This document shows, piece after piece, positions 1 to 64,000 of a DNA stretch of 64,000 bases. A model generated the notes under the pieces. That model ran no database searches, was not told where the DNA came from, and saw only the letters and a program-made list of their open reading frames with translations. Source of the stretch: Polaromonas sp. (GTDB taxonomy: Bacteria > Pseudomonadota > Gammaproteobacteria > Burkholderiales > Burkholderiaceae_C); the NCBI RefSeq assembly GCF_029945895.1, contig NZ_JAQSDL010000015.1:1-64000 (forward strand), written 5' to 3'. Position 1 is the stretch's first letter, and the number at the start of each line of letters is the position of its first letter. A program made the position numbers and the translations under genes.

Positions 1-1360
1 GCGCGATCAGGTAGCCCTCGTCGAGCATGCGCTGCGCCAGCGCGTCGGTGTCCACGCCGGTTTCCACCCAGCCGAACAGGCCGGCCGGTTCCGCCGCGAA
101 GCTGCAGCCGTGCGCCAGCGCCAGCTTGACGCTGCGGGCGCGCGCCGCATCGAGTCGCGTGCGTACCCGTTCGGCGTGGCGGCGCAGCTGCCCCTGGTCA
201 ATGCACCAGGCCAGCGCCTTTTCCAGCAGCGCCGGTGTGGTCAGGGTGCCCAGGAGCTTGGTGTCGAGCAGGCGCTCCACCAGCGCGGGCGGCGCGGCCA
301 TGAAACCGACGCGCCAGCCGGGCGCCAGAATCTTGGCAAAACCGCTGACATAAACCGTGCGCTGCAGCCCGTCGAGCGCGCACAGCCGCGTCGCGTGTTC
401 GGGTGCCAGGTGGCTGTAGGTGTCGTCCTCGACGATGTGGAAATTGTGCTGGTTGGCCAGCTGCAGCACGCGGTGTGCGCTGCCGGGGCTCAGGCAGTAA
501 CCGGTGGGGTTGTGGAACACGCTGACACTGACAAACAGCTTGGGTGCATGGGCCTCGCAGTAACGCGCCATCACTTCCAGGTCCGGGCCGTCGGCGCGCC
601 GCGGAACCGGCAGGATGCGCATGCCCAGCGCATCCAGGCGCGCAAACTCGACCGCCCAGCCGGGCTCCTCAACCATCACGCAGTCGCCGGCGCGCAGCAG
701 CGTGCGGCTCACGATGTCCAGCGCATGGGTGGCGCCCACGCTGGTGATGATCTGTTCTGGCACCGCATGCACATTGAGCGCGCTGAGTTTCTGCGCGAGC
801 GCGCGGCGCAGGCCGCTGTCGCCCATGGGCTCGCCGTAACTGAGAGAAAAATCGCGCAGCGCGCTGCCGCTGGTGACCTTGCGCACCGCCGCCGGCATGA
901 AACTGGTCTCCAGCCATTCGGGCGGAAACACCCCCATGCCCGGCTGCGGCTTGTTGCTGACCTTGTGGAACATGCCGCGGATCAGCGCGGTGGCATCCAC
1001 CGGCGCCTGCCGGGTTGACATCCAGGTCGCGGTGCTCCAGCTGTTCAGCGGCAGCGGGGTGTCCGGCGCCACCGATCCGTTTTTTGTAGCACCCTGCGCT
1101 GGATGGACGGGCGCCAGAACCGCATTGAATGACGCATCGCGGACAAAGAAGCCGCGGTTCTTGCGCGCCACCACCAGGCCTTGCGCCTGCAACTGGTCAT
1201 ACGCCGCGACCACGGTGGAGACGCTGACGCCTTGCTGCCCGGCACACAGGCGCACCGAGGGCAGGCGCGCGCCGGGCGCCAGCAGGCGGCTGCGTATGCG
1301 CTCGGCAAACCGTGCGCTGAGCTGTTCGGTCAGGGACTGGGAGGCGGTTTTCATCAACAT
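1..1360 (-). CDS. MocR-family GntR/aminotransferase regulator (3' end beyond window)
   Basis: The minus frame is open from an ATG at 1360 (or 1354) to the window edge, so the gene is cut at its 3' end. The first ~75 residues are a GntR-type winged helix (LPSVRLCAGQQGVSVSTVV). After a linker comes a fold-type I aminotransferase domain with HNPTGY and the PLP-lysine segment SGFAKILAPGWRVGF near residue 343. MocR proteins are PLP-binding transcription factors that usually control the divergent neighbour. Here that is the LysE/EamA/cupin/aminotransferase run starting at 1492, with a 130-bp shared promoter region. The ligand is unknown. Confidence 0.9.
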   Translation of the reverse strand, partial: MLMKTASQSLTEQLSARFAERIRSRLLAPGARLPSVRLCAGQQGVSVSTVVAAYDQLQAQGLVVARKNRGFFVRDASFNAVLAPVHPAQGATKNGSVAPDTPLPLNSWSTATWMSTRQAPVDATALIRGMFHKVSNKPQPGMGVFPPEWLETSFMPAAVRKVTSGSALRDFSLSYGEPMGDSGLRRALAQKLSALNVHAVPEQIITSVGATHALDIVSRTLLRAGDCVMVEEPGWAVEFARLDALGMRILPVPRRADGPDLEVMARYCEAHAPKLFVSVSVFHNPTGYCLSPGSAHRVLQLANQHNFHIVEDDTYSHLAPEHATRLCALDGLQRTVYVSGFAKILAPGWRVGFMAAPPALVERLLDTKLLGTLTTPALLEKALAWCIDQGQLRRHAERVRTRLDAARARSVKLALAHGCSFAAEPAGLFGWVETGVDTDALAQRMLDEGYLIA

Positions 1361-1491
1361 GGCGGACCCCGGCTGGCCCGGTGCAAGGCAACACCGCGGC
1401 CTGTGTGCTGATAATTTGACCAGCACAGTTTCAGAATTTGTCACCCCAACTGTATGGGTGGTGTGCTGGCTTGAACTATAAAGTCTGAGCC

Positions 1492-2103
1492 ATGAATTGG
1501 CAAGAATTTACCGCCCTGCTGGTGCTGGCGACAGCGATGAGCTTTTCACCCGGCCCCAACACCACGCTCGCGACGGCGCTGGCGGCCAACCACGGCTTGC
1601 GCCGCGCCATGCCTTTTGTCTGCGCGGTGCCGGTGGGCTGGGGCGTGCTGCTGAGCCTGTGCGCGTTCGGCCTGGGCGCGCTGCTGCTGGCGATCCCGCT
1701 GCTGGGCCTGGCGATCAAGTTCATCGGTGTGGCGTATCTGCTGTGGCTGGCCTCAAAGATCGCGCGCTCGCGTCAGCTCAGCGAAGCCGACGCAGAACGC
1801 ATGAATGTCGGTTTCTGGCAGGGCGCGGCGCTGCAGTTCGTCAACATCAAGGCCTGGATGCTGGCGCTCGCCATCGTGGGTGGCTGGATCGCCGGTCGCA
1901 GCGATCCCGGCCTGCGTTTTGCCGTGGTGCTGCCGGTGATGCTGGTCTATGCCTTTGCCAGCAACCTGTTGTACGCGCTGGCCGGCTCGCTGTTGCGCGA
2001 GTGGCTGAGCGGCCCGGCGGGCAGTGGCCGGCGCCTGGTGTGGTTCAACCGCGCCATGGCCGCCGTGCTGGTGGCCACCGCGATCTGGATGCTGTTTTTA
2101 TGA
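1492..2103 (+). CDS. LysE/RhtB-family amino-acid exporter
   Basis: A 203-residue inner-membrane protein with the LysE-family signature FSPGPN near residue 19 and about five to six hydrophobic segments. This family exports amino acids or their derivatives by proton exchange. The gene is divergent from the MocR-type regulator and its stop overlaps the ATG of the next transporter (ATGA), so the two are probably co-translated. The substrate cannot be told from sequence; the PLP regulator points to an amino acid or amine. A second LysE paralogue lies at 7035. Confidence 0.9.
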   Translation: MNWQEFTALLVLATAMSFSPGPNTTLATALAANHGLRRAMPFVCAVPVGWGVLLSLCAFGLGALLLAIPLLGLAIKFIGVAYLLWLASKIARSRQLSEADAERMNVGFWQGAALQFVNIKAWMLALAIVGGWIAGRSDPGLRFAVVLPVMLVYAFASNLLYALAGSLLREWLSGPAGSGRRLVWFNRAMAAVLVATAIWMLFL

Positions 2104-3020
2104 ACGCCACCCCCGCCAACATCAGCAAAGGACTCTGGCTGGGCCTGCTGGGCATCGTGATTTTTGCGGTGACCCTGCCGATGACGCGGCTGGCGGTCGG
2201 CACGCCCGAGGCGCCGCAGATGTCGGGCATGTTCATCGCGCTGGGCCGCGCCGTGGTGGCGGCCGCGTTGTCGGCGCTGTTTCTGCTGGCCACCCGCGCA
2301 CCGCTGCCGCAGCGGCGCGACTGGCTGCCGCTGGCCATCACGGCCGGCGGCGTGGTGTTCGGTTTTCCGCTGTTCACCTCGATCGCCATGCGTTATGTCG
2401 AGGCCATGCATGCCAGCGTGATCGTGGGCGTGTTGCCCCTGGCCACCGCCGCTGTCGGCGCGCTGCTGCACCGCCAGCGGCCCTCGGGCGGGTTCTGGTG
2501 GTGCGCGGTGCTCGGCAGCGCGCTGGTGGTGGCATTTGCGGTGCTGCGTTCGGGTTCGGGCGGGCTGTCCATCCACTTTGCCGACATGCTGCTTCTGGTG
2601 GCCATGATGTGTGCAGCGGTCGGTTACGGCTACGGCGCGCGGCTGTCGCAACACATGCAGGCCGAACATGTGATCTGCTGGGCGCTGCTGATCTCCCTGC
2701 CCTTGACCCTGCCGCTGGCGCTGCTGAGCTGGCCCCAGGGCACGGTCAAGGCCAGTGCCTGGGCCGGTTTTGCCTACCTCGGCGTGTTTTCCATGTGGTT
2801 GGGCTTTTTTGCCTGGTACCGCGGGCTGGCGATGGGCGGCACCGTGCGTGTGAGCCAGGTGCAGCTGGTCCAGCCCTTCCTGTCCATGCTGTTTGCCGTG
2901 CCGCTGCTCGGTGAGCGCCTGGATGCAGTCACCGTGGGTTTCAGCCTGGCCGTGATTGCCACCGTGTTTGCCGGCAAGAAAATGCCCGTCCATACCGCCA
3001 TCCTGAAGGAGGCCCCATGA
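2100..3020 (+). CDS. EamA/DMT-superfamily transporter
   Basis: I start this 306-residue protein at the ATG overlapping the LysE stop; the same frame is open further upstream but would shadow LysE. It is almost entirely hydrophobic, with about ten membrane segments in two EamA repeats. The C-terminal half holds the typical run VQLVQPFLSMLFAVPLLGE. DMT proteins export metabolites or drugs. Its 3' end overlaps the cupin gene by four bases, which suggests one transcript from 1492. Confidence 0.88.
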   Translation: MNATPANISKGLWLGLLGIVIFAVTLPMTRLAVGTPEAPQMSGMFIALGRAVVAAALSALFLLATRAPLPQRRDWLPLAITAGGVVFGFPLFTSIAMRYVEAMHASVIVGVLPLATAAVGALLHRQRPSGGFWWCAVLGSALVVAFAVLRSGSGGLSIHFADMLLLVAMMCAAVGYGYGARLSQHMQAEHVICWALLISLPLTLPLALLSWPQGTVKASAWAGFAYLGVFSMWLGFFAWYRGLAMGGTVRVSQVQLVQPFLSMLFAVPLLGERLDAVTVGFSLAVIATVFAGKKMPVHTAILKEAP

Positions 3021-3346
3021 AGATGAGCCAGATTCCTTTCGGCACGACCGACTGGTCCGCCGTGGAGCGCAGCGAACATTCGGCACAAAGCGGCCGGGCT
3101 TTCTGGCGCACCCAGCAGTTTGGCGAACTGCGTGTGCGCATGGTGGAGTACACGCCCGGTTACGTGTCCGACCACTGGTGCAGCAAGGGCCATATCCTGC
3201 TGTGCCTGGCGGGTGAATTGCACACCGAGCTGGAAGACGGCAGCGTGCACATACTTCAGCCCGGCATGAGTTACCAGGTGGCCGATGGGGCCGAGGCGCA
3301 CCGCTCCAGCGCACCCAAAGGTGCGACACTGTTTATCGTGGATTGA
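3017..3346 (+). CDS. DHCW-motif cupin-fold protein
   Basis: A 109-residue single-domain cupin with the motif SDHWCSKGHILLCLAGEL and a second conserved strand YQVADGAEAHRSSAP. This small family is named for its D-H-C-W residues and has no established reaction. The start overlaps the stop of the EamA gene (ATGA), so it sits in the same operon as the exporters and the aminotransferase, possibly acting on a related small molecule. Confidence 0.85.
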   Translation: MKMSQIPFGTTDWSAVERSEHSAQSGRAFWRTQQFGELRVRMVEYTPGYVSDHWCSKGHILLCLAGELHTELEDGSVHILQPGMSYQVADGAEAHRSSAPKGATLFIVD

Positions 3347-3366
3347 CGACAGAAAAGAGAACAACC

Positions 3367-4680
3367 ATGGAGAAAAGCAACATGCACTGGACCCTGGCCG
3401 CACGCGCCGAAAAAATGAACCCCTCGGTGATCCGCGAGATCCTCAAGGTCACCGAAAAGCCCGGCATCATCAGTTTTGCCGGCGGCCTGCCCTCACCCAA
3501 AACCTTTCCAGTCAGCGCGTTTGCCGAGGCCTGCGCCAAGGTCTTGCGCGAAGACGGCCCGGCAGCCCTTCAATACGCGGCCAGCGAAGGTTACGGCCCG
3601 CTGCGCGAGATGGTGGCGGCGATGCTGCCCTGGAACGTGGACCCCGCGCAGGTGCAGATCACCACCGGCTCGCAGCAGGGCCTCGATCTGCTGGCCAAGA
3701 TCCTGATCGACAAGGACAGCCCCATCCTGGTGGAGACGCCGACCTACCTGGGCGCGCTGCAGGCTTTCATGCCGATGGAGCCGCAGGTGGTGAGTGTGGC
3801 CAGCGACGACGAAGGCATTGATGTGGACGACCTCGCACGCAAAGCCAAAGGCGCCCGCTTTCTGTATGTGCTGCCCAACTTCCAGAACCCGACCGGCCGC
3901 ACCATGAGCGAAGCACGCCGCGCCGCGTTGTCGGCCAAAGCTGCCGAGTTGGGGCTACCCATCGTCGAAGACAACCCCTACGGCGACCTGTGGTTCGATG
4001 CGCCGCCGCCGCTGCCGCTGAGCGCACGCAACCCGGACGGCTGCCTCTACCTCGGTTCATTTTCCAAGGTGCTGGCGCCTGGGCTGCGTCTGGGTTTTCT
4101 GGTCGCACCGAAAGCGCTGTATCCCAAGCTGCTGCAGGCCAAGCAGGCGGCAGATCTGCACAGTCCGGGTTTCAACCAGCGCATGATCGCCGAGGTCATG
4201 AAGGACGGTTTTCTGGACCGCCACGTGCCGACGATTCGCGCGCTCTACAAGTCGCAGCGTGATGCCATGCTGGCCGCACTGAAACGCGAAATGCCATCGG
4301 ATGTCAGCTGGAACACACCGGACGGCGGCATGTTTTTGTGGGCGCGTTTGCCGGCCGGCATGAACGCGGTGGCGCTGCTGCCCAAGGCCGTCGACAAAAA
4401 CGTGGCCTTTGTGCCGGGCGCCGCGTTTTACGCCGACAACGCCGACGAACGCACCCTGCGCCTGTCTTTTGTGACCGCCAGCGTGGAACAGATCAACACG
4501 GGCATTGCTGCGCTGGCGGCGGCAATCCGCGAGAACCAGCCAGCGCAAACCGACAGCGTGAGTTCCAGCCACAGCTTGCGCAGCGAAGGGCCGCCCCGAG
4601 CAAGCAACGCCCCCATACAAGGTGAGAGGGGCAGCGAACTGCCGCAGGCTCGCGAAGCGACGAGCGTGGGGGTCCAATAA
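3367..4680 (+). CDS. PLP-dependent aminotransferase (2-aminoadipate/LysN-like)
   Basis: A fold-type I aminotransferase of the MocR/LysN-like subgroup, 437 residues from the ATG at 3367 (an in-frame start at 3343 is possible). Visible motifs are FAGGLPSPKTFP, TTGSQQGLDLL, NFQNPTGRTMS and the PLP-lysine segment GSFSKVLAPGLRLGF. It should transfer amino groups from an amino acid such as 2-aminoadipate, aromatic or branched substrates. The last ~40 codons (from about 4560) do not look like the enzyme: they are read through a family-A dispersed repeat, so the native protein probably once ended near residue 395. Confidence 0.88.
   Translation: MEKSNMHWTLAARAEKMNPSVIREILKVTEKPGIISFAGGLPSPKTFPVSAFAEACAKVLREDGPAALQYAASEGYGPLREMVAAMLPWNVDPAQVQITTGSQQGLDLLAKILIDKDSPILVETPTYLGALQAFMPMEPQVVSVASDDEGIDVDDLARKAKGARFLYVLPNFQNPTGRTMSEARRAALSAKAAELGLPIVEDNPYGDLWFDAPPPLPLSARNPDGCLYLGSFSKVLAPGLRLGFLVAPKALYPKLLQAKQAADLHSPGFNQRMIAEVMKDGFLDRHVPTIRALYKSQRDAMLAALKREMPSDVSWNTPDGGMFLWARLPAGMNAVALLPKAVDKNVAFVPGAAFYADNADERTLRLSFVTASVEQINTGIAALAAAIRENQPAQTDSVSSSHSLRSEGPPRASNAPIQGERGSELPQAREATSVGVQ
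4560..4677. repeat. Dispersed repeat family A, forming the 3' end of the aminotransferase gene
   Basis: This stretch contains, in reverse, the same blocks (GGACCCCCACGCT, CGCTTCGCG, TGCGGC, TTCGCTGCCCC) seen at 8651, 19097, 21718 and 23032. It is translated in frame as a serine/arginine/proline-rich tail that ends at the TAA directly before the GST gene. Confidence 0.7.
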
Positions 4681-5301
4681 GTGCTGAAGATCTGGGGGCG
4701 CATGAGCTCCATCAATGTCAAGAAAGTGGTGTGGACCGCGCAGGAGCTGGCGCTTGATATTCAGCGCACCGAAGCCGGCGGCCTGTTTGGCGTGGTCAAG
4801 ACACCCGAGTACATGGCGCTCAACCCCAACTCACTGGTGCCGGTGATCGAGGACCAGGGGTTTGTGCTGTGGGAGTCCAATGTGATCGTGCGTTATCTGT
4901 GTGCGCGGCATTCGTCCGGCGACCTTTACCCGACCGACCTGCGTGAGCGTTTTGACGCCGAACGCTGGATGGACTGGCAGCAGACCACACTGAACCCGGC
5001 CAGCCGCCCCGGCTTCTGGCAGCTGGTGCGCACCCCGCCCGAGCAGCGTGACGCCGCACTGATTGACGAATCCAATGCCGCGGTCGAGGCGCTGATGGCG
5101 ATGCTGGACGCCCACCTCGCGCAGCGCAGCTTCATGGTCGGCGAGCGTTTCACCGTGGCCGACATTCCCGTCGCCTGTGAGGTGCACCGCTGGTTCGGCC
5201 TGCAGCAGCCACGACAGAGCCGGCCCCACCTCGAACGCTGGTACGACAGCCTGTGCGCCCGGCAGGCCAGCAAGGGTGTGCTGGACCTGGCGCTGTCCTG
5301 A
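4681..5301 (+). CDS. Glutathione S-transferase family protein
   Basis: Starts with GTG immediately after the aminotransferase stop codon (206 residues). The N-terminal thioredoxin-like domain has SSINVKKVVWTAQEL, the cis-proline segment NSLVPVIED and WESNVIVRYL. The C-terminal helical domain has ERWMDWQQTTLNP and the N-capping motif FTVADIPVAC. Cytosolic GSTs conjugate glutathione to electrophiles or act as reductases. The substrate is unknown. Confidence 0.88.
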   Translation: MLKIWGRMSSINVKKVVWTAQELALDIQRTEAGGLFGVVKTPEYMALNPNSLVPVIEDQGFVLWESNVIVRYLCARHSSGDLYPTDLRERFDAERWMDWQQTTLNPASRPGFWQLVRTPPEQRDAALIDESNAAVEALMAMLDAHLAQRSFMVGERFTVADIPVACEVHRWFGLQQPRQSRPHLERWYDSLCARQASKGVLDLALS

Positions 5302-5350
5302 CACCTCTCACCTCTCACCTCTCACCTCTCACTTCTCACTTCTCATCTTC
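5302..5350. repeat. Seven-base tandem repeat CACCTCT between GST and phzF-like genes
   Basis: Four perfect CACCTCT units are followed by two CACTTCT units and one degenerate unit, filling the gap between two same-strand genes. No open frame crosses it. The purpose is unknown; such tracts can vary in copy number by slippage. Confidence 0.85.
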
Positions 5351-5362
5351 TGACCCCGCACC

Positions 5363-6298
5363 ATGAAAACCAGACCCTTCAAACAAGTCGACGTCTTCAC
5401 CGACCGGCCCTATTTCGGCAACCCGCTGGCGGTGGTGCTGGACGGCAGCGGGCTGGACGACGAAGCCATGCAGCGTTTTGCACGCTGGACCAACCTCTCG
5501 GAAACCACCTTTGTGCTGCCGCCCGTCGATCCGGCTGCCGACTACCGCGTGCGCATCTTCACGCCGGGCGGCGAATTGCCTTTTGCCGGCCATCCCACGC
5601 TGGGCAGCTGCCACGCCTGGCTACAGGCCGGCGGCACACCCAGGCGTCAGGACTTCATCGTGCAGGAATGCCAGGTCGGTCTGGTGAACATCCGGCGCGA
5701 AGGGGACCGGCTGGCTTTTGCCGCGCCGACGCTGCAGCGCTCGGCGCCCAGCCCCGCGGTGCTGGCGCAGGTGGCTGCCGCCCTCGGCCTGAAAGCGCAA
5801 CACATCCTGGCCGCGCAGCTGCTCGACAACGGCCCGGTGTGGCTGGGCCTGCTGCTGGACAGCGCCGACACCGTGCTGCAGCTGGCGCCGGATCACGCCG
5901 CACTCAAAAAACATGGGCTAAAAGTGGGTGTAGCCGGTGCCCATCCAGCGCAGATAGCTCCTGTTTTAATAGCGCGCACCAACCGCGAGGCACGCGCTTT
6001 TGCCGGCAGCATGCCCGCCGGCGCAGCAGAATCAGCCACCGCTGACTTTGAGATGCGGGGTTTTGCAGCGCCCCTCGGCATCGAGGAAGACCCGGTCACC
6101 GGCAGCCTGAACGCCAGCCTGGCGCAATGGCTGATCGCCGAAGGCCATGCGCCCGAGCGTTACGTGGCCGCCCAAGGCACTTGCCTGGGCCGCGCCGGCC
6201 GCGTCTACCTGACACGCGAGACGGATGCGGCGGGTTCTGCACAGGTCTGGGTCGGCGGCCAATCCGTCACCTGCATCAACGGCACGGTGGCGCTGTGA
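5363..6298 (+). CDS. PhzF-family epimerase/isomerase
   Basis: 311 residues with the family hallmarks: FTDRPYFGNPLAVVLDG at the N-terminus, the catalytic glutamate in NLSETTFVLPP, the first-half glycine-rich site FAGHPTLGS, and the second-half EEDPVTGSLNASLAQWL. PhzF-fold enzymes catalyse isomerisations without cofactors; the true PhzF acts in phenazine synthesis, but no phenazine genes are present. The segment at 5925-5977 resembles the family-B repeat and is translated in frame, in a loop region around residues 188-205. Confidence 0.88.
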   Translation: MKTRPFKQVDVFTDRPYFGNPLAVVLDGSGLDDEAMQRFARWTNLSETTFVLPPVDPAADYRVRIFTPGGELPFAGHPTLGSCHAWLQAGGTPRRQDFIVQECQVGLVNIRREGDRLAFAAPTLQRSAPSPAVLAQVAAALGLKAQHILAAQLLDNGPVWLGLLLDSADTVLQLAPDHAALKKHGLKVGVAGAHPAQIAPVLIARTNREARAFAGSMPAGAAESATADFEMRGFAAPLGIEEDPVTGSLNASLAQWLIAEGHAPERYVAAQGTCLGRAGRVYLTRETDAAGSAQVWVGGQSVTCINGTVAL

Positions 6299-6320
6299 GC
6301 GACACTGTGCGCCGCGCGCC

Positions 6321-7034
6321 ATGAAGCAGGCCCAGATCGATCACCTGGTCGTCGTGGCCGCCAGCCTGGCCCAAGGCGTGGCCTGGTGCGAGGACACCCT
6401 GGGCATCACGCCCGGCCCCGGCGGCGAACATCCGCTGATGGGCACACACAACCGCCTGTTCAGCGTGGCCGGCCCCGCCTTCCCGCGCGCCTACTTCGAG
6501 ATCATTGCGATCCAGCCCGGCGTCGCGCCACTCAGGGCGGCCGGCAGGCAGCGCTGGTTCGACATGGACGACCGCGAACTGCAGGCGCGTGTGGCCAGTG
6601 AAGGCCCGCAGCTGGTGCATTTTGTCGCCAGCGTCCCGGGCGTGGTTTCGGCCGTCAAGGCACTGGCCGCACAGGGCCTGGAGCGCGGCAGCGTCGTGGA
6701 AGCCTCGCGCCAGACCGCCACCGGCCTGCTGAGCTGGCGCATCACCGTACGCGACGACGGCCAGCGGCTGTTTTATGGCGCCTTGCCGACGCTGATCCAG
6801 TGGGGCGAGGCCGGAGAGGACCCGGCGCAGGCGACGCATCCACTGGATGCGATGCCTGCTTCGGGCGTGACACTTCAGGCGCTGCAGGTCCGCCACCCAC
6901 GGCCGGAACAGCTTCAGGCCGCTTATGCCGCGATCGGCCTGACCGGTGTGAGCGTGACCCAGGGCCCGCCCAGTCTTCATGCCACGCTACAGACGCCGCG
7001 CGGCCTCGTCGCGCTCGAATCGAAAGGAATTTAA
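6321..7034 (+). CDS. Glyoxalase-like (VOC superfamily) protein
   Basis: 237 residues from the ATG at 6321. The N-terminus IDHLVVVAASLAQGVAWCE and the later HPLMGTHNRLFSV match the glyoxalase-like domain of the VOC superfamily, whose members bind a metal in paired beta-alpha-beta-beta-beta units. A second repeat covers the C-terminal half (TLQALQVRHPRPEQLQAAY). The reaction is unknown. Its stop is directly before the LysE ATG at 7035, so it is probably in one operon with the exporter and the dehydratase. Confidence 0.8.
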   Translation: MKQAQIDHLVVVAASLAQGVAWCEDTLGITPGPGGEHPLMGTHNRLFSVAGPAFPRAYFEIIAIQPGVAPLRAAGRQRWFDMDDRELQARVASEGPQLVHFVASVPGVVSAVKALAAQGLERGSVVEASRQTATGLLSWRITVRDDGQRLFYGALPTLIQWGEAGEDPAQATHPLDAMPASGVTLQALQVRHPRPEQLQAAYAAIGLTGVSVTQGPPSLHATLQTPRGLVALESKGI

Positions 7035-7673
7035 ATGCTCACGGCATCCGAACTCGCCTGGTTTGCGCTCATCGCGCTGGCGCTGGTGCTCACGCCCGGC
7101 CCCAACATGATTTACTGCATCTCGCGCACCCTGTGCCAGGGCCGCGGTGCGGGCATGGTCTCGCTGGGCGGCGTGGCCCTCGGTTTTGTCGTGCACCTGC
7201 TGGGCGCCTCCTTCGGTCTGAGCGCATTGTTGCTGGCGGCGCCGGTGGGGTTTACCGCAATCAAGGTCGCTGGCGCCCTGTACCTGCTCTGGCTGGCCTG
7301 GCAGGCCGTCAAACCCGGGGGCCTCTCGCCATTTGAAACCCGCAGCCTGCCGCACGACCCGCCGCGCACGCTCTTCCTGATGGGGTTCATGACCAACCTG
7401 CTCAACCCGAAAGTAGCGATGTTTTACCTGTCCTTCTTTCCGCAGTTCCTGCACCCCGAACGCGGCCAGGTGCTGCTGCAGAGCCTGACGCTGGGCGCGG
7501 TGCAGATCAGCGTCAGTCTGGCCATCAACACCGTGATCATCTTTTTCGCCGCCAGCCTGGCGGTCTTTATCAATCGCAACAGCGCCTGGATGCGCGTGCA
7601 GCGTTATGTCATGGGCAGCGTGCTGGGCCTGCTGGCGCTGCGCCTGCTGAGCGAAAAACGGACAAGCGCATGA
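7035..7673 (+). CDS. LysE/RhtB-family exporter (second copy)
   Basis: A 212-residue membrane protein with the signature LTPGPNMIYCISRTL near residue 20 and LLNPKVAMFYLSFFPQF near residue 125, both typical of LysE/RhtB exporters. It starts right after the VOC stop and its stop overlaps the dehydratase ATG (ATGA). The pairing with a serine/threonine dehydratase-like enzyme suggests handling of a hydroxylated amino acid. Confidence 0.9.
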   Translation: MLTASELAWFALIALALVLTPGPNMIYCISRTLCQGRGAGMVSLGGVALGFVVHLLGASFGLSALLLAAPVGFTAIKVAGALYLLWLAWQAVKPGGLSPFETRSLPHDPPRTLFLMGFMTNLLNPKVAMFYLSFFPQFLHPERGQVLLQSLTLGAVQISVSLAINTVIIFFAASLAVFINRNSAWMRVQRYVMGSVLGLLALRLLSEKRTSA

Positions 7674-8677
7674 ACGCCCTCCTGAAAGACGTGGGCAGCA
7701 GCACGCTGCCGTCACTCGCGGACATCGAAGCCGCGGCCCGGGTCGTGTACCGCGAGTTCCAGGCCACGCCGCAGTACCGCTGGGGCCTGTCGAGCCAGCG
7801 GCTGGGCACCGACTGCTGGATCAAACACGAAAATCACACACCGGTCGGCGCCTTCAAGATACGCGGCGGGCTGACTTACTTCAATGCCTTGAGCCAGGCC
7901 GGCACGCTGCCGAAGGAAGTCATCAGCGCCACCCGGGGCAACCACGGCCAGAGCATGGGCTGGGCCGCGCGCGCGCATGGCGTGGCCTGCACCATCGTGG
8001 TTCCGCGCGGCAATTCACTGGAGAAAAACGCCGCCATGCGCGCGCTCGGCGTCACGCTGATCGAACACGGCGAGGACTTCCAGGAGAGCCGCGAATACGC
8101 GATGCACCTGGCGATCGAACGCGGTGGCCACATGGTGCCCAGTTTCCATGCCGACCTGCTCAGCGGCGTGAGTACCTACTGGTGGGAGTTCATGCTGGCC
8201 GTGCCGCAGCTCGATGTGGTCTATGTGCCGATCGGCCAGGGCTCGGGCGCGTGTTCGGCGATTGCGGCCAAACTCGCCCTGGGCCGAAAATTGCGCATCG
8301 TTGGTGTTGTCAGCGCACACGCCACCACCTACGCCGATTCGCTGGCCGCCGGCCACGTGGTCGAAGCGCCGGTCAGCACGCGGCTGGCCGACGGCATGGC
8401 CTGCCGCATCGCGGACCCGGCCGCGCTTGACATCCTGTTGCCGCAGCTGGATCACATCGTGAAGGTCAGCGACGACGAGGTCGCGCAGGCCATGCGCGAC
8501 CTGTATGCCGACACCCACAACGTGGCCGAAGGCGCCGGTGCCGCGAGTTTTGCGGCCGCCATGCAGGAGCGCGCGCAACTCAAGGGCCAGGTGGTGGGCA
8601 CCACGCTGTGCGGCGGCAATGTGGACAGCGCCACTGTCGCCAGGGTATTGGACCCCCACGCTTCTCGCTTCGCGTAG
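7670..8677 (+). CDS. Threonine/serine dehydratase-like PLP enzyme
   Basis: 335 residues of fold-type II PLP enzyme. The Schiff-base lysine is in TPVGAFKIRGGLTYF (about residue 64), followed by SATRGNHGQSMGWAARAHG and the phosphate-binding run GQGSGACSAIAAK. It resembles threonine ammonia-lyases and hydroxyectoine-utilisation dehydratases, but has no regulatory ACT domain. The final residues (DPHASRFA) and the stop codon come from a family-A repeat, so the native C-terminus may have been altered by repeat insertion. Confidence 0.85.
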   Translation: MNALLKDVGSSTLPSLADIEAAARVVYREFQATPQYRWGLSSQRLGTDCWIKHENHTPVGAFKIRGGLTYFNALSQAGTLPKEVISATRGNHGQSMGWAARAHGVACTIVVPRGNSLEKNAAMRALGVTLIEHGEDFQESREYAMHLAIERGGHMVPSFHADLLSGVSTYWWEFMLAVPQLDVVYVPIGQGSGACSAIAAKLALGRKLRIVGVVSAHATTYADSLAAGHVVEAPVSTRLADGMACRIADPAALDILLPQLDHIVKVSDDEVAQAMRDLYADTHNVAEGAGAASFAAAMQERAQLKGQVVGTTLCGGNVDSATVARVLDPHASRFA

Positions 8678-8732
8678 TACGCTGCCCCTGCGGCCCGGCG
8701 AACCCGGTTCCGCGGCCCCGGCTGGACCGACT
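8651..8732. repeat. Dispersed repeat family A copy
   Basis: Contains CCCCCACGCTTCTCGCTTCG, a CGCTGCCCC block, TGCGGCCCGGCGAACCCGG and CGCGGCCCCGGCTGG, matching 23032-23126 in order and orientation. The left end supplies the dehydratase stop codon. Confidence 0.8.
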
Positions 8733-8793
8733 ACTTTTAGCGGTGGTCACACACGGGACTGGGTGCGGCTTCGGTGCGCGCCACAATTTGCCC

Positions 8794-9462
8794 ATGGGAA
8801 CCCTTTACCTCGTGCGCCACGGCCAGGCCTCGTTTGGCGCTGACAACTACGATGTGCTGAGCAGCATGGGGCACAGGCAGAGCGTGCGTCTGGGGGAATA
8901 CTTCAAGTACAAGGGCCTCACCTTCGACGCGGCGCTGACCGGCACGCTGAACCGCCAGATCCAGACCTTTGCAGGCATCTGCGAAGGCATGGGCACGACG
9001 CTTGATGCATCGCGGCAACCCGGGCTCAATGAATACGACGCGGAAGCGGTGATCGCGGCCATCCATCCGGCCCAACTCGAGAAACCGACCTCGCCCGAAA
9101 TGGTCCGCGGCCACTTCCGCCTGCTCAAGGACGGACTGGCACAGTGGATGGCCGGCGTGGTCAGCCCACGCGGCATGCCCAGTTACACCGATTTTGTGGC
9201 GGGCATCACCGGGGTGCTGGACCACGTCAAGAGCAGCTACACCGGCAACGTGCTGCTGGTCTCCAGCGGCGGCCCGATTGCCACCGCCGTGGGCCATGTG
9301 CTGGGCACCAGCCCCGAGGCCACCATCGACCTGAACCTGCGCATCCGCAATTGCTCGCTGACCGAGTTTGCGTTCACGCCCAAACGCCACATGCTGGTGA
9401 CCTACAACACGCTACCGCACCTGGATGCGCCCGAACACGCGGACTGGATCACCTACTCCTAG
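8794..9462 (+). CDS. Histidine phosphatase superfamily protein
   Basis: 222 residues from the ATG at 8794. The phosphohistidine motif LVRHGQASFG is at the N-terminus, and TGTLNRQIQT and GLNEYD follow as in phosphoglycerate-mutase-like phosphatases. Where many relatives have a second catalytic histidine (HGG), this protein has LLVSSGGPIATA, as I recall for one subgroup. The enzyme probably removes phosphate from a small molecule or protein; the substrate is unknown. Confidence 0.85.
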   Translation: MGTLYLVRHGQASFGADNYDVLSSMGHRQSVRLGEYFKYKGLTFDAALTGTLNRQIQTFAGICEGMGTTLDASRQPGLNEYDAEAVIAAIHPAQLEKPTSPEMVRGHFRLLKDGLAQWMAGVVSPRGMPSYTDFVAGITGVLDHVKSSYTGNVLLVSSGGPIATAVGHVLGTSPEATIDLNLRIRNCSLTEFAFTPKRHMLVTYNTLPHLDAPEHADWITYS

Positions 9463-9465
9463 GGC

Positions 9466-9789
9466 CTAGCCGGCCCCTTGCGTGGCGGCGTCCAGCCATT
9501 GCAGGTAGGCGCTGGCGCCCGCGCTTACCGGCATCTGCAGGATCTCCGGCGTGTCGTACGGGTGCCGGGTGATGATGAAGGCCTCCACCTGCGCATACAA
9601 CGCCGCGCGGGTCTTGATCAGCAGCAGGAATTCGGCATCTTTTCGGCTCTCGCCCTGCCAGACATAAAAACTTTTCACCGGCATCACCTGCACACACGCG
9701 GCCAGGCGGGCTTCCACCAGGTGCTGCGCCAGCATTTCCGCCGCGGCCTCGTTGTCCATGGCGGCCATCACCATGCAGACCGCGTCCAT
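9466..9789 (-). CDS. cutA: CutA-type divalent-cation tolerance protein
   Basis: I use the ATG at 9789 (107 residues); the frame stays open upstream but only over the neighbouring gene. The protein has the CutA landmarks LAACVQVMPVKSFYVWQGE, the metal/ligand region LLLIKTRA and FIITRHPYDTPEILQMPV. CutA is a trimeric, ferredoxin-fold cytosolic protein linked to copper tolerance, with an unclear molecular role. It lies directly after the PQQ-type dehydrogenase gene on the same strand. Confidence 0.88.
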   Translation of the reverse strand: MDAVCMVMAAMDNEAAAEMLAQHLVEARLAACVQVMPVKSFYVWQGESRKDAEFLLLIKTRAALYAQVEAFIITRHPYDTPEILQMPVSAGASAYLQWLDAATQGAG

Positions 9790-9796
9790 GAACGTC

Positions 9797-11149
9797 CTAA
9801 CGCGGCGTCTGGGCGCTGACGCGCCAGACCACATTGCCCACGTCATCGGCCACCAGCAGGGCGCCACGTTTGTCGAGCGCCACACCGACGGGCCGGCCCC
9901 AGGCCTTGCCCTCGGGGCTGACAAAGCCGGTCAATACATCGATGGGTTTGTCAGAGGGTTTGCTGCCGATGAAGGGCACAAACACCACCTTGTAGCCGCT
10001 CAGCGGCTTGCGGTTCCAGGAGCCGTGCTGGCCGACAAACACACCGCTGGCCAGCGATGAAGGCAGCGTGTTGCCTTCGGCAAACACCATGCCCAGCGGC
10101 GCCACATGCGAGCCCAGCGCGTAATCGGGTGCAATCGCCTTGGCCACCAGGTCCGGCCGCTGCGGCGCCACGCGCACATCCACTGTCTGCCCGTAATAAC
10201 TGTAGGGCCAGCCATAAAAAGCGCCGTCCTTCACCGAGGTCAGGTAGTCAGGCACCAGGTCGCTGCCGATCTCGTCACGCTCGTTGACCACGGTCCAGAG
10301 CGAGCCGTCGGGCGCCCAGCCCATGCCGTTGGGATTGCGCAGGCCCGAGGCAAACAGGCGGCGCGTGTTGGTCTTGGGGTCGACCTCGTGGATGGCCGCG
10401 CGATCCACCTCGATGTCCATGCCGTTTTCACCGACGTTGCTGTTCGAGCCGACGGTGACGTAGAGCTTGCTGCCATCGCGGCTGGCGATGACATTTTTGG
10501 TCCAGTGATGGTTCAGGCCAGCCGGCAGGTCCACCACCTTGACCGGCGTGGCCGTGATGGCGGTCTGGCCCTCTTCATACGGCACCTTGACCAGTGCGTC
10601 GGCGTTGGCAATGAACAGTTCCCTGCCGACCAGCGCCATGCCAAACGGCGAGTTCAGACCCTGCATGAACACCGTGCGGGTTTCGGCCTTGCCGTCGCCG
10701 TCCACATCGCGCAGCAGCGTGATGCGGTTGGCACTCGCAACGCCGGCACCGGCACGCTTCATGACCACCCCCATGATCCAGCCCTTGATGCTGAAGCCGG
10801 CGTCGGGCTGGGGCGGCTTGTTGCTCTCGGCGACCAGCACGTCACCGTTGGGCAGTGTGTAGAGCCAGCGCGGATGGTCCAGGCCCGTGGCCAGGGCAGT
10901 CACCGTGGTGCCGGCCATGGGCCGCGGCATCACGCCTGCCGGCCAGCCCTGTGCCGGGGCAATGTTGACGGTGGGGATCAGCGACCTGACCGGCTGGGAC
11001 AGCGTGGGGGTGACGCCCATATCGGCGCCAGCCGGCAGCTTGGTCGTGTCGCCACAGCCGCTCAGACCCAGCACCAGCGCTGCGCACAGCGGCACCAGCA
11101 CGAAACGCGAAACAAGGGCGGCAGGGCGGGAAACAGGCGAGGCTGGCAT
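9797..11149 (-). CDS. PQQ-dependent sugar/sorbosone dehydrogenase-like lipoprotein
   Basis: 450 residues with a lipoprotein signal (LVLGLSGC, cysteine near residue 32). A six-bladed propeller follows, typical of soluble glucose/sorbosone dehydrogenases: [50 protein letters not shown] and [16 protein letters not shown]. Such enzymes oxidise sugars or aldehydes in the periplasm using PQQ; no PQQ synthesis genes are in the window. The lipobox suggests it is membrane-anchored. Confidence 0.85.
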
Positions 11150-11274
11150 GGTAAATCCTTGGTCGGTGATTGGGGGCGCATCGGGACGCGCATGCTGCTG
11201 ATTGTTGACCCTGCAGGCTGCTGTGTTCTGTCAGCTGAAGTCCCCAGTTTTTGTCAGGTCGGCCGGGCGGCGAT

Positions 11275-12105
11275 TCAGGCCATCGGCGGGAGCTGGCCAA
11301 TCTCGCGCAGCAGGGCCGCCAGCGCCGCGCCGCTGGCCTGCAACACCGCCAGGCCTTTGCCGGCCGTGGCGGCCGCCGCATTGCCGGCCGCACCCTGCGG
11401 GTTCAGGTCCTGGGCGGCCCAGGCCAGTTTGGCGCTGCTGCCGTTGCCCAGGATGGGGTAGCTGTGCGCCCGGTCCTGGCTGCTGGAGTGAAAGTTCTGC
11501 GCCAGCGCCATGTCCACCTTCTGAGGATGCAGCGCCAGCATCATGGAAGTTTCGACATCGCCACCATGCACGCCGAAGCGTTCTTCGTCGGGGCCGAACA
11601 GCTGTTTCACGGCAGCCGGTAGCGGCAGGCTGAAGGTATTGACGGTGAACACCGCCATGGCGAAACGGGCCCGCAGTTCGCGCCCGACGATGTCCAGCGT
11701 GGAGACATTGCCGCCGTGCGCATTGAGAAACACCAGCTTTTTGATGCCGGTGCGCGCGACCGATTCACCCAGGTCGATCCAGCTCTGGATCAGCGTGGCC
11801 GCGCCCAGGGTCAGGGTTCCGGGAAAGGCGATGTGTTCGATGCTGCGGCCCACGGTCTGGGTCGGCAGAAAAAGAACAGGCAGGTTTTGCAGATGGGGCA
11901 GGCAGTGTGCAATCACGCCATTAGCCAGGTCCGTGTCCACACTGAGCGGCAGGTGCGGCCCATGCTGCTCGATCGCGGCGACCGGCAGCACGGCAATGGT
12001 CGCCGCATCGAGGCGGGCGAAGTCGGGGCTTTTGAGGTCGGCCCAGAAATGGGGGAAGGATGCTGGGGAGGGGCGCGCGGGGTTCATGGGCGTATTTTGG
12101 GCCAT
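11275..12105 (-). CDS. Creatininase-family amidohydrolase
   Basis: 276 residues with the creatininase/MftE-like metal-site segments PVAAIEQHGPHLPLSVDTDL, LNAHGGNVSTLD and the later HGGDVETSMMLAL. The family hydrolyses cyclic amides or trims peptides with two divalent metals. The gene stands alone between the sorbosone dehydrogenase-like gene and the radical-SAM gene, both also on the minus strand. The substrate is unknown. The 125 bp between this gene and 11149 show no feature. Confidence 0.85.
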   Translation of the reverse strand: MAQNTPMNPARPSPASFPHFWADLKSPDFARLDAATIAVLPVAAIEQHGPHLPLSVDTDLANGVIAHCLPHLQNLPVLFLPTQTVGRSIEHIAFPGTLTLGAATLIQSWIDLGESVARTGIKKLVFLNAHGGNVSTLDIVGRELRARFAMAVFTVNTFSLPLPAAVKQLFGPDEERFGVHGGDVETSMMLALHPQKVDMALAQNFHSSSQDRAHSYPILGNGSSAKLAWAAQDLNPQGAAGNAAAATAGKGLAVLQASGAALAALLREIGQLPPMA

Positions 12106-12142
12106 TCTGCGCTGGGGGTGTTAGCCGTTCTAAGGTTCAAAA

Positions 12143-13792
12143 CTAAGCCGCCGCCGCTGCCTTCTGAATCTCCACCCGCAAATTCTGCTGCTGACTCAGA
12201 TGCCGACCCTGCCGCTGAGCCCCATGTTTGTCAGCCGCTGCAGAAAGCGCTTTCTGCGGGCCGCCCAGCAACGCCGCCAGACACTGCGGCCGCCCGCGCG
12301 CGCCGCTGGCCTGGTAGTCGGCCAGCAGGGCTTGCGCCACAAGGGACGGAGCCAGCAAGCGCACCTGTGTCAAATGCACAAACAGCAGGTCCACCAGTTT
12401 CTCCAGCGCGAATTCGTGCGTCTTGCCGGTGGTCTGCCAGAGCCAGTCGCTGAAGGCCAGGAAATGTCCAAAGGCCGAACCGGGTCCCAGCAACAAGGCC
12501 AGCGCCTGCGAGAAACGCCCTGAGTTGGCAACCATGTCCCAGTAGCGCGCAAAGCGCTTGATGCGCTGCATGGTCGCAAAATCCACCGTCGAATTTTGCA
12601 GGATGGTGTAGGGCGTGTGCGGGTCGTAGGCCATCGCAAATTGCGCCGTGTGCCGCGTGATCGGCGTACCGCGCAGGCGCTTGAGCACACCGAACTGGAT
12701 CTCGTGCGGCGCGAGGGCGTGCAGGCGATCGAAGCCCTCGGCAAAACTCGCCAACGTCTCGCCGGGCAGGCCAAAGATCAGGTCGGCATGCACATGGGCG
12801 CGGCTTTGCGTGACCAGCCAGCGCAGGTTCTCGGCCGTCCTGGCGTTGTCCTGCTTGCGCGAGATGCGCTGCTGCACGTCGGGGTTGAAGCTCTGGATGC
12901 CGACCTCGAACTGCAGCGCGCCGTCGGGGAATTGCGCAATCAATTCCTTCAGGCGGTCCGGCAGGCTGTCGGGCACGACTTCGAAATGCACAAACACATC
13001 GGGCACTTCGGCGATGCGGTCCAGAAAAAACTGCAGGATACGTACCGAGTTGTCGATCTTCAGGTTGAAGGTGCGGTCCACAAACTTGAAGTTGCGCGCG
13101 CCGCGGCGGTACAACGCTTCCATCTCGGCCATGAACACATCCAGGTCAAAGGCCCAGGCGGTCTTGTCGAGCGAGCTCAGGCAGAACTCGCACTTGAACG
13201 GGCAGCCGCGCGAAGCTTCCACATACAACAGGCGCTGGGCCAGGTCCTCGGCCGTGTAGTCCCTGTAGGGCAGCGCCAGTTCCTCCAGCGGCGGCTGCTC
13301 GCCAACAATCACTTTCATCAGCGGCTGCGGGCCCCCACCCGGTAATTTAAGCAGCGCCCGGCACAGTTTCGGAAAACTCACGTCACCCCAGCCGGTGACC
13401 ACATGGTCGGCCAGGCGGCAGATTTCCTGCTGCTCCACCTCATGGCTGACCTCGGGGCCGCCCAGCACAATTTTGATGTCGGGCCGCAAGGTTTTCAGCA
13501 GGCGCACCAGCTGGGTGGTTTCCACCACATTCCAGATGTAGACGCCAAGACCGATCACCTCGGGCTGCAGCGCCAGCAGCTCTTCCACCATGCGGGTGGC
13601 GGGCTGGCCAATGACAAACTCGCGCAGCTGTGTCTGCGCGCGCAGGCCGGCGCCGCCGTGGCGGTCCATGTTGGCCAGCAGGTAACGCAGACCCAGCGAG
13701 GCGTGGATGTATTTGGCGTTCAGGGTGGCCAGAACAACACGCGCGCTGCCTTGGGCCTCAGGGAGAAGGGGTGAAGGCGCGTGGGGGTTCAT
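12143..13792 (-). CDS. B12-binding-domain radical SAM protein (DUF4080-type)
   Basis: 549 residues from the ATG at 13792. The N-terminal cobalamin-binding-like domain has ARVVLATLNAKYIHASLGLR and KIVLGGPEVSHE. The radical-SAM core carries the cluster motif SRGCPFKCEFCLSS. The C-terminal part (FGVLKRLRGTPITRH onward) fits DUF4080. Such enzymes use a 4Fe-4S cluster and S-adenosylmethionine; the reaction of this group is not known to me. It is divergent from the AlaX gene, with only 17 bp between the starts. Confidence 0.88.
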   Translation of the reverse strand: MNPHAPSPLLPEAQGSARVVLATLNAKYIHASLGLRYLLANMDRHGGAGLRAQTQLREFVIGQPATRMVEELLALQPEVIGLGVYIWNVVETTQLVRLLKTLRPDIKIVLGGPEVSHEVEQQEICRLADHVVTGWGDVSFPKLCRALLKLPGGGPQPLMKVIVGEQPPLEELALPYRDYTAEDLAQRLLYVEASRGCPFKCEFCLSSLDKTAWAFDLDVFMAEMEALYRRGARNFKFVDRTFNLKIDNSVRILQFFLDRIAEVPDVFVHFEVVPDSLPDRLKELIAQFPDGALQFEVGIQSFNPDVQQRISRKQDNARTAENLRWLVTQSRAHVHADLIFGLPGETLASFAEGFDRLHALAPHEIQFGVLKRLRGTPITRHTAQFAMAYDPHTPYTILQNSTVDFATMQRIKRFARYWDMVANSGRFSQALALLLGPGSAFGHFLAFSDWLWQTTGKTHEFALEKLVDLLFVHLTQVRLLAPSLVAQALLADYQASGARGRPQCLAALLGGPQKALSAAADKHGAQRQGRHLSQQQNLRVEIQKAAAAA

Positions 13793-13809
13793 GCCGGTAT
13801 TATCAAACC

Positions 13810-14583
13810 ATGACACAAACCCTGTTTCGTGATGACGCTTATCTGGCCGAATGCAGCGCGGCCGTGACCGCGGTGACCGGCCAGGGCCTGGTATTGGACC
13901 GCACCGTGTTTTACCCGCTGGGCGGTGGCCAGGCCGGCGACACCGGCGTGCTGGTGCTGGCCGACGGGCGCGAGATCGCCATTACCGACACGCGCAAGGG
14001 AAAAAATGACCAGGGCCAGTTCACAGCGGACATCTGCCACCTGCCGGCCCTGCCGGACCCGGCCGCGTCGGTGCTGGACCACCTTCTGGCGGCTGGCTTG
14101 AAAGCCGGCGATGTGGTGACCGCCCGCGTCGACTGGGCGCGCCGGCACCGGCTCATGCGTTTTCACACCACCACCCACCTGCTGTGCCACCTGGTGCCGC
14201 AGCTGGTCAACGGCTGCTCGATCACGCCCGACTATGCGCGGCTGGACTTCAACATGACGGACCCGCTGGACAAGGACGTCTTGAGCGCCGGCCTTGCCCG
14301 CCTGGTCGCCGCCGCGCACCCGGTGACCGTGGGCAGCATCAGCGACGCGGAACTCGATGCGAACCCGGCCCTGGTCAAAAGCATGAGTGTGCAGCCGCCG
14401 CGCGGCAGCGGCCAGGTGCGCACCATCCGCATCGGCGGCGCCGGTGCAGACGCCATGATCGACTTCCAGCCCTGCGGCGGCACCCATGTGGCCAACACCT
14501 CCGAGATCGGCGCGGTAATCGTCACCAAAATCGAGAAAAAAAGCGCCACCACGCGCCGCATCGTCCTCGGCTTCGCTGCCTGA
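13810..14583 (+). CDS. Alanyl-tRNA editing protein AlaX-type
   Basis: 257 residues from the ATG at 13810. The zinc-site motifs RFHTTTHLLCH and CGGTHV are those of the AlaRS editing domain, preceded by FYPLGGGQAGDTG. Free-standing AlaX proteins hydrolyse mischarged Ser- or Gly-tRNA(Ala). The length, with an N-terminal beta-barrel before the editing domain, fits the longer AlaX forms. It is followed within 10 bp by the DUF167 gene. Confidence 0.9.
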   Translation: MTQTLFRDDAYLAECSAAVTAVTGQGLVLDRTVFYPLGGGQAGDTGVLVLADGREIAITDTRKGKNDQGQFTADICHLPALPDPAASVLDHLLAAGLKAGDVVTARVDWARRHRLMRFHTTTHLLCHLVPQLVNGCSITPDYARLDFNMTDPLDKDVLSAGLARLVAAAHPVTVGSISDAELDANPALVKSMSVQPPRGSGQVRTIRIGGAGADAMIDFQPCGGTHVANTSEIGAVIVTKIEKKSATTRRIVLGFAA

Positions 14584-14591
14584 TTTCTTCG

Positions 14592-14930
14592 ATGCGTCCG
14601 AGAAATGCCACCGGCGACACTTTTTTTGCCTGGGACGGCGAGGTGCTGGTGGTCAATATCCTGGGCAAACCGTCGGCCAGCCGTGACGCGATCGGCAAAC
14701 CCAAGGGCACCCAGCTCAAGGTCAGCGTGACCGCCGCGCCGCAGGCCGGCAAGGCCACCGACCACATGCTGCGTTTCCTGGCGCCGCTGTTCGGTGTGGC
14801 GGTCAGCGACATCGAGGTGGTCTTCGGCCAGGAGAACGTCAACAAGCAGCTGCGCATCCGCGCGCCAAAGAAACTTCCGGGGGTGTTTGCGCAGACCGCC
14901 CTGCCCACGGACCCTGCCGGACGACAATAG
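14592..14930 (+). CDS. DUF167/YggU-family protein
   Basis: A 112-residue protein with the family core VSVTAAPQAGKATDHMLRFL and GQENVNKQLRI. YggU-like proteins are small, widely conserved and without a firmly known role. It lies just downstream of the AlaX gene in the same direction and probably shares its transcript. Confidence 0.85.
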   Translation: MRPRNATGDTFFAWDGEVLVVNILGKPSASRDAIGKPKGTQLKVSVTAAPQAGKATDHMLRFLAPLFGVAVSDIEVVFGQENVNKQLRIRAPKKLPGVFAQTALPTDPAGRQ

Positions 14931-14986
14931 CAAGAGGGCCTGCGGGCACCGTCCCAGGAACTAAAGGCCAGCGTGCCGCTCACACC

Positions 14987-17146
14987 ATGACCATGATTTT
15001 TCACCGCCTGGCATCCGCTCTGTTTTTGATAGCTGCTTGCGCTTTGTCAACGGGGGCTGCAGCCCAAATCAGCTTCACAAACAAGACTGCGGCGAAGACC
15101 GTGGTCAGCACCGACCAGGTGCGCGCCGAACTGCTGGCCTGGGCACCCGATGGCGTGGAGCAGGGCAAGCCGGTATGGGTGGCCCTGCAGCTGGCGCACA
15201 TTCCCGAGTGGCACACCTACTGGAAGAACTCCGGCGATTCCGGCCTGCCGACGCAGCTTGAATGGACACTGCCGGCCGGTGTCACCGCTGGCGACATCGC
15301 CTGGCCGACCCCGAAAAAGATACCGATCGGCACCCTCGCCAACTACGGCTACGAAGGCACCGTGCTGCTGCCGGTACCGCTCACCGTGGCGCCCGGCTTC
15401 AACGCCGCCAACCTGGACATCCAGCTCAAGGCCAGCTGGCTGGTCTGCAAGAAGGAATGTATTCCGCAGGAAGGTGATTTTTCCCTGCAGATCCCGGTCA
15501 GGAGTTCGACCGGCAGCAGCAGCAGCCTGTTTGCGGCTGCCTTTGCCGCCAGCCCCCAGCCGCTGGCCGCCACCGGCAGCCAGGTGCAGGTCGGCGCCAA
15601 ATCCATCCAGGTGGCGCTCGCAGGCCTGCCCGCGCGCCTGCAGGGCAAGACCCTGGACTTTTTCCCGGAAACCGGCGGCGTGATTGAGCCCGCCGGCGCT
15701 TGGCAGCAAGCCTGGCAGGGCTCGGTGTGGACCGCACAACTGCCGCTCTCCAGCCAGCGCAGCGAAAGCCCGCGCGTGATGCCGGTGGTGGTGGCGCTGG
15801 ACAAGACCGCCTACCGCGTCGAGCTGCTGGTCCAGGGCGACTGGCCGGCCGTGGCCGCCGCGGCCACGGTGTCGCCGGCGCTGGAAGCCGCGCTCAAGGC
15901 CAATGCGGCGCTGGGCGCGGCGCCGACCGGCAGCAGCACGCCGCCGCTCACGCTGGTGGCCGCCCTGCTGGGTGCACTGCTGGGCGGACTGATCCTGAAC
16001 CTCATGCCTTGCGTGTTTCCGGTGCTGGCCATCAAGGTGATGAGTTTCGCCAAGGAGAAAAATCGCGCGGCACGCCTGAGTGGCGGGCTGGCCTACACGG
16101 CCGGCGTGGTGCTGTCCTTCCTGGCACTGGGCGCCCTGCTGCTGGGCCTGCGCGCCACCGGCGAGCAGCTCGGCTGGGGCTTCCAGCTGCAAAGCCCGGC
16201 CGTGGTGGCCGCGCTGGCCGTGCTGTTCACGCTGATCGGCCTGAACCTGGCGGGCCTGTTTGAATTTGGCAGTTTTGTGCCCGGAAAGGTCGCCGGCCTG
16301 CAGGCCAAAAATCCGACGCTCAATGCCTTTCTGACCGGCGTGCTGGCCACCGCGATTGCCTCGCCCTGCACCGCGCCTTTCATGGGGGCGTCGCTCGGTT
16401 ACGCCGTGGGCCTGCCCGCCGTGCAGGCGCTGGCAGTGTTTGGGGCCATCGGTCTGGGCATGGCCCTGCCCTACCTGGCGGCCAGTGCGGTGCCGGCGGT
16501 GGCGCGCGCCCTGCCGCGACCGGGCGCGTGGATGGTGACCTTCAAGCAGCTGATGGCGTTTCCGATGTTTGCCACCGTTGCCTGGCTGGTCTGGGTGCTG
16601 GGCCAGCAAAGCGGCATCGACGGGGCAGGCGCCCTGCTGGCGCTGCTGGTGCTGATGGCGCTGGTGTTGTGGTCGCTGACGCTGCGGGGCCGGACCCGGA
16701 CCGTGGCTGCTACGCTTTCAATAGCGCTTGGCGCTTTCGGGGTATGGGCTGTAGGCCAGAATGTCATCAAGCCGCTGGAGACTTCCAGCGTCGCTGCGGC
16801 ATCCCCGGGCCGCTGGCAGGCCTGGGAGCCGGGCCGCGTGGACCAGCTCACGGCCCAGGGCCAGAGCGTGTTTGTCGATTTCACCGCCGCCTGGTGCGTG
16901 ACCTGCCAGTACAACAAGAAAACCACGCTGGCCAATGCCGATGTGCTGGCTGACATGGATGCGAAAAACGTGGTGCTGCTGCGCGCCGACTGGACGCGCC
17001 GCGACCCGGCCGTGACGGCTGCGCTGGCGCAGCTGGGCCGCAACGGCGTGCCGGTGTATGTGATCTACAAACCCGGCCGCGCGCCGGTGGTGCTGTCGGA
17101 AATTCTCTCGGTCGCCGATGTCCGGGCCGAACTGGCCAGGCTCTAG
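14987..17146 (+). CDS. dsbD: Thiol:disulfide interchange protein DsbD
   Basis: 719 residues (an ATG two codons downstream is also possible). A signal peptide is followed by the periplasmic DsbD-alpha-like domain with the cysteine pair in WLVCKKECIPQ, and then by about eight membrane helices including MPCVFPVLAIKV and ATAIASPCTAPFMG. A C-terminal thioredoxin domain has the CxxC in TAAWCVTCQYNKK (about residues 638 and 641). DsbD passes electrons from cytoplasmic thioredoxin to periplasmic thiol proteins and could support the cytochromes of the sox cluster. Two family-B repeat-like segments (15017-15061, in the signal peptide; 16703-16757, in a membrane helix) are translated in frame. Confidence 0.92.
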   Translation: MTMIFHRLASALFLIAACALSTGAAAQISFTNKTAAKTVVSTDQVRAELLAWAPDGVEQGKPVWVALQLAHIPEWHTYWKNSGDSGLPTQLEWTLPAGVTAGDIAWPTPKKIPIGTLANYGYEGTVLLPVPLTVAPGFNAANLDIQLKASWLVCKKECIPQEGDFSLQIPVRSSTGSSSSLFAAAFAASPQPLAATGSQVQVGAKSIQVALAGLPARLQGKTLDFFPETGGVIEPAGAWQQAWQGSVWTAQLPLSSQRSESPRVMPVVVALDKTAYRVELLVQGDWPAVAAAATVSPALEAALKANAALGAAPTGSSTPPLTLVAALLGALLGGLILNLMPCVFPVLAIKVMSFAKEKNRAARLSGGLAYTAGVVLSFLALGALLLGLRATGEQLGWGFQLQSPAVVAALAVLFTLIGLNLAGLFEFGSFVPGKVAGLQAKNPTLNAFLTGVLATAIASPCTAPFMGASLGYAVGLPAVQALAVFGAIGLGMALPYLAASAVPAVARALPRPGAWMVTFKQLMAFPMFATVAWLVWVLGQQSGIDGAGALLALLVLMALVLWSLTLRGRTRTVAATLSIALGAFGVWAVGQNVIKPLETSSVAAASPGRWQAWEPGRVDQLTAQGQSVFVDFTAAWCVTCQYNKKTTLANADVLADMDAKNVVLLRADWTRRDPAVTAALAQLGRNGVPVYVIYKPGRAPVVLSEILSVADVRAELARL
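16703..16757. repeat. Family-B dispersed repeat inside dsbD
   Basis: The bases here (GCTACGCTTTCAATAGCGCT, then a TGGCGCTTTC block and TATGGGCTGTAGGCC) follow the pattern of the intergenic copy at 37106-37160 and the rsmB copy at 63405-63452. Translation remains in frame and yields a hydrophobic helix. Confidence 0.5.
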
Positions 17147-17192
17147 TACTGCAACCTGTCCGTCAGTTCATTTTTCTGAAGGAGTTCCAGCC

Positions 17193-17828
17193 ATGTTGAA
17201 CCACCCTGTCAATCGCCGCCTCTTTTCCGGCGCCCTGCTCACCGCGCCGTGGGCTGCAAGCTTCACGCAGACCGCCCATGCAGCGGTGGCTGTCGGCCAG
17301 GCCGCGCCAGACTTTTCGGCGCTGGACACCGCCGGAAAAACCCACCGCCTCAGCGACTACAAGGGCAAACTGGTGCTGGAATGGACCAACCCCGGCTGCC
17401 CGTTTGTGCAGAAACATTACAACGGCAACATGCAGGGCCTGCAAAAAGAGGCCGTTGGCAAAGGGGTGGTCTGGCTGGCCGTCAACTCGACCGACACCGG
17501 CAGCGGCGACTACCTGGCGCCCGCCAGGCTCGCCGGCTGGATGGCAGGCAAACAGGCAGCGGCCAGTGCCACCCTGATGGACGACTCGGGCAGCATCGGC
17601 CAGCTCTACAGCGCCCGGACCACGCCGCACATGTACATCATCAGCCCGCAAGGCCAGCTGGTTTATGCCGGGGCCATCGACAGCGTGCCTTCCGCCCGCG
17701 TGGACGACATCCGGACCGCGACCAACTATGTGCGCCAGGGCTTGAACGAAGCACTGGCTGGCAAGGCCCTCAGCGTGGCGAGCAGCCGGGCCTACGGCTG
17801 CTCGATCAAATACAAGGACAAGGCGTGA
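17193..17828 (+). CDS. Exported redoxin/thioredoxin-like protein
   Basis: 211 residues, with GAAGGAG as ribosome-binding site just before the ATG at 17193. A signal peptide ends near AHAAVAVG. The AhpC/TSA-type fold has APDFSALDTAGKTHRLSDYKG, and the peroxidatic position is in WTNPGCPFVQKHY, so there is a single cysteine and no CxxC. PHMYIISPQGQLVYAG carries the cis-proline. It follows dsbD by 46 bp and may be one of its periplasmic clients; the reaction is uncertain (peroxiredoxin or thiol reductase). Confidence 0.82.
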   Translation: MLNHPVNRRLFSGALLTAPWAASFTQTAHAAVAVGQAAPDFSALDTAGKTHRLSDYKGKLVLEWTNPGCPFVQKHYNGNMQGLQKEAVGKGVVWLAVNSTDTGSGDYLAPARLAGWMAGKQAAASATLMDDSGSIGQLYSARTTPHMYIISPQGQLVYAGAIDSVPSARVDDIRTATNYVRQGLNEALAGKALSVASSRAYGCSIKYKDKA

Positions 17829-18283
17829 GTTCCGGCGCGACCCCGGTGCCGCCGGCCGAACGTCTGCCTTACATCCTCAGCCATTGCCGCACGATTGCGG
17901 TGGTGGGCCTGTCGCCCAAACCGCATCGCGCCAGTTTCGACGTGGCGCGTTACATGCAGGGCCAGGGTTACCGCATCATCCCGGTCAACCCGAATGTCAG
18001 CGAGGTGCTCGGTGAAAAAGCCTATGCCAGCCTGACGGAAGCGGCGCAGCACGAACACATCGACCTGGTGAACTGTTTTCGCAACAGCGAGGACATTCCG
18101 CCCATCGTTGACGAGGCCATCGCCATTGGCGCCAAGGCCGTCTGGATGCAGCTAGGCATCCGCCACCCGGCGGCCGCCGCCCAGGCCGAAGCGGCGGGCC
18201 TGCTGGTGGTGCAGGACCACTGCATCAAGGTCGACCACAAGGTGCTGCAGTCGCGCGGCCTGCTGGCGACGCGGGGCGGCTGA
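17825..18283 (+). CDS. CoA-binding protein (YccU-like)
   Basis: 152 residues from a GTG that overlaps the stop of the redoxin gene (GTGA). The Rossmann-type CoA-binding motif is TIAVVGLSPKPHRASFDVAR, and the conserved AVWMQLGIRH and DHCIKVDH follow. Proteins of this family bind CoA or related nucleotides; their physiological role is not settled. It is probably translationally coupled to the upstream gene. Confidence 0.88.
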   Translation: MSSGATPVPPAERLPYILSHCRTIAVVGLSPKPHRASFDVARYMQGQGYRIIPVNPNVSEVLGEKAYASLTEAAQHEHIDLVNCFRNSEDIPPIVDEAIAIGAKAVWMQLGIRHPAAAAQAEAAGLLVVQDHCIKVDHKVLQSRGLLATRGG

Positions 18284-18330
18284 GGGGAGCGCGGCCCCTG
18301 CGCCGCGCGCGGCTCCGGGATAATCGCCGC

Positions 18331-19092
18331 ATGTCCTCCCTGCACCGGCCTGTGCACTCGTCCCTGTCGACCCTGCTGCCCCTGTTGTGGCTGCCGGCCT
18401 TGCTGCTGCTGGGCGGCTGCCTGCAGACCGCCCCGACACACCGCGGCGAGACGCAGGTGGCGCCACTGACCTCGGGCGAGCTGGCGCAATCGGATGTGAA
18501 CCGCATGGCCACCCTGGGCATGCGCGACAACCTGGGCAGCCTGTACCGCCTACTCGACAAGCTGTACCGGCGCAACCCCGCCGAATGGCGCAAGACCGGC
18601 AGCACCAGCCGCGAGGCAGCGGTCCAGCGCGTGCGCAGCGCCATCGACAGCCACACACCCTGGCCGGAGCTGCAGGGCAAACGCGACATCGCCGCCCTGT
18701 CGCTGGCGCTGAGCCCCGACTTCAAGGGCGACCGGGTGGCCGCTTTTGTGTATGCCAGCGCCGACATGCTGATCGTGGCGCACAACGGAAAAACCGATTT
18801 TTACCTGGTTGACAGCCTGGACGCGCAGTACATCTACAACGCGGCGCGCAACATCGAATCGGCCGTCTGGCTGCTGGCCTCGCGGCGCAACCCGGCCGGC
18901 CAGCCGCTGCTGCTGGCCGATGAGATCTCCGAACGCGAACGCAACCTCAGTTTCGAGCGCGAGTTCGGCAAGGTCATCGGCCGGCTCGACCTGCTCTCCG
19001 AAGTCCTGACCGAGAAATACCGCCGCGCCGTGATCACCTATGTGCAGAGCCTGGCGGGCGCTTCCTTTCTGCAGTTTCTGCCGGTCCGTTAG
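18331..19092 (+). CDS. Predicted lipoprotein of unknown function
   Basis: 253 residues with a lipoprotein signal peptide and lipobox LLLLGGC (cysteine about residue 30). The mature part is rich in charged helices (LYRLLDKLYRRNPAEWRK) and includes SLALSPDFKGDRVAAFVYA and NAARNIESAVWLLASRRN. I do not recognise a catalytic motif. It stands between the CoA-binding gene and hemE, with a repeat-filled gap after it. Confidence 0.75.
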   Translation: MSSLHRPVHSSLSTLLPLLWLPALLLLGGCLQTAPTHRGETQVAPLTSGELAQSDVNRMATLGMRDNLGSLYRLLDKLYRRNPAEWRKTGSTSREAAVQRVRSAIDSHTPWPELQGKRDIAALSLALSPDFKGDRVAAFVYASADMLIVAHNGKTDFYLVDSLDAQYIYNAARNIESAVWLLASRRNPAGQPLLLADEISERERNLSFEREFGKVIGRLDLLSEVLTEKYRRAVITYVQSLAGASFLQFLPVR

Positions 19093-19096
19093 ACAG

Positions 19097-19275
19097 GCCC
19101 CCACGTTCCCCACTTCGTGTGGTTCGCTGCCCCCCGAGGGGGGCGCATTTTTCCTTGGGGCGGCCCGGCGGAAAAACATAGCCCCCACGGTCGTTCACTG
19201 CGTGTAACTCCCTGCCCCCCGAGGGGGCCGCTGCGCCTGCGGGCCGGCAAAGCCGGTCCCGCGGCCCCTGCTTGA
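19097..19275. repeat. Two adjacent copies of dispersed repeat family A
   Basis: Two units, about 19100-19165 and 19186-19275, share GCCCCC, GTTCACTGCGTGTAACTCCC or TTCGTGTGGTTCGCTGCC, CCCCGAGGGGG and GCGGCCCGGC blocks. The CCCCGAGGGG cores are self-complementary and could form hairpins after the lipoprotein gene. No gene is seen in this 265-bp gap. Confidence 0.8.
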
Positions 19276-19357
19276 CTCAAAACTCCGCCGCTCCGCCACG
19301 CGGGCACCAGATCGGCCCGCGCAGTAGAAAGATTCACGGCTCTGAGACAATACAAGC

Positions 19358-20458
19358 ATGTTTGCTCCCCTCCAAAACGACACCTTTTTGCGCGCCTGCC
19401 TGCGTCAGGCCACCGATTACACCCCCGTCTGGCTGATGCGCCAGGCCGGACGCTACCTGTCGGAATACCGCGCCAGCCGGGCCAAGGCCGGCAGTTTCAT
19501 GGGTCTGGCGACGTCGCCCGACTACGCCACTGAAGTCACCTTGCAGCCGCTGGAGCGTTACCCGCTGGACGCAGCCATCCTGTTTTCCGACATCCTGACC
19601 GTGCCCGACGCGATGGGCCTGGGCCTGTCGTTTGCGCTCGGCGAAGGTCCGCGTTTTGCGACGCCGGTACGCGACGAAGCCGCCGTGACCCAACTCGAAG
19701 TGCCGGACATGGAAAAACTCCGTTATGTTTTCGACGCCGTCACATCCATCCGCAAGGCGCTCAATGGCCGCGTGCCGCTGATCGGTTTTTCAGGCAGCCC
19801 CTGGACGCTGGCCTGCTACATGGTCGAGGGTGCCGGTTCGGACGACTACCGTCTGGTCAAGACCATGCTGTACCAGCGCCCCGACCTGATGCACAAAATG
19901 CTGGCCATCAACGCCGACGCGGTGGCGGCCTACCTGAACGCCCAGATCGAGGCCGGTGCCCAGGCGGTGATGATTTTCGACAGCTGGGGCGGCGTGCTGG
20001 CCGACGCGGCCTTCCAGACCTTCAGCCTGGCCTACACCCAGCGCGTGCTGAGCCAGCTCAAGCGCAGCCATGAGGGCGTGGTCATTCCGCGCCTGGTCTT
20101 CACCAAGGGCGGCGGCCTGTGGCTGGAGCAGATGGCCGGACTCGACTGCGAGGTGCTGGGCCTGGACTGGACCGTCAACCTGGCCCAGGCGCGTGCACGG
20201 GTCGGTGCACGCATGGCGCTGCAGGGCAACCTGGACCCGAATGTGCTGTTCGCCAACCCGGCGCAGATCGAGAAGGAAGTGGCCGCGGTGCTGGACAGTT
20301 TTGGCCAGCCGCATGCAGACCTGCACAGCAGCGGCCCCACCCATATCTTCAACCTGGGCCACGGTATCAGCCAGCACACCCCGCCCGAAAGCGTGGAGGT
20401 GCTGGTCCGTGCCGTCCATGCGTATTCCCGCCGCATGCGCACGGGAAACCCGCATTGA
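19358..20458 (+). CDS. hemE: Uroporphyrinogen decarboxylase HemE
   Basis: 366 residues with the substrate-site motifs [44 protein letters not shown] and [11 protein letters not shown]. HemE removes four carboxyl groups from uroporphyrinogen III to give coproporphyrinogen III in cytosolic haem synthesis, with no cofactor. The length is usual for the family. It is upstream of priA on the same strand, with a long structured gap between. Confidence 0.97.
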
Positions 20459-20823
20459 TGCAGGTTTTGCCGTCCGTTAGCACAAATCCAGGCGCCGCAG
20501 ACCCGACTTATTCACAAATTTTGTGCTGCGGTGCCGCATGAAGCTGTAACAGGCCGGCCTCCCGCTATCAAAGCCATAGCGCCGCTAAGTGCTTGATTCA
20601 TATAGGATCTTCAAACTGCTTTTTTTGCGGGCAATTTAAGAAAAGCCTTGATTTATAAGGCCCCGGCGCGCGCCAGAGCAATCTATCAACAAAGTTATCC
20701 ACAGAAACCTTGGAAGACCGCCAAAGCTTTTTTAAATCAAGCACTTAGAGCGATGTTCGAAAATGTATCTGAGGACTATCTCATTAACTATCCCTTCTGT
20801 TCTTCCAATCGATTCATCCGAAA
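20459..20823. other. AT-richer hemE-priA gap with a DnaA-box match and 14-bp inverted repeat
   Basis: No gene is seen in these 365 bp. A perfect DnaA-box consensus TTATCCACA lies at 20695-20703. It is enclosed by a perfect inverted repeat, CTAAGTGCTTGATT at 20585-20598 and its complement at 20735-20748. The left arm lies next to a small GCTAT/ATAGC hairpin of the family-B type. The AT content is clearly higher than in the neighbouring genes. It may be a regulatory region for priA or a small mobile remnant. Confidence 0.6.
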
Positions 20824-23031
20824 ATGAGGTACTGGCTCAGCATTGTTGTCGCCACCCCCGCCCACAGCAGCGTGGCCGGACCGCTGACCTATCGGAGCGA
20901 GTGGCCGCTTCTGCCGGGAAGCCTGGTGCGCGTGCCACTGGGCAAACGTGAAGTCCTGGGTGTGGTGTGGGAGGTCTTGCCGGACAGCGGCGACCTGCCG
21001 GAAAGCCAGTCCAAAGCGGTGCTGGGCGCGCTGGAAGGCCTGGCGCCCCTGCAGTCCACCTGGCGGCGGCTGGTCGGTTTCACCGCGAACTACTACCAGC
21101 GCTCGCTCGGCGAGGTGGCACTGGCCGCGCTGCCGCCGCAATTGCGCGAACTGAGCACCGTGCAGCTGGCACGCCGGCTCAAGCGGCCGGTGGCTCCGGC
21201 GCCAGACACCCCGGACACTACTGATTTAATAGCACTCAGCGCAGAGCAGGAAAGGGCTATCGCCGAATTTGATGCCGATACCCGGCCGGCGCTGCTGTTT
21301 GGCGCCACCGGCAGCGGAAAAACCGAGGTCTACCTGCGAGCCGCCGCCCGCGTGCTGGCGCAGGACCCCACCGCCCAGGTGCTGGTGATGGTGCCCGAGA
21401 TCAACCTGACGCCCCAGCTGCAGGCACGTTTCGAGGAACGTTTTGCGCACCTCGGCAAGGCCCAGGTGGTGGCGCTGCACAGCGGCCTGACACCGGCGCA
21501 GCGGCTCAAGAGCTGGCTGGCCGCCCACGCCGGCCAAGCGCGGCTGGTGCTGGGCACCCGCATGGCGATTTTTGCGTCGCTGCCCAATCTGCGCCTGATC
21601 GTCGTCGACGAGGAACATGACCCGAGCTACAAGCAGCAGGAAGGCGCGCGTTATTCGGCGCGGGATCTGGCGGTTTACCGGGCGATGCTGGAAAGCTCAC
21701 GATCACACGCCGGTGACAGTGAGGGCGCTGAGGCTTCTCCCTTGCCAGCCGGGACCGCGGGACCCGCTTGGCCGGGCCGCAGGAGCAGCGAACCAGACGC
21801 AGCGGGGAGCGTGGGGGCCTGTCGTGTCCTGCTGGGTTCGGCGACGCCTTCGCTGGAAAGCTGGCAGGCGACCGTGGTGGGCCGTTACCAGCGCCTGACG
21901 ATGAACGAACGAATCGGGGGCGTGGAGCAACAGGGCAGCCTGCCTGCCGTCAGGCTGGTCGACATGAACCACCAGCCCAAACACTGCACGATTGCCCCGC
22001 CGCTGCTGGACGCCATCGGCCAGCGCATCGCGCGCGGCGAGCAGTCGCTGATTTTTTTGAACCGGCGCGGTTACGCCCCGGTGCTGGCCTGCCACGACTG
22101 CGGCTGGAAAAGCGAGTGCCCGCATTGCAGCGCCTTCCGCGTCTTCCACAAGATAGACCGCACGCTGCGCTGCCACCACTGCGGCTTCACCGAACGCGTG
22201 CCGCGCGCCTGCCCGGCCTGCGGCAACATCGACATTGCGCCCGTAGGCAAGGGCACGGAGCGGCTGGAGGAACACATCGCCGAACTGCTGGCGGGTGTGA
22301 CGCGGCCCGACGGCAGCCCCCTGCGCATTGCGCGCATCGACGCCGACACCACGCGCCTGAAGGGCGCGCTCGAATCGCAGCTGGCCAGCGTGCACGCGCG
22401 CGAGGTCGATGTGCTGGTCGGCACGCAGATGATTGCCAAGGGCCATGACTTTCGTCACATCACGCTGGTCGCGGCGATCAACCCCGACGGCGCGCTGTTC
22501 TCGAGCGACTTCCGCGCGCCCGAGCGACTGTTCGGCCTGCTCATGCAGGCCGCCGGGCGCGCCGGGCGCGACGCCGACCATGGCGAAGCCAGCGAGATGT
22601 GGGTGCAGACCTTCCATCCGCAGCACCCGCTGTTCGCCGCGCTGAAAAAACACGACTACCCGGCGTTTGCGGCGCAGGAACTCAAGGAGCGCGAGGCGGC
22701 CGGCATGTCGCCCTTCGGTTTTTCAGCGCTGGTGCGCGCCGAGGCCCGGGAGCAGGCGGTGGCCCAGGGGTTTCTCAATGCGGCTGCCGCCGTGGCGCAG
22801 GCGCAGCAGCTTCCGGGCATCGACGCCGTCACCCCCTACCCGGCCGTGCCCATGACCATCCAGCGCGTGGCGAATATCGAGCGGGCGCAAATGCTGGTGG
22901 AGAGCCCCTCACGCGCGGCACTGCAGCGTTTCCTGGCGGCCTGGCAGCCGGTGCTGCACGAGACGCGCAGGCAGGCCGAATTCAAAAGCCTGGTGCGCTG
23001 GGCGATCGACGTGGATCCGCTGGCAATATAA
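20824..23031 (+). CDS. priA: Primosomal replication restart helicase PriA
   Basis: 735 residues. The N-terminal DNA-binding domain is followed by a superfamily-2 helicase with Walker A FGATGSGKTEVY and DEEHD. The two zinc sites (CHDCGWKSECPHC and CHHCGFTERVPRACPAC) and the LMQAAGRAGR motif are also present. PriA reloads DnaB at stalled forks. About 35-40 residues (roughly 296-333, serine/proline/glycine-rich) sit between AVYRAML and RVLLGSATPSLES, where PriA normally runs straight on. They are encoded by a family-A repeat inserted in frame. The protein is otherwise complete and probably still works. Confidence 0.95.
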   Translation: MRYWLSIVVATPAHSSVAGPLTYRSEWPLLPGSLVRVPLGKREVLGVVWEVLPDSGDLPESQSKAVLGALEGLAPLQSTWRRLVGFTANYYQRSLGEVALAALPPQLRELSTVQLARRLKRPVAPAPDTPDTTDLIALSAEQERAIAEFDADTRPALLFGATGSGKTEVYLRAAARVLAQDPTAQVLVMVPEINLTPQLQARFEERFAHLGKAQVVALHSGLTPAQRLKSWLAAHAGQARLVLGTRMAIFASLPNLRLIVVDEEHDPSYKQQEGARYSARDLAVYRAMLESSRSHAGDSEGAEASPLPAGTAGPAWPGRRSSEPDAAGSVGACRVLLGSATPSLESWQATVVGRYQRLTMNERIGGVEQQGSLPAVRLVDMNHQPKHCTIAPPLLDAIGQRIARGEQSLIFLNRRGYAPVLACHDCGWKSECPHCSAFRVFHKIDRTLRCHHCGFTERVPRACPACGNIDIAPVGKGTERLEEHIAELLAGVTRPDGSPLRIARIDADTTRLKGALESQLASVHAREVDVLVGTQMIAKGHDFRHITLVAAINPDGALFSSDFRAPERLFGLLMQAAGRAGRDADHGEASEMWVQTFHPQHPLFAALKKHDYPAFAAQELKEREAAGMSPFGFSALVRAEAREQAVAQGFLNAAAAVAQAQQLPGIDAVTPYPAVPMTIQRVANIERAQMLVESPSRAALQRFLAAWQPVLHETRRQAEFKSLVRWAIDVDPLAI
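21718..21828. repeat. Family-A repeat inserted in frame in priA
   Basis: Read on the minus strand it gives GGCCCCCACGCT, TTCGCTGCTCCTGCGGCC, AAGCGGGTCCCGCGG and CCCGGCTGG in the same order as the intergenic copy at 23032. It adds an uninterrupted coding segment to the helicase domain. Confidence 0.8.
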
Positions 23032-23126
23032 AGCCCCCGCGCTTGTCGCTTCGCGTACTACGCTGCCCCCCGAGGGGGCGCTGCGCCTGCGGCCCGGCTG
23101 AGCCGGACCCACGGCCCCGGCTGGTC
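23032..23126. repeat. Dispersed repeat family A, intergenic copy
   Basis: The clearest copy: GCCCCCGCGCTTGTCGCTTC, ACGCTGCCCCCCGAGGGGGC, TGCGGCCCGGCTGAGCCGG and CGGCCCCGGCTGG. It fills the gap between the convergent priA and AEC transporter genes, and its CCCCCCGAGGGGG core could act as a two-way terminator hairpin. Confidence 0.85.
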
Positions 23127-23148
23127 TGAAGAGGCTTCTGCGGGAGCC

Positions 23149-24123
23149 TCAGGTCAGCAGTGCGACGGCGCCTGAAAAAGTGAAAAACGCCAACACCGTC
23201 GACACCAGAATGATGCGCGCGATGCGGCCGTTGTTGGCGCCGAAACGCTCGGCCAGCAGCGACACATTGCTGGCGCTCGGCAGGGCGGCCACCAGCACGA
23301 TCACCGTCAGGGCAAAAGGCTGCAGCGGCACACCCAGCTGGATGGCGCCCAGGCCCACCAGGCCCACCAGCAGCGGGTGCAGGACCAGCTTGATCAGCGC
23401 CACCGGCACATAGTCTTTCAGCGGTATGGTTTCCACGCTGTTCATCTGCGAACGCGCCAGCACCGCGCCTATCGTGAACAGCGCCACCGGCGAGGCGGCA
23501 TCTGCCAGCAGGCCCACCGTCTGCATCACCGGTCCGGGCAGGGCCAGTCCCAGTCCCGACGACAGGGCGCCCAGCAGGATGGCCCAGGGCATGGGATTCA
23601 GCGCCACACCCTTGAGTGCGTTCTTCGCCGCCACCTCCGCGCCATGGATATCGGCAGAATCGAGCCGCGACAGGGCGATACACAGCGAACTTGTCACCAG
23701 CAGGTCCACCACGATGGTGACGATGGCTGGCCCCGCCGCCTGCGCGCCCAGCAGCGCCACCAGCAGGGGTACGCCCATGAAACCGGTGTTCGGGAAAGCC
23801 GCGACCAGCGCGCCGAAGGAGGCGTCGTTCCAGCCGATGCGCAGGTTGCGCGTCACGGCAATCGTGAACGCCACCATGATCAGCGCGCACAGCAGGTACA
23901 CGGCCACCAGCCCGCCGTCGAGCAGCTGCGCCACCGGCGTGTTCGCGCCAAAGCGGTACAACATGCAGGGCAGCGCGAAATACAGCACAAAGGTGTTCAG
24001 GCCCGGAATCGCAGCCTGCGGCAGCAACCCGCGCCGCGCCGCCAGATAGCCACACAGCACCAGCGCGAAGAAGGGAAAGGTGATCAGGAGAATGCTTAGC
24101 ACAAGCCGTATTGTCACCGCCAA
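23149..24123 (-). CDS. AEC-family (auxin efflux carrier-like) transporter
   Basis: 324 residues with about ten hydrophobic helices. AFPNTGFMGVPLLVALLG and the late ALPSASNVSLLAERFG are conserved segments of the bacterial AEC family, which exports organic acids or similar metabolites. It is convergent with priA and divergent from rep. The substrate is unknown. Confidence 0.88.
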   Translation of the reverse strand: MAVTIRLVLSILLITFPFFALVLCGYLAARRGLLPQAAIPGLNTFVLYFALPCMLYRFGANTPVAQLLDGGLVAVYLLCALIMVAFTIAVTRNLRIGWNDASFGALVAAFPNTGFMGVPLLVALLGAQAAGPAIVTIVVDLLVTSSLCIALSRLDSADIHGAEVAAKNALKGVALNPMPWAILLGALSSGLGLALPGPVMQTVGLLADAASPVALFTIGAVLARSQMNSVETIPLKDYVPVALIKLVLHPLLVGLVGLGAIQLGVPLQPFALTVIVLVAALPSASNVSLLAERFGANNGRIARIILVSTVLAFFTFSGAVALLT

Positions 24124-24235
24124 AGAGGCCGCCCAGCGGACTGGCTATGATGGCCCGCTTGCGTCCATCTTTCAGCCAGCCCTGTGACGGTGGCTGCAAC
24201 CGCTTCGGCCCTTCCTGTTCGCCCCTTTTCACTGC

Positions 24236-26356
24236 ATGTCGTCCCCCCCGCCCTTTGCATCGCCCCAGGCCCACGGCCTGAACCTCGCCCAGCAGGAAGC
24301 CGTCAACTACATGCATGGCCCCTGTCTGGTGCTGGCAGGTGCAGGTTCCGGCAAGACACGGGTGATCACGCACAAGATTGGCCGCCTGATCCAGGCCGGC
24401 TTGCCCCCGCAGGAGATCGCGGCCATTACCTTCACCAACAAGGCCGCAGCGGAGATGCGCGAACGCGCCAAAAAACTGATCGGCCAGCCCGCCAGGGGCG
24501 TGCTGATCTGCACCTTTCACGCGCTCGGCGTGCGCATGTTGCGCCAGGACGGCGAGGTGCTGGGGCTGAAGAAGCAGTTTTCCATTCTGGACAGTGACGA
24601 CGTGACCAGCATCCTGAAGGACGCTGGCGGCAGCACCGACGCCGCCACGGCGCGGCAATGGCAATGGACCATCAGCGGCTGGAAGAACAGCGGCCTGAAT
24701 GCGGCCCAGGCTGAAGCCCAGGCAGCCAGCGACGAGGACCGCCTGGTGGCACGCGTGATGGCGCGTTACGAAGAGCGCCTGACGGCCTACCAGAGTGTGG
24801 ACTTTGACGACCTGATCGGGCTGCCGCTCAAGCTGCTGCGCGAGCATGACGCCGTGCGCGACAAGTGGCAGGCCTCGATGGGCCATGTGCTGGTCGACGA
24901 ATACCAGGACACCAACGCGACGCAGTACGAGGTGCTCAAGCTGCTGGTCGGTCCGAGGGGGCGTTTCACTGCCGTGGGCGACGACGACCAGTCGATTTAC
25001 GGCTGGCGTGGCGCCACCCTGGACAACCTGAAAAAGCTGCCTCTGGACTACCCCCAGCTCAAGGTGGTCAAACTGGAGCAGAACTACCGCTCCACCAGCG
25101 CCATCCTGCGCGCGGCCAACAACGTGATCGCCCCCAATCCCAAGCTGTTTCCCAAGACGCTGTTCAGCGAACTGGGCGAAGGCGAGCCGGTGCGCGTGGT
25201 CGATTGCGACAGCGAGGAACATGAAGCCGAACGCGTGGTGGCGCGCATCCAGAGCCTGCGCGCCGAAGGCACGCTGCAGGCCGTGGGCGGCCAGCACAAA
25301 GAGTGGAAAGACTTCTGCGTGCTGTACCGCGCCAACCACATGGCCAAGCCGTTTGAAAAGGCCTTTCGCAAGGCACAAATTCCCTACAAAGTCTCGGGTG
25401 GGCAGAGCTTTTTTGACCGCGCCGAGATCAAGGACCTCTGCAGCTGGATGGTGCTGATGGTCAACAACGACAACAATGCCGCCTTCATCCGTGCCATCAA
25501 GACGCCCAAACGCGGCATTGGCCACACCACCCTGGGCGCGCTGAGCACCTTTGCCGAGCAGTACAGGCTGAGCCTGTTCGAGTCGCTGTTCAGCAGTTCC
25601 CTCAGTGCCGTCCTGCCGGCCAAGGCGGTCGGGTCGCTGCATGAGTTCGGCCGCTACCTCAACGACCTCGAATACCGCGCCAGACGCACGGTGGGCGCCG
25701 AGGATGCGCGCGCTTTTCTCACCGCCTGGCTCAAGGACATCGACTACGAAAAGCACATCTACGACAGCGAGGACAGCGAGAACGTCGCCGCCGCGCGCTG
25801 GACCAACGTGATGGATTTCTGCGACTGGATGGCGCAGCGCTGCGGCGGGCAGATCGACGACACCTCGGGCGCGGTGGTGGCCGCGGAAACCAAGACCATG
25901 CTGGAGGTGGTGCAGACGATTGCCCTGCTGTCGACCATCAGCGAGCGCGAAGGCGACCAGAACGTGGTGACCTTGTCCACGCTGCACGCGGCCAAGGGAC
26001 TCGAGTGGCCGCATGTGGTGCTGGCTGGCGTGAACGAAGGCCTGCTGCCTTTCAAGCTCGAAGACGATGACGGGACCAATACCGGCGACATTGCGCAGCG
26101 TCTCGAAGAAGAGCGGCGTTTGATGTACGTCGGCATCACCCGGGCCCAGTTCACGCTGGCGGTGAACTGGCTGCGCCGCCGGAAGAAGGGGCGCGACACC
26201 GTCGCCGGCGTCCCCAGCCGCTTTATTGCCGAGATGGGCCTCGACAAGGCCACGGTCAGGGAAGACCCGCGCGAGAAAATCAGGGCCCTGCGCGCTGAAT
26301 TTGCCAAAAAATCGGCCGACGCCCTGGCGGCCGCGGCTGCAGCCGAAGAGCGTTAA
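24236..26356 (+). CDS. rep: ATP-dependent DNA helicase Rep
   Basis: 706 residues of a UvrD/Rep superfamily-1 helicase. Walker A is AGAGSGKTRVIT, and TFTNKAAAEMRERA and VDEYQDTN (Walker B) follow. GDDDQSIYGWRGA, LEQNYRST, LSTLHAAKGLEW and YVGITRAQ complete the set. The GDDDQSIY and length fit Rep better than UvrD. Rep unwinds 3' to 5' and clears proteins ahead of forks. With PriA nearby, the region holds two fork-maintenance genes, though not in one operon. Confidence 0.93.
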   Translation: MSSPPPFASPQAHGLNLAQQEAVNYMHGPCLVLAGAGSGKTRVITHKIGRLIQAGLPPQEIAAITFTNKAAAEMRERAKKLIGQPARGVLICTFHALGVRMLRQDGEVLGLKKQFSILDSDDVTSILKDAGGSTDAATARQWQWTISGWKNSGLNAAQAEAQAASDEDRLVARVMARYEERLTAYQSVDFDDLIGLPLKLLREHDAVRDKWQASMGHVLVDEYQDTNATQYEVLKLLVGPRGRFTAVGDDDQSIYGWRGATLDNLKKLPLDYPQLKVVKLEQNYRSTSAILRAANNVIAPNPKLFPKTLFSELGEGEPVRVVDCDSEEHEAERVVARIQSLRAEGTLQAVGGQHKEWKDFCVLYRANHMAKPFEKAFRKAQIPYKVSGGQSFFDRAEIKDLCSWMVLMVNNDNNAAFIRAIKTPKRGIGHTTLGALSTFAEQYRLSLFESLFSSSLSAVLPAKAVGSLHEFGRYLNDLEYRARRTVGAEDARAFLTAWLKDIDYEKHIYDSEDSENVAAARWTNVMDFCDWMAQRCGGQIDDTSGAVVAAETKTMLEVVQTIALLSTISEREGDQNVVTLSTLHAAKGLEWPHVVLAGVNEGLLPFKLEDDDGTNTGDIAQRLEEERRLMYVGITRAQFTLAVNWLRRRKKGRDTVAGVPSRFIAEMGLDKATVREDPREKIRALRAEFAKKSADALAAAAAAEER

Positions 26357-26396
26357 AGCAGCGGGGCTGACGCCCTGGCGGGCGCCGCCCCTGGGT

Positions 26397-27215
26397 TCAG
26401 ATCCCCAGCCACGTACCGATGCCGACCAGCGCGTTCTGGTCGAACTCGATGAAACCCTGCACATTGAGGGCTTCCAGGCGTCTCTTGCCTTCGGCGCTCT
26501 GAGCCAGACCGACAAAGTACTCGGTCACCAGGGCGCGCTGGGCGGCCGACATCTTGCCGCTGGCAAGCAGGTGTTTGATCGGCACGGGTTTGCTGGTTGC
26601 CAGCACTTTGCCGCCCTTGTCCTGCCAGTCCTTGACCACCGCACGCGAAGCACTGACGCCTGCCTTGACCAAGCCGTGTTCCACCATGAAGGGCACGGCG
26701 TCCTGCAACTTGACATAGGTGGTTTCCAGCGGCTGCGGGCCCAGGGCGTCACGCAGCGTGGCCCGCATGATCACCGACGTGATCGAATCTTCGTCAGGCG
26801 CCCCCACTTTCATGCCCTTCAGGTCGGCCAGCGTTTTCAGGGGCGAGTCGCCGCGCACCATGAAGGACGCGCGGTATTCGGTAAACCCCTTCGTAAGTGC
26901 CACCAGGTTGTAGCCATTTTTGGTCATGGCCCGGATCGCGTGGTGCGCCGGGTGCACCCAGGCGAGGTCGTAGCGTTGTTCGGCCAGGCCCGCCGCGAGT
27001 TCCTTGTAGTCGGTCACCGCCTGCACCTTGACAGGTCGCTTGAGCAATTTGCTGAGGTCGTCGGAAACCTCCTTGAAGCGCTCGACGGTGGCTCCCGGAT
27101 TGACCCGGTAAGTCACGCCCTCGTTAACCGCGAAAAGCAGCGGACCGCTCTGCGCCCACACCTGACCAGCTCCCAGAAACAGAGCCAGCGCACCAACCCA
27201 TAAACGTCTATTCAT
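26397..27215 (-). CDS. PhnD-like periplasmic substrate-binding protein
   Basis: 272 residues with a signal peptide ending near VWAQSG. The body matches the phosphate/phosphite/phosphonate binding-protein family: FKEVSDDLSKLLKRPVKVQA, YDLAWVHPAHHAI, KGMKVGAPDEDS and GHVKAGVSA-like YVKLQDAVPFMVEHGLVKAG. No ABC permease or ATPase is adjacent, so it may act alone, for example as a sensor input, or with a distant transporter. The ligand is not predictable. The ~280 bp to the next gene contain the divergent promoter region and no gene. Confidence 0.82.
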   Translation of the reverse strand: MNRRLWVGALALFLGAGQVWAQSGPLLFAVNEGVTYRVNPGATVERFKEVSDDLSKLLKRPVKVQAVTDYKELAAGLAEQRYDLAWVHPAHHAIRAMTKNGYNLVALTKGFTEYRASFMVRGDSPLKTLADLKGMKVGAPDEDSITSVIMRATLRDALGPQPLETTYVKLQDAVPFMVEHGLVKAGVSASRAVVKDWQDKGGKVLATSKPVPIKHLLASGKMSAAQRALVTEYFVGLAQSAEGKRRLEALNVQGFIEFDQNALVGIGTWLGI

Positions 27216-27495
27216 TGTTTTCTCCCTGAAAATTAACTAAAAATACCCACTTGCAGTTACATATTGTTTCACTTTAGGTACTTTGGACCTCTTTCAGGTA
27301 GGTGTAAACACCGAATGGCCCATGAGTCGTCGTTTGGACCGGGAAGCGTTGCTTTCATGCATAAAGCATGGCGGCAAAACGGCCTGCGCGAAGGCAGAGG
27401 GGAAACGGATTTTCCGGTGGACTGCGGTACAGTCTCCGGTTGCCTTGCGGCTCCGAGAGCTCCGCAGCCAGACGGCACCGCCCCTGAAAATAACC

Positions 27496-28032
27496 ATGAC
27501 ACTGACCCTTCCCAGATCTGCTCTCTTTTTTATAGCTGCCAGCGCCGTCATCACCGTGGCAAACGGTCAAAGCAACCCGGACCGACAGGCACCGCGCGCA
27601 GGGTCGCCCGGCATGTCGGCCTGTCCGCCCGTTACGCAACTCAAGGCGGCTTACATCCACGGCACATGGCGGGTCCGGTTCGCGCCAGCGCCGGCAGGCT
27701 TGCCTGCCGACGCGATGCTGCGCCTGGAGCGGCACGCAGAATTCAGCGAGAGCGTGGCCGGCGTCGTCACCCGCGAGCTGGGGTCCACGGCCGTCCAACC
27801 CGCGCAGGGCGGCCACGCGGCGACGGCCCGGCTGGCCGGCGACCTGGAAGACGGACACCTGACCCTCGACGAGTCCTCCAACGGCGTCAGCATCACCGGG
27901 GCATGGAACGGCAAAATGGTGGAAGGGTCCTGCGGAAGAAAAATCTCCGGGACCTGGAAGGACATGAGCAGCAGCGCCCCGGCCGACGCGCCCGATGTAC
28001 CGTTCACGCTGGAGAGGGTCTCCGGATGGTAG
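27496..28032 (+). CDS. Exported protein of unknown function upstream of pldA
   Basis: 178 residues from the ATG at 27496, chosen because it begins a clear signal peptide (ALFFIAASAVITVANGQS). The mature part contains TWRVRFAPAPAGLPADAML and LTLDESSNGVSITGAWNGK, which suggests a small beta-rich domain. I do not recognise the family. Its stop overlaps the start of the phospholipase gene, so the two are probably co-expressed. The signal-peptide region (27520-27560) resembles family-B repeat sequence. Confidence 0.7.
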   Translation: MTLTLPRSALFFIAASAVITVANGQSNPDRQAPRAGSPGMSACPPVTQLKAAYIHGTWRVRFAPAPAGLPADAMLRLERHAEFSESVAGVVTRELGSTAVQPAQGGHAATARLAGDLEDGHLTLDESSNGVSITGAWNGKMVEGSCGRKISGTWKDMSSSAPADAPDVPFTLERVSGW

Positions 28033-29240
28033 TCACCACCCAACAAAAACGCAGGCGCCTTGCAGCAGCCTGGTTATATGCAGCACTGCTGGCCTCAGGC
28101 GCGGTGCAGGCACAGACCGGCAGTACCAGCCCCACCCTGCAGGAGCGCAACAACCGCCACGGCTGGCAGGCCTGCCACGCCATGAGCGGCGACGCAGCGG
28201 CGCAACTGGCCTGTTTCAAGAACTGGGCGGACTCGCAATTGCCCGCAGACACGCCGCCGCCCAGCCTGACTACCGCGCCGGCCAATCCCGATACCGGGCA
28301 AAAGTCCGCCCAGGTCCTGCTGCTGCCAGCCATGAACACCGAAGCCCCGGATGGCAAGAAGATCGGCTGCCGCAACACCAAATACTCCGAGCTGTCCCGC
28401 TTCTGGGAACTGCAGCGCGGCACGGATTGCGACACCTTCGGCCTGCGCGGCTACCGCCCCATCAGCCTGATGTGGACCGGCTCGAACAGCGTGAACAACC
28501 AGCCGTCCTCGCCCGCGCCGGGCCACACGGTGACCACGCCGTTCAACTACCGGCGCGCCGAGGCCCGGCTGCAGCTGTCGGTGCGTACAAAAATCGCCAA
28601 GGGCCTGCTGGCCTCGGGCAGCGATGAAGAAGACGGCAGCGATTCGCTGTGGGTCGGCTACACCCAGCAAAGCTACTGGCAACTGTTCAACGGCTCCGTG
28701 TCCCGGCCCTTCCGCACCACCGACCATGAGCCCGAACTGGTGTACATCTACCCGCATCAGATCGCCCTGCCCGGCGGCTGGAAGTACCGCCTGAGCGGCC
28801 TCGGCCTGAACCACCAGTCCAATGGGCAAAGCCTGCCGCTGTCACGCAGCTGGAACCGGGTCTACCTGATGGGCGCAGCCGAAAAGGAACTGGGCGGCGA
28901 CAGCCGGCTGGACCTGCAGGCGCGCGTGTGGCAGCGCTTGCGCGAGTCCTCAGGCCAGGACGACAATCCCGGCATCGCCGACTACATCGGCCGGGCCGAA
29001 CTGGCCGGGCACTGGCAGATCAACCGCACGCACACCCTGGGCCTGACGCTGCGCCATTCGCTCCGATCCGAAGCCCGCGGATCGGCCAGGCTGGAATGGA
29101 TGAAGGCGTCCACCTCGATCGCCGATAGCGCGGCCCTGCGTTACCACGTGCAGCTGTTCAGCGGCTACGGCGACAGCCTGGTCGACTACAACCGCCGCAG
29201 GACGGTTCTCAGCGTCGGGCTGAGCCTGGTGGACTGGTAG
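28026..29240 (+). CDS. pldA: Outer-membrane phospholipase A
   Basis: 404 residues with a signal peptide (LLASGAVQAQTG). The catalytic region reads GLNHQSNGQSLPLSRSWNRV, giving His263, Ser265 and Asn277, spaced as in the OMPLA triad. The C-terminal half alternates in beta-strand fashion and ends with a tryptophan (GLSLVDW), typical of outer-membrane barrels. OMPLA dimers hydrolyse phospholipids in the outer leaflet when lipid asymmetry is lost. It overlaps the upstream small exported protein by seven bases. Confidence 0.93.
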   Translation: MVVTTQQKRRRLAAAWLYAALLASGAVQAQTGSTSPTLQERNNRHGWQACHAMSGDAAAQLACFKNWADSQLPADTPPPSLTTAPANPDTGQKSAQVLLLPAMNTEAPDGKKIGCRNTKYSELSRFWELQRGTDCDTFGLRGYRPISLMWTGSNSVNNQPSSPAPGHTVTTPFNYRRAEARLQLSVRTKIAKGLLASGSDEEDGSDSLWVGYTQQSYWQLFNGSVSRPFRTTDHEPELVYIYPHQIALPGGWKYRLSGLGLNHQSNGQSLPLSRSWNRVYLMGAAEKELGGDSRLDLQARVWQRLRESSGQDDNPGIADYIGRAELAGHWQINRTHTLGLTLRHSLRSEARGSARLEWMKASTSIADSAALRYHVQLFSGYGDSLVDYNRRRTVLSVGLSLVDW

Positions 29241-29377
29241 GACGGACCAGCAGTCCGCCGCGCTGCCGCAGGCGGAGAATGTCCCGACGGCCTGCCTGCC
29301 GACCAGAGCCGGTCAACCGCAGCCGTCGCGCGATTCCTTTCATCAAATAAGCCTGTAGCCCAGCAGGAACGGGCGTG

Positions 29378-29425
29378 TGCAGCTATTAATTCAATAGCAT
29401 AGCGCGGCCGTGGCATTCAAACCGG
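29378..29425. repeat. Family-B-like short repeat downstream of pldA
   Basis: GCTATTAATTCAATAGC followed by ATAGCGCGGCCGTGGC resembles the hairpin-bearing family-B copies elsewhere. The 285 bp between pldA and soxB hold this element and no gene that I can see. Confidence 0.45.
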
Positions 29426-29525
29426 GCACCCCGGGCGTTTGCAATCGACCCGGTGCCTTGCGCAGCAGGTCCTGCCCGATGGCGGCCTCGTCATCGGTCG
29501 TCATCGGTGGGGACAAGCGTTCAGG

Positions 29526-31262
29526 TCACACCGGCGCGTAGCCAGGATTGGGCAACACGGCAGAAAGCGTGGGTGTATTGAGCTTGCGGGTGCCGACCTT
29601 GCCACCCTGGGACTTGAGCCAGGTCTCCACGATCTCCGACATCTGCTTGTTGCCCTGGCTCCTGGCCTCTTCAGCCACTGGCGCCCAGCCAGCCACTTTG
29701 TACTTCTTGTCGGCTTCGATCAGCTTGCCGTTGAGGCGCATCTCGTCGATGCGCTTGCCCATGCCGGCCATCGGGTTGCAGCTGTATTGCAGGCCGCCCA
29801 CGCGCACCATGTCGCCACCCTGCTGGTAATAGGGGTCGGGGTTGAACAGGTTGTCGGCCACGTCCTCCAGGACGGTCTTGATGGTCTCCCCGGACATCTC
29901 GGTCAGGGTCGCATAGGAGTAGGTGGTGGCCGTCATGTCCATGATCCACTCACGCGTGATGGCCTGCCCCGGCAACAGGCTGGTGCCCCATCGGAAACCC
30001 GGTGAAAACGCGATGTCAGCCCCCTGGACATCCATCAGCGCATCGACCAGCAACTGGTCACCCGTGCCGTTGAAGTTGCCGCGTCGGTACAGCGTGCCTT
30101 CGGTGATGGCCAGCTTCTCCGACAGCTTGGCTTCATACGGCGCGCGCACCCTGGTGATCAGCGCATCCATCTCGCGGTCGGCCGGCAGCATGTTGGCAAA
30201 AACCGGCAGCAGCTTGTAGCGGAAATCGCGGACCTTCCTGTCTTTGACATCAAAGTCGAGCACGCCCAGGAACTTGCTGTTCGAACCGGCGTTGGTGACA
30301 ATGGTTTTGCCGCCCTTGTTGCCGACCAGCGAAGCCACCGGCATGCCGTCGTGGGTGTGGCCGCCCATGATGGCGTCGATGCCCGTCACCCGGCCGGCCA
30401 TCTTCAGGTCCACGTCCATCCCGTTGTGCGACAGGACCACCACCACCTGCGCACCCTTGCCACGGACCTCGTCCACCATCTTCTGCATGTTTTCGTCCTG
30501 GATGCCGAAGGCCCAGTCGGCAACCATGTAACGTGGATTGGCAATCGGCGTGTACGGGAAGGCCTGTCCAATGATGGCGCAGGGAACGCCATTGATTTCA
30601 CGCATCACATAAGGCTTGAAAACCGGGTCGCCAAAGTCGTTGGTCTTGACGTTCTGCGCCACAAAGTCGACCTTGCCCGCGAAATCCTTCTCGATGATTT
30701 CCTTCACGCGCTCCATGCCCAGCGTGAACTCCCAGTGACCGGTCATGACGTCCACGCCCAGCAGTTTGCAGGCATCGACCATGTCCTGGCCATTGGTCCA
30801 CAGCGCGGTGCCCGAACCCTGCCAGGTGTCACCGCCGTCAAGCAGCAGCGCGCCGGGACGGCTTGCCTTCAGGCGCTTGACCAGCGTCGCCAGATGCGCG
30901 AATCCGCCGACCTTGCCGTACCGGCGTGCAGCCTTTTCATAATCGAGGTAGGTGAGCACGTGGGCTTCTGCGGTACCGGGGCGGACTTTGGCCACTTTGA
31001 GCAGGTGCTCACCGACCAGATGCGGCAGCTTGCCCCTCATGTCACCGATGCCCAGATTGACATTGGGCTCACGGAAGTAGATGGGTTTGAGCTGGGCATG
31101 ACAATCCGTCATGTGCAGAAACGACACCGTGCCAAATTTGGGAATGTCGTACAGCCCGTTGGAGGCCGTCGCGGCATCCGCTTCGGCGTAGGTGCCCAGG
31201 CCCATGCCAGCCATGGTGCCCGCGCCCAGAACCTGGAAAAATTCGCGCTTTGTTAAATTCAT
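29526..31262 (-). CDS. soxB: Thiosulfohydrolase SoxB
   Basis: 578 residues with a twin-arginine-like export signal (MNLTKREFFQVLGAGTM). The calcineurin-like metal site includes SFLHMTDCHAQLKPIYFREP, LLDGGDTWQGSGTALW and GHWEFTLGMERVKEI, with VVLSHNGMDVDLKMA and GGHTHDGMP completing it. SoxB uses two manganese ions to release sulfate from the sulfur chain carried by SoxYZ in the periplasm. Unlike the other sox genes it is separated from soxX by a terminator and has its own upstream AT-rich motif. Confidence 0.96.
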   Translation of the reverse strand: MNLTKREFFQVLGAGTMAGMGLGTYAEADAATASNGLYDIPKFGTVSFLHMTDCHAQLKPIYFREPNVNLGIGDMRGKLPHLVGEHLLKVAKVRPGTAEAHVLTYLDYEKAARRYGKVGGFAHLATLVKRLKASRPGALLLDGGDTWQGSGTALWTNGQDMVDACKLLGVDVMTGHWEFTLGMERVKEIIEKDFAGKVDFVAQNVKTNDFGDPVFKPYVMREINGVPCAIIGQAFPYTPIANPRYMVADWAFGIQDENMQKMVDEVRGKGAQVVVVLSHNGMDVDLKMAGRVTGIDAIMGGHTHDGMPVASLVGNKGGKTIVTNAGSNSKFLGVLDFDVKDRKVRDFRYKLLPVFANMLPADREMDALITRVRAPYEAKLSEKLAITEGTLYRRGNFNGTGDQLLVDALMDVQGADIAFSPGFRWGTSLLPGQAITREWIMDMTATTYSYATLTEMSGETIKTVLEDVADNLFNPDPYYQQGGDMVRVGGLQYSCNPMAGMGKRIDEMRLNGKLIEADKKYKVAGWAPVAEEARSQGNKQMSEIVETWLKSQGGKVGTRKLNTPTLSAVLPNPGYAPV

Positions 31263-31276
31263 AAATCTGCAACTAC

Positions 31277-31294
31277 TGAATTATTGGTCAATAA
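31277..31294. promoter_or_regulatory. Candidate SoxR operator upstream of soxB
   Basis: TGAATTATTGG (31277-31287) is identical to the 11-mer at 39038-39048 before the YeeE-type gene, and its AATTATTG core recurs before soxR. Here it extends into the palindrome TTATTGGTCAATAA (31281-31294). The position, 15-33 bp before the soxB start, fits a repressor site over the promoter. Binding by SoxR is inferred. Confidence 0.45.
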
Positions 31295-31319
31295 AAAAGA
31301 CCCAGGACAAGCCTGGGTC
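31291..31319 (-). terminator. Rho-independent terminator after soxX
   Basis: On the minus strand GACCCAGG and CCTGGGTC (31299-31306, 31312-31319) form an 8-bp stem with a five-base loop, followed by TCTTTTTTAT. It ends the soxC-to-soxX transcript just before soxB. Confidence 0.85.
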
Positions 31320-31328
31320 GGATTCACA

Positions 31329-31976
31329 TCACTGGTTGACCGGCGATTTCGGATCCAGCAACAAGGCCATGACATTCTTGATCTGCTGTTCGGTCAGGAA
31401 GCCATTGTGGCCGGCCCTCGGCATTTGCGAGCAGGCGTTGTAGGCGCGCGCGTTCCAGATCTTTCCCCAGGTGTATTCCACGATCGGCTTGGAGGCCGGG
31501 CTGGCCGGGTCCGCCACACCGCGCAACTTGCCGTAGTTGTACAGGCTGGGGCCAATCGTGCCGAAGGAAATCTCCTCCTTGCTGATCTGGTGGCAGTTGT
31601 AGCAGTTGCCGCCATTGACCGAACCCGCCTTGTCAGTCCATGTCATGCCGCGTCCATCCTGAGCGATTTTCTCGCCCTCTTTCCAGTCGCCGAGAAATTT
31701 CCCGTCAGAAGGCCACTTGATGGTTTTCATGTTGGCGGCTTCTATCGCCTGGGCCACTTTTCCATCCAGCGGTTTGCCGGCCACATCGGCGGCGCTGCAT
31801 TGACGGTTGGCATCGTCCTGGACCAGACGATCAACTTTGGCCTGACCCTGGTCCCGGAACGATGCTTTGGCGATGTCCGCCGCCAGTTTGTCCAGATCCG
31901 CGCTCGAGGGCATGACAGCACAGCCAGCCAGAAAGACTGCGAGGGCCGGAACAAGGTATTTGATGGTTTTTTTCAT
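31329..31976 (-). CDS. soxX: Sulfur-oxidation cytochrome c SoxX
   Basis: 215 residues with a signal peptide that resembles a lipoprotein signal (AVFLAGC). One c-type haem motif, NCYNCHQ, lies about residue 118, and GHNGFLTEQQIKNVMALLLDP is at the end. SoxX pairs with SoxA to attach thiosulfate to the SoxY cysteine and pass electrons onward. The N-terminal ~80 residues are longer than in the shortest SoxX forms. The gap to soxA is 12 bp. Confidence 0.93.
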   Translation of the reverse strand: MKKTIKYLVPALAVFLAGCAVMPSSADLDKLAADIAKASFRDQGQAKVDRLVQDDANRQCSAADVAGKPLDGKVAQAIEAANMKTIKWPSDGKFLGDWKEGEKIAQDGRGMTWTDKAGSVNGGNCYNCHQISKEEISFGTIGPSLYNYGKLRGVADPASPASKPIVEYTWGKIWNARAYNACSQMPRAGHNGFLTEQQIKNVMALLLDPKSPVNQ

Positions 31977-31988
31977 GTTGCTGTCTCC

Positions 31989-32798
31989 TTAACGCTTGAG
32001 AGCCGGGGCGATCGATTCGCCGCCCTTGCCGTTCACACCCATATAGACACCCAGTGCGATGGTCGCATCGCTGCCGAACAGGGGATAAGGAAAGCGCTGC
32101 TGCCGATAGCAGTCATTCAGACGCAGTTGCATGCCCCACAACTGCCCGTTGGAGACGCGGTAGGCCGGCCAGGCACCAAAACCATTGCCGGCGCCCGGTT
32201 GCTTGGTCAGGTTGGGCAGATCCTGCAAGCGGATGCGCTTGTCGTCCGCACCATGGCACGAGGCACAGGCAAAGTCATGGGTACCACCACGCGCGAAAAA
32301 CAGGCGTTTGCCCACTTCATACATGGTTTTTTCCTGCACATGGTCCTGCGGCAGGTTGAATTTCATGCCCTTTGATTCGGCCGAGATCCAGGCCGCGAGC
32401 GCCGTCACATTGTTTTGCTCGCCCTTGCCGAAAGGCGTCTTGGCAATCTCGGCAGCATTGAAGCCCTGCAGCGTTTCCATGCAGGTGAGCAGACGGGATT
32501 CCATATCCTGCACCCGTTTGGTATCCGCAAAATAACGCGGCAGTTCCACAAAGGCACCTTTGACCACCCCAGGACCCTTGCCCAGATCGCACTTTTCAAG
32601 CGATTCCGCCTTGACACCGCGTTTCTGTTTCCAGAGTTCCTGGCCCTTGGCTTCAAACAATTCTGCAGGGTTACCGTCCTGCAGCATGGCCCGGTATTCG
32701 GCAATGCCCTCTGACGCAGACTTCTGCGCCAGCACGTTGCCTGCCATGACAGCAGCCAACGCAGCCATGATCAGTAGTTTTGCTTGTGTCATTGTCAC
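31989..32798 (-). CDS. soxA: L-cysteine S-thiosulfotransferase subunit SoxA
   Basis: 269 residues with a signal peptide (VMAGNVLAQ). One CxxCH haem site is at Cys178-Cys181-His182 (FACASCHG), and the conserved cysteine of the haem ligand region is at RLNDCYRQQ (Cys230). Cys70 and Cys106 probably form the disulfide that replaces the second haem in single-haem SoxA. With SoxX it forms the periplasmic SoxAX that conjugates thiosulfate to SoxYZ. Confidence 0.95.
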   Translation of the reverse strand: MTMTQAKLLIMAALAAVMAGNVLAQKSASEGIAEYRAMLQDGNPAELFEAKGQELWKQKRGVKAESLEKCDLGKGPGVVKGAFVELPRYFADTKRVQDMESRLLTCMETLQGFNAAEIAKTPFGKGEQNNVTALAAWISAESKGMKFNLPQDHVQEKTMYEVGKRLFFARGGTHDFACASCHGADDKRIRLQDLPNLTKQPGAGNGFGAWPAYRVSNGQLWGMQLRLNDCYRQQRFPYPLFGSDATIALGVYMGVNGKGGESIAPALKR

Positions 32799-32830
32799 CT
32801 CTTGAACTTGTTATGAAGCCAAACGTAAAT

Positions 32831-32852
32831 GGAGAAGAGCAAGCCCTTCTCC
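32831..32852 (-). other. Hairpin between soxZ and soxA
   Basis: GGAGAAG and CTTCTCC are perfect complements separated by eight bases in the 78-bp gap between soxZ and soxA. No T-run follows, so it is more likely an mRNA-stability or partial attenuation element than a full terminator. Confidence 0.5.
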
Positions 32853-32876
32853 ACTCTCAACATGGAATCCGAAAGC

Positions 32877-33188
32877 TCAGGAAACCGTCGCTTCGTCGGT
32901 CCTGCTTTCGCCCTTGTTGTCCTTCCAGCTCACACCGACCTTGTCACCGGCCTTGGCGCCCTTGACGGTGAACTGCAGGAACGGATTTTTCGAAACCGCC
33001 GGGCCCCATTCCGCGGTCATGACGGTCTTGCCGTTATGCGTGGCGGTGACTTCGGCGATATGCCAGGCAGGCACAAGCTTGCCTGCCGCGTCCTTGCGCT
33101 GGCCGGACTCCATCTCGTGACTCATCAAAACACGGACGGTTGCATTGTTGCCTGCCACCTGGGCGCGAATACGCATCGGATCTGCCAT
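32877..33188 (-). CDS. soxZ: Thiosulfate-oxidation carrier complex protein SoxZ
   Basis: 103 residues without a signal peptide, as usual for SoxZ, which is exported with SoxY. The family motifs RAQVAGNNATVRVLMSHEME and WGPAVSKNPFLQFTVKGAKA are clear. SoxZ forms an immunoglobulin-like fold that pairs with SoxY to carry sulfur intermediates. It sits 44 bp after soxY. Confidence 0.96.
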   Translation of the reverse strand: MADPMRIRAQVAGNNATVRVLMSHEMESGQRKDAAGKLVPAWHIAEVTATHNGKTVMTAEWGPAVSKNPFLQFTVKGAKAGDKVGVSWKDNKGESRTDEATVS

Positions 33189-33232
33189 TTTCTTACTCCT
33201 GAATCTGTATTGAATTGTTCAAAGAAGGGCGA

Positions 33233-33691
33233 TCAGCCGCCGCAACCGCCAAGCGTGACCTTGACTTCCTTTTTCGCAAAAAACGCCTTGCCATCCGCCA
33301 TCACCGCGACGGCGTACACGTCCGAGGACTGGCCCATCTTGGTACGGGTGGCGAAGCTTGGCTCGACGCTGTCGGTCATGTTGAACACTGCCACCAAAGC
33401 GGAGGGGTTTTTCTCGACCAGAATCAGGATCTGCTTCACGCCGGGAAGTGTGGTGCTGGCGGTCAAAGGCACCACAGCGCCGTTTTCAGCGATGTCGGGG
33501 CCGCCAATGGTGACGTCTTTGCTCTCGACCGGTGCACCAGCGCCCAGTGCTTTCATGACGTCCGCCGGTGTTTTGGCCTCGAATGCGGTCTTGTTGTAGG
33601 CCGCCATTGCATACTGGGGAAACAAGCCCGTGGATGCCAGCAGGCCCGCAACGATGGCGCCCTGTTTGAGTGTCTCGCGACGTGTTTGCAT
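33233..33691 (-). CDS. soxY: Thiosulfate-oxidation carrier protein SoxY
   Basis: 152 residues with a twin-arginine signal (MQTRRETLKQGAIVAGLL). The C-terminus ends in VKVTLGGCGG, the swinging arm whose Cys150 carries the sulfur substrate. The core has VPLTASTTLPGVKQILILVE. SoxY is the central carrier that is moved between SoxAX, SoxB and SoxCD in the periplasm. Confidence 0.97.
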   Translation of the reverse strand: MQTRRETLKQGAIVAGLLASTGLFPQYAMAAYNKTAFEAKTPADVMKALGAGAPVESKDVTIGGPDIAENGAVVPLTASTTLPGVKQILILVEKNPSALVAVFNMTDSVEPSFATRTKMGQSSDVYAVAVMADGKAFFAKKEVKVTLGGCGG

Positions 33692-33761
33692 GTTAAATCT
33701 CCTTGGTCAATGTAAATACTAATATAAGAATCAACGCCCTGCATGGGGACATTCCCGGCCC

Positions 33762-34877
33762 TTATTTTCCCGCACCTGCTGCCAGCCACGCGGCAATGGT
33801 TTTGGCCTCGGCCTCGCTCAAGCTTTGCGCGGGCATGGGCATCGCACCCCACACCCCGACGCCGCCCGCCTTCACCTTGCCCGCAAGATAGTCCTCTTTC
33901 CCGGCGTGCTTTCTGGCAATGTCCATGAAACTGGGGCCGATGATCTTTTTGTCAATCGAGTGGCACGCCGTGCAGCTGTACTTCTGCGTCAGTGCCAGTG
34001 CTGCCTTGCTGTCGACTCCAGCCGGCTCGGCCCGGGTCGCCGCCTTGGCGGGCGCCGCTTCGGCCGCCTTCTGGGCGCCCGGCGCCGCTGCCACGCCGGG
34101 CAGCAGCGCCTTGCCCTCAGACCTGGTCGTATCGACGCCACGCTGCGCACCGACCGGCCGGTTCTGCTCCGCTAGATTTCCATGTGCGTTGCGCGCAAAC
34201 TCCGGCAGGAACGACGCCACCTTGGGTTCTGGCGCGCAGTTTTTCATGCAGGCCACATTGCTGGTGTCAGGTTTGGCGCTACCGCCAAGTTCGTTGCCCG
34301 GCCACATCGCATGCCGGCTCGTCATGCCATTGCGGTTGGGCAAGCGATTCTGGACTTCCTCCATGTTTTTGTTGGAGAGCGTGAAGTCGTCGGGAACAAT
34401 GCCCCCCAGGTTGAGCAAGAAGGCCGTCACCGAATAGACCTCTTCGGTCGTCAACGACTTGGGGGCCGTCCAGGGCATGGCGCGATTGATGTAGTCCCAC
34501 AAGGTCGAGAGGGTGGATACCTTCATCAGGGTGGTGCGCCCCGGATAGGTTGTCGTCGTGAGATTGGCGACGCGCCCTTTCTTGATGTCTTCTGCTGTGG
34601 TGCCACCGACCAGGGGACTGAACACTTCACCTGACTCGCCAAAAACGCCATGGCACGACGCACATTTCCCTTCCCAGACCTCCTGCCCTTTTGCCACCGT
34701 TCCCGATCCTGGCGGAAGACCCTTGAAATCCGGTCGAACATCGATATCCCAGGCGGCGATCTCCTTGGGCGTTGCGGCGCGTCCAACACCCGGGTAGTTG
34801 GCGGCGGTCTGCGCGCCCGCAAGGCTCACCAGGGCAAGCATGGCAGCGGCCAGAACCGCTTTAGGAAACCTGGACAT
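33762..34877 (-). CDS. soxD: SoxD cytochrome c subunit of sulfane dehydrogenase
   Basis: 371 residues with a signal peptide ending near SLAGAQTA. There are two c-type haem sites: GKCASCHGVFGES near residue 70 and YSCTACHSIDKK near residue 300. They are joined by a long alanine/proline-rich linker. SoxD takes electrons from the SoxC molybdenum site and delivers them to cytochrome c. The start overlaps the 3' end of soxC by 17 bp. Its presence implies full oxidation of the sulfane sulfur. Confidence 0.93.
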   Translation of the reverse strand: MSRFPKAVLAAAMLALVSLAGAQTAANYPGVGRAATPKEIAAWDIDVRPDFKGLPPGSGTVAKGQEVWEGKCASCHGVFGESGEVFSPLVGGTTAEDIKKGRVANLTTTTYPGRTTLMKVSTLSTLWDYINRAMPWTAPKSLTTEEVYSVTAFLLNLGGIVPDDFTLSNKNMEEVQNRLPNRNGMTSRHAMWPGNELGGSAKPDTSNVACMKNCAPEPKVASFLPEFARNAHGNLAEQNRPVGAQRGVDTTRSEGKALLPGVAAAPGAQKAAEAAPAKAATRAEPAGVDSKAALALTQKYSCTACHSIDKKIIGPSFMDIARKHAGKEDYLAGKVKAGGVGVWGAMPMPAQSLSEAEAKTIAAWLAAGAGK

Positions 34878-36228
34878 TCTTCACCTCGCCGTTTTCCTGA
34901 ACCAACCAGGACTGGATGGCATTGTTGTGATAGATGGAGCGCGTGCCGCGCACCGCGCGAAGCTGCTTGTAATTCGGCTGCACGTAACCGGTGTCGTCCA
35001 TGGCGCGGCTTTGAATGATGGCGGGTTTGCCGTCCCACACCCAGTCAAGGCTGAAGCGTGTCAGCGCTTTCGTCAGCACCGGCGACTCCAGCCGCGCGGT
35101 GCGCCAGTTGCGCCCGCCGTCCACCGACACGTCGACCCGCTTGACCTTGCCCCGGCCTGACCAGGCCAGCCCGTTGATGTTGTAAAAACCCTTGTCAAGC
35201 AAAGCCTGCCCGCCCGACGGCGTGGTCACGACGCTTTTGCATTCCTGGATGCTGGTGTACTGCCGCTGGGTGCCGTCAAGCTGCAGGTCGATGTAGTGAA
35301 TCGCTTCATCCTTGGTGGCATAAGGTTTGTCACCCACTTCCAGCCGGCGCAGGTACTTCACCCAGCTCACCCCCTGCACACCCGGCACGACCAGGCGCAA
35401 AGGATAGCCCTGCTCCGGGCGCAGCATTTCACCGTTCTGGCCGTAGGCCACGAACACCTCGCCAGACTTGATGAGGCTCATGGGAATGGTGCGCGTCATG
35501 GAGGACCCATCAGCACCTTCGGCGAGCACGAACTTGCCGCCCTTGAGGTCGGCTCCGGCCATCTCGAGCAAGGTGATCAACGGCACGCCGGTGAACTCGC
35601 TGCACGAGATCATGCCGTGGGTGTACTGGACTGTGGGCACTGCCACATTGCCCCATTCGACCGCCGTATTGGCGCCGCACTCGATAAAGTGAAAACGCGA
35701 CACGGATGGCAGGCGCATGATTTCGTCCAGCGTGAACACCCTGGGCGACCTGACCATGCCGTTGATCATTAGGCGGTGCCTGGATGGATCAATATCCCAC
35801 CAGCCCTGATGGTGCCGCTCGAAGTGCAGGCCGCTGGGAGTCACGATGCCAAACAGTGACTGCAATGGCGCAAACGACACCGAAGCCTGCGAGGTCTGGG
35901 TCAGTCCCGGACTCTGACGGCGCTGGACATTCACCTCGTATTTTGAGGGCTTGCCATAACCACCGTCGGCGGCCACGGGCTGGCCCAGGCCCTTGCTGTG
36001 CTCAGGCAGGTTCAGGATGTTGGGGTCGCCGCCTTCAGCGGGCACCGGATTTCCCTGGGCCATCGCAACCGGCACGGCCAGCCCCGCCGCTGCCGCGGCA
36101 AAGGCGCTGCGGATGAAGTCGCGACGCCCGTGGCGGGCCTCTGCAACAACGGTTTTGATGCCGTCGCGGCTCAAAAAGCTCTCGGGGGCCTTCAGGATTC
36201 TTCCTGAGCTCAAGTCGTCTTGGTTCAC
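34861..36228 (-). CDS. soxC: Molybdenum sulfane dehydrogenase subunit SoxC
   Basis: I choose the GTG at 36228 (455 residues) because AAAGGA sits just upstream; the open frame reaches 36408 but the extra part is not family-like. A twin-arginine signal (ARHGRRDFIRSAFAAAA) precedes the sulfite-oxidase fold. The molybdopterin-ligating cysteine is in FHFIECGANTAVEWG, and AYGQNGEMLRPEQGYPLRLV follows. SoxCD oxidises the SoxY-bound sulfane atom with release of six electrons. Confidence 0.94.
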   Translation of the reverse strand: MNQDDLSSGRILKAPESFLSRDGIKTVVAEARHGRRDFIRSAFAAAAAGLAVPVAMAQGNPVPAEGGDPNILNLPEHSKGLGQPVAADGGYGKPSKYEVNVQRRQSPGLTQTSQASVSFAPLQSLFGIVTPSGLHFERHHQGWWDIDPSRHRLMINGMVRSPRVFTLDEIMRLPSVSRFHFIECGANTAVEWGNVAVPTVQYTHGMISCSEFTGVPLITLLEMAGADLKGGKFVLAEGADGSSMTRTIPMSLIKSGEVFVAYGQNGEMLRPEQGYPLRLVVPGVQGVSWVKYLRRLEVGDKPYATKDEAIHYIDLQLDGTQRQYTSIQECKSVVTTPSGGQALLDKGFYNINGLAWSGRGKVKRVDVSVDGGRNWRTARLESPVLTKALTRFSLDWVWDGKPAIIQSRAMDDTGYVQPNYKQLRAVRGTRSIYHNNAIQSWLVQENGEVKNVQVS

Positions 36229-36542
36229 ACAGCGTCCTTTTGATAAATAGCCGGGCCCCAGCCCGCATTTCCATCCAGGTCTGCGGGGCTCCCCCGCCTT
36301 CGCCCTTTTGTCCGGCCGGCATGCCTGGAAGCCGGTCGCTCGGATTTGCAGCACCTCTGCCAACCGCGGCAAGTGGATCGCGGGCATTCCGTCAAACCGG
36401 CTCGCCATCCAGGCAAAGCCCGAAACCCGTCCTGAAACGGGCAGCCAGTATTCTTAGATTCCGAATATCCGGATGCACGAATATAAACGATAATCCCAGT
36501 ATCGCCGCAAGGGTTTTCACCACCTCCTGGGCTGCAGGGCCC
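36229..36542. promoter_or_regulatory. Promoter region of the soxCDYZAX operon with two GAATAT motifs
   Basis: No gene is seen here. CCGAATATCCGG (36461-36472) and CGAATATA (36478-36485) lie about 240 bp before the soxC start. The CGAATATA octamer recurs at 42798-42805 before soxR, and TGAATATA at 39021-39028 before the YeeE gene. I infer shared control by the ArsR-type SoxR; the start of transcription is unknown. Confidence 0.4.
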
Positions 36543-36860
36543 CTATTTGAAACGGTAGTGATCCCGATTCAGGACGGCCGAGATTGCCGTCACTTCTTCG
36601 GGAAACAGCCCCAGATTGAGCTCGGTGTTGCACGACTCCACCATCCCGCGCAAAACGCCTGGTGTATTGACACGCCCGGCGGGTCGGTAAATGGCACTGC
36701 CATCGCCACCCAATTTCTGCTGATGACAGGCTGCGCATTTGTGCTCCGCGATCAGTCGCTCTCCCAGCTTGAGATCAGCGCCCTCGTACAGGGCCGGTAC
36801 TTGCGCGCCGGCAGATGCACCGACCAGCAAGAGAAGCAGGGGGAAGGTGGATGGGCTCAT
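36543..36860 (-). CDS. Small periplasmic c-type cytochrome
   Basis: 105 residues from the ATG at 36860, chosen because it begins a signal peptide (LLLLLVGASAGAQV). One haem site, KCAACHQQKLGG, and RVNTPGVLRGMVESCNTEL follow. It resembles small cytochromes found next to sox genes and may pass electrons from SoxAX or SoxCD to an oxidase. The native partner cannot be told from sequence. Confidence 0.8.
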   Translation of the reverse strand: MSPSTFPLLLLLVGASAGAQVPALYEGADLKLGERLIAEHKCAACHQQKLGGDGSAIYRPAGRVNTPGVLRGMVESCNTELNLGLFPEEVTAISAVLNRDHYRFK

Positions 36861-37105
36861 GAAATACAAGCGTACAGCAAGGCGCAACGCCACGCAAACG
36901 TCGCAGGATGCGACAGCGTTGAAAGCACCCAGGTCGCCAAGTGCTTTCGCTGATCCTGACCGTTGGTCAGCCGTCAGGCCTGGATGCACTGAAGGACGCC
37001 TGCCGACCGAATGTGCAGGGCGGTCGGTCAGGGATCGTCCGAAACTGTTCATGGCGCCGACGCCGTGACGGCTGCGCTACGCTCCGATACGCATCGGAGC
37101 AACCT

Positions 37106-37160
37106 CACAAATGCTATTATTATCATAGCTTGGCGCGCTTATAGAACGGGGGCCAATGGC
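37106..37160. repeat. Family-B dispersed repeat, intergenic copy
   Basis: GCTATTATTATCATAGCTTG, then GCGCGCTTATAGAACGGGGG and CCAATGGCCGAT, is the fullest copy in the window. It begins with a GCTAT/ATAGC inverted repeat. Just upstream, at 37082-37099, is a perfect CTCCGAT/ATCGGAG hairpin, and at 36921-36948 a GAAAGCAC/GTGCTTTC pair. No gene is seen between 36861 and about 37186. Confidence 0.6.
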
Positions 37161-37186
37161 CGATATGACCCCACATTGCGGGCTGA

Positions 37187-37430
37187 CTTCCGGCGCCTGG
37201 CCACACACCCGGCGACATGATGGTGTGGCGGCCCTCGATGCATGTCCTGTTCAGCGGTGACATGGTTTACGTCGACCACGTGCTCGGCGTCACTCCCTAG
37301 AGCAACAACTGGAGCGTAGTAGTCCATGGTTCCAAGCCGCTGGTTGACTTGAGGGCATCGCAGCCGTGCGGTCGCCCGGCTCCTGAAACTTGCGCAGCCG
37401 GCGGCTATTCCCGGCGTCTGCCATGCTGAG
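37187..37430 (+). pseudogene. Remnant of a metallo-beta-lactamase-fold hydrolase gene
   Basis: One plus frame reads PAPGHTPGDMMVWRP, then MHVLFSGDMVYVDHVLGVTP, the typical MBL segment with the zinc-site histidine and aspartate. It is broken by TAG at 37298-37300, continues SNNW in frame, and then shifts frame (VARLLKLAQPAAIPG, where intact relatives end near the PGHG motif). The upstream zinc motif HxHxDH is absent. It lies beside an intact MBL gene at 37958, on the opposite strand. Confidence 0.7.
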
Positions 37431-37445
37431 CGCGCCAGCTTCCGG

Positions 37446-37961
37446 TCAGGAGCGCAGCGCAACTTGCGCCACGCGCAGGCGTTCATCCAGATAGGCGCCG
37501 TAAAAGTCGGGAATATAGCCCCCGACCATGCGCTCGGCAATTTCCGCGCCGCCACGTCCAAAAAACAGCACCGTCGGCGCGACCTTGATGCCCCAGTTGC
37601 GAATCAGCTCATCATGGGTGAGCATGGCTCCCTTGAAATCCTTGACCCGCTGGCGGCTGCGCATGTCAAGCTGCACCACCACCACGCCCTGTTGTTCCCG
37701 AAGTGGAACGAGATAACTCTCGCGCGCCACTTTGCAGAACGGGCAGCCATCCAGGCTGACCATCACCAACAAGGGCATGCCTTTCTTCAGGGCCTGCGCA
37801 AGTTCATCGGGCAGCGACGCGGAAGCGGGCAAAACCGCCGGCGCGGCCACACTGGCACCGCAGGCGAAAACGGCAGCGCCGGCCAGCAGCAGACGCCGGC
37901 GTGCGAGAGGAGAGCGCCCGGAACCCGGGGCACCAGGCATCAACAGGGACTGGCTCATCAC
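37446..37961 (-). CDS. SoxW-like periplasmic thioredoxin
   Basis: 171 residues with a twin-arginine-like signal (RSPLARRRLLLAGAAVFA). The thioredoxin fold has the active site SLDGCPFCKVARESY (CPFC), and GIKVAPTVLFFGRGG supplies the cis-proline. In sox clusters such proteins keep SoxY or SoxR partners reduced. The start overlaps the end of the metallohydrolase gene, so the two are probably co-translated. Confidence 0.85.
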   Translation of the reverse strand: MMSQSLLMPGAPGSGRSPLARRRLLLAGAAVFACGASVAAPAVLPASASLPDELAQALKKGMPLLVMVSLDGCPFCKVARESYLVPLREQQGVVVVQLDMRSRQRVKDFKGAMLTHDELIRNWGIKVAPTVLFFGRGGAEIAERMVGGYIPDFYGAYLDERLRVAQVALRS

Positions 37962-38917
37962 TTGGTCTCCTGTTCCAGCAACAGATAGGTGTTGTAGGCG
38001 TTCATGCGGTTGGCGACACGAAACAGCGGCAGGTGTTCAAACTGCGTCCAGTCGGCCGCCTTGTAGGCTTCGTCAAAGGGTTCCAGATTCCGGGCGGCCT
38101 CCCCCATCGCCTTGCGAAGGTAGACAAGGTAGTCGCGTGTCAGCTGCATATCCTTGCGGGCCTCGGACGACAGGGGCCCATGGCCAGGCACGATGACGGC
38201 CGTGTCAAACGAGAGCAGATTGTCAAGCGCGACGATCCAGTGCCGGCTGTCAGCCTGACCGACGTACGGAATGCGGCTGCGAAAGACCAGGTCGCCAGCG
38301 AAAAGCACTTTTTCCGAGGGCAGGAAGACCGCCAGGTCCTCCGGGGTATGCGACGGACCCACGTGTTTGATCTGGAAGCGCACGCCGCCCACCACCAGAT
38401 CCTTGTCATTGTCGATCCATTCGTCGGCCTCCACCAGGCGCGTCTGCGCATCGATCCAGGGCGCAAGTTCCTGTCGCGAGGTCTCCAGCCGCAAGCGGGC
38501 CGTCTCGGAATTCAGATAGGCCTGCGCCCCCCGGTGCGCGATGATGCGCGCCCCCAGCTCCTTGAAGGTCTGCAGACCATAGATGTGGTCGGCATGGTAG
38601 TGGGTCACGATCACATGCGTGACTGGTTGCGGTGTTACCTTGCGGATCTCTGCGATCAGGCGACTCGCCAATGCAGGCGAGCCCAGCGCATCAATCACCA
38701 CGACGCCTGCAGGGGTCACCACGAATCCGGCGTTGGAAATGAAGTTCTGGTTGGCCGGCGAGCCCAGGGCCGAAACGCCCTCGACATACCACGCAGAGGG
38801 TGACACCTGGTGCGCGGTCATGGCAACACCTGCGTCAGCATGGGCCGCCAGGGCGCCCAACGCAGCCAATAACGCGCCCAGGCCGCGCCACCACAAAAAG
38901 ATTCTCATCATCGCCAT
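37958..38917 (-). CDS. SoxH-like periplasmic zinc metallohydrolase (MBL fold)
   Basis: 319 residues from the ATG at 38917 (other ATGs at 38911 and 38908 are equally possible). A signal peptide ends near AAHADAG. The zinc motif THYHADHIYG is intact; VGPSHTPEDLAVFLP and VLFAGDLVFRSRIPYVG follow, and VIVPGHGPLS closes the domain. Related proteins occur beside sox and quinoprotein genes; their reaction is not firmly known. It is transcribed with the SoxW-like thioredoxin. Confidence 0.85.
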   Translation of the reverse strand: MAMMRIFLWWRGLGALLAALGALAAHADAGVAMTAHQVSPSAWYVEGVSALGSPANQNFISNAGFVVTPAGVVVIDALGSPALASRLIAEIRKVTPQPVTHVIVTHYHADHIYGLQTFKELGARIIAHRGAQAYLNSETARLRLETSRQELAPWIDAQTRLVEADEWIDNDKDLVVGGVRFQIKHVGPSHTPEDLAVFLPSEKVLFAGDLVFRSRIPYVGQADSRHWIVALDNLLSFDTAVIVPGHGPLSSEARKDMQLTRDYLVYLRKAMGEAARNLEPFDEAYKAADWTQFEHLPLFRVANRMNAYNTYLLLEQETK

Positions 38918-39020
38918 GCGTGTCCCCAACAGGAGTGTATCGGTCGTCCGGCTCGCCCGCACGGACCGAGGCCGGGAACTTGAGCAAGATCAAGAGACAA
39001 CAGCCTCACTGAACTTACCA

Positions 39021-39048
39021 TGAATATAAGCTAATACTGAATTATTGG
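39021..39048. promoter_or_regulatory. Candidate SoxR operator before the YeeE/TsuA-type gene
   Basis: TGAATATA (39021-39028) and TGAATTATTGG (39038-39048) lie 9-36 bp before the ATG at 39057. The second is identical to the soxB upstream motif, and both motif types occur again before soxR. The regulator is inferred. Confidence 0.45.
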
Positions 39049-39056
39049 AAACTGTC

Positions 39057-40151
39057 ATGAACCTGGCAACCCTTCTTGAGCGTTATGGGGAAAGCGCGGC
39101 GCTGGCGCTTGGAGGACTCGTCATCGGCATCCTTTTTGGTTTTTTTGCCCAGCGGTCGAAGTTCTGTCTGCGGGCGGCCGCCATCGAGTTCTGGCATCGG
39201 ACATTCGGTGAAAAGCTTTCCGTCTGGCTGCTTGCGTTTTCAAGCGCCGTGGTCGGCGTTCAACTCCTCATCCTGTCACAGTCACTGGACGTGAGCACCG
39301 CACGCCAGATCGCCACGCGCGGCAGTCTTTCGGGGGCGCTGATCGGCGGCCTGCTGTTCGGCGCCGGCATGATCATGACCAGGGGCTGTGCCAGTCGTCT
39401 GCTGATTTTGTCGGCGAACGGCAATTTGCGGGCATTGCTGTCAGGCCTGATCTTTGCAGTCACCGCGCAAGCCTCGCTCTCCGGATCGCTGGCCCCCCTG
39501 CGCAACGCCATCAGCGCCTGGTGGACCGTGGACGGCGGCCCCTCGCGTGACCTGCTGGCCATCACCGGCGCAGGCCACTGGGGCGGGCTTTTTTTCGGCC
39601 TGGTGTGGCTTGCGGCTGCGCTTTTCTTCGCGGTACGTAGCGGCTGGGGCCTGTGGAAATGGATTGGCGGCATCGGCGCAGGCCTGATGGTGGCTGCCGC
39701 ATGGGGCTACACCTACATGGTGTCTGCGAGCTCCTTTCAGGTGGTGCAGGTTCAGGGCCTGACCTTCAGTGGCCCTTCCGCCGAATGGCTGATGCGGGTG
39801 CTGTCTTCGCCGGCCCCGGCCGTCGGGTTTGACTTTGGACTGCTGCCGGGCGTGTTCCTGGGTTCGTTCATTGGCGCCTGGGTCGGAAAGGACCTGAAGC
39901 TGGAAGGATTCACCGACGGCTACGGCATGCGCCGTTATATCGCGGGCGCGGTACTCATGGGTTTTGGGTCCATGCTGGCCGGCGGCTGCGCCATCGGTGC
40001 GGGCATCACCGGTGGATCCATTTTCGCATTGACGGCCTGGATCGCCCTGGTCGGCATGTGGGCCGGCGCAGGCCTGACGGATCGCCTGCTGGACGGCAAG
40101 CCCATCGGCCAGCGCACGACCCCGGAACAGCCCGTGCTCACTGCGCCCTGA
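39057..40151 (+). CDS. YeeE/YedE-family (TsuA-like) thiosulfate/sulfur transporter
   Basis: 364 residues from the ATG at 39057, preceded by GGAAAC. About nine membrane helices hold the conserved cysteines of the family: QRSKFCLRAA near residue 34, MTRGCASRLLIL near residue 112 and AGGCAIGAGITGGS near residue 312. TsuA-type proteins relay thiosulfate or persulfide sulfur through these cysteines. In this cluster it probably moves sulfur compounds across the inner membrane for use or disposal. Confidence 0.9.
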   Translation: MNLATLLERYGESAALALGGLVIGILFGFFAQRSKFCLRAAAIEFWHRTFGEKLSVWLLAFSSAVVGVQLLILSQSLDVSTARQIATRGSLSGALIGGLLFGAGMIMTRGCASRLLILSANGNLRALLSGLIFAVTAQASLSGSLAPLRNAISAWWTVDGGPSRDLLAITGAGHWGGLFFGLVWLAAALFFAVRSGWGLWKWIGGIGAGLMVAAAWGYTYMVSASSFQVVQVQGLTFSGPSAEWLMRVLSSPAPAVGFDFGLLPGVFLGSFIGAWVGKDLKLEGFTDGYGMRRYIAGAVLMGFGSMLAGGCAIGAGITGGSIFALTAWIALVGMWAGAGLTDRLLDGKPIGQRTTPEQPVLTAP

Positions 40152-40203
40152 TACGCCTGAGGCTGTGCGTGTTTACCCGCGGTACATCGGGTGTGGCTTT
40201 CGC

Positions 40204-40211
40204 TATATTCA
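40204..40211. promoter_or_regulatory. Inverted TGAATATA motif before the fcc genes
   Basis: TATATTCA is the reverse complement of the TGAATATA motif at 39021 and lies 31 bp before the cytochrome start at 40243, near GTTGATTGATATC. It supports common regulation of the fcc and sox units, though such AT-rich words can recur by chance. Confidence 0.35.
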
Positions 40212-40242
40212 TGTTGATTGATATCTAACCGAGGAGACGGCC

Positions 40243-40563
40243 ATGCGCACGAGGATTCAACTTGCGGCAGCTTTGCTCTTGGGAGGCGCGGCAAGCGCCA
40301 CGTTGGCTCAGGATGCAAGTGCCATCCTGCACACGCGTGCCCTCGCCGCGACCTGCGCCAACTGCCATGGCACCGATGGGCGCACGGTGGATGGCTCGGC
40401 CATTCCTTCTCTGGTCGGCATGCCCAAGAGCTACATGGTCATGCAATTCAAGGCCTTCAAGGATGGCTCGCGTCCGGCCACGGTGATGCACCAGCTCAGC
40501 AAGGGCTTTACCGATCAGCAGATCGACAGCATCGCCACCTATTTCGCAGCGACCAAGCGCTGA
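40243..40563 (+). CDS. fccA: Cytochrome subunit of flavocytochrome c sulfide dehydrogenase
   Basis: 106 residues, with GAGGAG as ribosome-binding site and a signal peptide ending near LAQDAS. One haem site, ATCANCHGTDGRT, and a late MVMQFKAFKDGSRPATVMHQ are visible. This is the single-haem form of the FccA/SoxE-type partner that takes electrons from the flavoprotein encoded just downstream. Confidence 0.88.
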   Translation: MRTRIQLAAALLLGGAASATLAQDASAILHTRALAATCANCHGTDGRTVDGSAIPSLVGMPKSYMVMQFKAFKDGSRPATVMHQLSKGFTDQQIDSIATYFAATKR

Positions 40564-40577
40564 GCCGGAGCAACATC

Positions 40578-41855
40578 ATGAAAAGACGCAATTTTGTTCA
40601 GGCATCCCTGGCCCTCGGCACACTGGGCAGCATGGCAGGTTGTGCCACCACGGGCAGAATCCCCAGCCGGGCCAAGGTGCTCGTCATCGGCGGCGGCTAC
40701 GGCGGCGCGACAGCGGCCAAGTATGTGCGCATGTTGTCGGACTACAAGATTGATGTGGTGATGGTCGAGCCCAACGCCAACTTCGTTTCCTGCCCGATCT
40801 CCAATCTGGTGGTCGGCGGCTCCAGGACCATGGGCGACATCACCACACCCTACGACAAACTCGGCGGCAGACACGGGGTCACCGTTGTCAAGGACATGGT
40901 CAGCACCATTGATGCAGCCAGGAAGACCGTGACGCTGGCAGGTGGCGCCACCATCGGTTATGACAAGCTGATCCTGTCTCCCGGTATCGACCTGATGTGG
41001 AACAGCATCGAAGGGCTGCAGGCCGCCAGTGCGTCGGGGCAGATTTTGCAGGCGTGGAAAGCGGGCCCGGAAACCCTGGCGCTGCGCCGCCAACTCGAAG
41101 CCATGCCCGACGGCGGTGTGTATGCCATCACCATTCCCCTGGCCCCCTACCGCTGCCCGCCGGGCCCCTATGAGCGCGCCAGCCAGGTGGCCAGCTACTT
41201 CAAGAAAGCCAAGCCGAAATCAAAAGTCCTGATTCTGGATGCCAATCCGGACGTCACCTCCAAGGGCCCACTGTTCAAGAAGTTCTGGGCCGAGAACTAC
41301 CAGGGCATGCTCGAGTACCGTGGCGGACACAAAGCCATTGCCGTCGATGCGCGGACAAACACGGTCAAATTCGATGTTCAGGACGACGTCAAGGCCCAGG
41401 TGCTCAACGTACTGCCGGACATGAGTGCTGGCGCCATTGCCGTGCGATCCGGCCTGGCCAATGCCAACAAGCGCTGGTGCGATGTCAACTACCTGACGTT
41501 TGAATCCACCGCCGCCAAAGACGTCCACATCATTGGCGATTCGACACTTTCCGCCCCACTGATGCCCAAGTCCGGCCACATGGCCAACTCACATGGAAAA
41601 GTCGTTGCCGCTGCCGTGGTCGCCCAGCTCTCGGGCCTGGAAGTCAACCCGCAGCCGGTACTGACCAACACCTGCTACAGCTTCGTCAACGACAAGCTGG
41701 TCGTTCATGTGGCGTCTGTCCATCAGTATGTGGCCGCTGAAAAAACGTTCAAGACGGTGGCCGGGTCGGGAGGGGTCTCTGCCGCGCCCAATGAGCTGGA
41801 AGGCGTGTACGCCTGGAACTGGGCGCAGAACATCTGGGCCGATACACTGCTGTAA
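40578..41855 (+). CDS. fccB: Flavocytochrome c sulfide dehydrogenase flavoprotein (FccB/SoxF)
   Basis: 425 residues with an exported, twin-arginine-like start (MKRRNFVQASLALGT). The FAD fold begins KVLVIGGGYGGATAAKYV. Cys72 in NFVSCPISNL is the covalent-flavin cysteine position, and the redox pair is in PYRCPPGPYERA and LTNTCYSFVN. The enzyme oxidises sulfide to sulfur or polysulfide in the periplasm and passes electrons to FccA. The gap to fccA is 14 bp. Confidence 0.93.
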   Translation: MKRRNFVQASLALGTLGSMAGCATTGRIPSRAKVLVIGGGYGGATAAKYVRMLSDYKIDVVMVEPNANFVSCPISNLVVGGSRTMGDITTPYDKLGGRHGVTVVKDMVSTIDAARKTVTLAGGATIGYDKLILSPGIDLMWNSIEGLQAASASGQILQAWKAGPETLALRRQLEAMPDGGVYAITIPLAPYRCPPGPYERASQVASYFKKAKPKSKVLILDANPDVTSKGPLFKKFWAENYQGMLEYRGGHKAIAVDARTNTVKFDVQDDVKAQVLNVLPDMSAGAIAVRSGLANANKRWCDVNYLTFESTAAKDVHIIGDSTLSAPLMPKSGHMANSHGKVVAAAVVAQLSGLEVNPQPVLTNTCYSFVNDKLVVHVASVHQYVAAEKTFKTVAGSGGVSAAPNELEGVYAWNWAQNIWADTLL

Positions 41856-41941
41856 GGAGGTGGGCAACTTGGTTGCTCTCACCCTTCACCTTCCACCTTC
41901 CCCCGCACTTGCCGGGGATTCATTTTTTTTGGGGACGACTC

Positions 41942-42394
41942 ATGCACAAACTTATTCTTTCCATGGCCATCGCGGCGTTTTCAGCCAGCGCTCTCACGAG
42001 CTGCGCCACCGCCAATGCCCAGAGCGTTCAGGCATCCCAGCCCGTCAAGGCGGTGTATCACCTCACCACGGGCGTCGAAACTGCTGCCGCCGCACTGAAC
42101 AACATCCAGAACCATTTGAACGCGGATCCCAAAGCCAGAATTGTGGTGGTCACCAACGGCCCGGGTATTGATTTCATGCTTCAGGACGCCAAGGACAGTC
42201 GTGGGCGCGAATTCAGTTCCATCGTCAGCACACTGGCCGGTCGTGGTGTCGAATTCCGGGTCTGCAACAACACGCTGACAACGCGCAATATTTCGCCGGA
42301 CAAACTGCTCATGGAAGCCAAAGTGGTTCCTTCCGGCGTCGCAGAAGCCGCCAACCTGCAAGCCCGGGAAGGTTTCGTCTACATCAAGCCCTGA
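41942..42394 (+). CDS. Exported DsrE-family protein
   Basis: 150 residues with a signal peptide and lipoprotein-like cysteine (SALTSCATA). The DsrE fold is indicated by KAVYHLTTGVETAAAALNNI, ARIVVVTNGPGIDFML and EFRVCNNTL, whose cysteine is at the usual sulfur-carrying position. DsrE-like proteins transfer persulfide sulfur. The placement after fccAB suggests it accepts sulfur formed from sulfide. A CACC/TTCC-rich spacer precedes it. Confidence 0.82.
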   Translation: MHKLILSMAIAAFSASALTSCATANAQSVQASQPVKAVYHLTTGVETAAAALNNIQNHLNADPKARIVVVTNGPGIDFMLQDAKDSRGREFSSIVSTLAGRGVEFRVCNNTLTTRNISPDKLLMEAKVVPSGVAEAANLQAREGFVYIKP

Positions 42395-42403
42395 TGCAGC
42401 GGC

Positions 42404-42751
42404 TCAGCGGCCGTTTTCGTACTCTGTCTCGATCGCGATCTGGGTACAAATGGCCCGGCACAGGGTCACGACGCGATCGTTGATGATCCGGTAAAAAATC
42501 TGCACCCCCTCACGGCGCTTGCCGATGACGCCGCTCTGATAAAGCGTGTTGAGGTGCTGGGACATATTGGGCTGGGTGGTGTCAATTTCCACGAGCAGCT
42601 GGCTGACGTTTTTCTCGCCGTTGCACAAACTGCTGATGATCTTCAGCCGCATCGGCGCGGACATGGCCCGAAAAAGTTCGGCAGCAGACTCAAAAACCTC
42701 ATCAGACTCGGTAATTGATGGGGAATTTGTTCTGCTTGCAAGCTTATCCAT
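42404..42751 (-). CDS. soxR: ArsR-family sulfur-responsive repressor SoxR
   Basis: 115 residues of winged-helix ArsR type. The recognition helix is in TTQPNMSQHLNTLYQSGVIG. Cys43 (SSLCNGEKNV) and Cys98/Cys102 (LCRAICTQ) match the cysteine positions used by BigR/SqrR-type persulfide sensors, where sulfide or persulfide forms a link and releases DNA. It is convergent with the DsrE gene and last in the cluster, and probably represses the sox and fcc promoters as well as its own. Confidence 0.88.
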   Translation of the reverse strand: MDKLASRTNSPSITESDEVFESAAELFRAMSAPMRLKIISSLCNGEKNVSQLLVEIDTTQPNMSQHLNTLYQSGVIGKRREGVQIFYRIINDRVVTLCRAICTQIAIETEYENGR

Positions 42752-42783
42752 AGATATCGAGTCAGCCCCAAAGGATGCCGGTA

Positions 42784-42805
42784 TTGTTCAATAATTGCGA
42801 ATATA
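42784..42805. promoter_or_regulatory. Candidate SoxR autoregulatory site
   Basis: TGTTCAATAATTG contains the reverse of AATTATTG (42789-42796), followed directly by CGAATATA (42798-42805), which also occurs before soxC. It lies 33-54 bp before the soxR start. The rest of the 365 bp to attL shows no gene apart from the terminator at 43044. Confidence 0.45.
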
Positions 42806-43043
42806 CACTTATTCGGCGCGGTTCCAATCCGGGGGTGACGATCAACGCCAATCGACGTCGCCGCACTCACTTCATCATGCCGGCGTGTTGCCCCTTCCTG
42901 TACGCCCTGAGGTTGACCTGTGCCGGTGTGACACCCATCAACCTGAATTTGTTTGACGTGTACTGGAATAACCCGGAATAGCCCGCTGGAGCACCGGCGA
43001 GTGTCCGTTGTGAGGTGAAGGGAAGAAACCGCGTCAGAAAGCA

Positions 43044-43074
43044 AAAATGCGGCCTTTTTAAGGGGCCGCATTTT
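43044..43074 (-). terminator. Original tRNA-Phe terminator, now left of attL
   Basis: AAAATGCGGCC and GGCCGCATTTT form an 11-bp stem. On the minus strand it is followed by T residues (CATTTTTGC). Before integration this hairpin lay about 43 bp after the tRNA-Phe 3' end, so it is probably the native tRNA terminator. Confidence 0.7.
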
Positions 43075-43116
43075 GGTAACTGCCTCGTTAGTCAATTGGT
43101 TAACGAGGAAACTGTT

Positions 43117-43163
43117 CTGGTGGCCTGGGGCGGAATCGAACCACCGACACAAGGATTTTCAAT
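43117..43163. repeat. attL: displaced 3' half of tRNA-Phe
   Basis: Identical over 47 bases to 58930-58976. It covers the tRNA from the anticodon loop to the CCA end and then diverges (AATTCTTG here, AATCCTCT at the tRNA). It is the left attachment site. Confidence 0.95.
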
Positions 43164-43199
43164 TCTTGAATTTATATATTTCCCTGCGTTGATTACCAG

Positions 43200-43216
43200 C
43201 TATATAATCTATATAG
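43200..43216. promoter_or_regulatory. CTATATA palindrome between attL and int
   Basis: CTATATA and TATATAG are perfect inverted arms with a three-base spacer, 37 bp inside attL. It could be an operator for int or a binding site for an excisionase-type protein. Confidence 0.4.
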
Positions 43217-43295
43217 ATCAATGACTTACACCAATTTAGCTGATCGGCGGATGGTCCTAGCATTGATTTAAATACATTAATATTCGGGAAATTTG

Positions 43296-43327
43296 CTTAC
43301 ATCCGCCGTTACATCCTTGCGATGTAA
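43296..43327. promoter_or_regulatory. Left cluster of TTACATC heptamers (candidate integrase arm sites)
   Basis: TTACATC occurs at 43297-43303 and 43309-43315, and inverted as GATGTAA at 43321-43327. All three lie just before int and are spaced by 12 bp. The 20-mer CTTACATCCGCCGTTACATC (43296-43315) is repeated exactly at 58844-58863 near the right end. Confidence 0.6.
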
Positions 43328-43347
43328 GCAACACCAAAGGGTTCAAG

Positions 43348-44745
43348 ATGGCAAAGGTTGTTTTCACGGCTGGCAGGGTGAGCGGGTTCACCTGTCCGGC
43401 TGGCAAGGCCCAAGCGTTTCTATGGGACGTGACCGCGCCGGGGCTGGCACTGCGGGCTACCCCTGCCGGGAAACCTGCCTATGTTTTTCAGGGCCGGTAT
43501 CAAGACAAGACCATCCGCCTGACCATTGGGAGCCTCGAAGCCTGGAGCATTGAACAGTCCCGCAGCAAGGCCCGCGAACTGCAACGACTGATTGACGAAG
43601 GCCAAGACCCCCGAGAACTGAAACGTGGCGCATTGGCCGCAACAGCTGCAAAACAAGCTGCCGCCGCTGCCAATGCTGTGACTGTGGGCGAAGCATGGAG
43701 CCGTTACACCAAAGAACGCCGCCCACATTGGGGCGCCCTGACCATCCGCGACCATGACCTGCTGGCGCAAGTCGGAGGCATACAACGCGAGCGCCGACCT
43801 GGTGTGCTGACCAAGGCCGGGCCGCTGGCTGAATTGATGCCGCTGCGCCTGGCCGACCTGACTGCGCCAGTGATTGAGGCGTGGGCAGGTCGCGAAGCCA
43901 AAGACCGCCCCGCCCGTGTTCGGTCTGCACTGCGATTGTTGAAAGCGTTTCTACGCTGGGCCGCGTCTGAACCAGACCTAAAAGGCAAGGCTGACCCCAC
44001 CGCTGCGAGCGCCAAAAAGACCCGCGAGTTAGCAGGCAAAGCCAAGCCAAAAAACGACTATCTCCAACGCGAGCAACTGCCCGATTGGTTCACCCATGTT
44101 CGCCAGATTCAAAATCCGGTTATCAGTGCTTACCTGCAATGCCTGCTTTTGACTGGTGCAAGGCGCGAGGAATTGGCTGCGCTGAAATGGGAGGACGTGA
44201 ATTTTCAGTGGAAGGGCCTCGACTTGAAGGACAAGATAGAAGGACGCCGAGCCGTGCCTTTAACGCCGTTTGTGGCGCAATTACTGGCTGGCCTGCCCAA
44301 GCGCAACGAGTGGGTGTTTTCAAGCGTACTGGTGCTTGACCCAACCCAAAAGAACACGGAACGCCGCGCCCGCTATCACGAAGCCAAAGGACATGCTGCG
44401 CCAATGGGTGACGTATCGACCCGCAGCGCATCAGGTCGATTGGTAGACCCCAGCAACGCCCACCGCAAAGCCTGCGCTGCTGCCGGGCTGGTGCTCACTT
44501 TGCACGGGCTTCGTCGTTCGTTCGCCTCACTGTGCGAGTGGCTGGACATACCCGGCGGAATCAGTGCACAGATTCAAGGCCATGCACCCCAAGGTGTGCG
44601 TGAACAGAACTACATCCGCCGCCCACTCGACCTGCTGCGTGTTCACCACGAGAAAATCGAGGCGTGGATTCTGGAGCAGGCTGGGATTGTGTTTGAACCC
44701 AAGGCAGAGCCGGGTAAGCTGCATCTGGTGGTGCACGCCGCATAA
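43348..44745 (+). CDS. Tyrosine-recombinase integrase of the island
   Basis: 465 residues. The N-terminal ~90 residues fit the P4-type integrase arm-binding domain, and the catalytic domain carries Arg271 (LTGARREEL), His386 and Arg389 (HGLRRSF), QGHAPQG and the nucleophile Tyr422 (NYIRR). The enzyme would integrate and excise the element at the tRNA-Phe 3' end. It is at the end opposite the rebuilt tRNA, reading inward. All catalytic residues are present, so it may be active. Confidence 0.93.
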   Translation: MAKVVFTAGRVSGFTCPAGKAQAFLWDVTAPGLALRATPAGKPAYVFQGRYQDKTIRLTIGSLEAWSIEQSRSKARELQRLIDEGQDPRELKRGALAATAAKQAAAAANAVTVGEAWSRYTKERRPHWGALTIRDHDLLAQVGGIQRERRPGVLTKAGPLAELMPLRLADLTAPVIEAWAGREAKDRPARVRSALRLLKAFLRWAASEPDLKGKADPTAASAKKTRELAGKAKPKNDYLQREQLPDWFTHVRQIQNPVISAYLQCLLLTGARREELAALKWEDVNFQWKGLDLKDKIEGRRAVPLTPFVAQLLAGLPKRNEWVFSSVLVLDPTQKNTERRARYHEAKGHAAPMGDVSTRSASGRLVDPSNAHRKACAAAGLVLTLHGLRRSFASLCEWLDIPGGISAQIQGHAPQGVREQNYIRRPLDLLRVHHEKIEAWILEQAGIVFEPKAEPGKLHLVVHAA

Positions 44746-45051
44746 CCGTTTTGCACCAGATAGGCCAGGATTAACTAACCTGACCGATGAGGAAAACCTT
44801 CATGTGGATGCACCGAAGAACTTTCATGCGCTGTCAGGAGCCGCATGACGCGCACATCAATCAATCGCTGGCGCCTAAATCGGCAAAGTTGGGCTGGTCA
44901 GGGACAGGCTAGATCGCATCAACGTTTGGCATTTTGCCCACTTGGAATCTCTCGAATTCCTTCAACATCACCTGATAGACTGCCCCGACGGACCTACCGC
45001 GTTCGGGCGCCTATATCCAACTAAAACAACCTGCTAGATTGTTACCGGAAC
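44746..45051. other. Gap between integrase and R-M operon
   Basis: 306 bp without an open frame of note or a strong hairpin. It presumably holds the promoter of the three-gene operon; the start at 45052 has only a weak CCGGAAC upstream. Confidence 0.6.
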
Positions 45052-45696
45052 ATGAAACTCGTCAAGTCCAAAAAGCGTGTCGCTGACCACGGGGAGGTCT
45101 TCACCCCCGCCTGGATGGTCGAGGCAATGCTCGATCTCGTCAAGGGCGAGACCGAACGTATAGACTCGCGTTTCTTGGAGCCGGCGTGCGGGAGCGGCAA
45201 CTTCCTCGTGCAGATCCTGCGCCGCAAGCTGGCCGCAGTGGAACTCAAATACGGGAAGTCAGATTTCGAGCGAAGGCACTATGCGCTGCTCGGACTGATG
45301 TGCCTCTACGGCATCGAACTGCTGCCAGACAACATTGCCGAGTGCCGCGCGAACATGCTGGAGATTTTTTCCGAGTATCTGCAGCTTGATGAGGCAGACG
45401 ATCTGTACCGCGCCGCTTTCTATGTGCTTTCGCAAAATCTTGTGCACGGTGACGCCATGACGATGCGCACCCAAGAGGCCCTGCCAATCACCTTTGCCGA
45501 GTGGGCCTATCTGGGCAAGGGCCGGTTCCAGCGGCGCGACTTCCGTCTCGACGTTCTCACCGGTTCGTCGGCATTCAGTGCTGAGGGGTCGCTCTTCGCC
45601 CAGCTCGGCAAGCACGAAATTTTCACGCCTACCAGAACTTATCCGCCCATGGTGGTAAACGAGCTGGCCACCAGTGTTCAGGAGGCCCCGGCATGA
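45052..45696 (+). CDS. Methylase-like subunit with SAM motif but no catalytic NPPY
   Basis: 214 residues. EVFTPAWMVEAMLDL (residues 15-29) and the SAM-binding motif I FLEPACGSGNFL (41-52) are those of N6-adenine methylases, but no N/D-PP-Y/F motif follows. GDAMTM and FQRRDF are conserved-looking later blocks. The protein is too short for a complete methylase with target recognition. Its stop overlaps the next ATG (ATGA), so it is probably made together with the NPPY-bearing partner and may form a split or regulatory half with it. Confidence 0.82.
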   Translation: MKLVKSKKRVADHGEVFTPAWMVEAMLDLVKGETERIDSRFLEPACGSGNFLVQILRRKLAAVELKYGKSDFERRHYALLGLMCLYGIELLPDNIAECRANMLEIFSEYLQLDEADDLYRAAFYVLSQNLVHGDAMTMRTQEALPITFAEWAYLGKGRFQRRDFRLDVLTGSSAFSAEGSLFAQLGKHEIFTPTRTYPPMVVNELATSVQEAPA

Positions 45697-47300
45697 CTAA
45701 CCAGGCCAGTTTTACCTTGCGCAACCGCAACCCCGACGTGCTGACGTGCATAGCCAACCTCTCCAACGACGAAGTGTTCACGCCGCCGGAGTTCGCCAAC
45801 AAGATGTTGGACACACTCGCCGAGGCGTGGGCAGCGGGCAACAAAGGCGCGAACCTCTGGGCCGACAAGACGGTCAAGTTTTTGGACCCTTGCACCAAAT
45901 CCGGCGTGTTTTTGCGTGAGATCACCGCCCGCCTTACCCAGGGGTTAGAGAAGGAAATTCCGAACCTGGAAGAGAGGGTGAATCACATCCTGACCCAGCA
46001 GGTATTCGGCATCGGCATCACGCAAATCACCAGCCTTTTGGCCCGCCGAAGCGTCTATTGCTCAAAGCGCGCCAACGGTTCGCACTCCATCGTCAAATCC
46101 TTCGCCAGCGATGATGGAAACATTTGGTTCAAGCGTATGAAGCACACGTGGGCTGGTGAAAAGTGCAAATTTTGTGGTGCTGGAAAATCAGTTTTTGATC
46201 GTGCGGCTGGCCTGGAAACCCACGCATACGCGTTCATTCATACAGAGAACATCAAAACCCGGCTGGCCGCGTTATTTGGAGGCAATATGCAATTCGACGT
46301 CATCATCGGGAACCCACCATATCAACTGGACGACGGTGGCTATGGGACCAGCGCTGCGCCTATCTACCAGCTCTTTGTGGAGAACGCTCTTGACCTTGAC
46401 CCACGCTTCGCGGTGTTCGTGACTCCGTCGCGGTGGATGGCAGGGGGCAAGGGGCTCGACAAGTACAGAGCGAAGATGCTTTCGGACAAGCGAATGCTGA
46501 GGGTCGTAGATTACCCAAAACTTTACGAGGGCTTTCCGGGCGTGAAGATTCGCGGCGGCATCTCCTATTTCGTATGGGATCGCAACCATGCTGGGCTGTG
46601 CGAGGTTGAGACCATCTGGGACGGGCAGCCAACTGGGCCTACCGTGGCACGCCATCTAGATGCCTACGACATCCTCGTTCGGCGCAACGAGGCGGTGCCG
46701 ATCCTTGAAAAGGTGAGGGCCAAACGCGAGCCCACGCTAGACGCACGCGTGTCCAGCCAGAAGCCGTTCGGTCTACGGACTTTCTTTCACGGCAAGCCGG
46801 ACAACAAGGGGCTGAAGCAGCCAATTAAGCTGTTCGGGTCGCAGCGCATCAGTTGGGTCGAACGCCGGGATATCCCGGTCAATTCTGAGTGGATTGACAA
46901 GTGGAAAGTCCTCATGACTCGAGTTCAAGGAACCAGCGCCGCAATCGAAACCAAGTTTCTGAGTAAGCCGGTTATCGCTGAGCCAGGAACAGCATGTACT
47001 GAGAGCTATGTCGTGGCAGGTGTCTTCGACGACGAGCGCGAGGCCTTGAGATATGGAAGCTACCTGCGTACCCGTTTCGCCAGATTCCTGGTCTCGCTTC
47101 GTAAATCCACTCAGGACGCACCAAAGAACGTGTATGCCTTCATTCCCGACCTTCCGTTGGCGAAGGAGTGGACCGACGCTAAGCTGTACAAACGCTACGG
47201 TCTGACGGCCGAAGAGATCGCATTCATCGAGTCGCAAGTGGCAGAGCACGACAGCGAGTTGTTCGATGCCGCCGTAGCAGCCGACAGCAACGATGAATAA
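45693..47300 (+). CDS. Eco57I-like DNA adenine methylase subunit
   Basis: 535 residues. It repeats the EVFTPPEFANKMLD block (27-40), then a variant motif I FLDPCTKSGVFL (63-74, Lys-Ser-Gly where many have Gly-x-Gly), and the catalytic motif IGNPPYQLDDGG (Asn207-Tyr210). A CKFCGAGKS cysteine pair near residue 157 could bind zinc. The C-terminal half (FVTPSRWMAGGKGLDKY, GVKIRGGISYFVWD) resembles the Eco57I/type II-like methylases and probably recognises DNA. It overlaps both neighbours. Confidence 0.85.
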   Translation: MTNQASFTLRNRNPDVLTCIANLSNDEVFTPPEFANKMLDTLAEAWAAGNKGANLWADKTVKFLDPCTKSGVFLREITARLTQGLEKEIPNLEERVNHILTQQVFGIGITQITSLLARRSVYCSKRANGSHSIVKSFASDDGNIWFKRMKHTWAGEKCKFCGAGKSVFDRAAGLETHAYAFIHTENIKTRLAALFGGNMQFDVIIGNPPYQLDDGGYGTSAAPIYQLFVENALDLDPRFAVFVTPSRWMAGGKGLDKYRAKMLSDKRMLRVVDYPKLYEGFPGVKIRGGISYFVWDRNHAGLCEVETIWDGQPTGPTVARHLDAYDILVRRNEAVPILEKVRAKREPTLDARVSSQKPFGLRTFFHGKPDNKGLKQPIKLFGSQRISWVERRDIPVNSEWIDKWKVLMTRVQGTSAAIETKFLSKPVIAEPGTACTESYVVAGVFDDEREALRYGSYLRTRFARFLVSLRKSTQDAPKNVYAFIPDLPLAKEWTDAKLYKRYGLTAEEIAFIESQVAEHDSELFDAAVAADSNDE

Positions 47301-49830
47301 GAGTATTGACGAAATCCTTGTGCCCAAGCCGGTAGCGCGGCCACGCATCTACGCCTACGCCATAGAAGACAAGGCGCACGCGGGTCTGCTCAAGGTGGGG
47401 CAGACCACGCGCAATGTGAAACAGCGCGTCGCCGAACAGCTTAAGACTGCCGCGATTAAGAACTACAAGATCGAGCTCGACGAGTCCGGAGAGCGCGACG
47501 ACGGCACGATTTTTACCGATCACGAGGTGCGCGCAGCCCTCGCCAGAAAGGGCATCAAGAACACCGAACTGGAGTGGATGCGCTGCACGCTTAAGGACGT
47601 GAAGACTGTGCTCACTGAGCTTCGCACGGGAAAGAAGTTCACCGGCACGCACTCGCAGACTTTCGCGATGCGGAAGGAACAGGCTGTAGCGGTGGACAAG
47701 ACCTACGACTACTTCCACTCGATCTGGGCGGAGGACAAACAAGCCGCCCCGCGCTTTCTATGGAATGCCAAGATGCGCTTTGGCAAAACCTTCACCAGCT
47801 ACCAGCTCGCAAAAAAACTCGGGGCGAAGCGAGTGCTGGTGCTTACCTTCAAGCCCGCAGTGGAGGACGCGTGGCAGACCGACCTCGAATCGCACGCAGA
47901 TTTCGACGGCTGGCAATACATGTCTCGCAATTCTGAAAGCGACCCGACCGATATTTCCAAGAAGAAGCCACTGGTCTACTTCGGGTCCTTTCAAGATCTG
48001 CTGGGGCGTGATTCGGTGGGTAACATCAAAGCCAAGAACGAATGGCTTCATGTGGTGAACTGGGATTTGGTGGTGTTTGACGAATACCACTTCGGCGCGT
48101 GGCGCGACACCGCCAAGGAGTTGTTCGAGGGCGAAGACGCTGCAGTCGCAAAAAAGGAAACAAAGCTGGAGTACGCCGCCGGTCTGGAAGACGTGAACGA
48201 AGACCTCGGCGTGCTCTCCACTAAGGAGACCCAGTTCCTGCCCATCAACACCAAAGCCTACCTCTATCTCTCCGGCACGCCCTTCAAGGCGCTGGCCACA
48301 GGCGAATTTATTGAAGAGCAGATTTTCAATTGGACCTACACTGACGAACAGCGGGCTAAGGAGGAGTTTGCAAAGAAGAGCCCCACCAAATGGAACCCTT
48401 ATGGCGCGCTGCCGCAGATGCGGCTGCTAACCTATCAGATGCCGGACGAGCTAGTGGCGATTGCTAGCGCCGGAGAGTTTGATGAGTTCGATCTCAACGC
48501 GTTTTTTGAGGCCACTGGAACAGGCGCCAAGGCGCAGTTCAAGCACAAGAGCGATGTACAGAAGTGGCTGGACATCATTCGTGGCGGCTATGCGCCGAGG
48601 GCGGTAGAACATCTCAAGACTGGCACCCGGCCGCCGTTCCCCTATTCGGACGTACGCCTGCTCCCATATCTCCAGCACTCGTTTTGGTTTCTGCCCAACG
48701 TCGCGGCCTGCCACGCGATGGCGAATCTGTTGGCCGAGAAGCACAATGTTTTCTGGCACGACTACGACGCGCTTGTCGCCGCTGGTGCCGCGGCGGGTAT
48801 CGGCTTGGAGGCATTGCCACCCGTGCGTGAGGCCATCGGCAGCGGCTTCGAAACCAAGACCATCACGCTTTCGTGCGGCAAGCTCACGACTGGCGTCACT
48901 GTGGCGCAGTGGTCTTCCATCCTGATGCTGCGCAATCTGAAGTCGCCAGAAACTTACTTCCAGGCGGCGTTTCGCGTGCAGTCGCCTTGGTCGATCAAGA
49001 ACCCCAACGGTGATGACCCGAAGGAGGAGGAAATCCTCAAGCCGATTTGCTTCGTGTTTGACTTCGCACCCACGCGGGCGCTGCGGCAGCTCTCTGAATA
49101 CGGGATCGGGCTCTCGCCCAACGAGCTGAACCCAGAAAATGCTGTCAAGGACCTCGTATCGTTTCTGCCTGTCCTTGCCTACGACGGTGCGAATATGACG
49201 CAAATCGATGCGGGCGGCATCCTCGACATCGCAATGGCCGGGACCTCAGCCACGCTGCTTGCACGCAAATGGGAGAGTGCGCTGCTCGTCAATGTGGATA
49301 ACGACACACTGCGCCGTATCCTCAACAACCCAGAGGCGATGGCCGCCATGGAACGCATCGAAGGGTGGCGCGCGCTTGGCGACAACATCATCGAAACCAT
49401 CATCAACAAGAGCGATCTCGTGAAGAAGCTAAAGGATAAGGCGAAGGGCAAGGACTTGTCGGCCAAAGAGAAGAAGATGCTAACCGAGGAGGAGAAGGAA
49501 TATAAGTCCAAGCGGAAGCTGATACAGGAGAAACTCATCAAGTTCGCCACCCGAATTCCAGCATTCATGTATCTGACCGATTTTAGAGAGAACAAGCTGC
49601 AAGACGTGATCACCAAAATAGAGCCCGGCTTGTTCGAGACGGTCACGGGGCTGACTGTGAAGGACTTTCACCTGCTCGTGCGCCTCAAGGTGTTTAACAC
49701 AGAGCAGATGAACCAGGCGGTATTTGCGTTCCGGCGTTACGAAGATGCATCACTCCGCTATACCGGTGTCGAGAGCCACCAGGGTCTTACTCATTACGGC
49801 TTATATGACACCGTCGTTGCGAAGGAGTGA
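47293..49830 (+). CDS. GIY-YIG-like nuclease/SF2 helicase fusion of the R-M-like operon
   Basis: 845 residues. The N-terminus resembles T5orf172/GIY-YIG nucleases: IYAYAI (19-24), GLLKVGQTTRNVKQRV (31-46). A superfamily-2 helicase follows with Walker A NAKMRFGKTFTSYQ (Lys165), DEYH at 263-266, LSGTPFKAL at 327, LTTGVTVAQW and AAFRVQSPW (Arg561). A lysine-rich helical segment (KKLKDKAKGKDLSAKEKK) precedes the C-terminal domain. I infer an ATP-driven nuclease acting on unmethylated DNA. It overlaps the methylase stop by eight bases. Confidence 0.85.
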   Translation: MNKSIDEILVPKPVARPRIYAYAIEDKAHAGLLKVGQTTRNVKQRVAEQLKTAAIKNYKIELDESGERDDGTIFTDHEVRAALARKGIKNTELEWMRCTLKDVKTVLTELRTGKKFTGTHSQTFAMRKEQAVAVDKTYDYFHSIWAEDKQAAPRFLWNAKMRFGKTFTSYQLAKKLGAKRVLVLTFKPAVEDAWQTDLESHADFDGWQYMSRNSESDPTDISKKKPLVYFGSFQDLLGRDSVGNIKAKNEWLHVVNWDLVVFDEYHFGAWRDTAKELFEGEDAAVAKKETKLEYAAGLEDVNEDLGVLSTKETQFLPINTKAYLYLSGTPFKALATGEFIEEQIFNWTYTDEQRAKEEFAKKSPTKWNPYGALPQMRLLTYQMPDELVAIASAGEFDEFDLNAFFEATGTGAKAQFKHKSDVQKWLDIIRGGYAPRAVEHLKTGTRPPFPYSDVRLLPYLQHSFWFLPNVAACHAMANLLAEKHNVFWHDYDALVAAGAAAGIGLEALPPVREAIGSGFETKTITLSCGKLTTGVTVAQWSSILMLRNLKSPETYFQAAFRVQSPWSIKNPNGDDPKEEEILKPICFVFDFAPTRALRQLSEYGIGLSPNELNPENAVKDLVSFLPVLAYDGANMTQIDAGGILDIAMAGTSATLLARKWESALLVNVDNDTLRRILNNPEAMAAMERIEGWRALGDNIIETIINKSDLVKKLKDKAKGKDLSAKEKKMLTEEEKEYKSKRKLIQEKLIKFATRIPAFMYLTDFRENKLQDVITKIEPGLFETVTGLTVKDFHLLVRLKVFNTEQMNQAVFAFRRYEDASLRYTGVESHQGLTHYGLYDTVVAKE

Positions 49831-49849
49831 GGGTCTTTATCAGGTTCGT

Positions 49850-49990
49850 TTCAGAAAACGGTGAACGTCCAGAAGCGGAAACGGGGTCGCTACGGGCGGC
49901 AGATCGGCAAGGTGTTGGTCAATGGGAAGGATGTCAACCTGGTGTAGTCCGAGCGCGAGATGGCAAAGAGATCAAAAAATCTAGTCGCCT
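49850..49990 (+). pseudogene. Fragment of a thermonuclease (SNase-type) gene
   Basis: Between the helicase gene and the CRP-like site, a plus frame reads TVNVQKRKRGRYGRQIGKV and then LVNGKDVNLV before TAG at 49945-49947. This is the middle of a staphylococcal-nuclease-like domain (RYGR...GKV.V.GKDVN). Neither the start nor the C-terminal part is present; the following bases hold only DGKEIKKSSR in another frame. It is a decayed remnant. Confidence 0.65.
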
Positions 49991-50032
49991 CTACATGAGC
50001 TTCAGCCACCGCAAATTTTAAGCAAGGCTGGT

Positions 50033-50050
50033 GTGTGATTTAAATCACAC
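50033..50050. promoter_or_regulatory. Perfect CRP-like palindrome
   Basis: GTGTGATTTAAATCACAC is an 18-bp perfect palindrome matching TGTGA-N6-TCACA. It lies 36 bp before the ATG of the lipoprotein gene, where a CRP/FNR-superfamily protein could act as activator or repressor. Confidence 0.6.
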
Positions 50051-50085
50051 GCTGCGACAGCGAGGGGACTGCCATACTCCGACAC

Positions 50086-50559
50086 ATGAAACACCAAACC
50101 CAAATTTTTAGCCTCTCTCTGATTGTTCTGGGCGGATGCGCCACCACGAACACCCCGGAGGAAATTAACTACTATTCTGAGGTTTTCCATTACAGCAATC
50201 TCTGTGCCAATGCCCAGTTGATGGACCTTGACACCGCTGCTCGAGGGAAGGTCATGGCAATGAGTAATATTTATCGTCAGGAAACAGGGCGAGTACAAGC
50301 AAAGGTTAGTGAGCTTATTAGTGCGGGAAGTCGTGCAGATAAGAAAACGTGTGATGTGTTGGCATCCCTAATAAACGCGACTAAGCCTTCGACAACTCAG
50401 GCCAGCAATCAAGCCACATCACCTGCCTATGCTCCTATGGTTGTCCCCAACTTCGGTGCAGCGGTCGCCCCAAGCCAACCCTTCACCCTGAATCCGCCCA
50501 AGTTCGGTGTAGAGCGGGTGATGTGCAAGAAGGTTGGTGAGAACATGTTCTGTAAATGA
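50086..50559 (+). CDS. Small predicted lipoprotein of the island
   Basis: 157 residues with a lipoprotein signal (LIVLGGCATT, cysteine about residue 18). A helical middle (GKVMAMSNIYRQETGRVQAKV) leads to a threonine/proline-rich linker and a C-terminus with two cysteines (RVMCKKVGENMFCK). I do not recognise the family. It stands alone after a CRP-like site and faces the RepA-type gene. A role in surface exclusion or phage blocking is possible but not shown. Confidence 0.7.
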   Translation: MKHQTQIFSLSLIVLGGCATTNTPEEINYYSEVFHYSNLCANAQLMDLDTAARGKVMAMSNIYRQETGRVQAKVSELISAGSRADKKTCDVLASLINATKPSTTQASNQATSPAYAPMVVPNFGAAVAPSQPFTLNPPKFGVERVMCKKVGENMFCK

Positions 50560-51262
50560 TGTAAGGGCCAAAAATCCCCCTGAATGGGTTTTTCAAGGGC
50601 GATTGAGATTGATAACCTGAATATTCAAAACCCGCCCCCGTCACTGCACGTCTGGAATCGAAAGACAGTATATTTGTCTCAAATTTCAGTACCGATACAC
50701 AGCCGAAATTTTGAAAAGTTGTTGCTGAGGCAAAGCGACTTCTCCGATACATCTACCCGATGAACTAACGATGTGTAATCGTTCAATTCGTACGATATCC
50801 AGCCGATACACTGACTTTCAACCCTAAAGACTTCCCTTGAGCGTGAACCGGAGGGCTGGAGGGCTGGAGGGCTGGAGGGCGGTGACCCGTAGGCGCAGCC
50901 GGGAGGGTCACCAGTCCGACATGCCCCATGGCATGGGCCATATCAAGACAAGGCATCCGATAAATTTGCGAAGCAACTGTCTTGTTCAGTGGTTTTTTTG
51001 TCGGCACTTCAATAGTAAATTAATCACCAGCCACCGGAACTGCGTCGTGGACCCTCCGTCGCTGCGCGCCGGTCTCCACTCCTGGTCCCTAAGCTGGTGA
51101 CTAATTCATTGGCTCGAGATTCCTGGCTGCAAACATGGTTTCCCGTTTTTCCCGCTCTTCCTGTTTTGGGCATTCCTGGACCGTTCGGGTATGCTCCCGT
51201 TTTCCCGGTTCACCCGCCCCCTCTATAAGAGGGGGTGGAAACGGGAAGGGAACCCGGTCAGC
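50560..51262. other. Repeat-rich non-coding region downstream of the RepA-like gene
   Basis: No convincing gene in 700 bp. It contains four tandem GGAGGGCT units (50850-50880), a GGTGACCC/GGGTCACC inverted repeat (50881-50912), several CCCGTTTT tracts, and a perfect CCCCCTCT-ATA-AGAGGGGG hairpin (51217-51235) just past the end of the RepA-like gene. The region could hold an origin or a two-way terminator; neither is proven. Confidence 0.5.
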
Positions 51263-52537
51263 TTAATGTTCATGCGGTTGGTTGTCCCACAACCAATCCC
51301 CCTTCGTACCAACAACGTCTTTACCCACAAGCCCGGCAATTGCCGCTTTGGCGCGCTCCTTTTGGTATTTAGCTGCCACCGGTATCAAAGGCGCAACAAT
51401 CGCAAGTGCGTCATCAAGGCTAATGCACGGTCTTCCTGGTGGTGCACCATCTTTGTCAACATCAACAGACTTGCTAAGCGGCTCCCTCAGGGCGTTATGA
51501 GCGATGACTTGATTACTCCCGAGGGTCGGCATTTTCTTTTGAATGGTTCGCACTGATTCATCCGGCACAACCACGCACGAAGTGATTTCGTCCCCATCGT
51601 TATCGTGTCCCAATGACACAACCTCCAACTTGAAAGGATGTGATGCACCGTCTTCACCGTCCTTGCTTTTGGCAACTAGCCATTCGCGCTGGTCACCGTG
51701 ACGCCTGACTTCTATGGCGCAATCCAGGGCAGCATGAAGAGAAGAGTGCCCCCGCATTCCTTTCGATGCGTCCTTGCCGGTGTGGTGAATCAACAGCACC
51801 AGACCGCCGATGAAATCTTGCAGTAACTTCGCTGCGGCAATAATTTGTCCCATAGCCTTGCTGTCATTCTCATCACTTCCTGGCGTGGCTCGGCTCAGCG
51901 TATCCAATACAACCACATCACCAGTGCCAGCGGCTTGGATGGCTTCCACCAGTTCGTTAATATCGTCAGCATCCAGCAGCCTAAACGGCTGCACAATATA
52001 ACGGATATTCATGGAAATCGAACCATGTTGGATGCGATGTGCGGAAACACGGCCAGCCAACCCCGCTTCACCCTCGAGGACGATATAAGTCACGGAACAC
52101 TGCTTCACCTTTCGCCCAAACCATTCACGGCCAGATGCAAGGCTTTGCAGCATATTGAGTACAAGGAACGACTTTCCTGAACCACTCGGGCCGTACAGAG
52201 CAGCTACTCCATGTTCAGGCAACACATTTTTGATTCGCCATTGCATTGGGGAGAGCTTGCACAGGTCATCATCAGTCAGCAGGTCGTAACGCGATTCAGG
52301 AGCTTCAGGGGAAACCGGCAGGTTACTCGCTGCATCAGGGTCATCGTCCTCCAACAAGTCGTTGGCAGCCATGTCGGATGGCATATGCATTAGTACCCCA
52401 CCATCATCAGGGAAAGCGTCGGCGAATAATGAGCGCTTAAACTCGTTGCGAAGATCGAACTTTTCCGATAAATGCATCACGCAATGTTTTGGATTGGCCG
52501 CCTCGGTTGCAACCGAGGCGTTTTCATCAGGGTTCAT
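51263..52537 (-). CDS. RepA-like AAA/RecA-fold ATPase
   Basis: 424 residues. After an acidic N-terminus come Walker A LYGPSGSGKSFL (Gly116-Ser123), Walker B GDVVVLDTLS and the following HHTGKDASKGMRG, the arrangement of RSF1010 RepA-like/AAA_25 helicases of plasmids and islands. It could unwind DNA for replication of the excised element. Its ATG overlaps the stop of the upstream small gene (ATGA). I see no primase domain. Confidence 0.8.
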   Translation of the reverse strand: MNPDENASVATEAANPKHCVMHLSEKFDLRNEFKRSLFADAFPDDGGVLMHMPSDMAANDLLEDDDPDAASNLPVSPEAPESRYDLLTDDDLCKLSPMQWRIKNVLPEHGVAALYGPSGSGKSFLVLNMLQSLASGREWFGRKVKQCSVTYIVLEGEAGLAGRVSAHRIQHGSISMNIRYIVQPFRLLDADDINELVEAIQAAGTGDVVVLDTLSRATPGSDENDSKAMGQIIAAAKLLQDFIGGLVLLIHHTGKDASKGMRGHSSLHAALDCAIEVRRHGDQREWLVAKSKDGEDGASHPFKLEVVSLGHDNDGDEITSCVVVPDESVRTIQKKMPTLGSNQVIAHNALREPLSKSVDVDKDGAPPGRPCISLDDALAIVAPLIPVAAKYQKERAKAAIAGLVGKDVVGTKGDWLWDNQPHEH

Positions 52538-52791
52538 AGAATGGCTACCCCTACAATTTTGTAGCAGGCTATTCCTGTATGAATCCGACCTGACCCATCA
52601 GTTATCGTTTGGAAAATGGTTTCAAACATCACACCCTTCTTTTTGAGTCTGGCAATGCCAGCAGCAGGACTCAATATCCCTTTCTTTAAGAAGTCCAAAG
52701 TACTGACGTAACCGGATTGGTTGGCATTCAATATCTCAACCATCTCTTTCAATGTTCGCGGCAGATCGGGGGCTTTTATATTGATCGCCAT
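52534..52791 (-). CDS. Small winged-helix-like protein upstream of the RepA-like gene
   Basis: 85 residues from the ATG at 52791 (the open frame extends to 52902 but would overlap the upstream gene widely). The sequence PRTLKEMVEILNANQSGYV followed by TLDFLKKGILSPAAGIARL looks like a small helix-turn-helix domain for modular elements. The stop overlaps the RepA-like start, so it is translationally coupled and probably regulates or assists it. Confidence 0.65.
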   Translation of the reverse strand: MAINIKAPDLPRTLKEMVEILNANQSGYVSTLDFLKKGILSPAAGIARLKKKGVMFETIFQTITDGSGRIHTGIACYKIVGVAIL

Positions 52792-52793
52792 TT

Positions 52794-53042
52794 TTATTTG
52801 ACCCCCATTGCTGATTTGATCGCCGCAACGCTCCAAGCCAGTCGGCCGTTTAGCACTAGCGGGCGCAAACCATCGGTTGGGAAGTCGCCATGACAATGCC
52901 AACCTCTCAAAGTCTGAGGGCGGCGGTTCATGTAAAAGGCGGCGGCGTTGGTGTCAACGTGGGTACGTTGCACTTGCGCGAGGGGTGTGAAGGTCGGGAT
53001 CCTCGCCTGTTGGCGAGTATCGGTGCTGTGTAGGACTTGCAT
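52794..53042 (-). CDS. Small DNA-binding (AlpA/excisionase-like) protein
   Basis: 82 residues. VDTNAAAFYMNRRPQTLRGW and a final GRLAWSVAAIKSAMGVK form the winged helix-turn-helix seen in AlpA/excisionase-like and plasmid regulatory proteins. It is first in the three-gene RepA-like unit. It may control replication or direct excision of the island. Confidence 0.72.
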   Translation of the reverse strand: MQVLHSTDTRQQARIPTFTPLAQVQRTHVDTNAAAFYMNRRPQTLRGWHCHGDFPTDGLRPLVLNGRLAWSVAAIKSAMGVK

Positions 53043-53222
53043 GTACGCTTTCTTACCTAGCAGCTCTGGCCTGCAAACATTGCAAGGCGTCCGGGCTAGG
53101 AATAAGCGAATTGGAAATTTCCGGGGTTTTTTAGAAGGTATCCCGGAATTAGTAAGCCGTTCTAAATCATCGACTTGCGTTTACTGCAATGACTGAAGCC
53201 GGAATTAATTCCCGGAATTTGA

Positions 53223-54086
53223 TTAGTCACTATTCGCGTTTGTAAACATTTCATAGTGCTCGTTCCAGGCATCGCGCCAAGGTAGTAACGCGGTGTGCTT
53301 TTTGAACCGGGCATTCAGTGCTGCAAGGGTTTTCTGCTTCACGTTTCCCTCTTCGCGGGCGTGAATCAATCGGGCCAATATAAGTGGGCACCATCGGGCA
53401 GTTACGCCGCCTACCTCACCTTGAGAAATTCTGGCGGGCTTTAGCCATTTGGTATCGCTCAGACGCTTGGGCCAGCTATCGGCAGGGTAGGGCAGGCGAT
53501 CAAAGAAAAGAGCTACTTGTTTTGAGGTGATGCTATCTGAATTCACTGGCGCGGCCTGGGTCTCAGTGTCAGCTATCGCCGGCACATCAGGCAGAGGATC
53601 CGTACTCCCTACGGCTGCTTGAGAGTCCAAAGCTAACTCAAGAGGATAGCCAAGACTGGCCTTATCAAAATCTGACTGCGAGGAGTCATCCGCCTCCTGC
53701 TTTGGAATATAGAGCCCTCTCCAAATTGCCCATTCCAGCCAATCAGGGGGGAATTTTTTTGATAACGCCCATTCGATAAAGAATGTTGGTGAGTAATCTT
53801 CAGCTTCCGAATCCCTCTTGCAACCCGCCCAGGCAGTACGAAGTTCATCAAGATCGCTATTCATCCTGCTTAGCAGATCGTCTACCTCATCCGCCTCTTG
53901 TCCATAGTGACCTTGCAAAGTAGCGGGGGACAGCGTGTGCATCCATTGAGGTTGAAACGGTGCACTTTCAATGTGGGCTGCGTAATCAAACCCGGCTAGT
54001 AGGCATAGGCCGCCATCTGGCGTCCAGTAATCGCGTAACAGATATGCTCTCAACGGAGATCCGTCCCAGTCCTGTTCCATTTGCAA
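53223..54086 (-). CDS. Island protein of unknown function
   Basis: About 285 residues. A TTG at 54086 has AGGGAG at good spacing; the ATG at 54080 is the alternative, with poorer spacing. The protein is acidic and tryptophan-rich (FIEWALSKKFPPDWLEWAIW) with a C-terminal region WPKRLSDTKWLKPARISQ. No known motif is recognised. Similar tryptophan-rich proteins occur beside replication genes of mobile elements, and it reads toward the RepA-like unit. The 180-bp gap downstream contains CCGGAATTAATTCC. Confidence 0.65.
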   Translation of the reverse strand: MQMEQDWDGSPLRAYLLRDYWTPDGGLCLLAGFDYAAHIESAPFQPQWMHTLSPATLQGHYGQEADEVDDLLSRMNSDLDELRTAWAGCKRDSEAEDYSPTFFIEWALSKKFPPDWLEWAIWRGLYIPKQEADDSSQSDFDKASLGYPLELALDSQAAVGSTDPLPDVPAIADTETQAAPVNSDSITSKQVALFFDRLPYPADSWPKRLSDTKWLKPARISQGEVGGVTARWCPLILARLIHAREEGNVKQKTLAALNARFKKHTALLPWRDAWNEHYEMFTNANSD

Positions 54087-54226
54087 GTTCTTTTCTCCCT
54101 AAACGTGCATCAGTTCATACAAGTTCTATGCATCCAGATTCAGACGCTTCGCCATAACTGGCGAATTAGATTCATGTACCTCAGACTGTATCGGCTACTG
54201 CACTTGGCTCGACATATGGTGAAATT

Positions 54227-54303
54227 TTAAAAATTTTGAGGGAAATTTTTAATCTTGAAAGCATCGGGGTTTAGTGAAAAATCTAATCTGGGTGTCAACC
54301 CAG
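54227..54303. promoter_or_regulatory. Structured AT-rich leader before the 62-residue protein gene
   Basis: TTAAAAATTT and AAATTTTTAA (54227-54236, 54243-54252) are perfect inverted arms, and CTGGGT-GTCA-ACCCAG (54288-54303) forms a tetraloop hairpin. A nine-C run follows near 54336. The 340-bp gap between 54087 and 54426 otherwise shows no gene. Confidence 0.5.
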
Positions 54304-54426
54304 AACTTAAAGGGAGTGCGACACACAGCGGATTACCCCCCCCCGCTTCACCCTGCGTGACGTTTCTTGGGCTACGCCCATGCTGTGGGGGTTAGCTACC
54401 TCACTCCATCAACCTTAAGGATCGTC

Positions 54427-54615
54427 ATGGGCAAAGCAATCGGTCAACTGTTCGCATTCTTCACCACCCTCTTCACTGCTCTCGAACGCAGTGCAAAGAT
54501 CCTCGACAACATCACTACCGTAGGTGAGGAGATGTCCCTCGCATACGTGGACCAGTCACGTCACGATCGCGCTAAACAGCAGCTCCTGCTTACCAAGGAA
54601 CTTGCCACTACTTAA
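54427..54615 (+). CDS. 62-residue island protein of unknown function
   Basis: Starts at the ATG at 54427, seven bases after AAGGA. The sequence is amphipathic at the N-terminus (GKAIGQLFAFFTTLFTALER) and helical and charged after that, ending in KELATT. Its codons are of the kind used by well-expressed genes (CTG, AAC, GGT), and a strong terminator follows immediately. Length and pattern recall small phage or toxin-type proteins, but I cannot name it. It stands alone between two minus-strand units. Confidence 0.65.
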   Translation: MGKAIGQLFAFFTTLFTALERSAKILDNITTVGEEMSLAYVDQSRHDRAKQQLLLTKELATT

Positions 54616-54620
54616 CTCGG

Positions 54621-54650
54621 CCTACCCTCACGGGTAGGTTAAGTTTTTTA
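54621..54650 (+). terminator. Rho-independent terminator of the 62-residue gene
   Basis: CCTACC-CTCACG-GGTAGG (54621-54638) is flanked by AACT and AGTT and followed by TTTTTT (54644-54649), starting six bases after the stop codon. Confidence 0.85.
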
Positions 54651-54754
54651 CACATTACGAGCCACACATCACAGACAGACAATCCAACAGATCGTCCGGT
54701 CGGCCGCGCGTGTATGTCGTAGTGCGCCGGCATGGGTATGGGACGTCGCGGCCC

Positions 54755-56050
54755 TTACGCCTTGGCTACGGGTAGGTCAGCCCAGCAAGTCGTGTATTGC
54801 GGCGTCAAAAGGTTCTGCTTCATTTCAAAATGACGTTGCGGCCCCTTCACACCGGCGCTGCCCAATGTCACGGTGCCACGGCCGTAACGGTCATTCAGCT
54901 TGTCAAGGGTTCCCATCAACTGTCCGCGTGCCGGTGGTTCCGGCTCCAGATCCAGTTCGCCCTGCTCGATGCCACCGTCTTGCAGATCCAGCAGCATCAC
55001 GCCGGCCTTGGCAAAGTTGAAGCCTGGCCGGTAGATTGCCTCGATGCCGCGCACTGCGGCGTTCACCAGGGCCATGCTGTCGTCTGTGGGGCGACGAAGC
55101 GGAAGAATCAAGCTGCGGCTGTACTTTGGCCCGGGCCGAAATGCGCTGGTGTGCGCAAACACCTGTAGCTGCCCCGCTTTGCTGCCCTGGGCACGCAACT
55201 TCACGGCCGCGCCGCTAGCAAAGCGGGTGACGGCCGCCACAAGGTCAGCAAGCTCTGTCACCGCACCGCCGAAGCTTCGGGTATAGGCAATTTCTTTTTT
55301 TGGTGCCGGCTGGTCCTCCAGGGAGATGCACTGTTGGCCTTGCAGTTCGCGCACAGTGCGCTCAAGTACCACGCTCCAGCGTCTGCGCACAGTGGCAGGG
55401 TCCAGCCGCACCAAGTCGAGCACGGTCAACACGCCGCCTTCGTTCAGCTGATCAGCAATCCGCCGGCCAACGCCCCACACCTCACCCACGGCGGTGGCTT
55501 GCAGCACGGCGTCCAGATCAGCCGCCGGCAAGTTCGCAAGATTGCACACACGGGCCAGTTCGGCGGGGTAGCTGCCTGGCTTGCGATCGGCACTCTTGGC
55601 AACGTGGTTGGCCAGCTTGGCGAGGGTTTTGGTGGCTGCGATGCCGATGCCGGTGGGGATGCCCGTCCACTGCAACACGCGCTCACGCACGCGCCTGGCG
55701 CGGTCGGTGATGTCGCCGCGCACGCCGGCCATGTCAATAAAAGACTCGTCGATGCTGTAGATCTCTTGCCCCGGCCCCAGCCCGGCGGCGACGGACATCA
55801 TGCGGTCGCTCATGTCGCCGTACAGCACGAAGTTGGCTGACAAGGCCACCACGCCGTGTTCCTCCGCCAACTGGCGGCATTCAAACCAGGGTGCACCCAT
55901 GCGAATGCCCAGTGCCTTGGCCTCGTTGCTACGGGCGATGGCGCAGCCGTCATTGTTGCTGAGCACGACCACGGGCCGGTTCTTCAACGCCGGTCGAAAC
56001 GCGCGCTCGCAGCTTACGTAAAAATTGTTCCCATCTACCAGCGCAAACAT
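54755..56050 (-). CDS. umuC: Translesion DNA polymerase V catalytic subunit UmuC
   Basis: 431 residues of Y-family polymerase. The metal-binding residues are in ALVDGNNFYVSCERAF and YSIDESFIDM, and GIGIAATKTLAKLANH supplies the helix-hairpin-helix. The C-terminal UmuC extension ends in CWADLPVAKA. It copies damaged DNA with UmuD'. It begins four bases after the umuD stop and is in one SOS-controlled unit. It is the island's own mutagenic polymerase. Confidence 0.94.
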   Translation of the reverse strand: MFALVDGNNFYVSCERAFRPALKNRPVVVLSNNDGCAIARSNEAKALGIRMGAPWFECRQLAEEHGVVALSANFVLYGDMSDRMMSVAAGLGPGQEIYSIDESFIDMAGVRGDITDRARRVRERVLQWTGIPTGIGIAATKTLAKLANHVAKSADRKPGSYPAELARVCNLANLPAADLDAVLQATAVGEVWGVGRRIADQLNEGGVLTVLDLVRLDPATVRRRWSVVLERTVRELQGQQCISLEDQPAPKKEIAYTRSFGGAVTELADLVAAVTRFASGAAVKLRAQGSKAGQLQVFAHTSAFRPGPKYSRSLILPLRRPTDDSMALVNAAVRGIEAIYRPGFNFAKAGVMLLDLQDGGIEQGELDLEPEPPARGQLMGTLDKLNDRYGRGTVTLGSAGVKGPQRHFEMKQNLLTPQYTTCWADLPVAKA

Positions 56051-56054
56051 TGCG

Positions 56055-56495
56055 TCACTTGAAGCGTTTGATCGTGGCGGTAACCACGCCGCAGATCGTC
56101 ATGGTCTGACCGTCGCGGAACAGGATGGCTGGAAACGTGGGGTTGGCGGGCCGCAACTGCACCACGCCAGCGCGGCGCCAGAACTGCTTGACAGTGAAAT
56201 CGCCGTCAACCTCTGCCACCACGATGTCGCCGTGCTTGGCGGGAAGCAGCGCCCGGTTGACGACCACGATGTCGCCGTCAAAAATGCCCAGCTCGATCAT
56301 GGACTGCCCCGAGATCCGCCACATGAAGGTCGCGGCGGGATGGGTGATCAGCAGCTCATTCAGGTCATGCCGCTTGACGGCAAAATCTTCAGCTGGGGAT
56401 GGGAACCCGGCGGGCAGGTTGCCATCCACCCACGCAACGGGCACGCGTGGGCCGGAAGAAAAGGCCGTGGCGTCTGGCGGATTTATACTGTGCAT
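56055..56495 (-). CDS. umuD: UmuD-type self-cleaving peptidase
   Basis: 146 residues of the LexA/S24 family. The cleavage site is Ala29-Gly30 (LPAGFPSPAED), the catalytic serine Ser65 (RISGQSMIELG) and lysine Lys103 (DFTVKQFW). RecA-stimulated self-cleavage would give UmuD', which joins UmuC. The ATG lies inside the LexA box at 56484-56507, so repressor binding covers the translation start region. Confidence 0.93.
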   Translation of the reverse strand: MHSINPPDATAFSSGPRVPVAWVDGNLPAGFPSPAEDFAVKRHDLNELLITHPAATFMWRISGQSMIELGIFDGDIVVVNRALLPAKHGDIVVAEVDGDFTVKQFWRRAGVVQLRPANPTFPAILFRDGQTMTICGVVTATIKRFK

Positions 56496-56507
56496 TCATA
56501 CAGTATA
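56484..56507. promoter_or_regulatory. LexA (SOS) box between umuD and the SRAP gene
   Basis: CTGT-N8-ACAG at 56488-56503 extends to a perfect 8+8 base palindrome (TATACTGT, ACAGTATA). It overlaps the umuD ATG and is 25 bp before the SRAP ATG at 56532, so it probably represses both directions until DNA damage. Confidence 0.85.
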
Positions 56508-56531
56508 TTGATTAAGCGTAAAGTTTCAAGA

Positions 56532-57230
56532 ATGTGCAGCCACTTTGAAGCGCTCAGGGCCTACGAGGATTACAAAAAGTACTTCGACGTGCTGCAGCCA
56601 ACACCGCCGCAAGGCAAGCTGGACATGTGGCCGCGTTACACCGGCACGTTCATCCGCAAGCCGCCCGAGACAGATCCCCACGATGAGGCTGTGCCTCCCA
56701 AGGAGGCGCTGCTCGGACGTTGGGGCCTGGTGCCTTGGCGCCTCAAGCCTGATCCTGACAGCATCAAAAAAGCAATGGCGCGGTCCACATTCAACGCACG
56801 CATTGAGGGCATTGAAAAGAACTTCACATTCGGCCCGGCTTGGCAACGTGGCCAACGCTGCATCGTGCCGGCTGACGCCTTTTATGAGCCGGACTGGCGC
56901 ACCGGCAAGGCGGTTGTGACCCGCTTCACCCGGGCCGACGGGCAGCCCGTGGGGATCGCTGGCCTGTGGGATGTGTGGACAGAGCCAGGCAAGGCGCCGC
57001 TGCTGAGCTTCACCATGCTGACGATGAACGCCACCGAGCACGCGCTCTTGAAAAACTACCACCGGCCCGAAGATGAGAAGAGGATCGTTGTGATCCTGCC
57101 GGAGAGCCAGTACGACGCCTGGCTGAACGTGCCTGCAGATCAGGGCAGAGACTTCATCCGGCACTACCCGGCCGACAAGCTGGTGGCCGCGGCGATGGCA
57201 CCCAAACTGAAAGACGCAACATTTCTATGA
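56532..57230 (+). CDS. SRAP/YedK (HMCES-like) abasic-site protein
   Basis: 232 residues from the ATG at 56532, chosen because it places the catalytic cysteine at position 2 (MCSHFEAL). RSTFNARIEGI and PADAFYEPDW supply the asparagine and glutamate of the SRAP active site, and NYHRPEDEKRIVVIL the histidine. SRAP proteins crosslink to abasic sites in single-stranded DNA through Cys2 and shield them. With umuDC across one LexA box, this forms a damage-response cassette. Confidence 0.92.
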   Translation: MCSHFEALRAYEDYKKYFDVLQPTPPQGKLDMWPRYTGTFIRKPPETDPHDEAVPPKEALLGRWGLVPWRLKPDPDSIKKAMARSTFNARIEGIEKNFTFGPAWQRGQRCIVPADAFYEPDWRTGKAVVTRFTRADGQPVGIAGLWDVWTEPGKAPLLSFTMLTMNATEHALLKNYHRPEDEKRIVVILPESQYDAWLNVPADQGRDFIRHYPADKLVAAAMAPKLKDATFL

Positions 57231-57628
57231 GCGCGACGAAAGACAGCCTGGACTATTTGGTGGACGCCATTCACCTGGACGGCGGCGTGGTAGACCAGGT
57301 GGCATTGTGCGACCAGAATGAAAAAGACCCTGCGCGCCGGCACCGGTCCGCACCCGTGGGTGAAATTGTGGCGTTGATCAAGGCCCGGAAGAAAGTGGCG
57401 ACCATCTGGTATGACCACAATTTACCGGACCATGCCGAGGGCAATGGCTGCCTGGGCATAATCCCGCTGGAAGTCGTCACGCTGGCGGACGGAAGCGAGT
57501 CGATCGAGGTCGAGAAGCGGGGCCAGTCAGAGGACTACCAGTCCATTTTCAAACTGCCGACCTTTGACCAGCACTGGAACACGCCAGGCTACTTTGAGAA
57601 ACACGGCGCCATCCGACGCGACAACTAG
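57227..57628 (+). CDS. Unknown protein coupled to the SRAP gene
   Basis: 133 residues. The ATG overlaps the SRAP stop (ATGA). Visible blocks are DAIHLDGGVVDQVALCDQNE, VGEIVALIKARKKVATIWYD and LPTFDQHWNTPGYFEKHGAI. I do not recognise the family. Coupling to an SOS-controlled SRAP gene suggests a role in the damage response, but this is inference only. Confidence 0.75.
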   Translation: MSATKDSLDYLVDAIHLDGGVVDQVALCDQNEKDPARRHRSAPVGEIVALIKARKKVATIWYDHNLPDHAEGNGCLGIIPLEVVTLADGSESIEVEKRGQSEDYQSIFKLPTFDQHWNTPGYFEKHGAIRRDN

Positions 57629-57876
57629 CCCACAGGGCTGCTGTTTTCGTCCTCACCTGCCACCAGTGGCCCCTTCTTAGGGTCCGTCACCTGCGACAGC
57701 AGGTGCTTATTGCCGGCGTCCCACGCCTGCTGCCAGGTGTCGAACGATTCATCCGAAGAACCTATGTCCTCCCATTCGGACGCGTCGTATTTGGACTCGA
57801 TCAGCACCCAGTAAAAGCAGCCAGGATCAGGCTCATCGACAAAAACAGCTATGCGGCGGAGATGGAGTTTGGCCAT
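57625..57876 (-). CDS. Small island protein of unknown function
   Basis: 83 residues from the ATG at 57876, with GAAGAGGAAC before it; the upstream extension of the frame is not protein-like. It reads HLRRIAVFVDEPDPGCFYWV and SFDTWQQAWDAGNKHLLSQV. It is convergent with the 133-residue gene, overlapping it by four bases, and fits small proteins often found beside umuDC in Burkholderiales. Function unknown. Confidence 0.65.
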   Translation of the reverse strand: MAKLHLRRIAVFVDEPDPGCFYWVLIESKYDASEWEDIGSSDESFDTWQQAWDAGNKHLLSQVTDPKKGPLVAGEDENSSPVG

Positions 57877-58843
57877 GTCGTGTTCCTCTTCAAAGTATGG
57901 GACTACTTGCGAACAGTACTTAGTGGGTAGTCGGAGAAAAGCCGGCCTTGGGCTACAGTATTTGTAGGCGATGAGCGTCGCTCCTGATCGACAACGACCT
58001 CGTGGGGTGCGGCTGCCTGAGTTTGCCTCCCCCAGCGCGGTCATGCCGTGCCCGCTGCCCTTTGGATGGCGCTGCGCGCCCGGGGCAGCGCGCCCAACAT
58101 CACCGCTTTGTAGTGCTTGGGTGTCTGTTGTCCAGTTAGCAGCCAAGGCGGAGTACCGCCCTGGCTGAGAAGCACGAGGCTGACGCCCAGTGCCTCGGGC
58201 AGCGCGGTCATGCCAAGCGTGCCGCCCTTTGCACAATGGCGCTTTGCGCCACGGGCGGCCCGCCTGACATCACCGCTTTGCGGTTCTCGTTGCGTTGCAG
58301 TTCAGTCAGTGGCCCCGGCTTCGCCCGGGCCAGAAGGCACCATGCTGTCGCGTTGTCATCGTTGTGTTTGTGGCGCATGCCCGCTACAGCCACCCGCTTT
58401 GCTTTTACATAAGGCCGCATTTTGGCAAGTGTGGTTCAGTCGTTCCGCTGAAGCTCCACTTGGTGCACCACACCGCTACGCGCCCTCACGGGTTTCCAAA
58501 ACAGGCCTTATGCAAAGTGGCCTTCGCTGGGGTTAGGTCGCACAGCCGACCCCGCTTCCCGTTCGCATTCGCGCCCTGCGCGGTGCCGCCTGCACTTCCT
58601 TGTGATGTGCCAGCACCCTTGCATTTGTCAGGCGCTACGCGCATTGGTTTAGTCAGTGGACTTTGGCCAGTCATCTTGTGTCTGCCCCGCCCACCCTGGG
58701 CCTCGCCGCTGCGCGGCATTGGTCTGCGCGATCTGCCCGTCCGCCCCCAAGGGGCTCCCTCAGCCCGCGCGTAAACCAAAGGCGCTCAGGCACCGCACTT
58801 GCCTCAGCGAACCCCTCCATCAGCGGCAAATACGCGGAATCTT
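57877..58843. other. Long non-coding region at the right end of the island
   Basis: About 970 bp in which the open frames lack gene-like composition. It contains ~169-bp imperfect tandem repeats (see 58033-58331) and arginine/proline-coding runs. I see no protein, tRNA or obvious promoter. It may carry an origin, an RNA or decayed cassette DNA. Confidence 0.55.
58033..58331. repeat. Imperfect ~169-bp tandem repeat with conserved hairpin
   Basis: CAGCGCGGTCATGCC recurs at 58033 and 58200, ACATCACCGCTTTG at 58097 and 58267, and a hairpin at 58142-58165 and 58311-58331. The two hairpins differ in sequence (GGCGG/CCGCC against GGCCC/GGGCC) but keep their pairing, so structure rather than sequence seems conserved. 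Confidence 0.7.
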
Positions 58844-58863
58844 CTTACATCCGCCGTTACATC
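58844..58863. promoter_or_regulatory. Right TTACATC heptamer pair (candidate integrase arm site)
   Basis: Exact copy of the 20-mer at 43296-43315, in the same orientation, with TTACATC at 58845-58851 and 58857-58863. It is 66 bp inside attR. Confidence 0.6.
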
Positions 58864-58870
58864 GCACGGA

Positions 58871-58908
58871 AAAGAAAAAACCCCGCTATTAAATCAATAG
58901 CGGGGTTT
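58871..58908 (-). terminator. Terminator for tRNA-Phe supplied by the island
   Basis: AAACCCCGCTATT and AATAGCGGGGTTT form a 13-bp stem; on the minus strand TTTTTTCTTTT follows. It lies 22 bp after the CCA end and replaces the native terminator, now at 43044. Confidence 0.85.
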
Positions 58909-58929
58909 CTAATACCCATGAGGGTTTAA

Positions 58930-58976
58930 CTGGTGGCCTGGGGCGGAATCGAACCACCGACACAAGGATTTTCAAT
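58930..58976. repeat. attR: 3' half of the rebuilt tRNA-Phe
   Basis: 47-base identical copy of 43117-43163. This copy continues into the tRNA 5' half and so marks the right boundary of the element. Confidence 0.95.
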
Positions 58977-59006
58977 CCTCTGCTCTACCGACTGAGCTAC
59001 CGGGCC
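58931..59006 (-). tRNA. tRNA-Phe (anticodon GAA)
   Basis: 76 nt with encoded CCA. The four-arm structure is clear: D arm GCTC/GAGC, anticodon loop TTGAAAA with GAA, T arm GGTGG/CCGCC with TTCGATT. The acceptor stem (GGCCCGG with CCAGGCC) has a mismatch C5-A68. The 3' part comes from the integrated element and the 5' part from the chromosome; the displaced chromosomal 3' half at attL carries the same A68. Confidence 0.95.
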
Positions 59007-59024
59007 TGAGCCTCAGATTATATA

Positions 59025-59702
59025 TCAGGCGGCGCGCTTGCCCCGGGTCAGGTCCACGCCGAGCTGCTTGAGCTTGCGGTACAGGTGGGTGCGCTCCAGT
59101 CCGGTCTTTTCTGCCACGCGGGTCATGGAGCCGCCTTCCTTGGCCAGGTGAAACTCGAAATAGGCTTTTTCGAACTCGTCGCGCGCATCGCGCAGCGGCT
59201 TTTCGAGCAGGAAACTCTGCGTGGCTTGCGGACCGAGGTCTACCGCCACAGGCATCACCTGGCCGGTCATTGCGACTTCCACCGTCATGTCCACCGCATG
59301 CAGCAGTGCTGCAGGAGCCGCCAATGGTTTGCGGCCTGCTGATTTGATGAGCCCCTGCTCGACCGCCTTGAGCAGCTTTTGCAGCGTGATGGGTTTTTCA
59401 AGAAATGCAATCGCGCCTATCTTGGTGGCTTCCACGGCCGTGTCGATGGTGGCGTGTCCGCTCATCATGATCACCGGCATGCTCAGCAGGCCGCTGGAAG
59501 ACCACTCCTTGAGGAGCGTCACACCGTCGGTGTCCGGCATCCAGATATCGAGCAGCACGAGGTCGGGCCGGGATCGCCCACGCGCGGCGCGCGCCTGCGC
59601 TGCGTTCTCTGCGAGTTCGACCTGATGTCCTTCGTCGTTGAGAATTTCGGAAAGCAGGTCACGTATGCCCAGCTCGTCATCGACTACCAGAATGTTTGCC
59701 AT
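59025..59702 (-). CDS. NtrX-like response regulator without AAA+ domain
   Basis: 225 residues. The receiver domain has NILVVDDELGIRDLL, the phosphorylatable aspartate in LVLLDIWMPDTDGVTLL, MMSGHATIDTA and FLEKPITLQ. The C-terminus is a Fis-type helix-turn-helix (MTRVAEKTGLERTHLYRKLK). The sigma-54 ATPase domain of true NtrX is missing, as in shortened regulators of this group. It sits downstream of the sensor kinase, with which it probably forms a redox or nitrogen-responsive pair. Confidence 0.9.
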   Translation of the reverse strand: MANILVVDDELGIRDLLSEILNDEGHQVELAENAAQARAARGRSRPDLVLLDIWMPDTDGVTLLKEWSSSGLLSMPVIMMSGHATIDTAVEATKIGAIAFLEKPITLQKLLKAVEQGLIKSAGRKPLAAPAALLHAVDMTVEVAMTGQVMPVAVDLGPQATQSFLLEKPLRDARDEFEKAYFEFHLAKEGGSMTRVAEKTGLERTHLYRKLKQLGVDLTRGKRAA

Positions 59703-59768
59703 GTTGAAACGCTACCCCTGCCTGCAGTTGTCAATTCTGCGGTACCCACCTCCGGGCCCGCAGTGTTG

Positions 59769-62048
59769 TTATGTCACAACTGCGAATGATAACGATACTT
59801 GGGCGCCTTGCACGACGCCGTCAACCAGGCGATTGGAAATATCCACGCGTGCGCCATGTTCATCGGCGATTTTCTTGACGACGGCCAGCCCTAAACCCGT
59901 GCCCTTGACCTTGGTCGTGACATAGGGTTCAAAGGCCCGTTTCAGAATGTGTTCCGGGAAGCCCGTGCCCTTGTCGCGCACCGTCAGACGCACCCGTTTT
60001 GAGGTTTCCGAGTACTCGGTTTTGAGCAGCACGCGGCCATCTGCCCGTCCCTCCTGGGCATCCTGGGCGTTTTGCAACAAGTTGTGAATGACCTGCCGTA
60101 TCTGTTGCGAATCTGCCTTGATCGGGGGGCAAGCCGGGTCGAGCTCGGTGTAAACCGGCACCACGGCGTTCTCGCTGGCGTAAAGCTGCATGACGTCATT
60201 GACCAGCGCATTGAGGTCGACGGGCTTGAGCTCGGCAGCCGGCAGGCGGGCGTAGTCGCGAAATTCGTTGACCAGGCGTTTCATGGCATCGACCTGGTCA
60301 ACGATGGTCTTGACCGACTTGGTCAGCAGGATCTGTTCGGGCTCGGCCACCTTGCCAGTGAGCTTCATCTCCAGCCGCTCTGCCGACAGCTGGATGGGCG
60401 TGAGCGGGTTCTTGATCTCATGGGCCAGCCGGCGCGCCACTTCGCCCCAGGCCTGGGCGCGCTGGGCAGAGACCATTTCGGACACATCGTCGAACACCAG
60501 CAGGCATTCACTGCCGGGCATCTTGGCGCCGCGTGCAATCAGCGTGATGGCGTTGTCAGGTGCGCCGGGCTGCGCGGCATTGAGTTCGAACGACTGCTGC
60601 CAGTGCTCCACATCGTGCAGCTGGTTCTCGCCAAAGTAGGCGTCGAACTGGGCCTGCACCCCTTGCGCAAACACTTCCAGCCCCGGAATGTCGCGGAGCG
60701 AACGCCCATGGTAGGCCGCCAGCGGCACGCGCAGGATGCGCGTGGCACCGGGGTTGCTGGTCTGGATGCGCCCCTTGAGGTCCAGCACCATGACGCCGGC
60801 GGTGAGGTTGTCGAGGATGGTCTGCAGGTTGGCGCGTGCGGCGTCCACCTGATCCATGCTTTTTTGCACTGCCCCGCGGGCGTCGGCCAGTTGCTGGGTC
60901 ATGTCGGCAAAGGAACGGGTCAGCCCGCCCAGTTCGTCCTTTCCTTGCAGGGCCGCCTTGGGCGTCAGGTCGCCCTGGGCCACCTGCCGCACCCCTTCAG
61001 CCAGCACCAGCAGGGGCCGGGCCAGCTGGTTGCCCAGCAACACTGCCAGCAGCACAGCACCGAACACCGCCAGGAACAAACTGAGCGTGAGTGTGCCTAT
61101 GTACATTTTGCGCAGGCCACCCCGGGCCAGGGCGCGCTCCTGGTACTCGCGGTTGGCCTCCTGCACGGCGATGGCGTTGGCGACCAGGCTGACCGGCAAC
61201 ACTTCGGTCACCTGCAGGAAACGGATTTCGCCAAGCAGCCCGACATTGGGGTTGCTGATCAGCGCCAGGGCCTTGATGCGGGGCGGGGTCGCACTGCCCG
61301 CGGCAAGACTTGCAGCGCTGCCCGGTGGCTCGGCGCCAGGCAAGGCCACCTCGTCGAGGCCCTCTATCTGTGTGGCCACGCGCTGGTTGCGCGCATTGCG
61401 CAGCAGTTGCGCCGGCGGCCGCTCGGGCTTGAGGGAGTAGCGCGAGTCTCCGGCGCTGGCAATCATCTGTCCGGACGCCGTCCACAATACGACGTCGCTG
61501 ACGGCCAGCTGCTCGCGCAGGCGTTCCAGCGCCAGGCCGGCCGAGGCATCGGGTGTCTGCGTCAGTTGGCCTGCGGCGGCGCGGGTCTTGTTGCCCAGCT
61601 CGGTGGCCAGCGTGTCGAGCGTGACGCGGCCCAGGTTCAGACCGGCATCAAGGGCGCCTTCGACCTTCACGTCAAACCAGCTTTCGATCGAGCGCGAAAC
61701 GAACTGGTAGGACACCACGTAAATCATCATGCCGGGAAGCAGGCCCACCAGCGCGAAGATGGCGGCCAGCTTGACCAGCAGGCGACTGCCGAACTTGCCC
61801 TTGCGCAGGCGCAGGATCAACCGCAGCACGATCCAGCTGATGACCAGCAGCAGCAGGCCGGCCACCGCCACATTCAGCCCGAACAACAGCACGTAGTTGC
61901 GTTCGTAGAGCTCCCGGTTGCCGGTGGCCTGGGTCAGCAAGAACAGCAGCACCAGCCCCAGTGCGGCCATGATGCCCACGCCGACACCCACCGACCAGCG
62001 AAACGCAGGACTGCTTTTCAGCGACGAGACATGGCCCTTCAGGCTCAC
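59769..62048 (-). CDS. NtrY-like membrane sensor histidine kinase
   Basis: 759 residues. Two or three N-terminal membrane helices and a periplasmic segment come first, then a fourth helix, a HAMP linker and a PAS-like domain (LTAGVMVLDLKGRIQTSNPG). The histidine-kinase core has HEIKNPLTPIQLSAERL, RQVIHNLLQNAQDAQ, DKGTGFPEHI and GTGLGLAVVKKI. It resembles NtrY. It overlaps DUF4390 by four bases and the regulator follows, so rsmB-DUF4390-kinase-regulator is probably one operon. Confidence 0.93.
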   Translation of the reverse strand: MSLKGHVSSLKSSPAFRWSVGVGVGIMAALGLVLLFLLTQATGNRELYERNYVLLFGLNVAVAGLLLLVISWIVLRLILRLRKGKFGSRLLVKLAAIFALVGLLPGMMIYVVSYQFVSRSIESWFDVKVEGALDAGLNLGRVTLDTLATELGNKTRAAAGQLTQTPDASAGLALERLREQLAVSDVVLWTASGQMIASAGDSRYSLKPERPPAQLLRNARNQRVATQIEGLDEVALPGAEPPGSAASLAAGSATPPRIKALALISNPNVGLLGEIRFLQVTEVLPVSLVANAIAVQEANREYQERALARGGLRKMYIGTLTLSLFLAVFGAVLLAVLLGNQLARPLLVLAEGVRQVAQGDLTPKAALQGKDELGGLTRSFADMTQQLADARGAVQKSMDQVDAARANLQTILDNLTAGVMVLDLKGRIQTSNPGATRILRVPLAAYHGRSLRDIPGLEVFAQGVQAQFDAYFGENQLHDVEHWQQSFELNAAQPGAPDNAITLIARGAKMPGSECLLVFDDVSEMVSAQRAQAWGEVARRLAHEIKNPLTPIQLSAERLEMKLTGKVAEPEQILLTKSVKTIVDQVDAMKRLVNEFRDYARLPAAELKPVDLNALVNDVMQLYASENAVVPVYTELDPACPPIKADSQQIRQVIHNLLQNAQDAQEGRADGRVLLKTEYSETSKRVRLTVRDKGTGFPEHILKRAFEPYVTTKVKGTGLGLAVVKKIADEHGARVDISNRLVDGVVQGAQVSLSFAVVT

Positions 62049-62680
62049 TTCTCCGCCTCTTTGACGGCTTCCTTCGAGAGATCCCTGGACAGGTCGCGAA
62101 TCGGTTCAGCCACCAGGTCGCGGTTGGTTTCAACGGTGATGGCCCAGTCTTTCTGCCCCGCCACGCCGATCTGGAAGGGGCGCGGCAACTGCGAGAGGTC
62201 GAGCCGGAAGCGGAAATCCACGTTGTGCCGGACACCGGGCTCGACTTCGGCCGCATCGGCGATCCGCCAGCGCGAAAACCGCTGGATGGATGCCAGGGCA
62301 TCGTCAAGATTGTCGTAGTTCTGGCTGAACGAGGCACGCAAGCCGGTGACGCTGATGGCGCCGGGCATCACGTTGAAACGCCAGCGCCGGGTCAGCGGCT
62401 GGAACGCCAGGCGCATCGTACGCGTCGCCGTGGTGATGCGCTTGTCGTACCAGTACCAGCGGCTGCGGTAGATGTCGGCCTCGGCCACAAAAAACATGGG
62501 AATGCCCTTGAGCAGCGCGTCTTCAACGGCAGGGGGCAGGTCGAAATGGACGCTGGCGGACAGGTACACGCCCTCCTCCGAACGCTCCATCTTCAACTGG
62601 GTCACCTCGGTCGCCAGCGCCGCCTGGCAGGCCAGCGTCATCAAGGTGCACATCCAGAACGCCAGCAGCCGCCGCAGCAC
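62045..62680 (-). CDS. DUF4390 exported protein
   Basis: 211 residues from a GTG at 62680, chosen because it starts just after the rsmB stop and begins a signal peptide (LRRLLAFWMCTLMTLACQAA). The mature part has HFDLPPAVEDALLKGIPMFF and AEADIYRSRWYWYDKRI, the DUF4390 core. The function is unknown; the conserved location before an NtrY-like kinase suggests a periplasmic signal-input partner. Its stop overlaps the kinase start (ATGA). Confidence 0.82.
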   Translation of the reverse strand: MLRRLLAFWMCTLMTLACQAALATEVTQLKMERSEEGVYLSASVHFDLPPAVEDALLKGIPMFFVAEADIYRSRWYWYDKRITTATRTMRLAFQPLTRRWRFNVMPGAISVTGLRASFSQNYDNLDDALASIQRFSRWRIADAAEVEPGVRHNVDFRFRLDLSQLPRPFQIGVAGQKDWAITVETNRDLVAEPIRDLSRDLSKEAVKEAEK

Positions 62681-62684
62681 CGAG

Positions 62685-63995
62685 TCAGGCTTTGCGTTTT
62701 TCAAAAACTGCGTAAAAGAAACCGTCGTGCTCACCTTCCAAATTGTCCGGGAAGACGGTCTCCAGGGCGCCACTTTGGGGTAGCAAATGACCGGGTGATG
62801 GCATGAAATGAGCGTCTTTGTGGTGCGTAACAAACGTTTGGGCCTGCTGCTCGCCTTCGGCCCTGAAAACCGAGCAGGTGCAGTACAGCAGCCGGCCGCC
62901 CGGCCGCAGCAGCGGCCACAAGGTTTCCAGCAGCCGGGCCTGCAGCGCAGCCAGCTGGGCGATGTCGGTGGGCCGGCGCAGCCATCGCACGTCGGGGTGG
63001 CGCCGCACAATCCCTGACGCAGTACACGGTGCATCGAGCAGGATGCCGTCGTAAAGCCGGCCGTCCCACCAGGCATCGGGGCGGGCGGCGTCGCCCACAC
63101 GGATGTCCGCCTGCAGGCCCAGGCGCTGCAGGTTCTGCACCATGCGCTCGCAGCGGCGCGCATCGATATCGAGCGCCGTGACCTCGCAGTCGGCGAGTTC
63201 CAGCAGATGCGCCGTTTTGCCGCCGGGTGCGGCGCAGGCATCGAGCAGCCGCAGCGGCGCGCCGGTGGTTGAGGCCAGCCCGTCAAGCAGCAAGGGAGCC
63301 GCCATCTGGGCCGCAGCGTCCTGCACCGAAAAATGCCCCTCGGCGTATCCGGGCAGCGCCGTCACCGCGCTCGGTGTCGCCAGCACCACCCCATGCGGGC
63401 CAACCGGACTTGCTACTATATTCATAGCTGCCAGCGCTTTCAGGTATTGGGCTGGAGTCGTTTTTCTTGTATTAATCCGGAGGATCAGGGGCGCTTTGGC
63501 ATTGTTGGCATGCAGGATGGCCTGCCAGTGGTCAGGGTGGTCCTTGCGCACCCGGTCTATCCACCACTGCGGGTGGTTCCAGACCGCCTGCGGGTGCCTT
63601 TGCGTCACAGCCATCAGCGCGTCGCGCTCGCGCAGGAAGCGGCGCAGACAGCCGTTGATGAAGCTGGCCTGGTGCACCGTGGCCTCATCGCGTTTGGCGG
63701 CTTCCACGGCCTGGTCCACCAGCGTGTAGGCGGTATAACGGGGGTTGTCGCCTTCCGGCAGATGGCCGGCGGCCGCGTCGTCCGAGCCGCTGTCCGTACA
63801 GGCCAGGGCCAAAGCGACACACAGCAAGGCATCGGCTTCCGGCGGCGGAGGTCGCTGGGCCAGTTGCTGGCGCAGGGCTTCGGCACGGCCCAGCCAGCGC
63901 AGCGCATGAAAACCCAGGGCCTGCACGCCGGGCCGCAGGCTGGAGTCGATGTCTTCGAGCGCGGCCGTCATGGAGCGGCCGGCGCGAATGGCCAT
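62685..63995 (-). CDS. rsmB: 16S rRNA cytosine-C5 methyltransferase RsmB
   Basis: At least 436 residues; the ATG at 63995 is used, but the true start may lie beyond the window. The N-terminal NusB-like helical domain is followed by the SAM fold with DACAAPGGKTAHLLEL, DIDARRCERM, the catalytic cysteine of LLDAPCTASGIVRRHPD and the second cysteine YCTCSVFRAEG. It methylates C967 of 16S rRNA. The segment at 63405-63452 is a family-B repeat translated in frame (KALAAMNIVASPVG). Confidence 0.93.
   Translation of the reverse strand: MAIRAGRSMTAALEDIDSSLRPGVQALGFHALRWLGRAEALRQQLAQRPPPPEADALLCVALALACTDSGSDDAAAGHLPEGDNPRYTAYTLVDQAVEAAKRDEATVHQASFINGCLRRFLRERDALMAVTQRHPQAVWNHPQWWIDRVRKDHPDHWQAILHANNAKAPLILRINTRKTTPAQYLKALAAMNIVASPVGPHGVVLATPSAVTALPGYAEGHFSVQDAAAQMAAPLLLDGLASTTGAPLRLLDACAAPGGKTAHLLELADCEVTALDIDARRCERMVQNLQRLGLQADIRVGDAARPDAWWDGRLYDGILLDAPCTASGIVRRHPDVRWLRRPTDIAQLAALQARLLETLWPLLRPGGRLLYCTCSVFRAEGEQQAQTFVTHHKDAHFMPSPGHLLPQSGALETVFPDNLEGEHDGFFYAVFEKRKA
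63405..63452. repeat. Family-B dispersed repeat inside rsmB
   Basis: GCTACTATATTCATAGCTGC followed by CAGCGCTTTCAGGTATTGGG and CTGGAG matches the dsbD and intergenic copies in order and spacing. The reading frame of rsmB runs through it unbroken, in the linker before the SAM domain. Confidence 0.55.
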
Positions 63996-64000
63996 CAATA

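What the first reader, a model, noticed from the sequence alone, without database searches (positions are those of the whole stretch)
45052..49830. Three-gene overlapping operon: split methylase plus GIY-YIG-like/helicase fusion
Seen: three genes overlap by 4 and 8 bases. The first has SAM motif I (EPACGSGNF) but no NPPY; the second has NPPY and a variant motif I; the third joins a GIY-YIG-like N-terminus to an SF2 helicase. Known: classical types I, III and ISP combine these activities differently, and GIY-YIG endonucleases driven by SF2 helicases are uncommon. Inferred: an ATP-dependent restriction or anti-phage system with a two-protein methylase. I cannot match it to a named system.
Basis: partly seen in the sequence, partly recalled or inferred. 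Interest (0 to 1): 0.75.

Follow-up and report, generated by a model that had tools for sequence, protein, structure and literature searches.

The report
DrdVI-type restriction system with split methylase
This is a mobile DNA-guarding restriction system of an already named but little-studied family (DrdVI), in which the DNA-marking enzyme comes in two halves made by two genes and a third gene makes a motor-driven DNA cutter.

Summary
In detail: three intact genes (45052-45696, 45693-47300, 47293-49830) overlap by 4 and 8 bases and encode M1 (SAM motif, no NPPY), M2 (NPPY, variant motif I, recognition region) and a T5orf172/GIY-YIG plus SF2-motor protein. It is a DrdVI-family system: plasmid pDrdVI carries the same genes in the same order (R 78%, M1 70%, M2 56% identity), and M1-2.DrdVI (GCAGCC) and M1-M2.MaeIV (GCACY) are published m6A methylases. 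The window's recognition region differs from DrdVI's (33% identity, against 70% in the catalytic part), so its target is probably not GCAGCC. Degeneration is complementary: 113 of 113 M1 keep the GxG SAM motif and lack motif IV; 107 of 107 M2 keep NPPY and have lysine for the first SAM-loop glycine. Two viral contigs encode one protein joining M1 straight to M2's NPPY half; its model resembles complete adenine methylases. Most likely M1 and M2 form one composite methylase that also targets the nuclease-motor (inferred). The operon is cargo of a 15.8-kb tRNA-Phe-integrated element. Membership is ordinary; the split-site architecture is the interesting part.

The parts
43117..43163 (+). Left attachment repeat (copy of tRNA-Phe 3' end)
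   Evidence: Exact 47-bp direct repeat of 58930-58976
43348..44745 (+). Tyrosine integrase (465 aa)
   Evidence: Pfam Arm-DNA-bind_3 and Phage_integrase above cut-off
45052..45696 (+). M1: SAM-binding half of the split m6A methylase (214 aa)
   Evidence: Pfam N6_Mtase and MmeI_Mtase; 70% identical to pDrdVI M1
45205..45231 (+). M1 motif I EPACGSGNF (residues 52-60)
   Evidence: Both loop Gly in 113 of 113 distinct M1
45693..47300 (+). M2: degenerate SAM half (about 1-190), NPPY half and target-recognition region (535 aa)
   Evidence: Pfam Eco57I E=7e-35; 56% identical to pDrdVI M2
45885..45911 (+). M2 degenerate motif I DPCTKSGVF (residues 65-73)
   Evidence: Lys69 in 107 of 107 distinct M2
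46311..46322 (+). M2 catalytic motif IV NPPY (residues 207-210)
   Evidence: 107 of 107 distinct M2
46605..47042 (+). M2 variable target-recognition region (about residues 305-450, boundaries approximate)
   Evidence: 33% identity to DrdVI against 70% for residues 15-300
47293..49830 (+). R/T: GIY-YIG nuclease plus SF2 motor (845 aa)
47341..47628 (+). R/T GIY-YIG (T5orf172) domain, about residues 17-112
   Evidence: Pfam T5orf172; Y20, K34, G36, D76, E94 in 110 of 110, R45 in 109 of 110
47650..49137 (+). R/T SF2 motor core, about residues 120-615
   Evidence: G164-K165-T166 and D263-E264-H266 in 110 of 110; fold match to RadD, INO80 and LlaBIII motors
51263..52537 (-). RepA-like AAA_25 ATPase of the element
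   Evidence: Pfam AAA_25 E=1.4e-38
54755..56050 (-). UmuC-like polymerase on the element
   Evidence: Pfam IMS, IMS_C, DUF4113
56055..56495 (-). S24 peptidase (UmuD-like) on the element
   Evidence: Pfam Peptidase_S24
58930..58976 (+). Right attachment repeat, inside tRNA-Phe (gaa) 58931-59006 (-)

Best explanation
A DrdVI-family restriction-modification system carried by an integrated element. M1 brings the SAM-binding half and M2 brings the NPPY catalytic half and the target-recognition region; together they make one adenine methylase that marks one strand of a short asymmetric site (m6A by the M1-M2 pair is in print for DrdVI and MaeIV; the division of labour and the window's own activity are inferred). 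The third protein shows no recognisable target-recognition domain, so it is inferred to find its site through M1-M2. When the site is unmethylated its SF2 motor moves along DNA using ATP and its GIY-YIG domain cuts, probably when two complexes meet, as in Type ISP and III enzymes (inferred, untested). The window's recognition region belongs to a different group from DrdVI's, so its target is unlikely to be GCAGCC.
For: Same three genes in the same order on pDrdVI; identities 78/70/56%. [quoted passage not shown] coli (whole text). [quoted passage not shown] Complementary degeneration: GxG in 113 of 113 M1; Lys at the first Gly and NPPY in 107 of 107 M2; no [DNS]PP[YFW] past position 100 of the open frame in 113 of 113 M1. 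Natural M1-M2C fusions in 2 viral loci, with a confident methylase model (pLDDT 87.5, pTM 0.85) matching CamA at Z 22.5, rmsd 5.3, 414 aligned. Nuclease and motor residues kept in 109-110 of 110 R/T; motor resembles LlaBIII, Z 18.1, rmsd 4.8, 392 aligned. TRD 33% against catalytic part 70% identity to DrdVI. Patchy: 3 of 200 genomes of the family, own included.
Against: No cleavage, methylation or phage data for this operon; no cleavage data for DrdVI in what I read. Locus L033 has whole M2 and R/T but no M1 match within about 4.8 kb upstream, and L041 has only the NPPY half of M2 and no M1: decayed copies, or M1 is not always needed nearby. The fusions are only two and may come from partial records. 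The fold searches did not test the GIY-YIG domain (spans 120-615). The R/T model is only moderate (pLDDT 76.8, pTM 0.61). The acid at one conserved GIY-YIG position is Asp76, where I recall Glu as usual (not tested).
Confidence: 0.8

Rival explanations
1. M2 is by itself a complete, active methylase with a variant SAM loop, and M1 is a regulatory or structural pseudo-subunit.
For: M2 keeps a full methylase order (X, I-like, II-like, IV, TRD) and Pfam Eco57I spans 102-280. L033 has M2 and R/T with no M1 found nearby. PMC4335053 (passage) says split methyltransferases can show partial activity with just one subunit.
Against: Lys replaces the first loop Gly in 107 of 107 M2 and the position matching the motif II acid is Gly, Ala, Ser or Pro in 107 of 107, while M1 keeps GxG and Glu/Asp in 113 of 113. 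Both natural fusions keep M1's SAM half and drop M2's.
Confidence: 0.17
2. It works like a Type ISP enzyme broken into subunits: directional translocation and collision of converging motors, with GIY-YIG in place of Mrr. This overlaps the best explanation and differs only in fixing the cleavage step.
For: R/T motor aligns with LlaBIII at Z 18.1, 392 residues; the fused M1-M2C model aligns with the methylase parts of LlaGI and LlaBIII at Z 18.6 and 18.4; relatives with GIY-YIG, motor and M2 in one chain exist (L011, L012, L184-L190).
Against: Three proteins, not one; other SF2 motors such as RadD (Z 20.6) score as high or higher. No translocation data.
Confidence: 0.45
3. A modification-based defence that does not cut DNA (BREX-like), the GIY-YIG domain being structural.
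For: The fused methylase model resembles BrxX (Z 18.7, rmsd 5.1, 435 aligned).
Against: GIY-YIG residues are kept in 109-110 of 110; no BREX partner families among the neighbours scanned with Pfam.
Confidence: 0.07

Closest known systems
DrdVI (M1.DrdVI, M2.DrdVI, DrdVI), Deinococcus wulumuqiensis NEB 479 plasmid pDrdVI
   Same: Three genes, same order, same domains; R 78%, M1 70%, M2 56% identical
   Different: Target-recognition region only 33% identical; window operon is on a tRNA-integrated element, not a plasmid
MaeIV (M1-M2), Methanococcus aeolicus
   Same: Described in print as of the DrdVI-like split methylase family; single-strand m6A at GCACY (passages)
   Different: Sequence not compared here
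Type ISP enzymes LlaGI, LlaBIII
   Same: SF2 motor plus adenine methylase with one recognition domain; both parts match by fold
   Different: Single chain with Mrr-family nuclease (abstract); here three proteins and a T5orf172 domain
OspHL35III (Type IIG-like, PMC4752239)
   Same: Methylase/TRD, translocase and GIY-YIG nuclease in one Type IIG-like set
   Different: MmeI-like unsplit methylase; translocase and nuclease are separate proteins (figure legend)
CglI (R.CglI with helicase-like H.CglI)
   Same: ATP-dependent restriction with a helicase-like motor and a short asymmetric site
   Different: Heterotetramer of separate nuclease and motor proteins (abstract)

Membership tests
DrdVI-type split methylase R-M | M1, M2, GIY-YIG/translocase gene order | tested here: met
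   same order in the 57 of 80 genome loci where all three are complete
DrdVI-type split methylase R-M | Homology of each protein to its DrdVI counterpart over nearly its whole length | tested here: met
   78, 70, 56% identity; 96-100% of each query covered
DrdVI-type split methylase R-M | Methylase motifs divided between M1 and M2 | tested here: met
   Window has EPACGSGNF in M1 and NPPY in M2; GxG 113 of 113 M1, NPPY 107 of 107 M2
DrdVI-type split methylase R-M | GCAGCC specificity (of DrdVI itself, not of the family: MaeIV has GCACY) | tested here: inconclusive
   TRD identity 33% suggests a different target
DrdVI-type split methylase R-M | m6A methylation by M1+M2 and cleavage by R | not testable with these tools
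   Needs methylome and cleavage assays
Type ISP | Single polypeptide | tested here: not met
   Three ORFs
Type ISP | Mrr-family N-terminal nuclease | tested here: not met
   N-terminus is Pfam T5orf172 above cut-off; no Mrr-type family matched
Type ISP | SF2 dsDNA motor fold | tested here: met
   LlaBIII Z 18.1, rmsd 4.8, 392 aligned; moderate model
Type I | Separate HsdS specificity subunit | tested here: not met
   Operon neighbours on the + strand are the integrase and a 157-aa ORF without Pfam match; variable region lies in M2
Type III | Mod/Res pair with beta-class methylase | tested here: inconclusive
   M2 best hit is Eco57I; motif-order class not formally tested
BREX | PglZ, BrxC and other partner genes beside the methylase | tested here: not met
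   No such families among the neighbours scanned; not every small ORF was scanned

The most novel reading that the evidence does not exclude
M2 carries a permanently disabled copy of the SAM-binding half that is displaced or complemented in trans by M1, and this disabled half serves to couple the methylase to the nuclease-motor. Phages that took the methylase without the nuclease dropped that half and fused M1 directly to the catalytic half. This would be a methylase whose assembly state chooses between marking and cutting.
Probability: 0.35. Interest if true: 0.62.

Novelty: new member of a known kind. Interest (0 to 1): 0.4.

Why it matters
It names the operon and moves the question from 'what system is it' to a testable one: how two proteins, each missing the other's half of the methylase motifs, make one active site, and why the family keeps a degenerate half. 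A variable recognition region beside a very conserved motor makes the family a possible source of new specificities.

Tried and rejected
NCBIfam had no match for the R/T protein. PADLOC gave only generic Type II/IIG models as best hits: PDLC03375 and PDLC03626 for M2, PDLC03626 for R/T. A repeat search limited to 42300-58000 missed the attachment repeat because the tRNA lies just outside it. Sequence search of solved structures with the R/T profile: 0 matches at E 0.01. The fold searches listed no GIY-YIG nuclease for R/T; the motor fills the list, so this says nothing either way. A search with the L119 fusion found only its own contig again. Among phage records two covered 80% or more of it; both carry R/T too, and in PV036449 M1 and M2 are separate genes. 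The search for R/T in the two fusion records was empty; they may be fragments, so absence is not proven. The left flank of the element is not syntenic with the same-genus genome: window 40341-41849 matches G099 on the other strand, beyond the right-flank match, so only the right boundary is firm. An alignment of an M1-M2 join with 114 other rows put M2 rows on the M1 part and was discarded. An alignment of the natural fusion with full-length M2 rows was misplaced at NPPY and was replaced by one with M2 rows cut to the NPPY half.

Rows dropped: the 113 M1 and 107 M2 are letter-distinct open frames that passed score and coverage cuts (132 M2 before duplicates were removed; 112 M1 if one frame contained in another is dropped). 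Partial proteins, the two fusions and the one-chain relatives are not in them. The 110 R/T are distinct near-full-length proteins from the window and from related-loci loci; the annotated plasmid and phage records L002-L014 and the genome-search loci L001 and L099-L102 are not in that count. The structure alignments used 58 of the 110 R/T, and for the fusion 26 M1, 35 M2 C-terminal parts and both fusions.

Full report
What is there. Three intact + strand ORFs, 45052-45696, 45693-47300 and 47293-49830, overlap by 4 and 8 bases. Pfam: the first hits N6_Mtase and MmeI_Mtase, the second Eco57I (E=7e-35), the third T5orf172 (a GIY-YIG-type family; that label is recalled) at 20-109 and ResIII at 124-277, each above its cut-off.

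What it is. tblastn of the third protein in plasmids gave 79 records. One is plasmid pDrdVI of Deinococcus wulumuqiensis NEB 479, with the same three genes in the same order; identities are R 78%, M1 70%, M2 56%. [quoted passage not shown] coli ER2796. [quoted passage not shown] trehalosi relative. [quoted passage not shown] The system is therefore a new member of a named family. A search for the word DrdVI found these three papers.

How common. All three genes, complete and in order, are in 57 of the 80. Of the other 23, 18 lie too near a contig end to hold what is missing (in L019, L038 and L043 the 0.8-1.1 kb present upstream of R/T shows no M2), L020, L075 and L085 have a broken frame, L033 has M2 and R/T but no M1 match within about 4.8 kb upstream, and L041 has only the NPPY half of M2 and no M1. 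The last two do not fit a strict need for an adjacent M1, unless they are decayed. In the host's own family 3 of 200 genomes, the window's included, carry R/T: patchy, as for mobile defence genes.

The split methylase. On alignments of the distinct, well-covered sequences held, both loop glycines of motif I are present in 113 of 113 M1 and Glu or Asp ends motif II in 113 of 113; no [DNS]PP[YFW] follows position 100 of the open frame in 113 of 113 M1. In M2 the first loop glycine is lysine in 107 of 107, the position matching the motif II acid is Gly, Ala, Ser or Pro in 107 of 107, and NPPY is present in 107 of 107. The two proteins are thus degenerate in opposite halves. Divergent relatives have GIY-YIG, motor and M2 in one chain; the four of these whose letters I read keep the lysine. 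L011, L012 and L190 still have a separate M1; in L184, L185, L187 and L188 none was found, in L186 and L189 only a weak match.

Natural fusions. Two viral-collection loci encode one protein made of M1 (to just past its RRDF motif) joined to M2 from MQFDVIIGNPPY onwards, without M2 residues 1 to about 193 (L118, L119). Their junctions differ by 8 residues and they are 58% identical, so they are not one recent copy. L119 lies near a phage-type RNA polymerase gene (PF00940). No R/T was found in either record, but both may be fragments. The L119 protein models well (pLDDT 87.5, pTM 0.85) and matches complete adenine methylases: CamA Z 22.5 (rmsd 5.3, 414 aligned), BrxX 18.7, LlaGI 18.6, M.BseCI 18.1, M.TaqI 17.4. 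Its alignment held M1 proteins, M2 C-terminal parts and the second fusion. I read this as evidence that M1 and the NPPY half of M2 are the two working halves of one enzyme. In the intact operon M2 still has its own degenerate half next to the NPPY half; whether M1 displaces it is not shown.

The nuclease-motor. In 110 distinct R/T proteins Y20, K34, G36, D76 and E94 of the GIY-YIG region are invariant, R45 is kept in 109, and G164-K165-T166, D263-E264-H266, S327-G328-T329-P330 and Q557/R561 of the motor are invariant. The window's model (pLDDT 76.8, pTM 0.61) matches SF2 motors over 120-615: RadD and INO80 Z 20.6, LlaBIII Z 18.1 with 392 residues aligned, the longest alignment in the listed rows. 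No recognition domain is recognisable in it by Pfam, so site choice probably comes from M1-M2 (inference). One-strand methylation, reported for MaeIV, means that newly replicated sites are unmethylated; Type ISP and III enzymes cope by needing inverted site pairs (PMC5737866 passages). The same rule is the likeliest here but is untested.

Specificity. Mean identity of the 106 other M2 to the window's, in 20-residue bins, is 47-93% from residue 15 to 294 and 22-43% from 295 to 454. Against DrdVI it is 70% for residues 15-300 but 33% for 305-450. Eleven other M2 (L111, L060, L088, L082, L083, L084, L097, L081, L090, L098, L121) are 64-83% identical to the window over 305-450 and only 30-35% to DrdVI; at least 14 others are 64-70% identical to DrdVI there. 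So the target is probably not GCAGCC. The window's group includes Corynebacterium crudilactis (L098) and Propioniciclava tarda (L083).

Setting. An exact 47-bp repeat, 43117-43163 and 58930-58976, is the 3' end of tRNA-Phe (58931-59006). A same-genus genome has the tRNA and the window's right flank contiguous at 76% identity (G099:C1:1810983-1816022). The interval, about 15.8 kb, is 56% G+C against 64% for the rest of the window and holds the integrase (43348-44745), the R-M operon, an AAA_25 RepA-like gene, and umuC- and S24/umuD-like genes. The left neighbourhood is not syntenic in that genome. The operon is cargo of an integrated element.

Verdict. Ordinary as a family member, so interest is modest; the complementary degeneration and the viral fusions are what I would follow. 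In the searches made I saw no paper describing those two points, but only open-licence papers are held and, but for PMC6430315, I read listings, abstracts and passages, not whole texts.

Noticed in passing
L118 5635-7221; L119 314-1876: Two viral-collection contigs encode a single-chain M1-M2C methylase; L119 lies near a phage-type RNA polymerase gene. Possible phage self-protection against DrdVI-type restriction.
   Followed up: partly
L033 (M2 4859-6505, second M2 N-terminal piece 758-1012); L041 (M2 NPPY half 3757-4770): Two genome loci lack M1 despite room upstream; L033 also has a separate piece matching M2 residues 1-85 at 88% identity, L041 has only M2 residues 198-535.
   Followed up: partly
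L021, L025, L030, L035, L039, L042, L044, L051, L060, L068, L089, L096: Of 57 complete genome loci, 8 have more than 150 bp between the M1 and M2 open frames and 6 between M2 and R/T (two of them in both), up to about 2.2 kb. The guests were not identified.
   Followed up: no
window 43117-58976: 15.8-kb tRNA-Phe-integrated element that also carries umuC and S24 (umuD-like) genes.
   Followed up: partly
L007/L098, Corynebacterium crudilactis pCRULAC2: Between M2 and R/T of the DrdVI-type operon the annotation shows a Tn3-family transposase, an IS and aminoglycoside-resistance genes.
   Followed up: no
L011, L012, L184-L190: Relatives with GIY-YIG, motor and M2 in one chain of 1306-1467 aa; the four whose letters were read keep the lysine-type degenerate motif I, KSG or KTG.
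   Followed up: partly
window 37958-42751: Sulfur-oxidation-type cluster left of the element: metallo-beta-lactamase fold, sulfur transporter, flavocytochrome c sulfide dehydrogenase, DsrE, ArsR.
   Followed up: no
window 50850-50880: Short tandem repeat with 8-bp unit GGAGGGCT.
   Followed up: no
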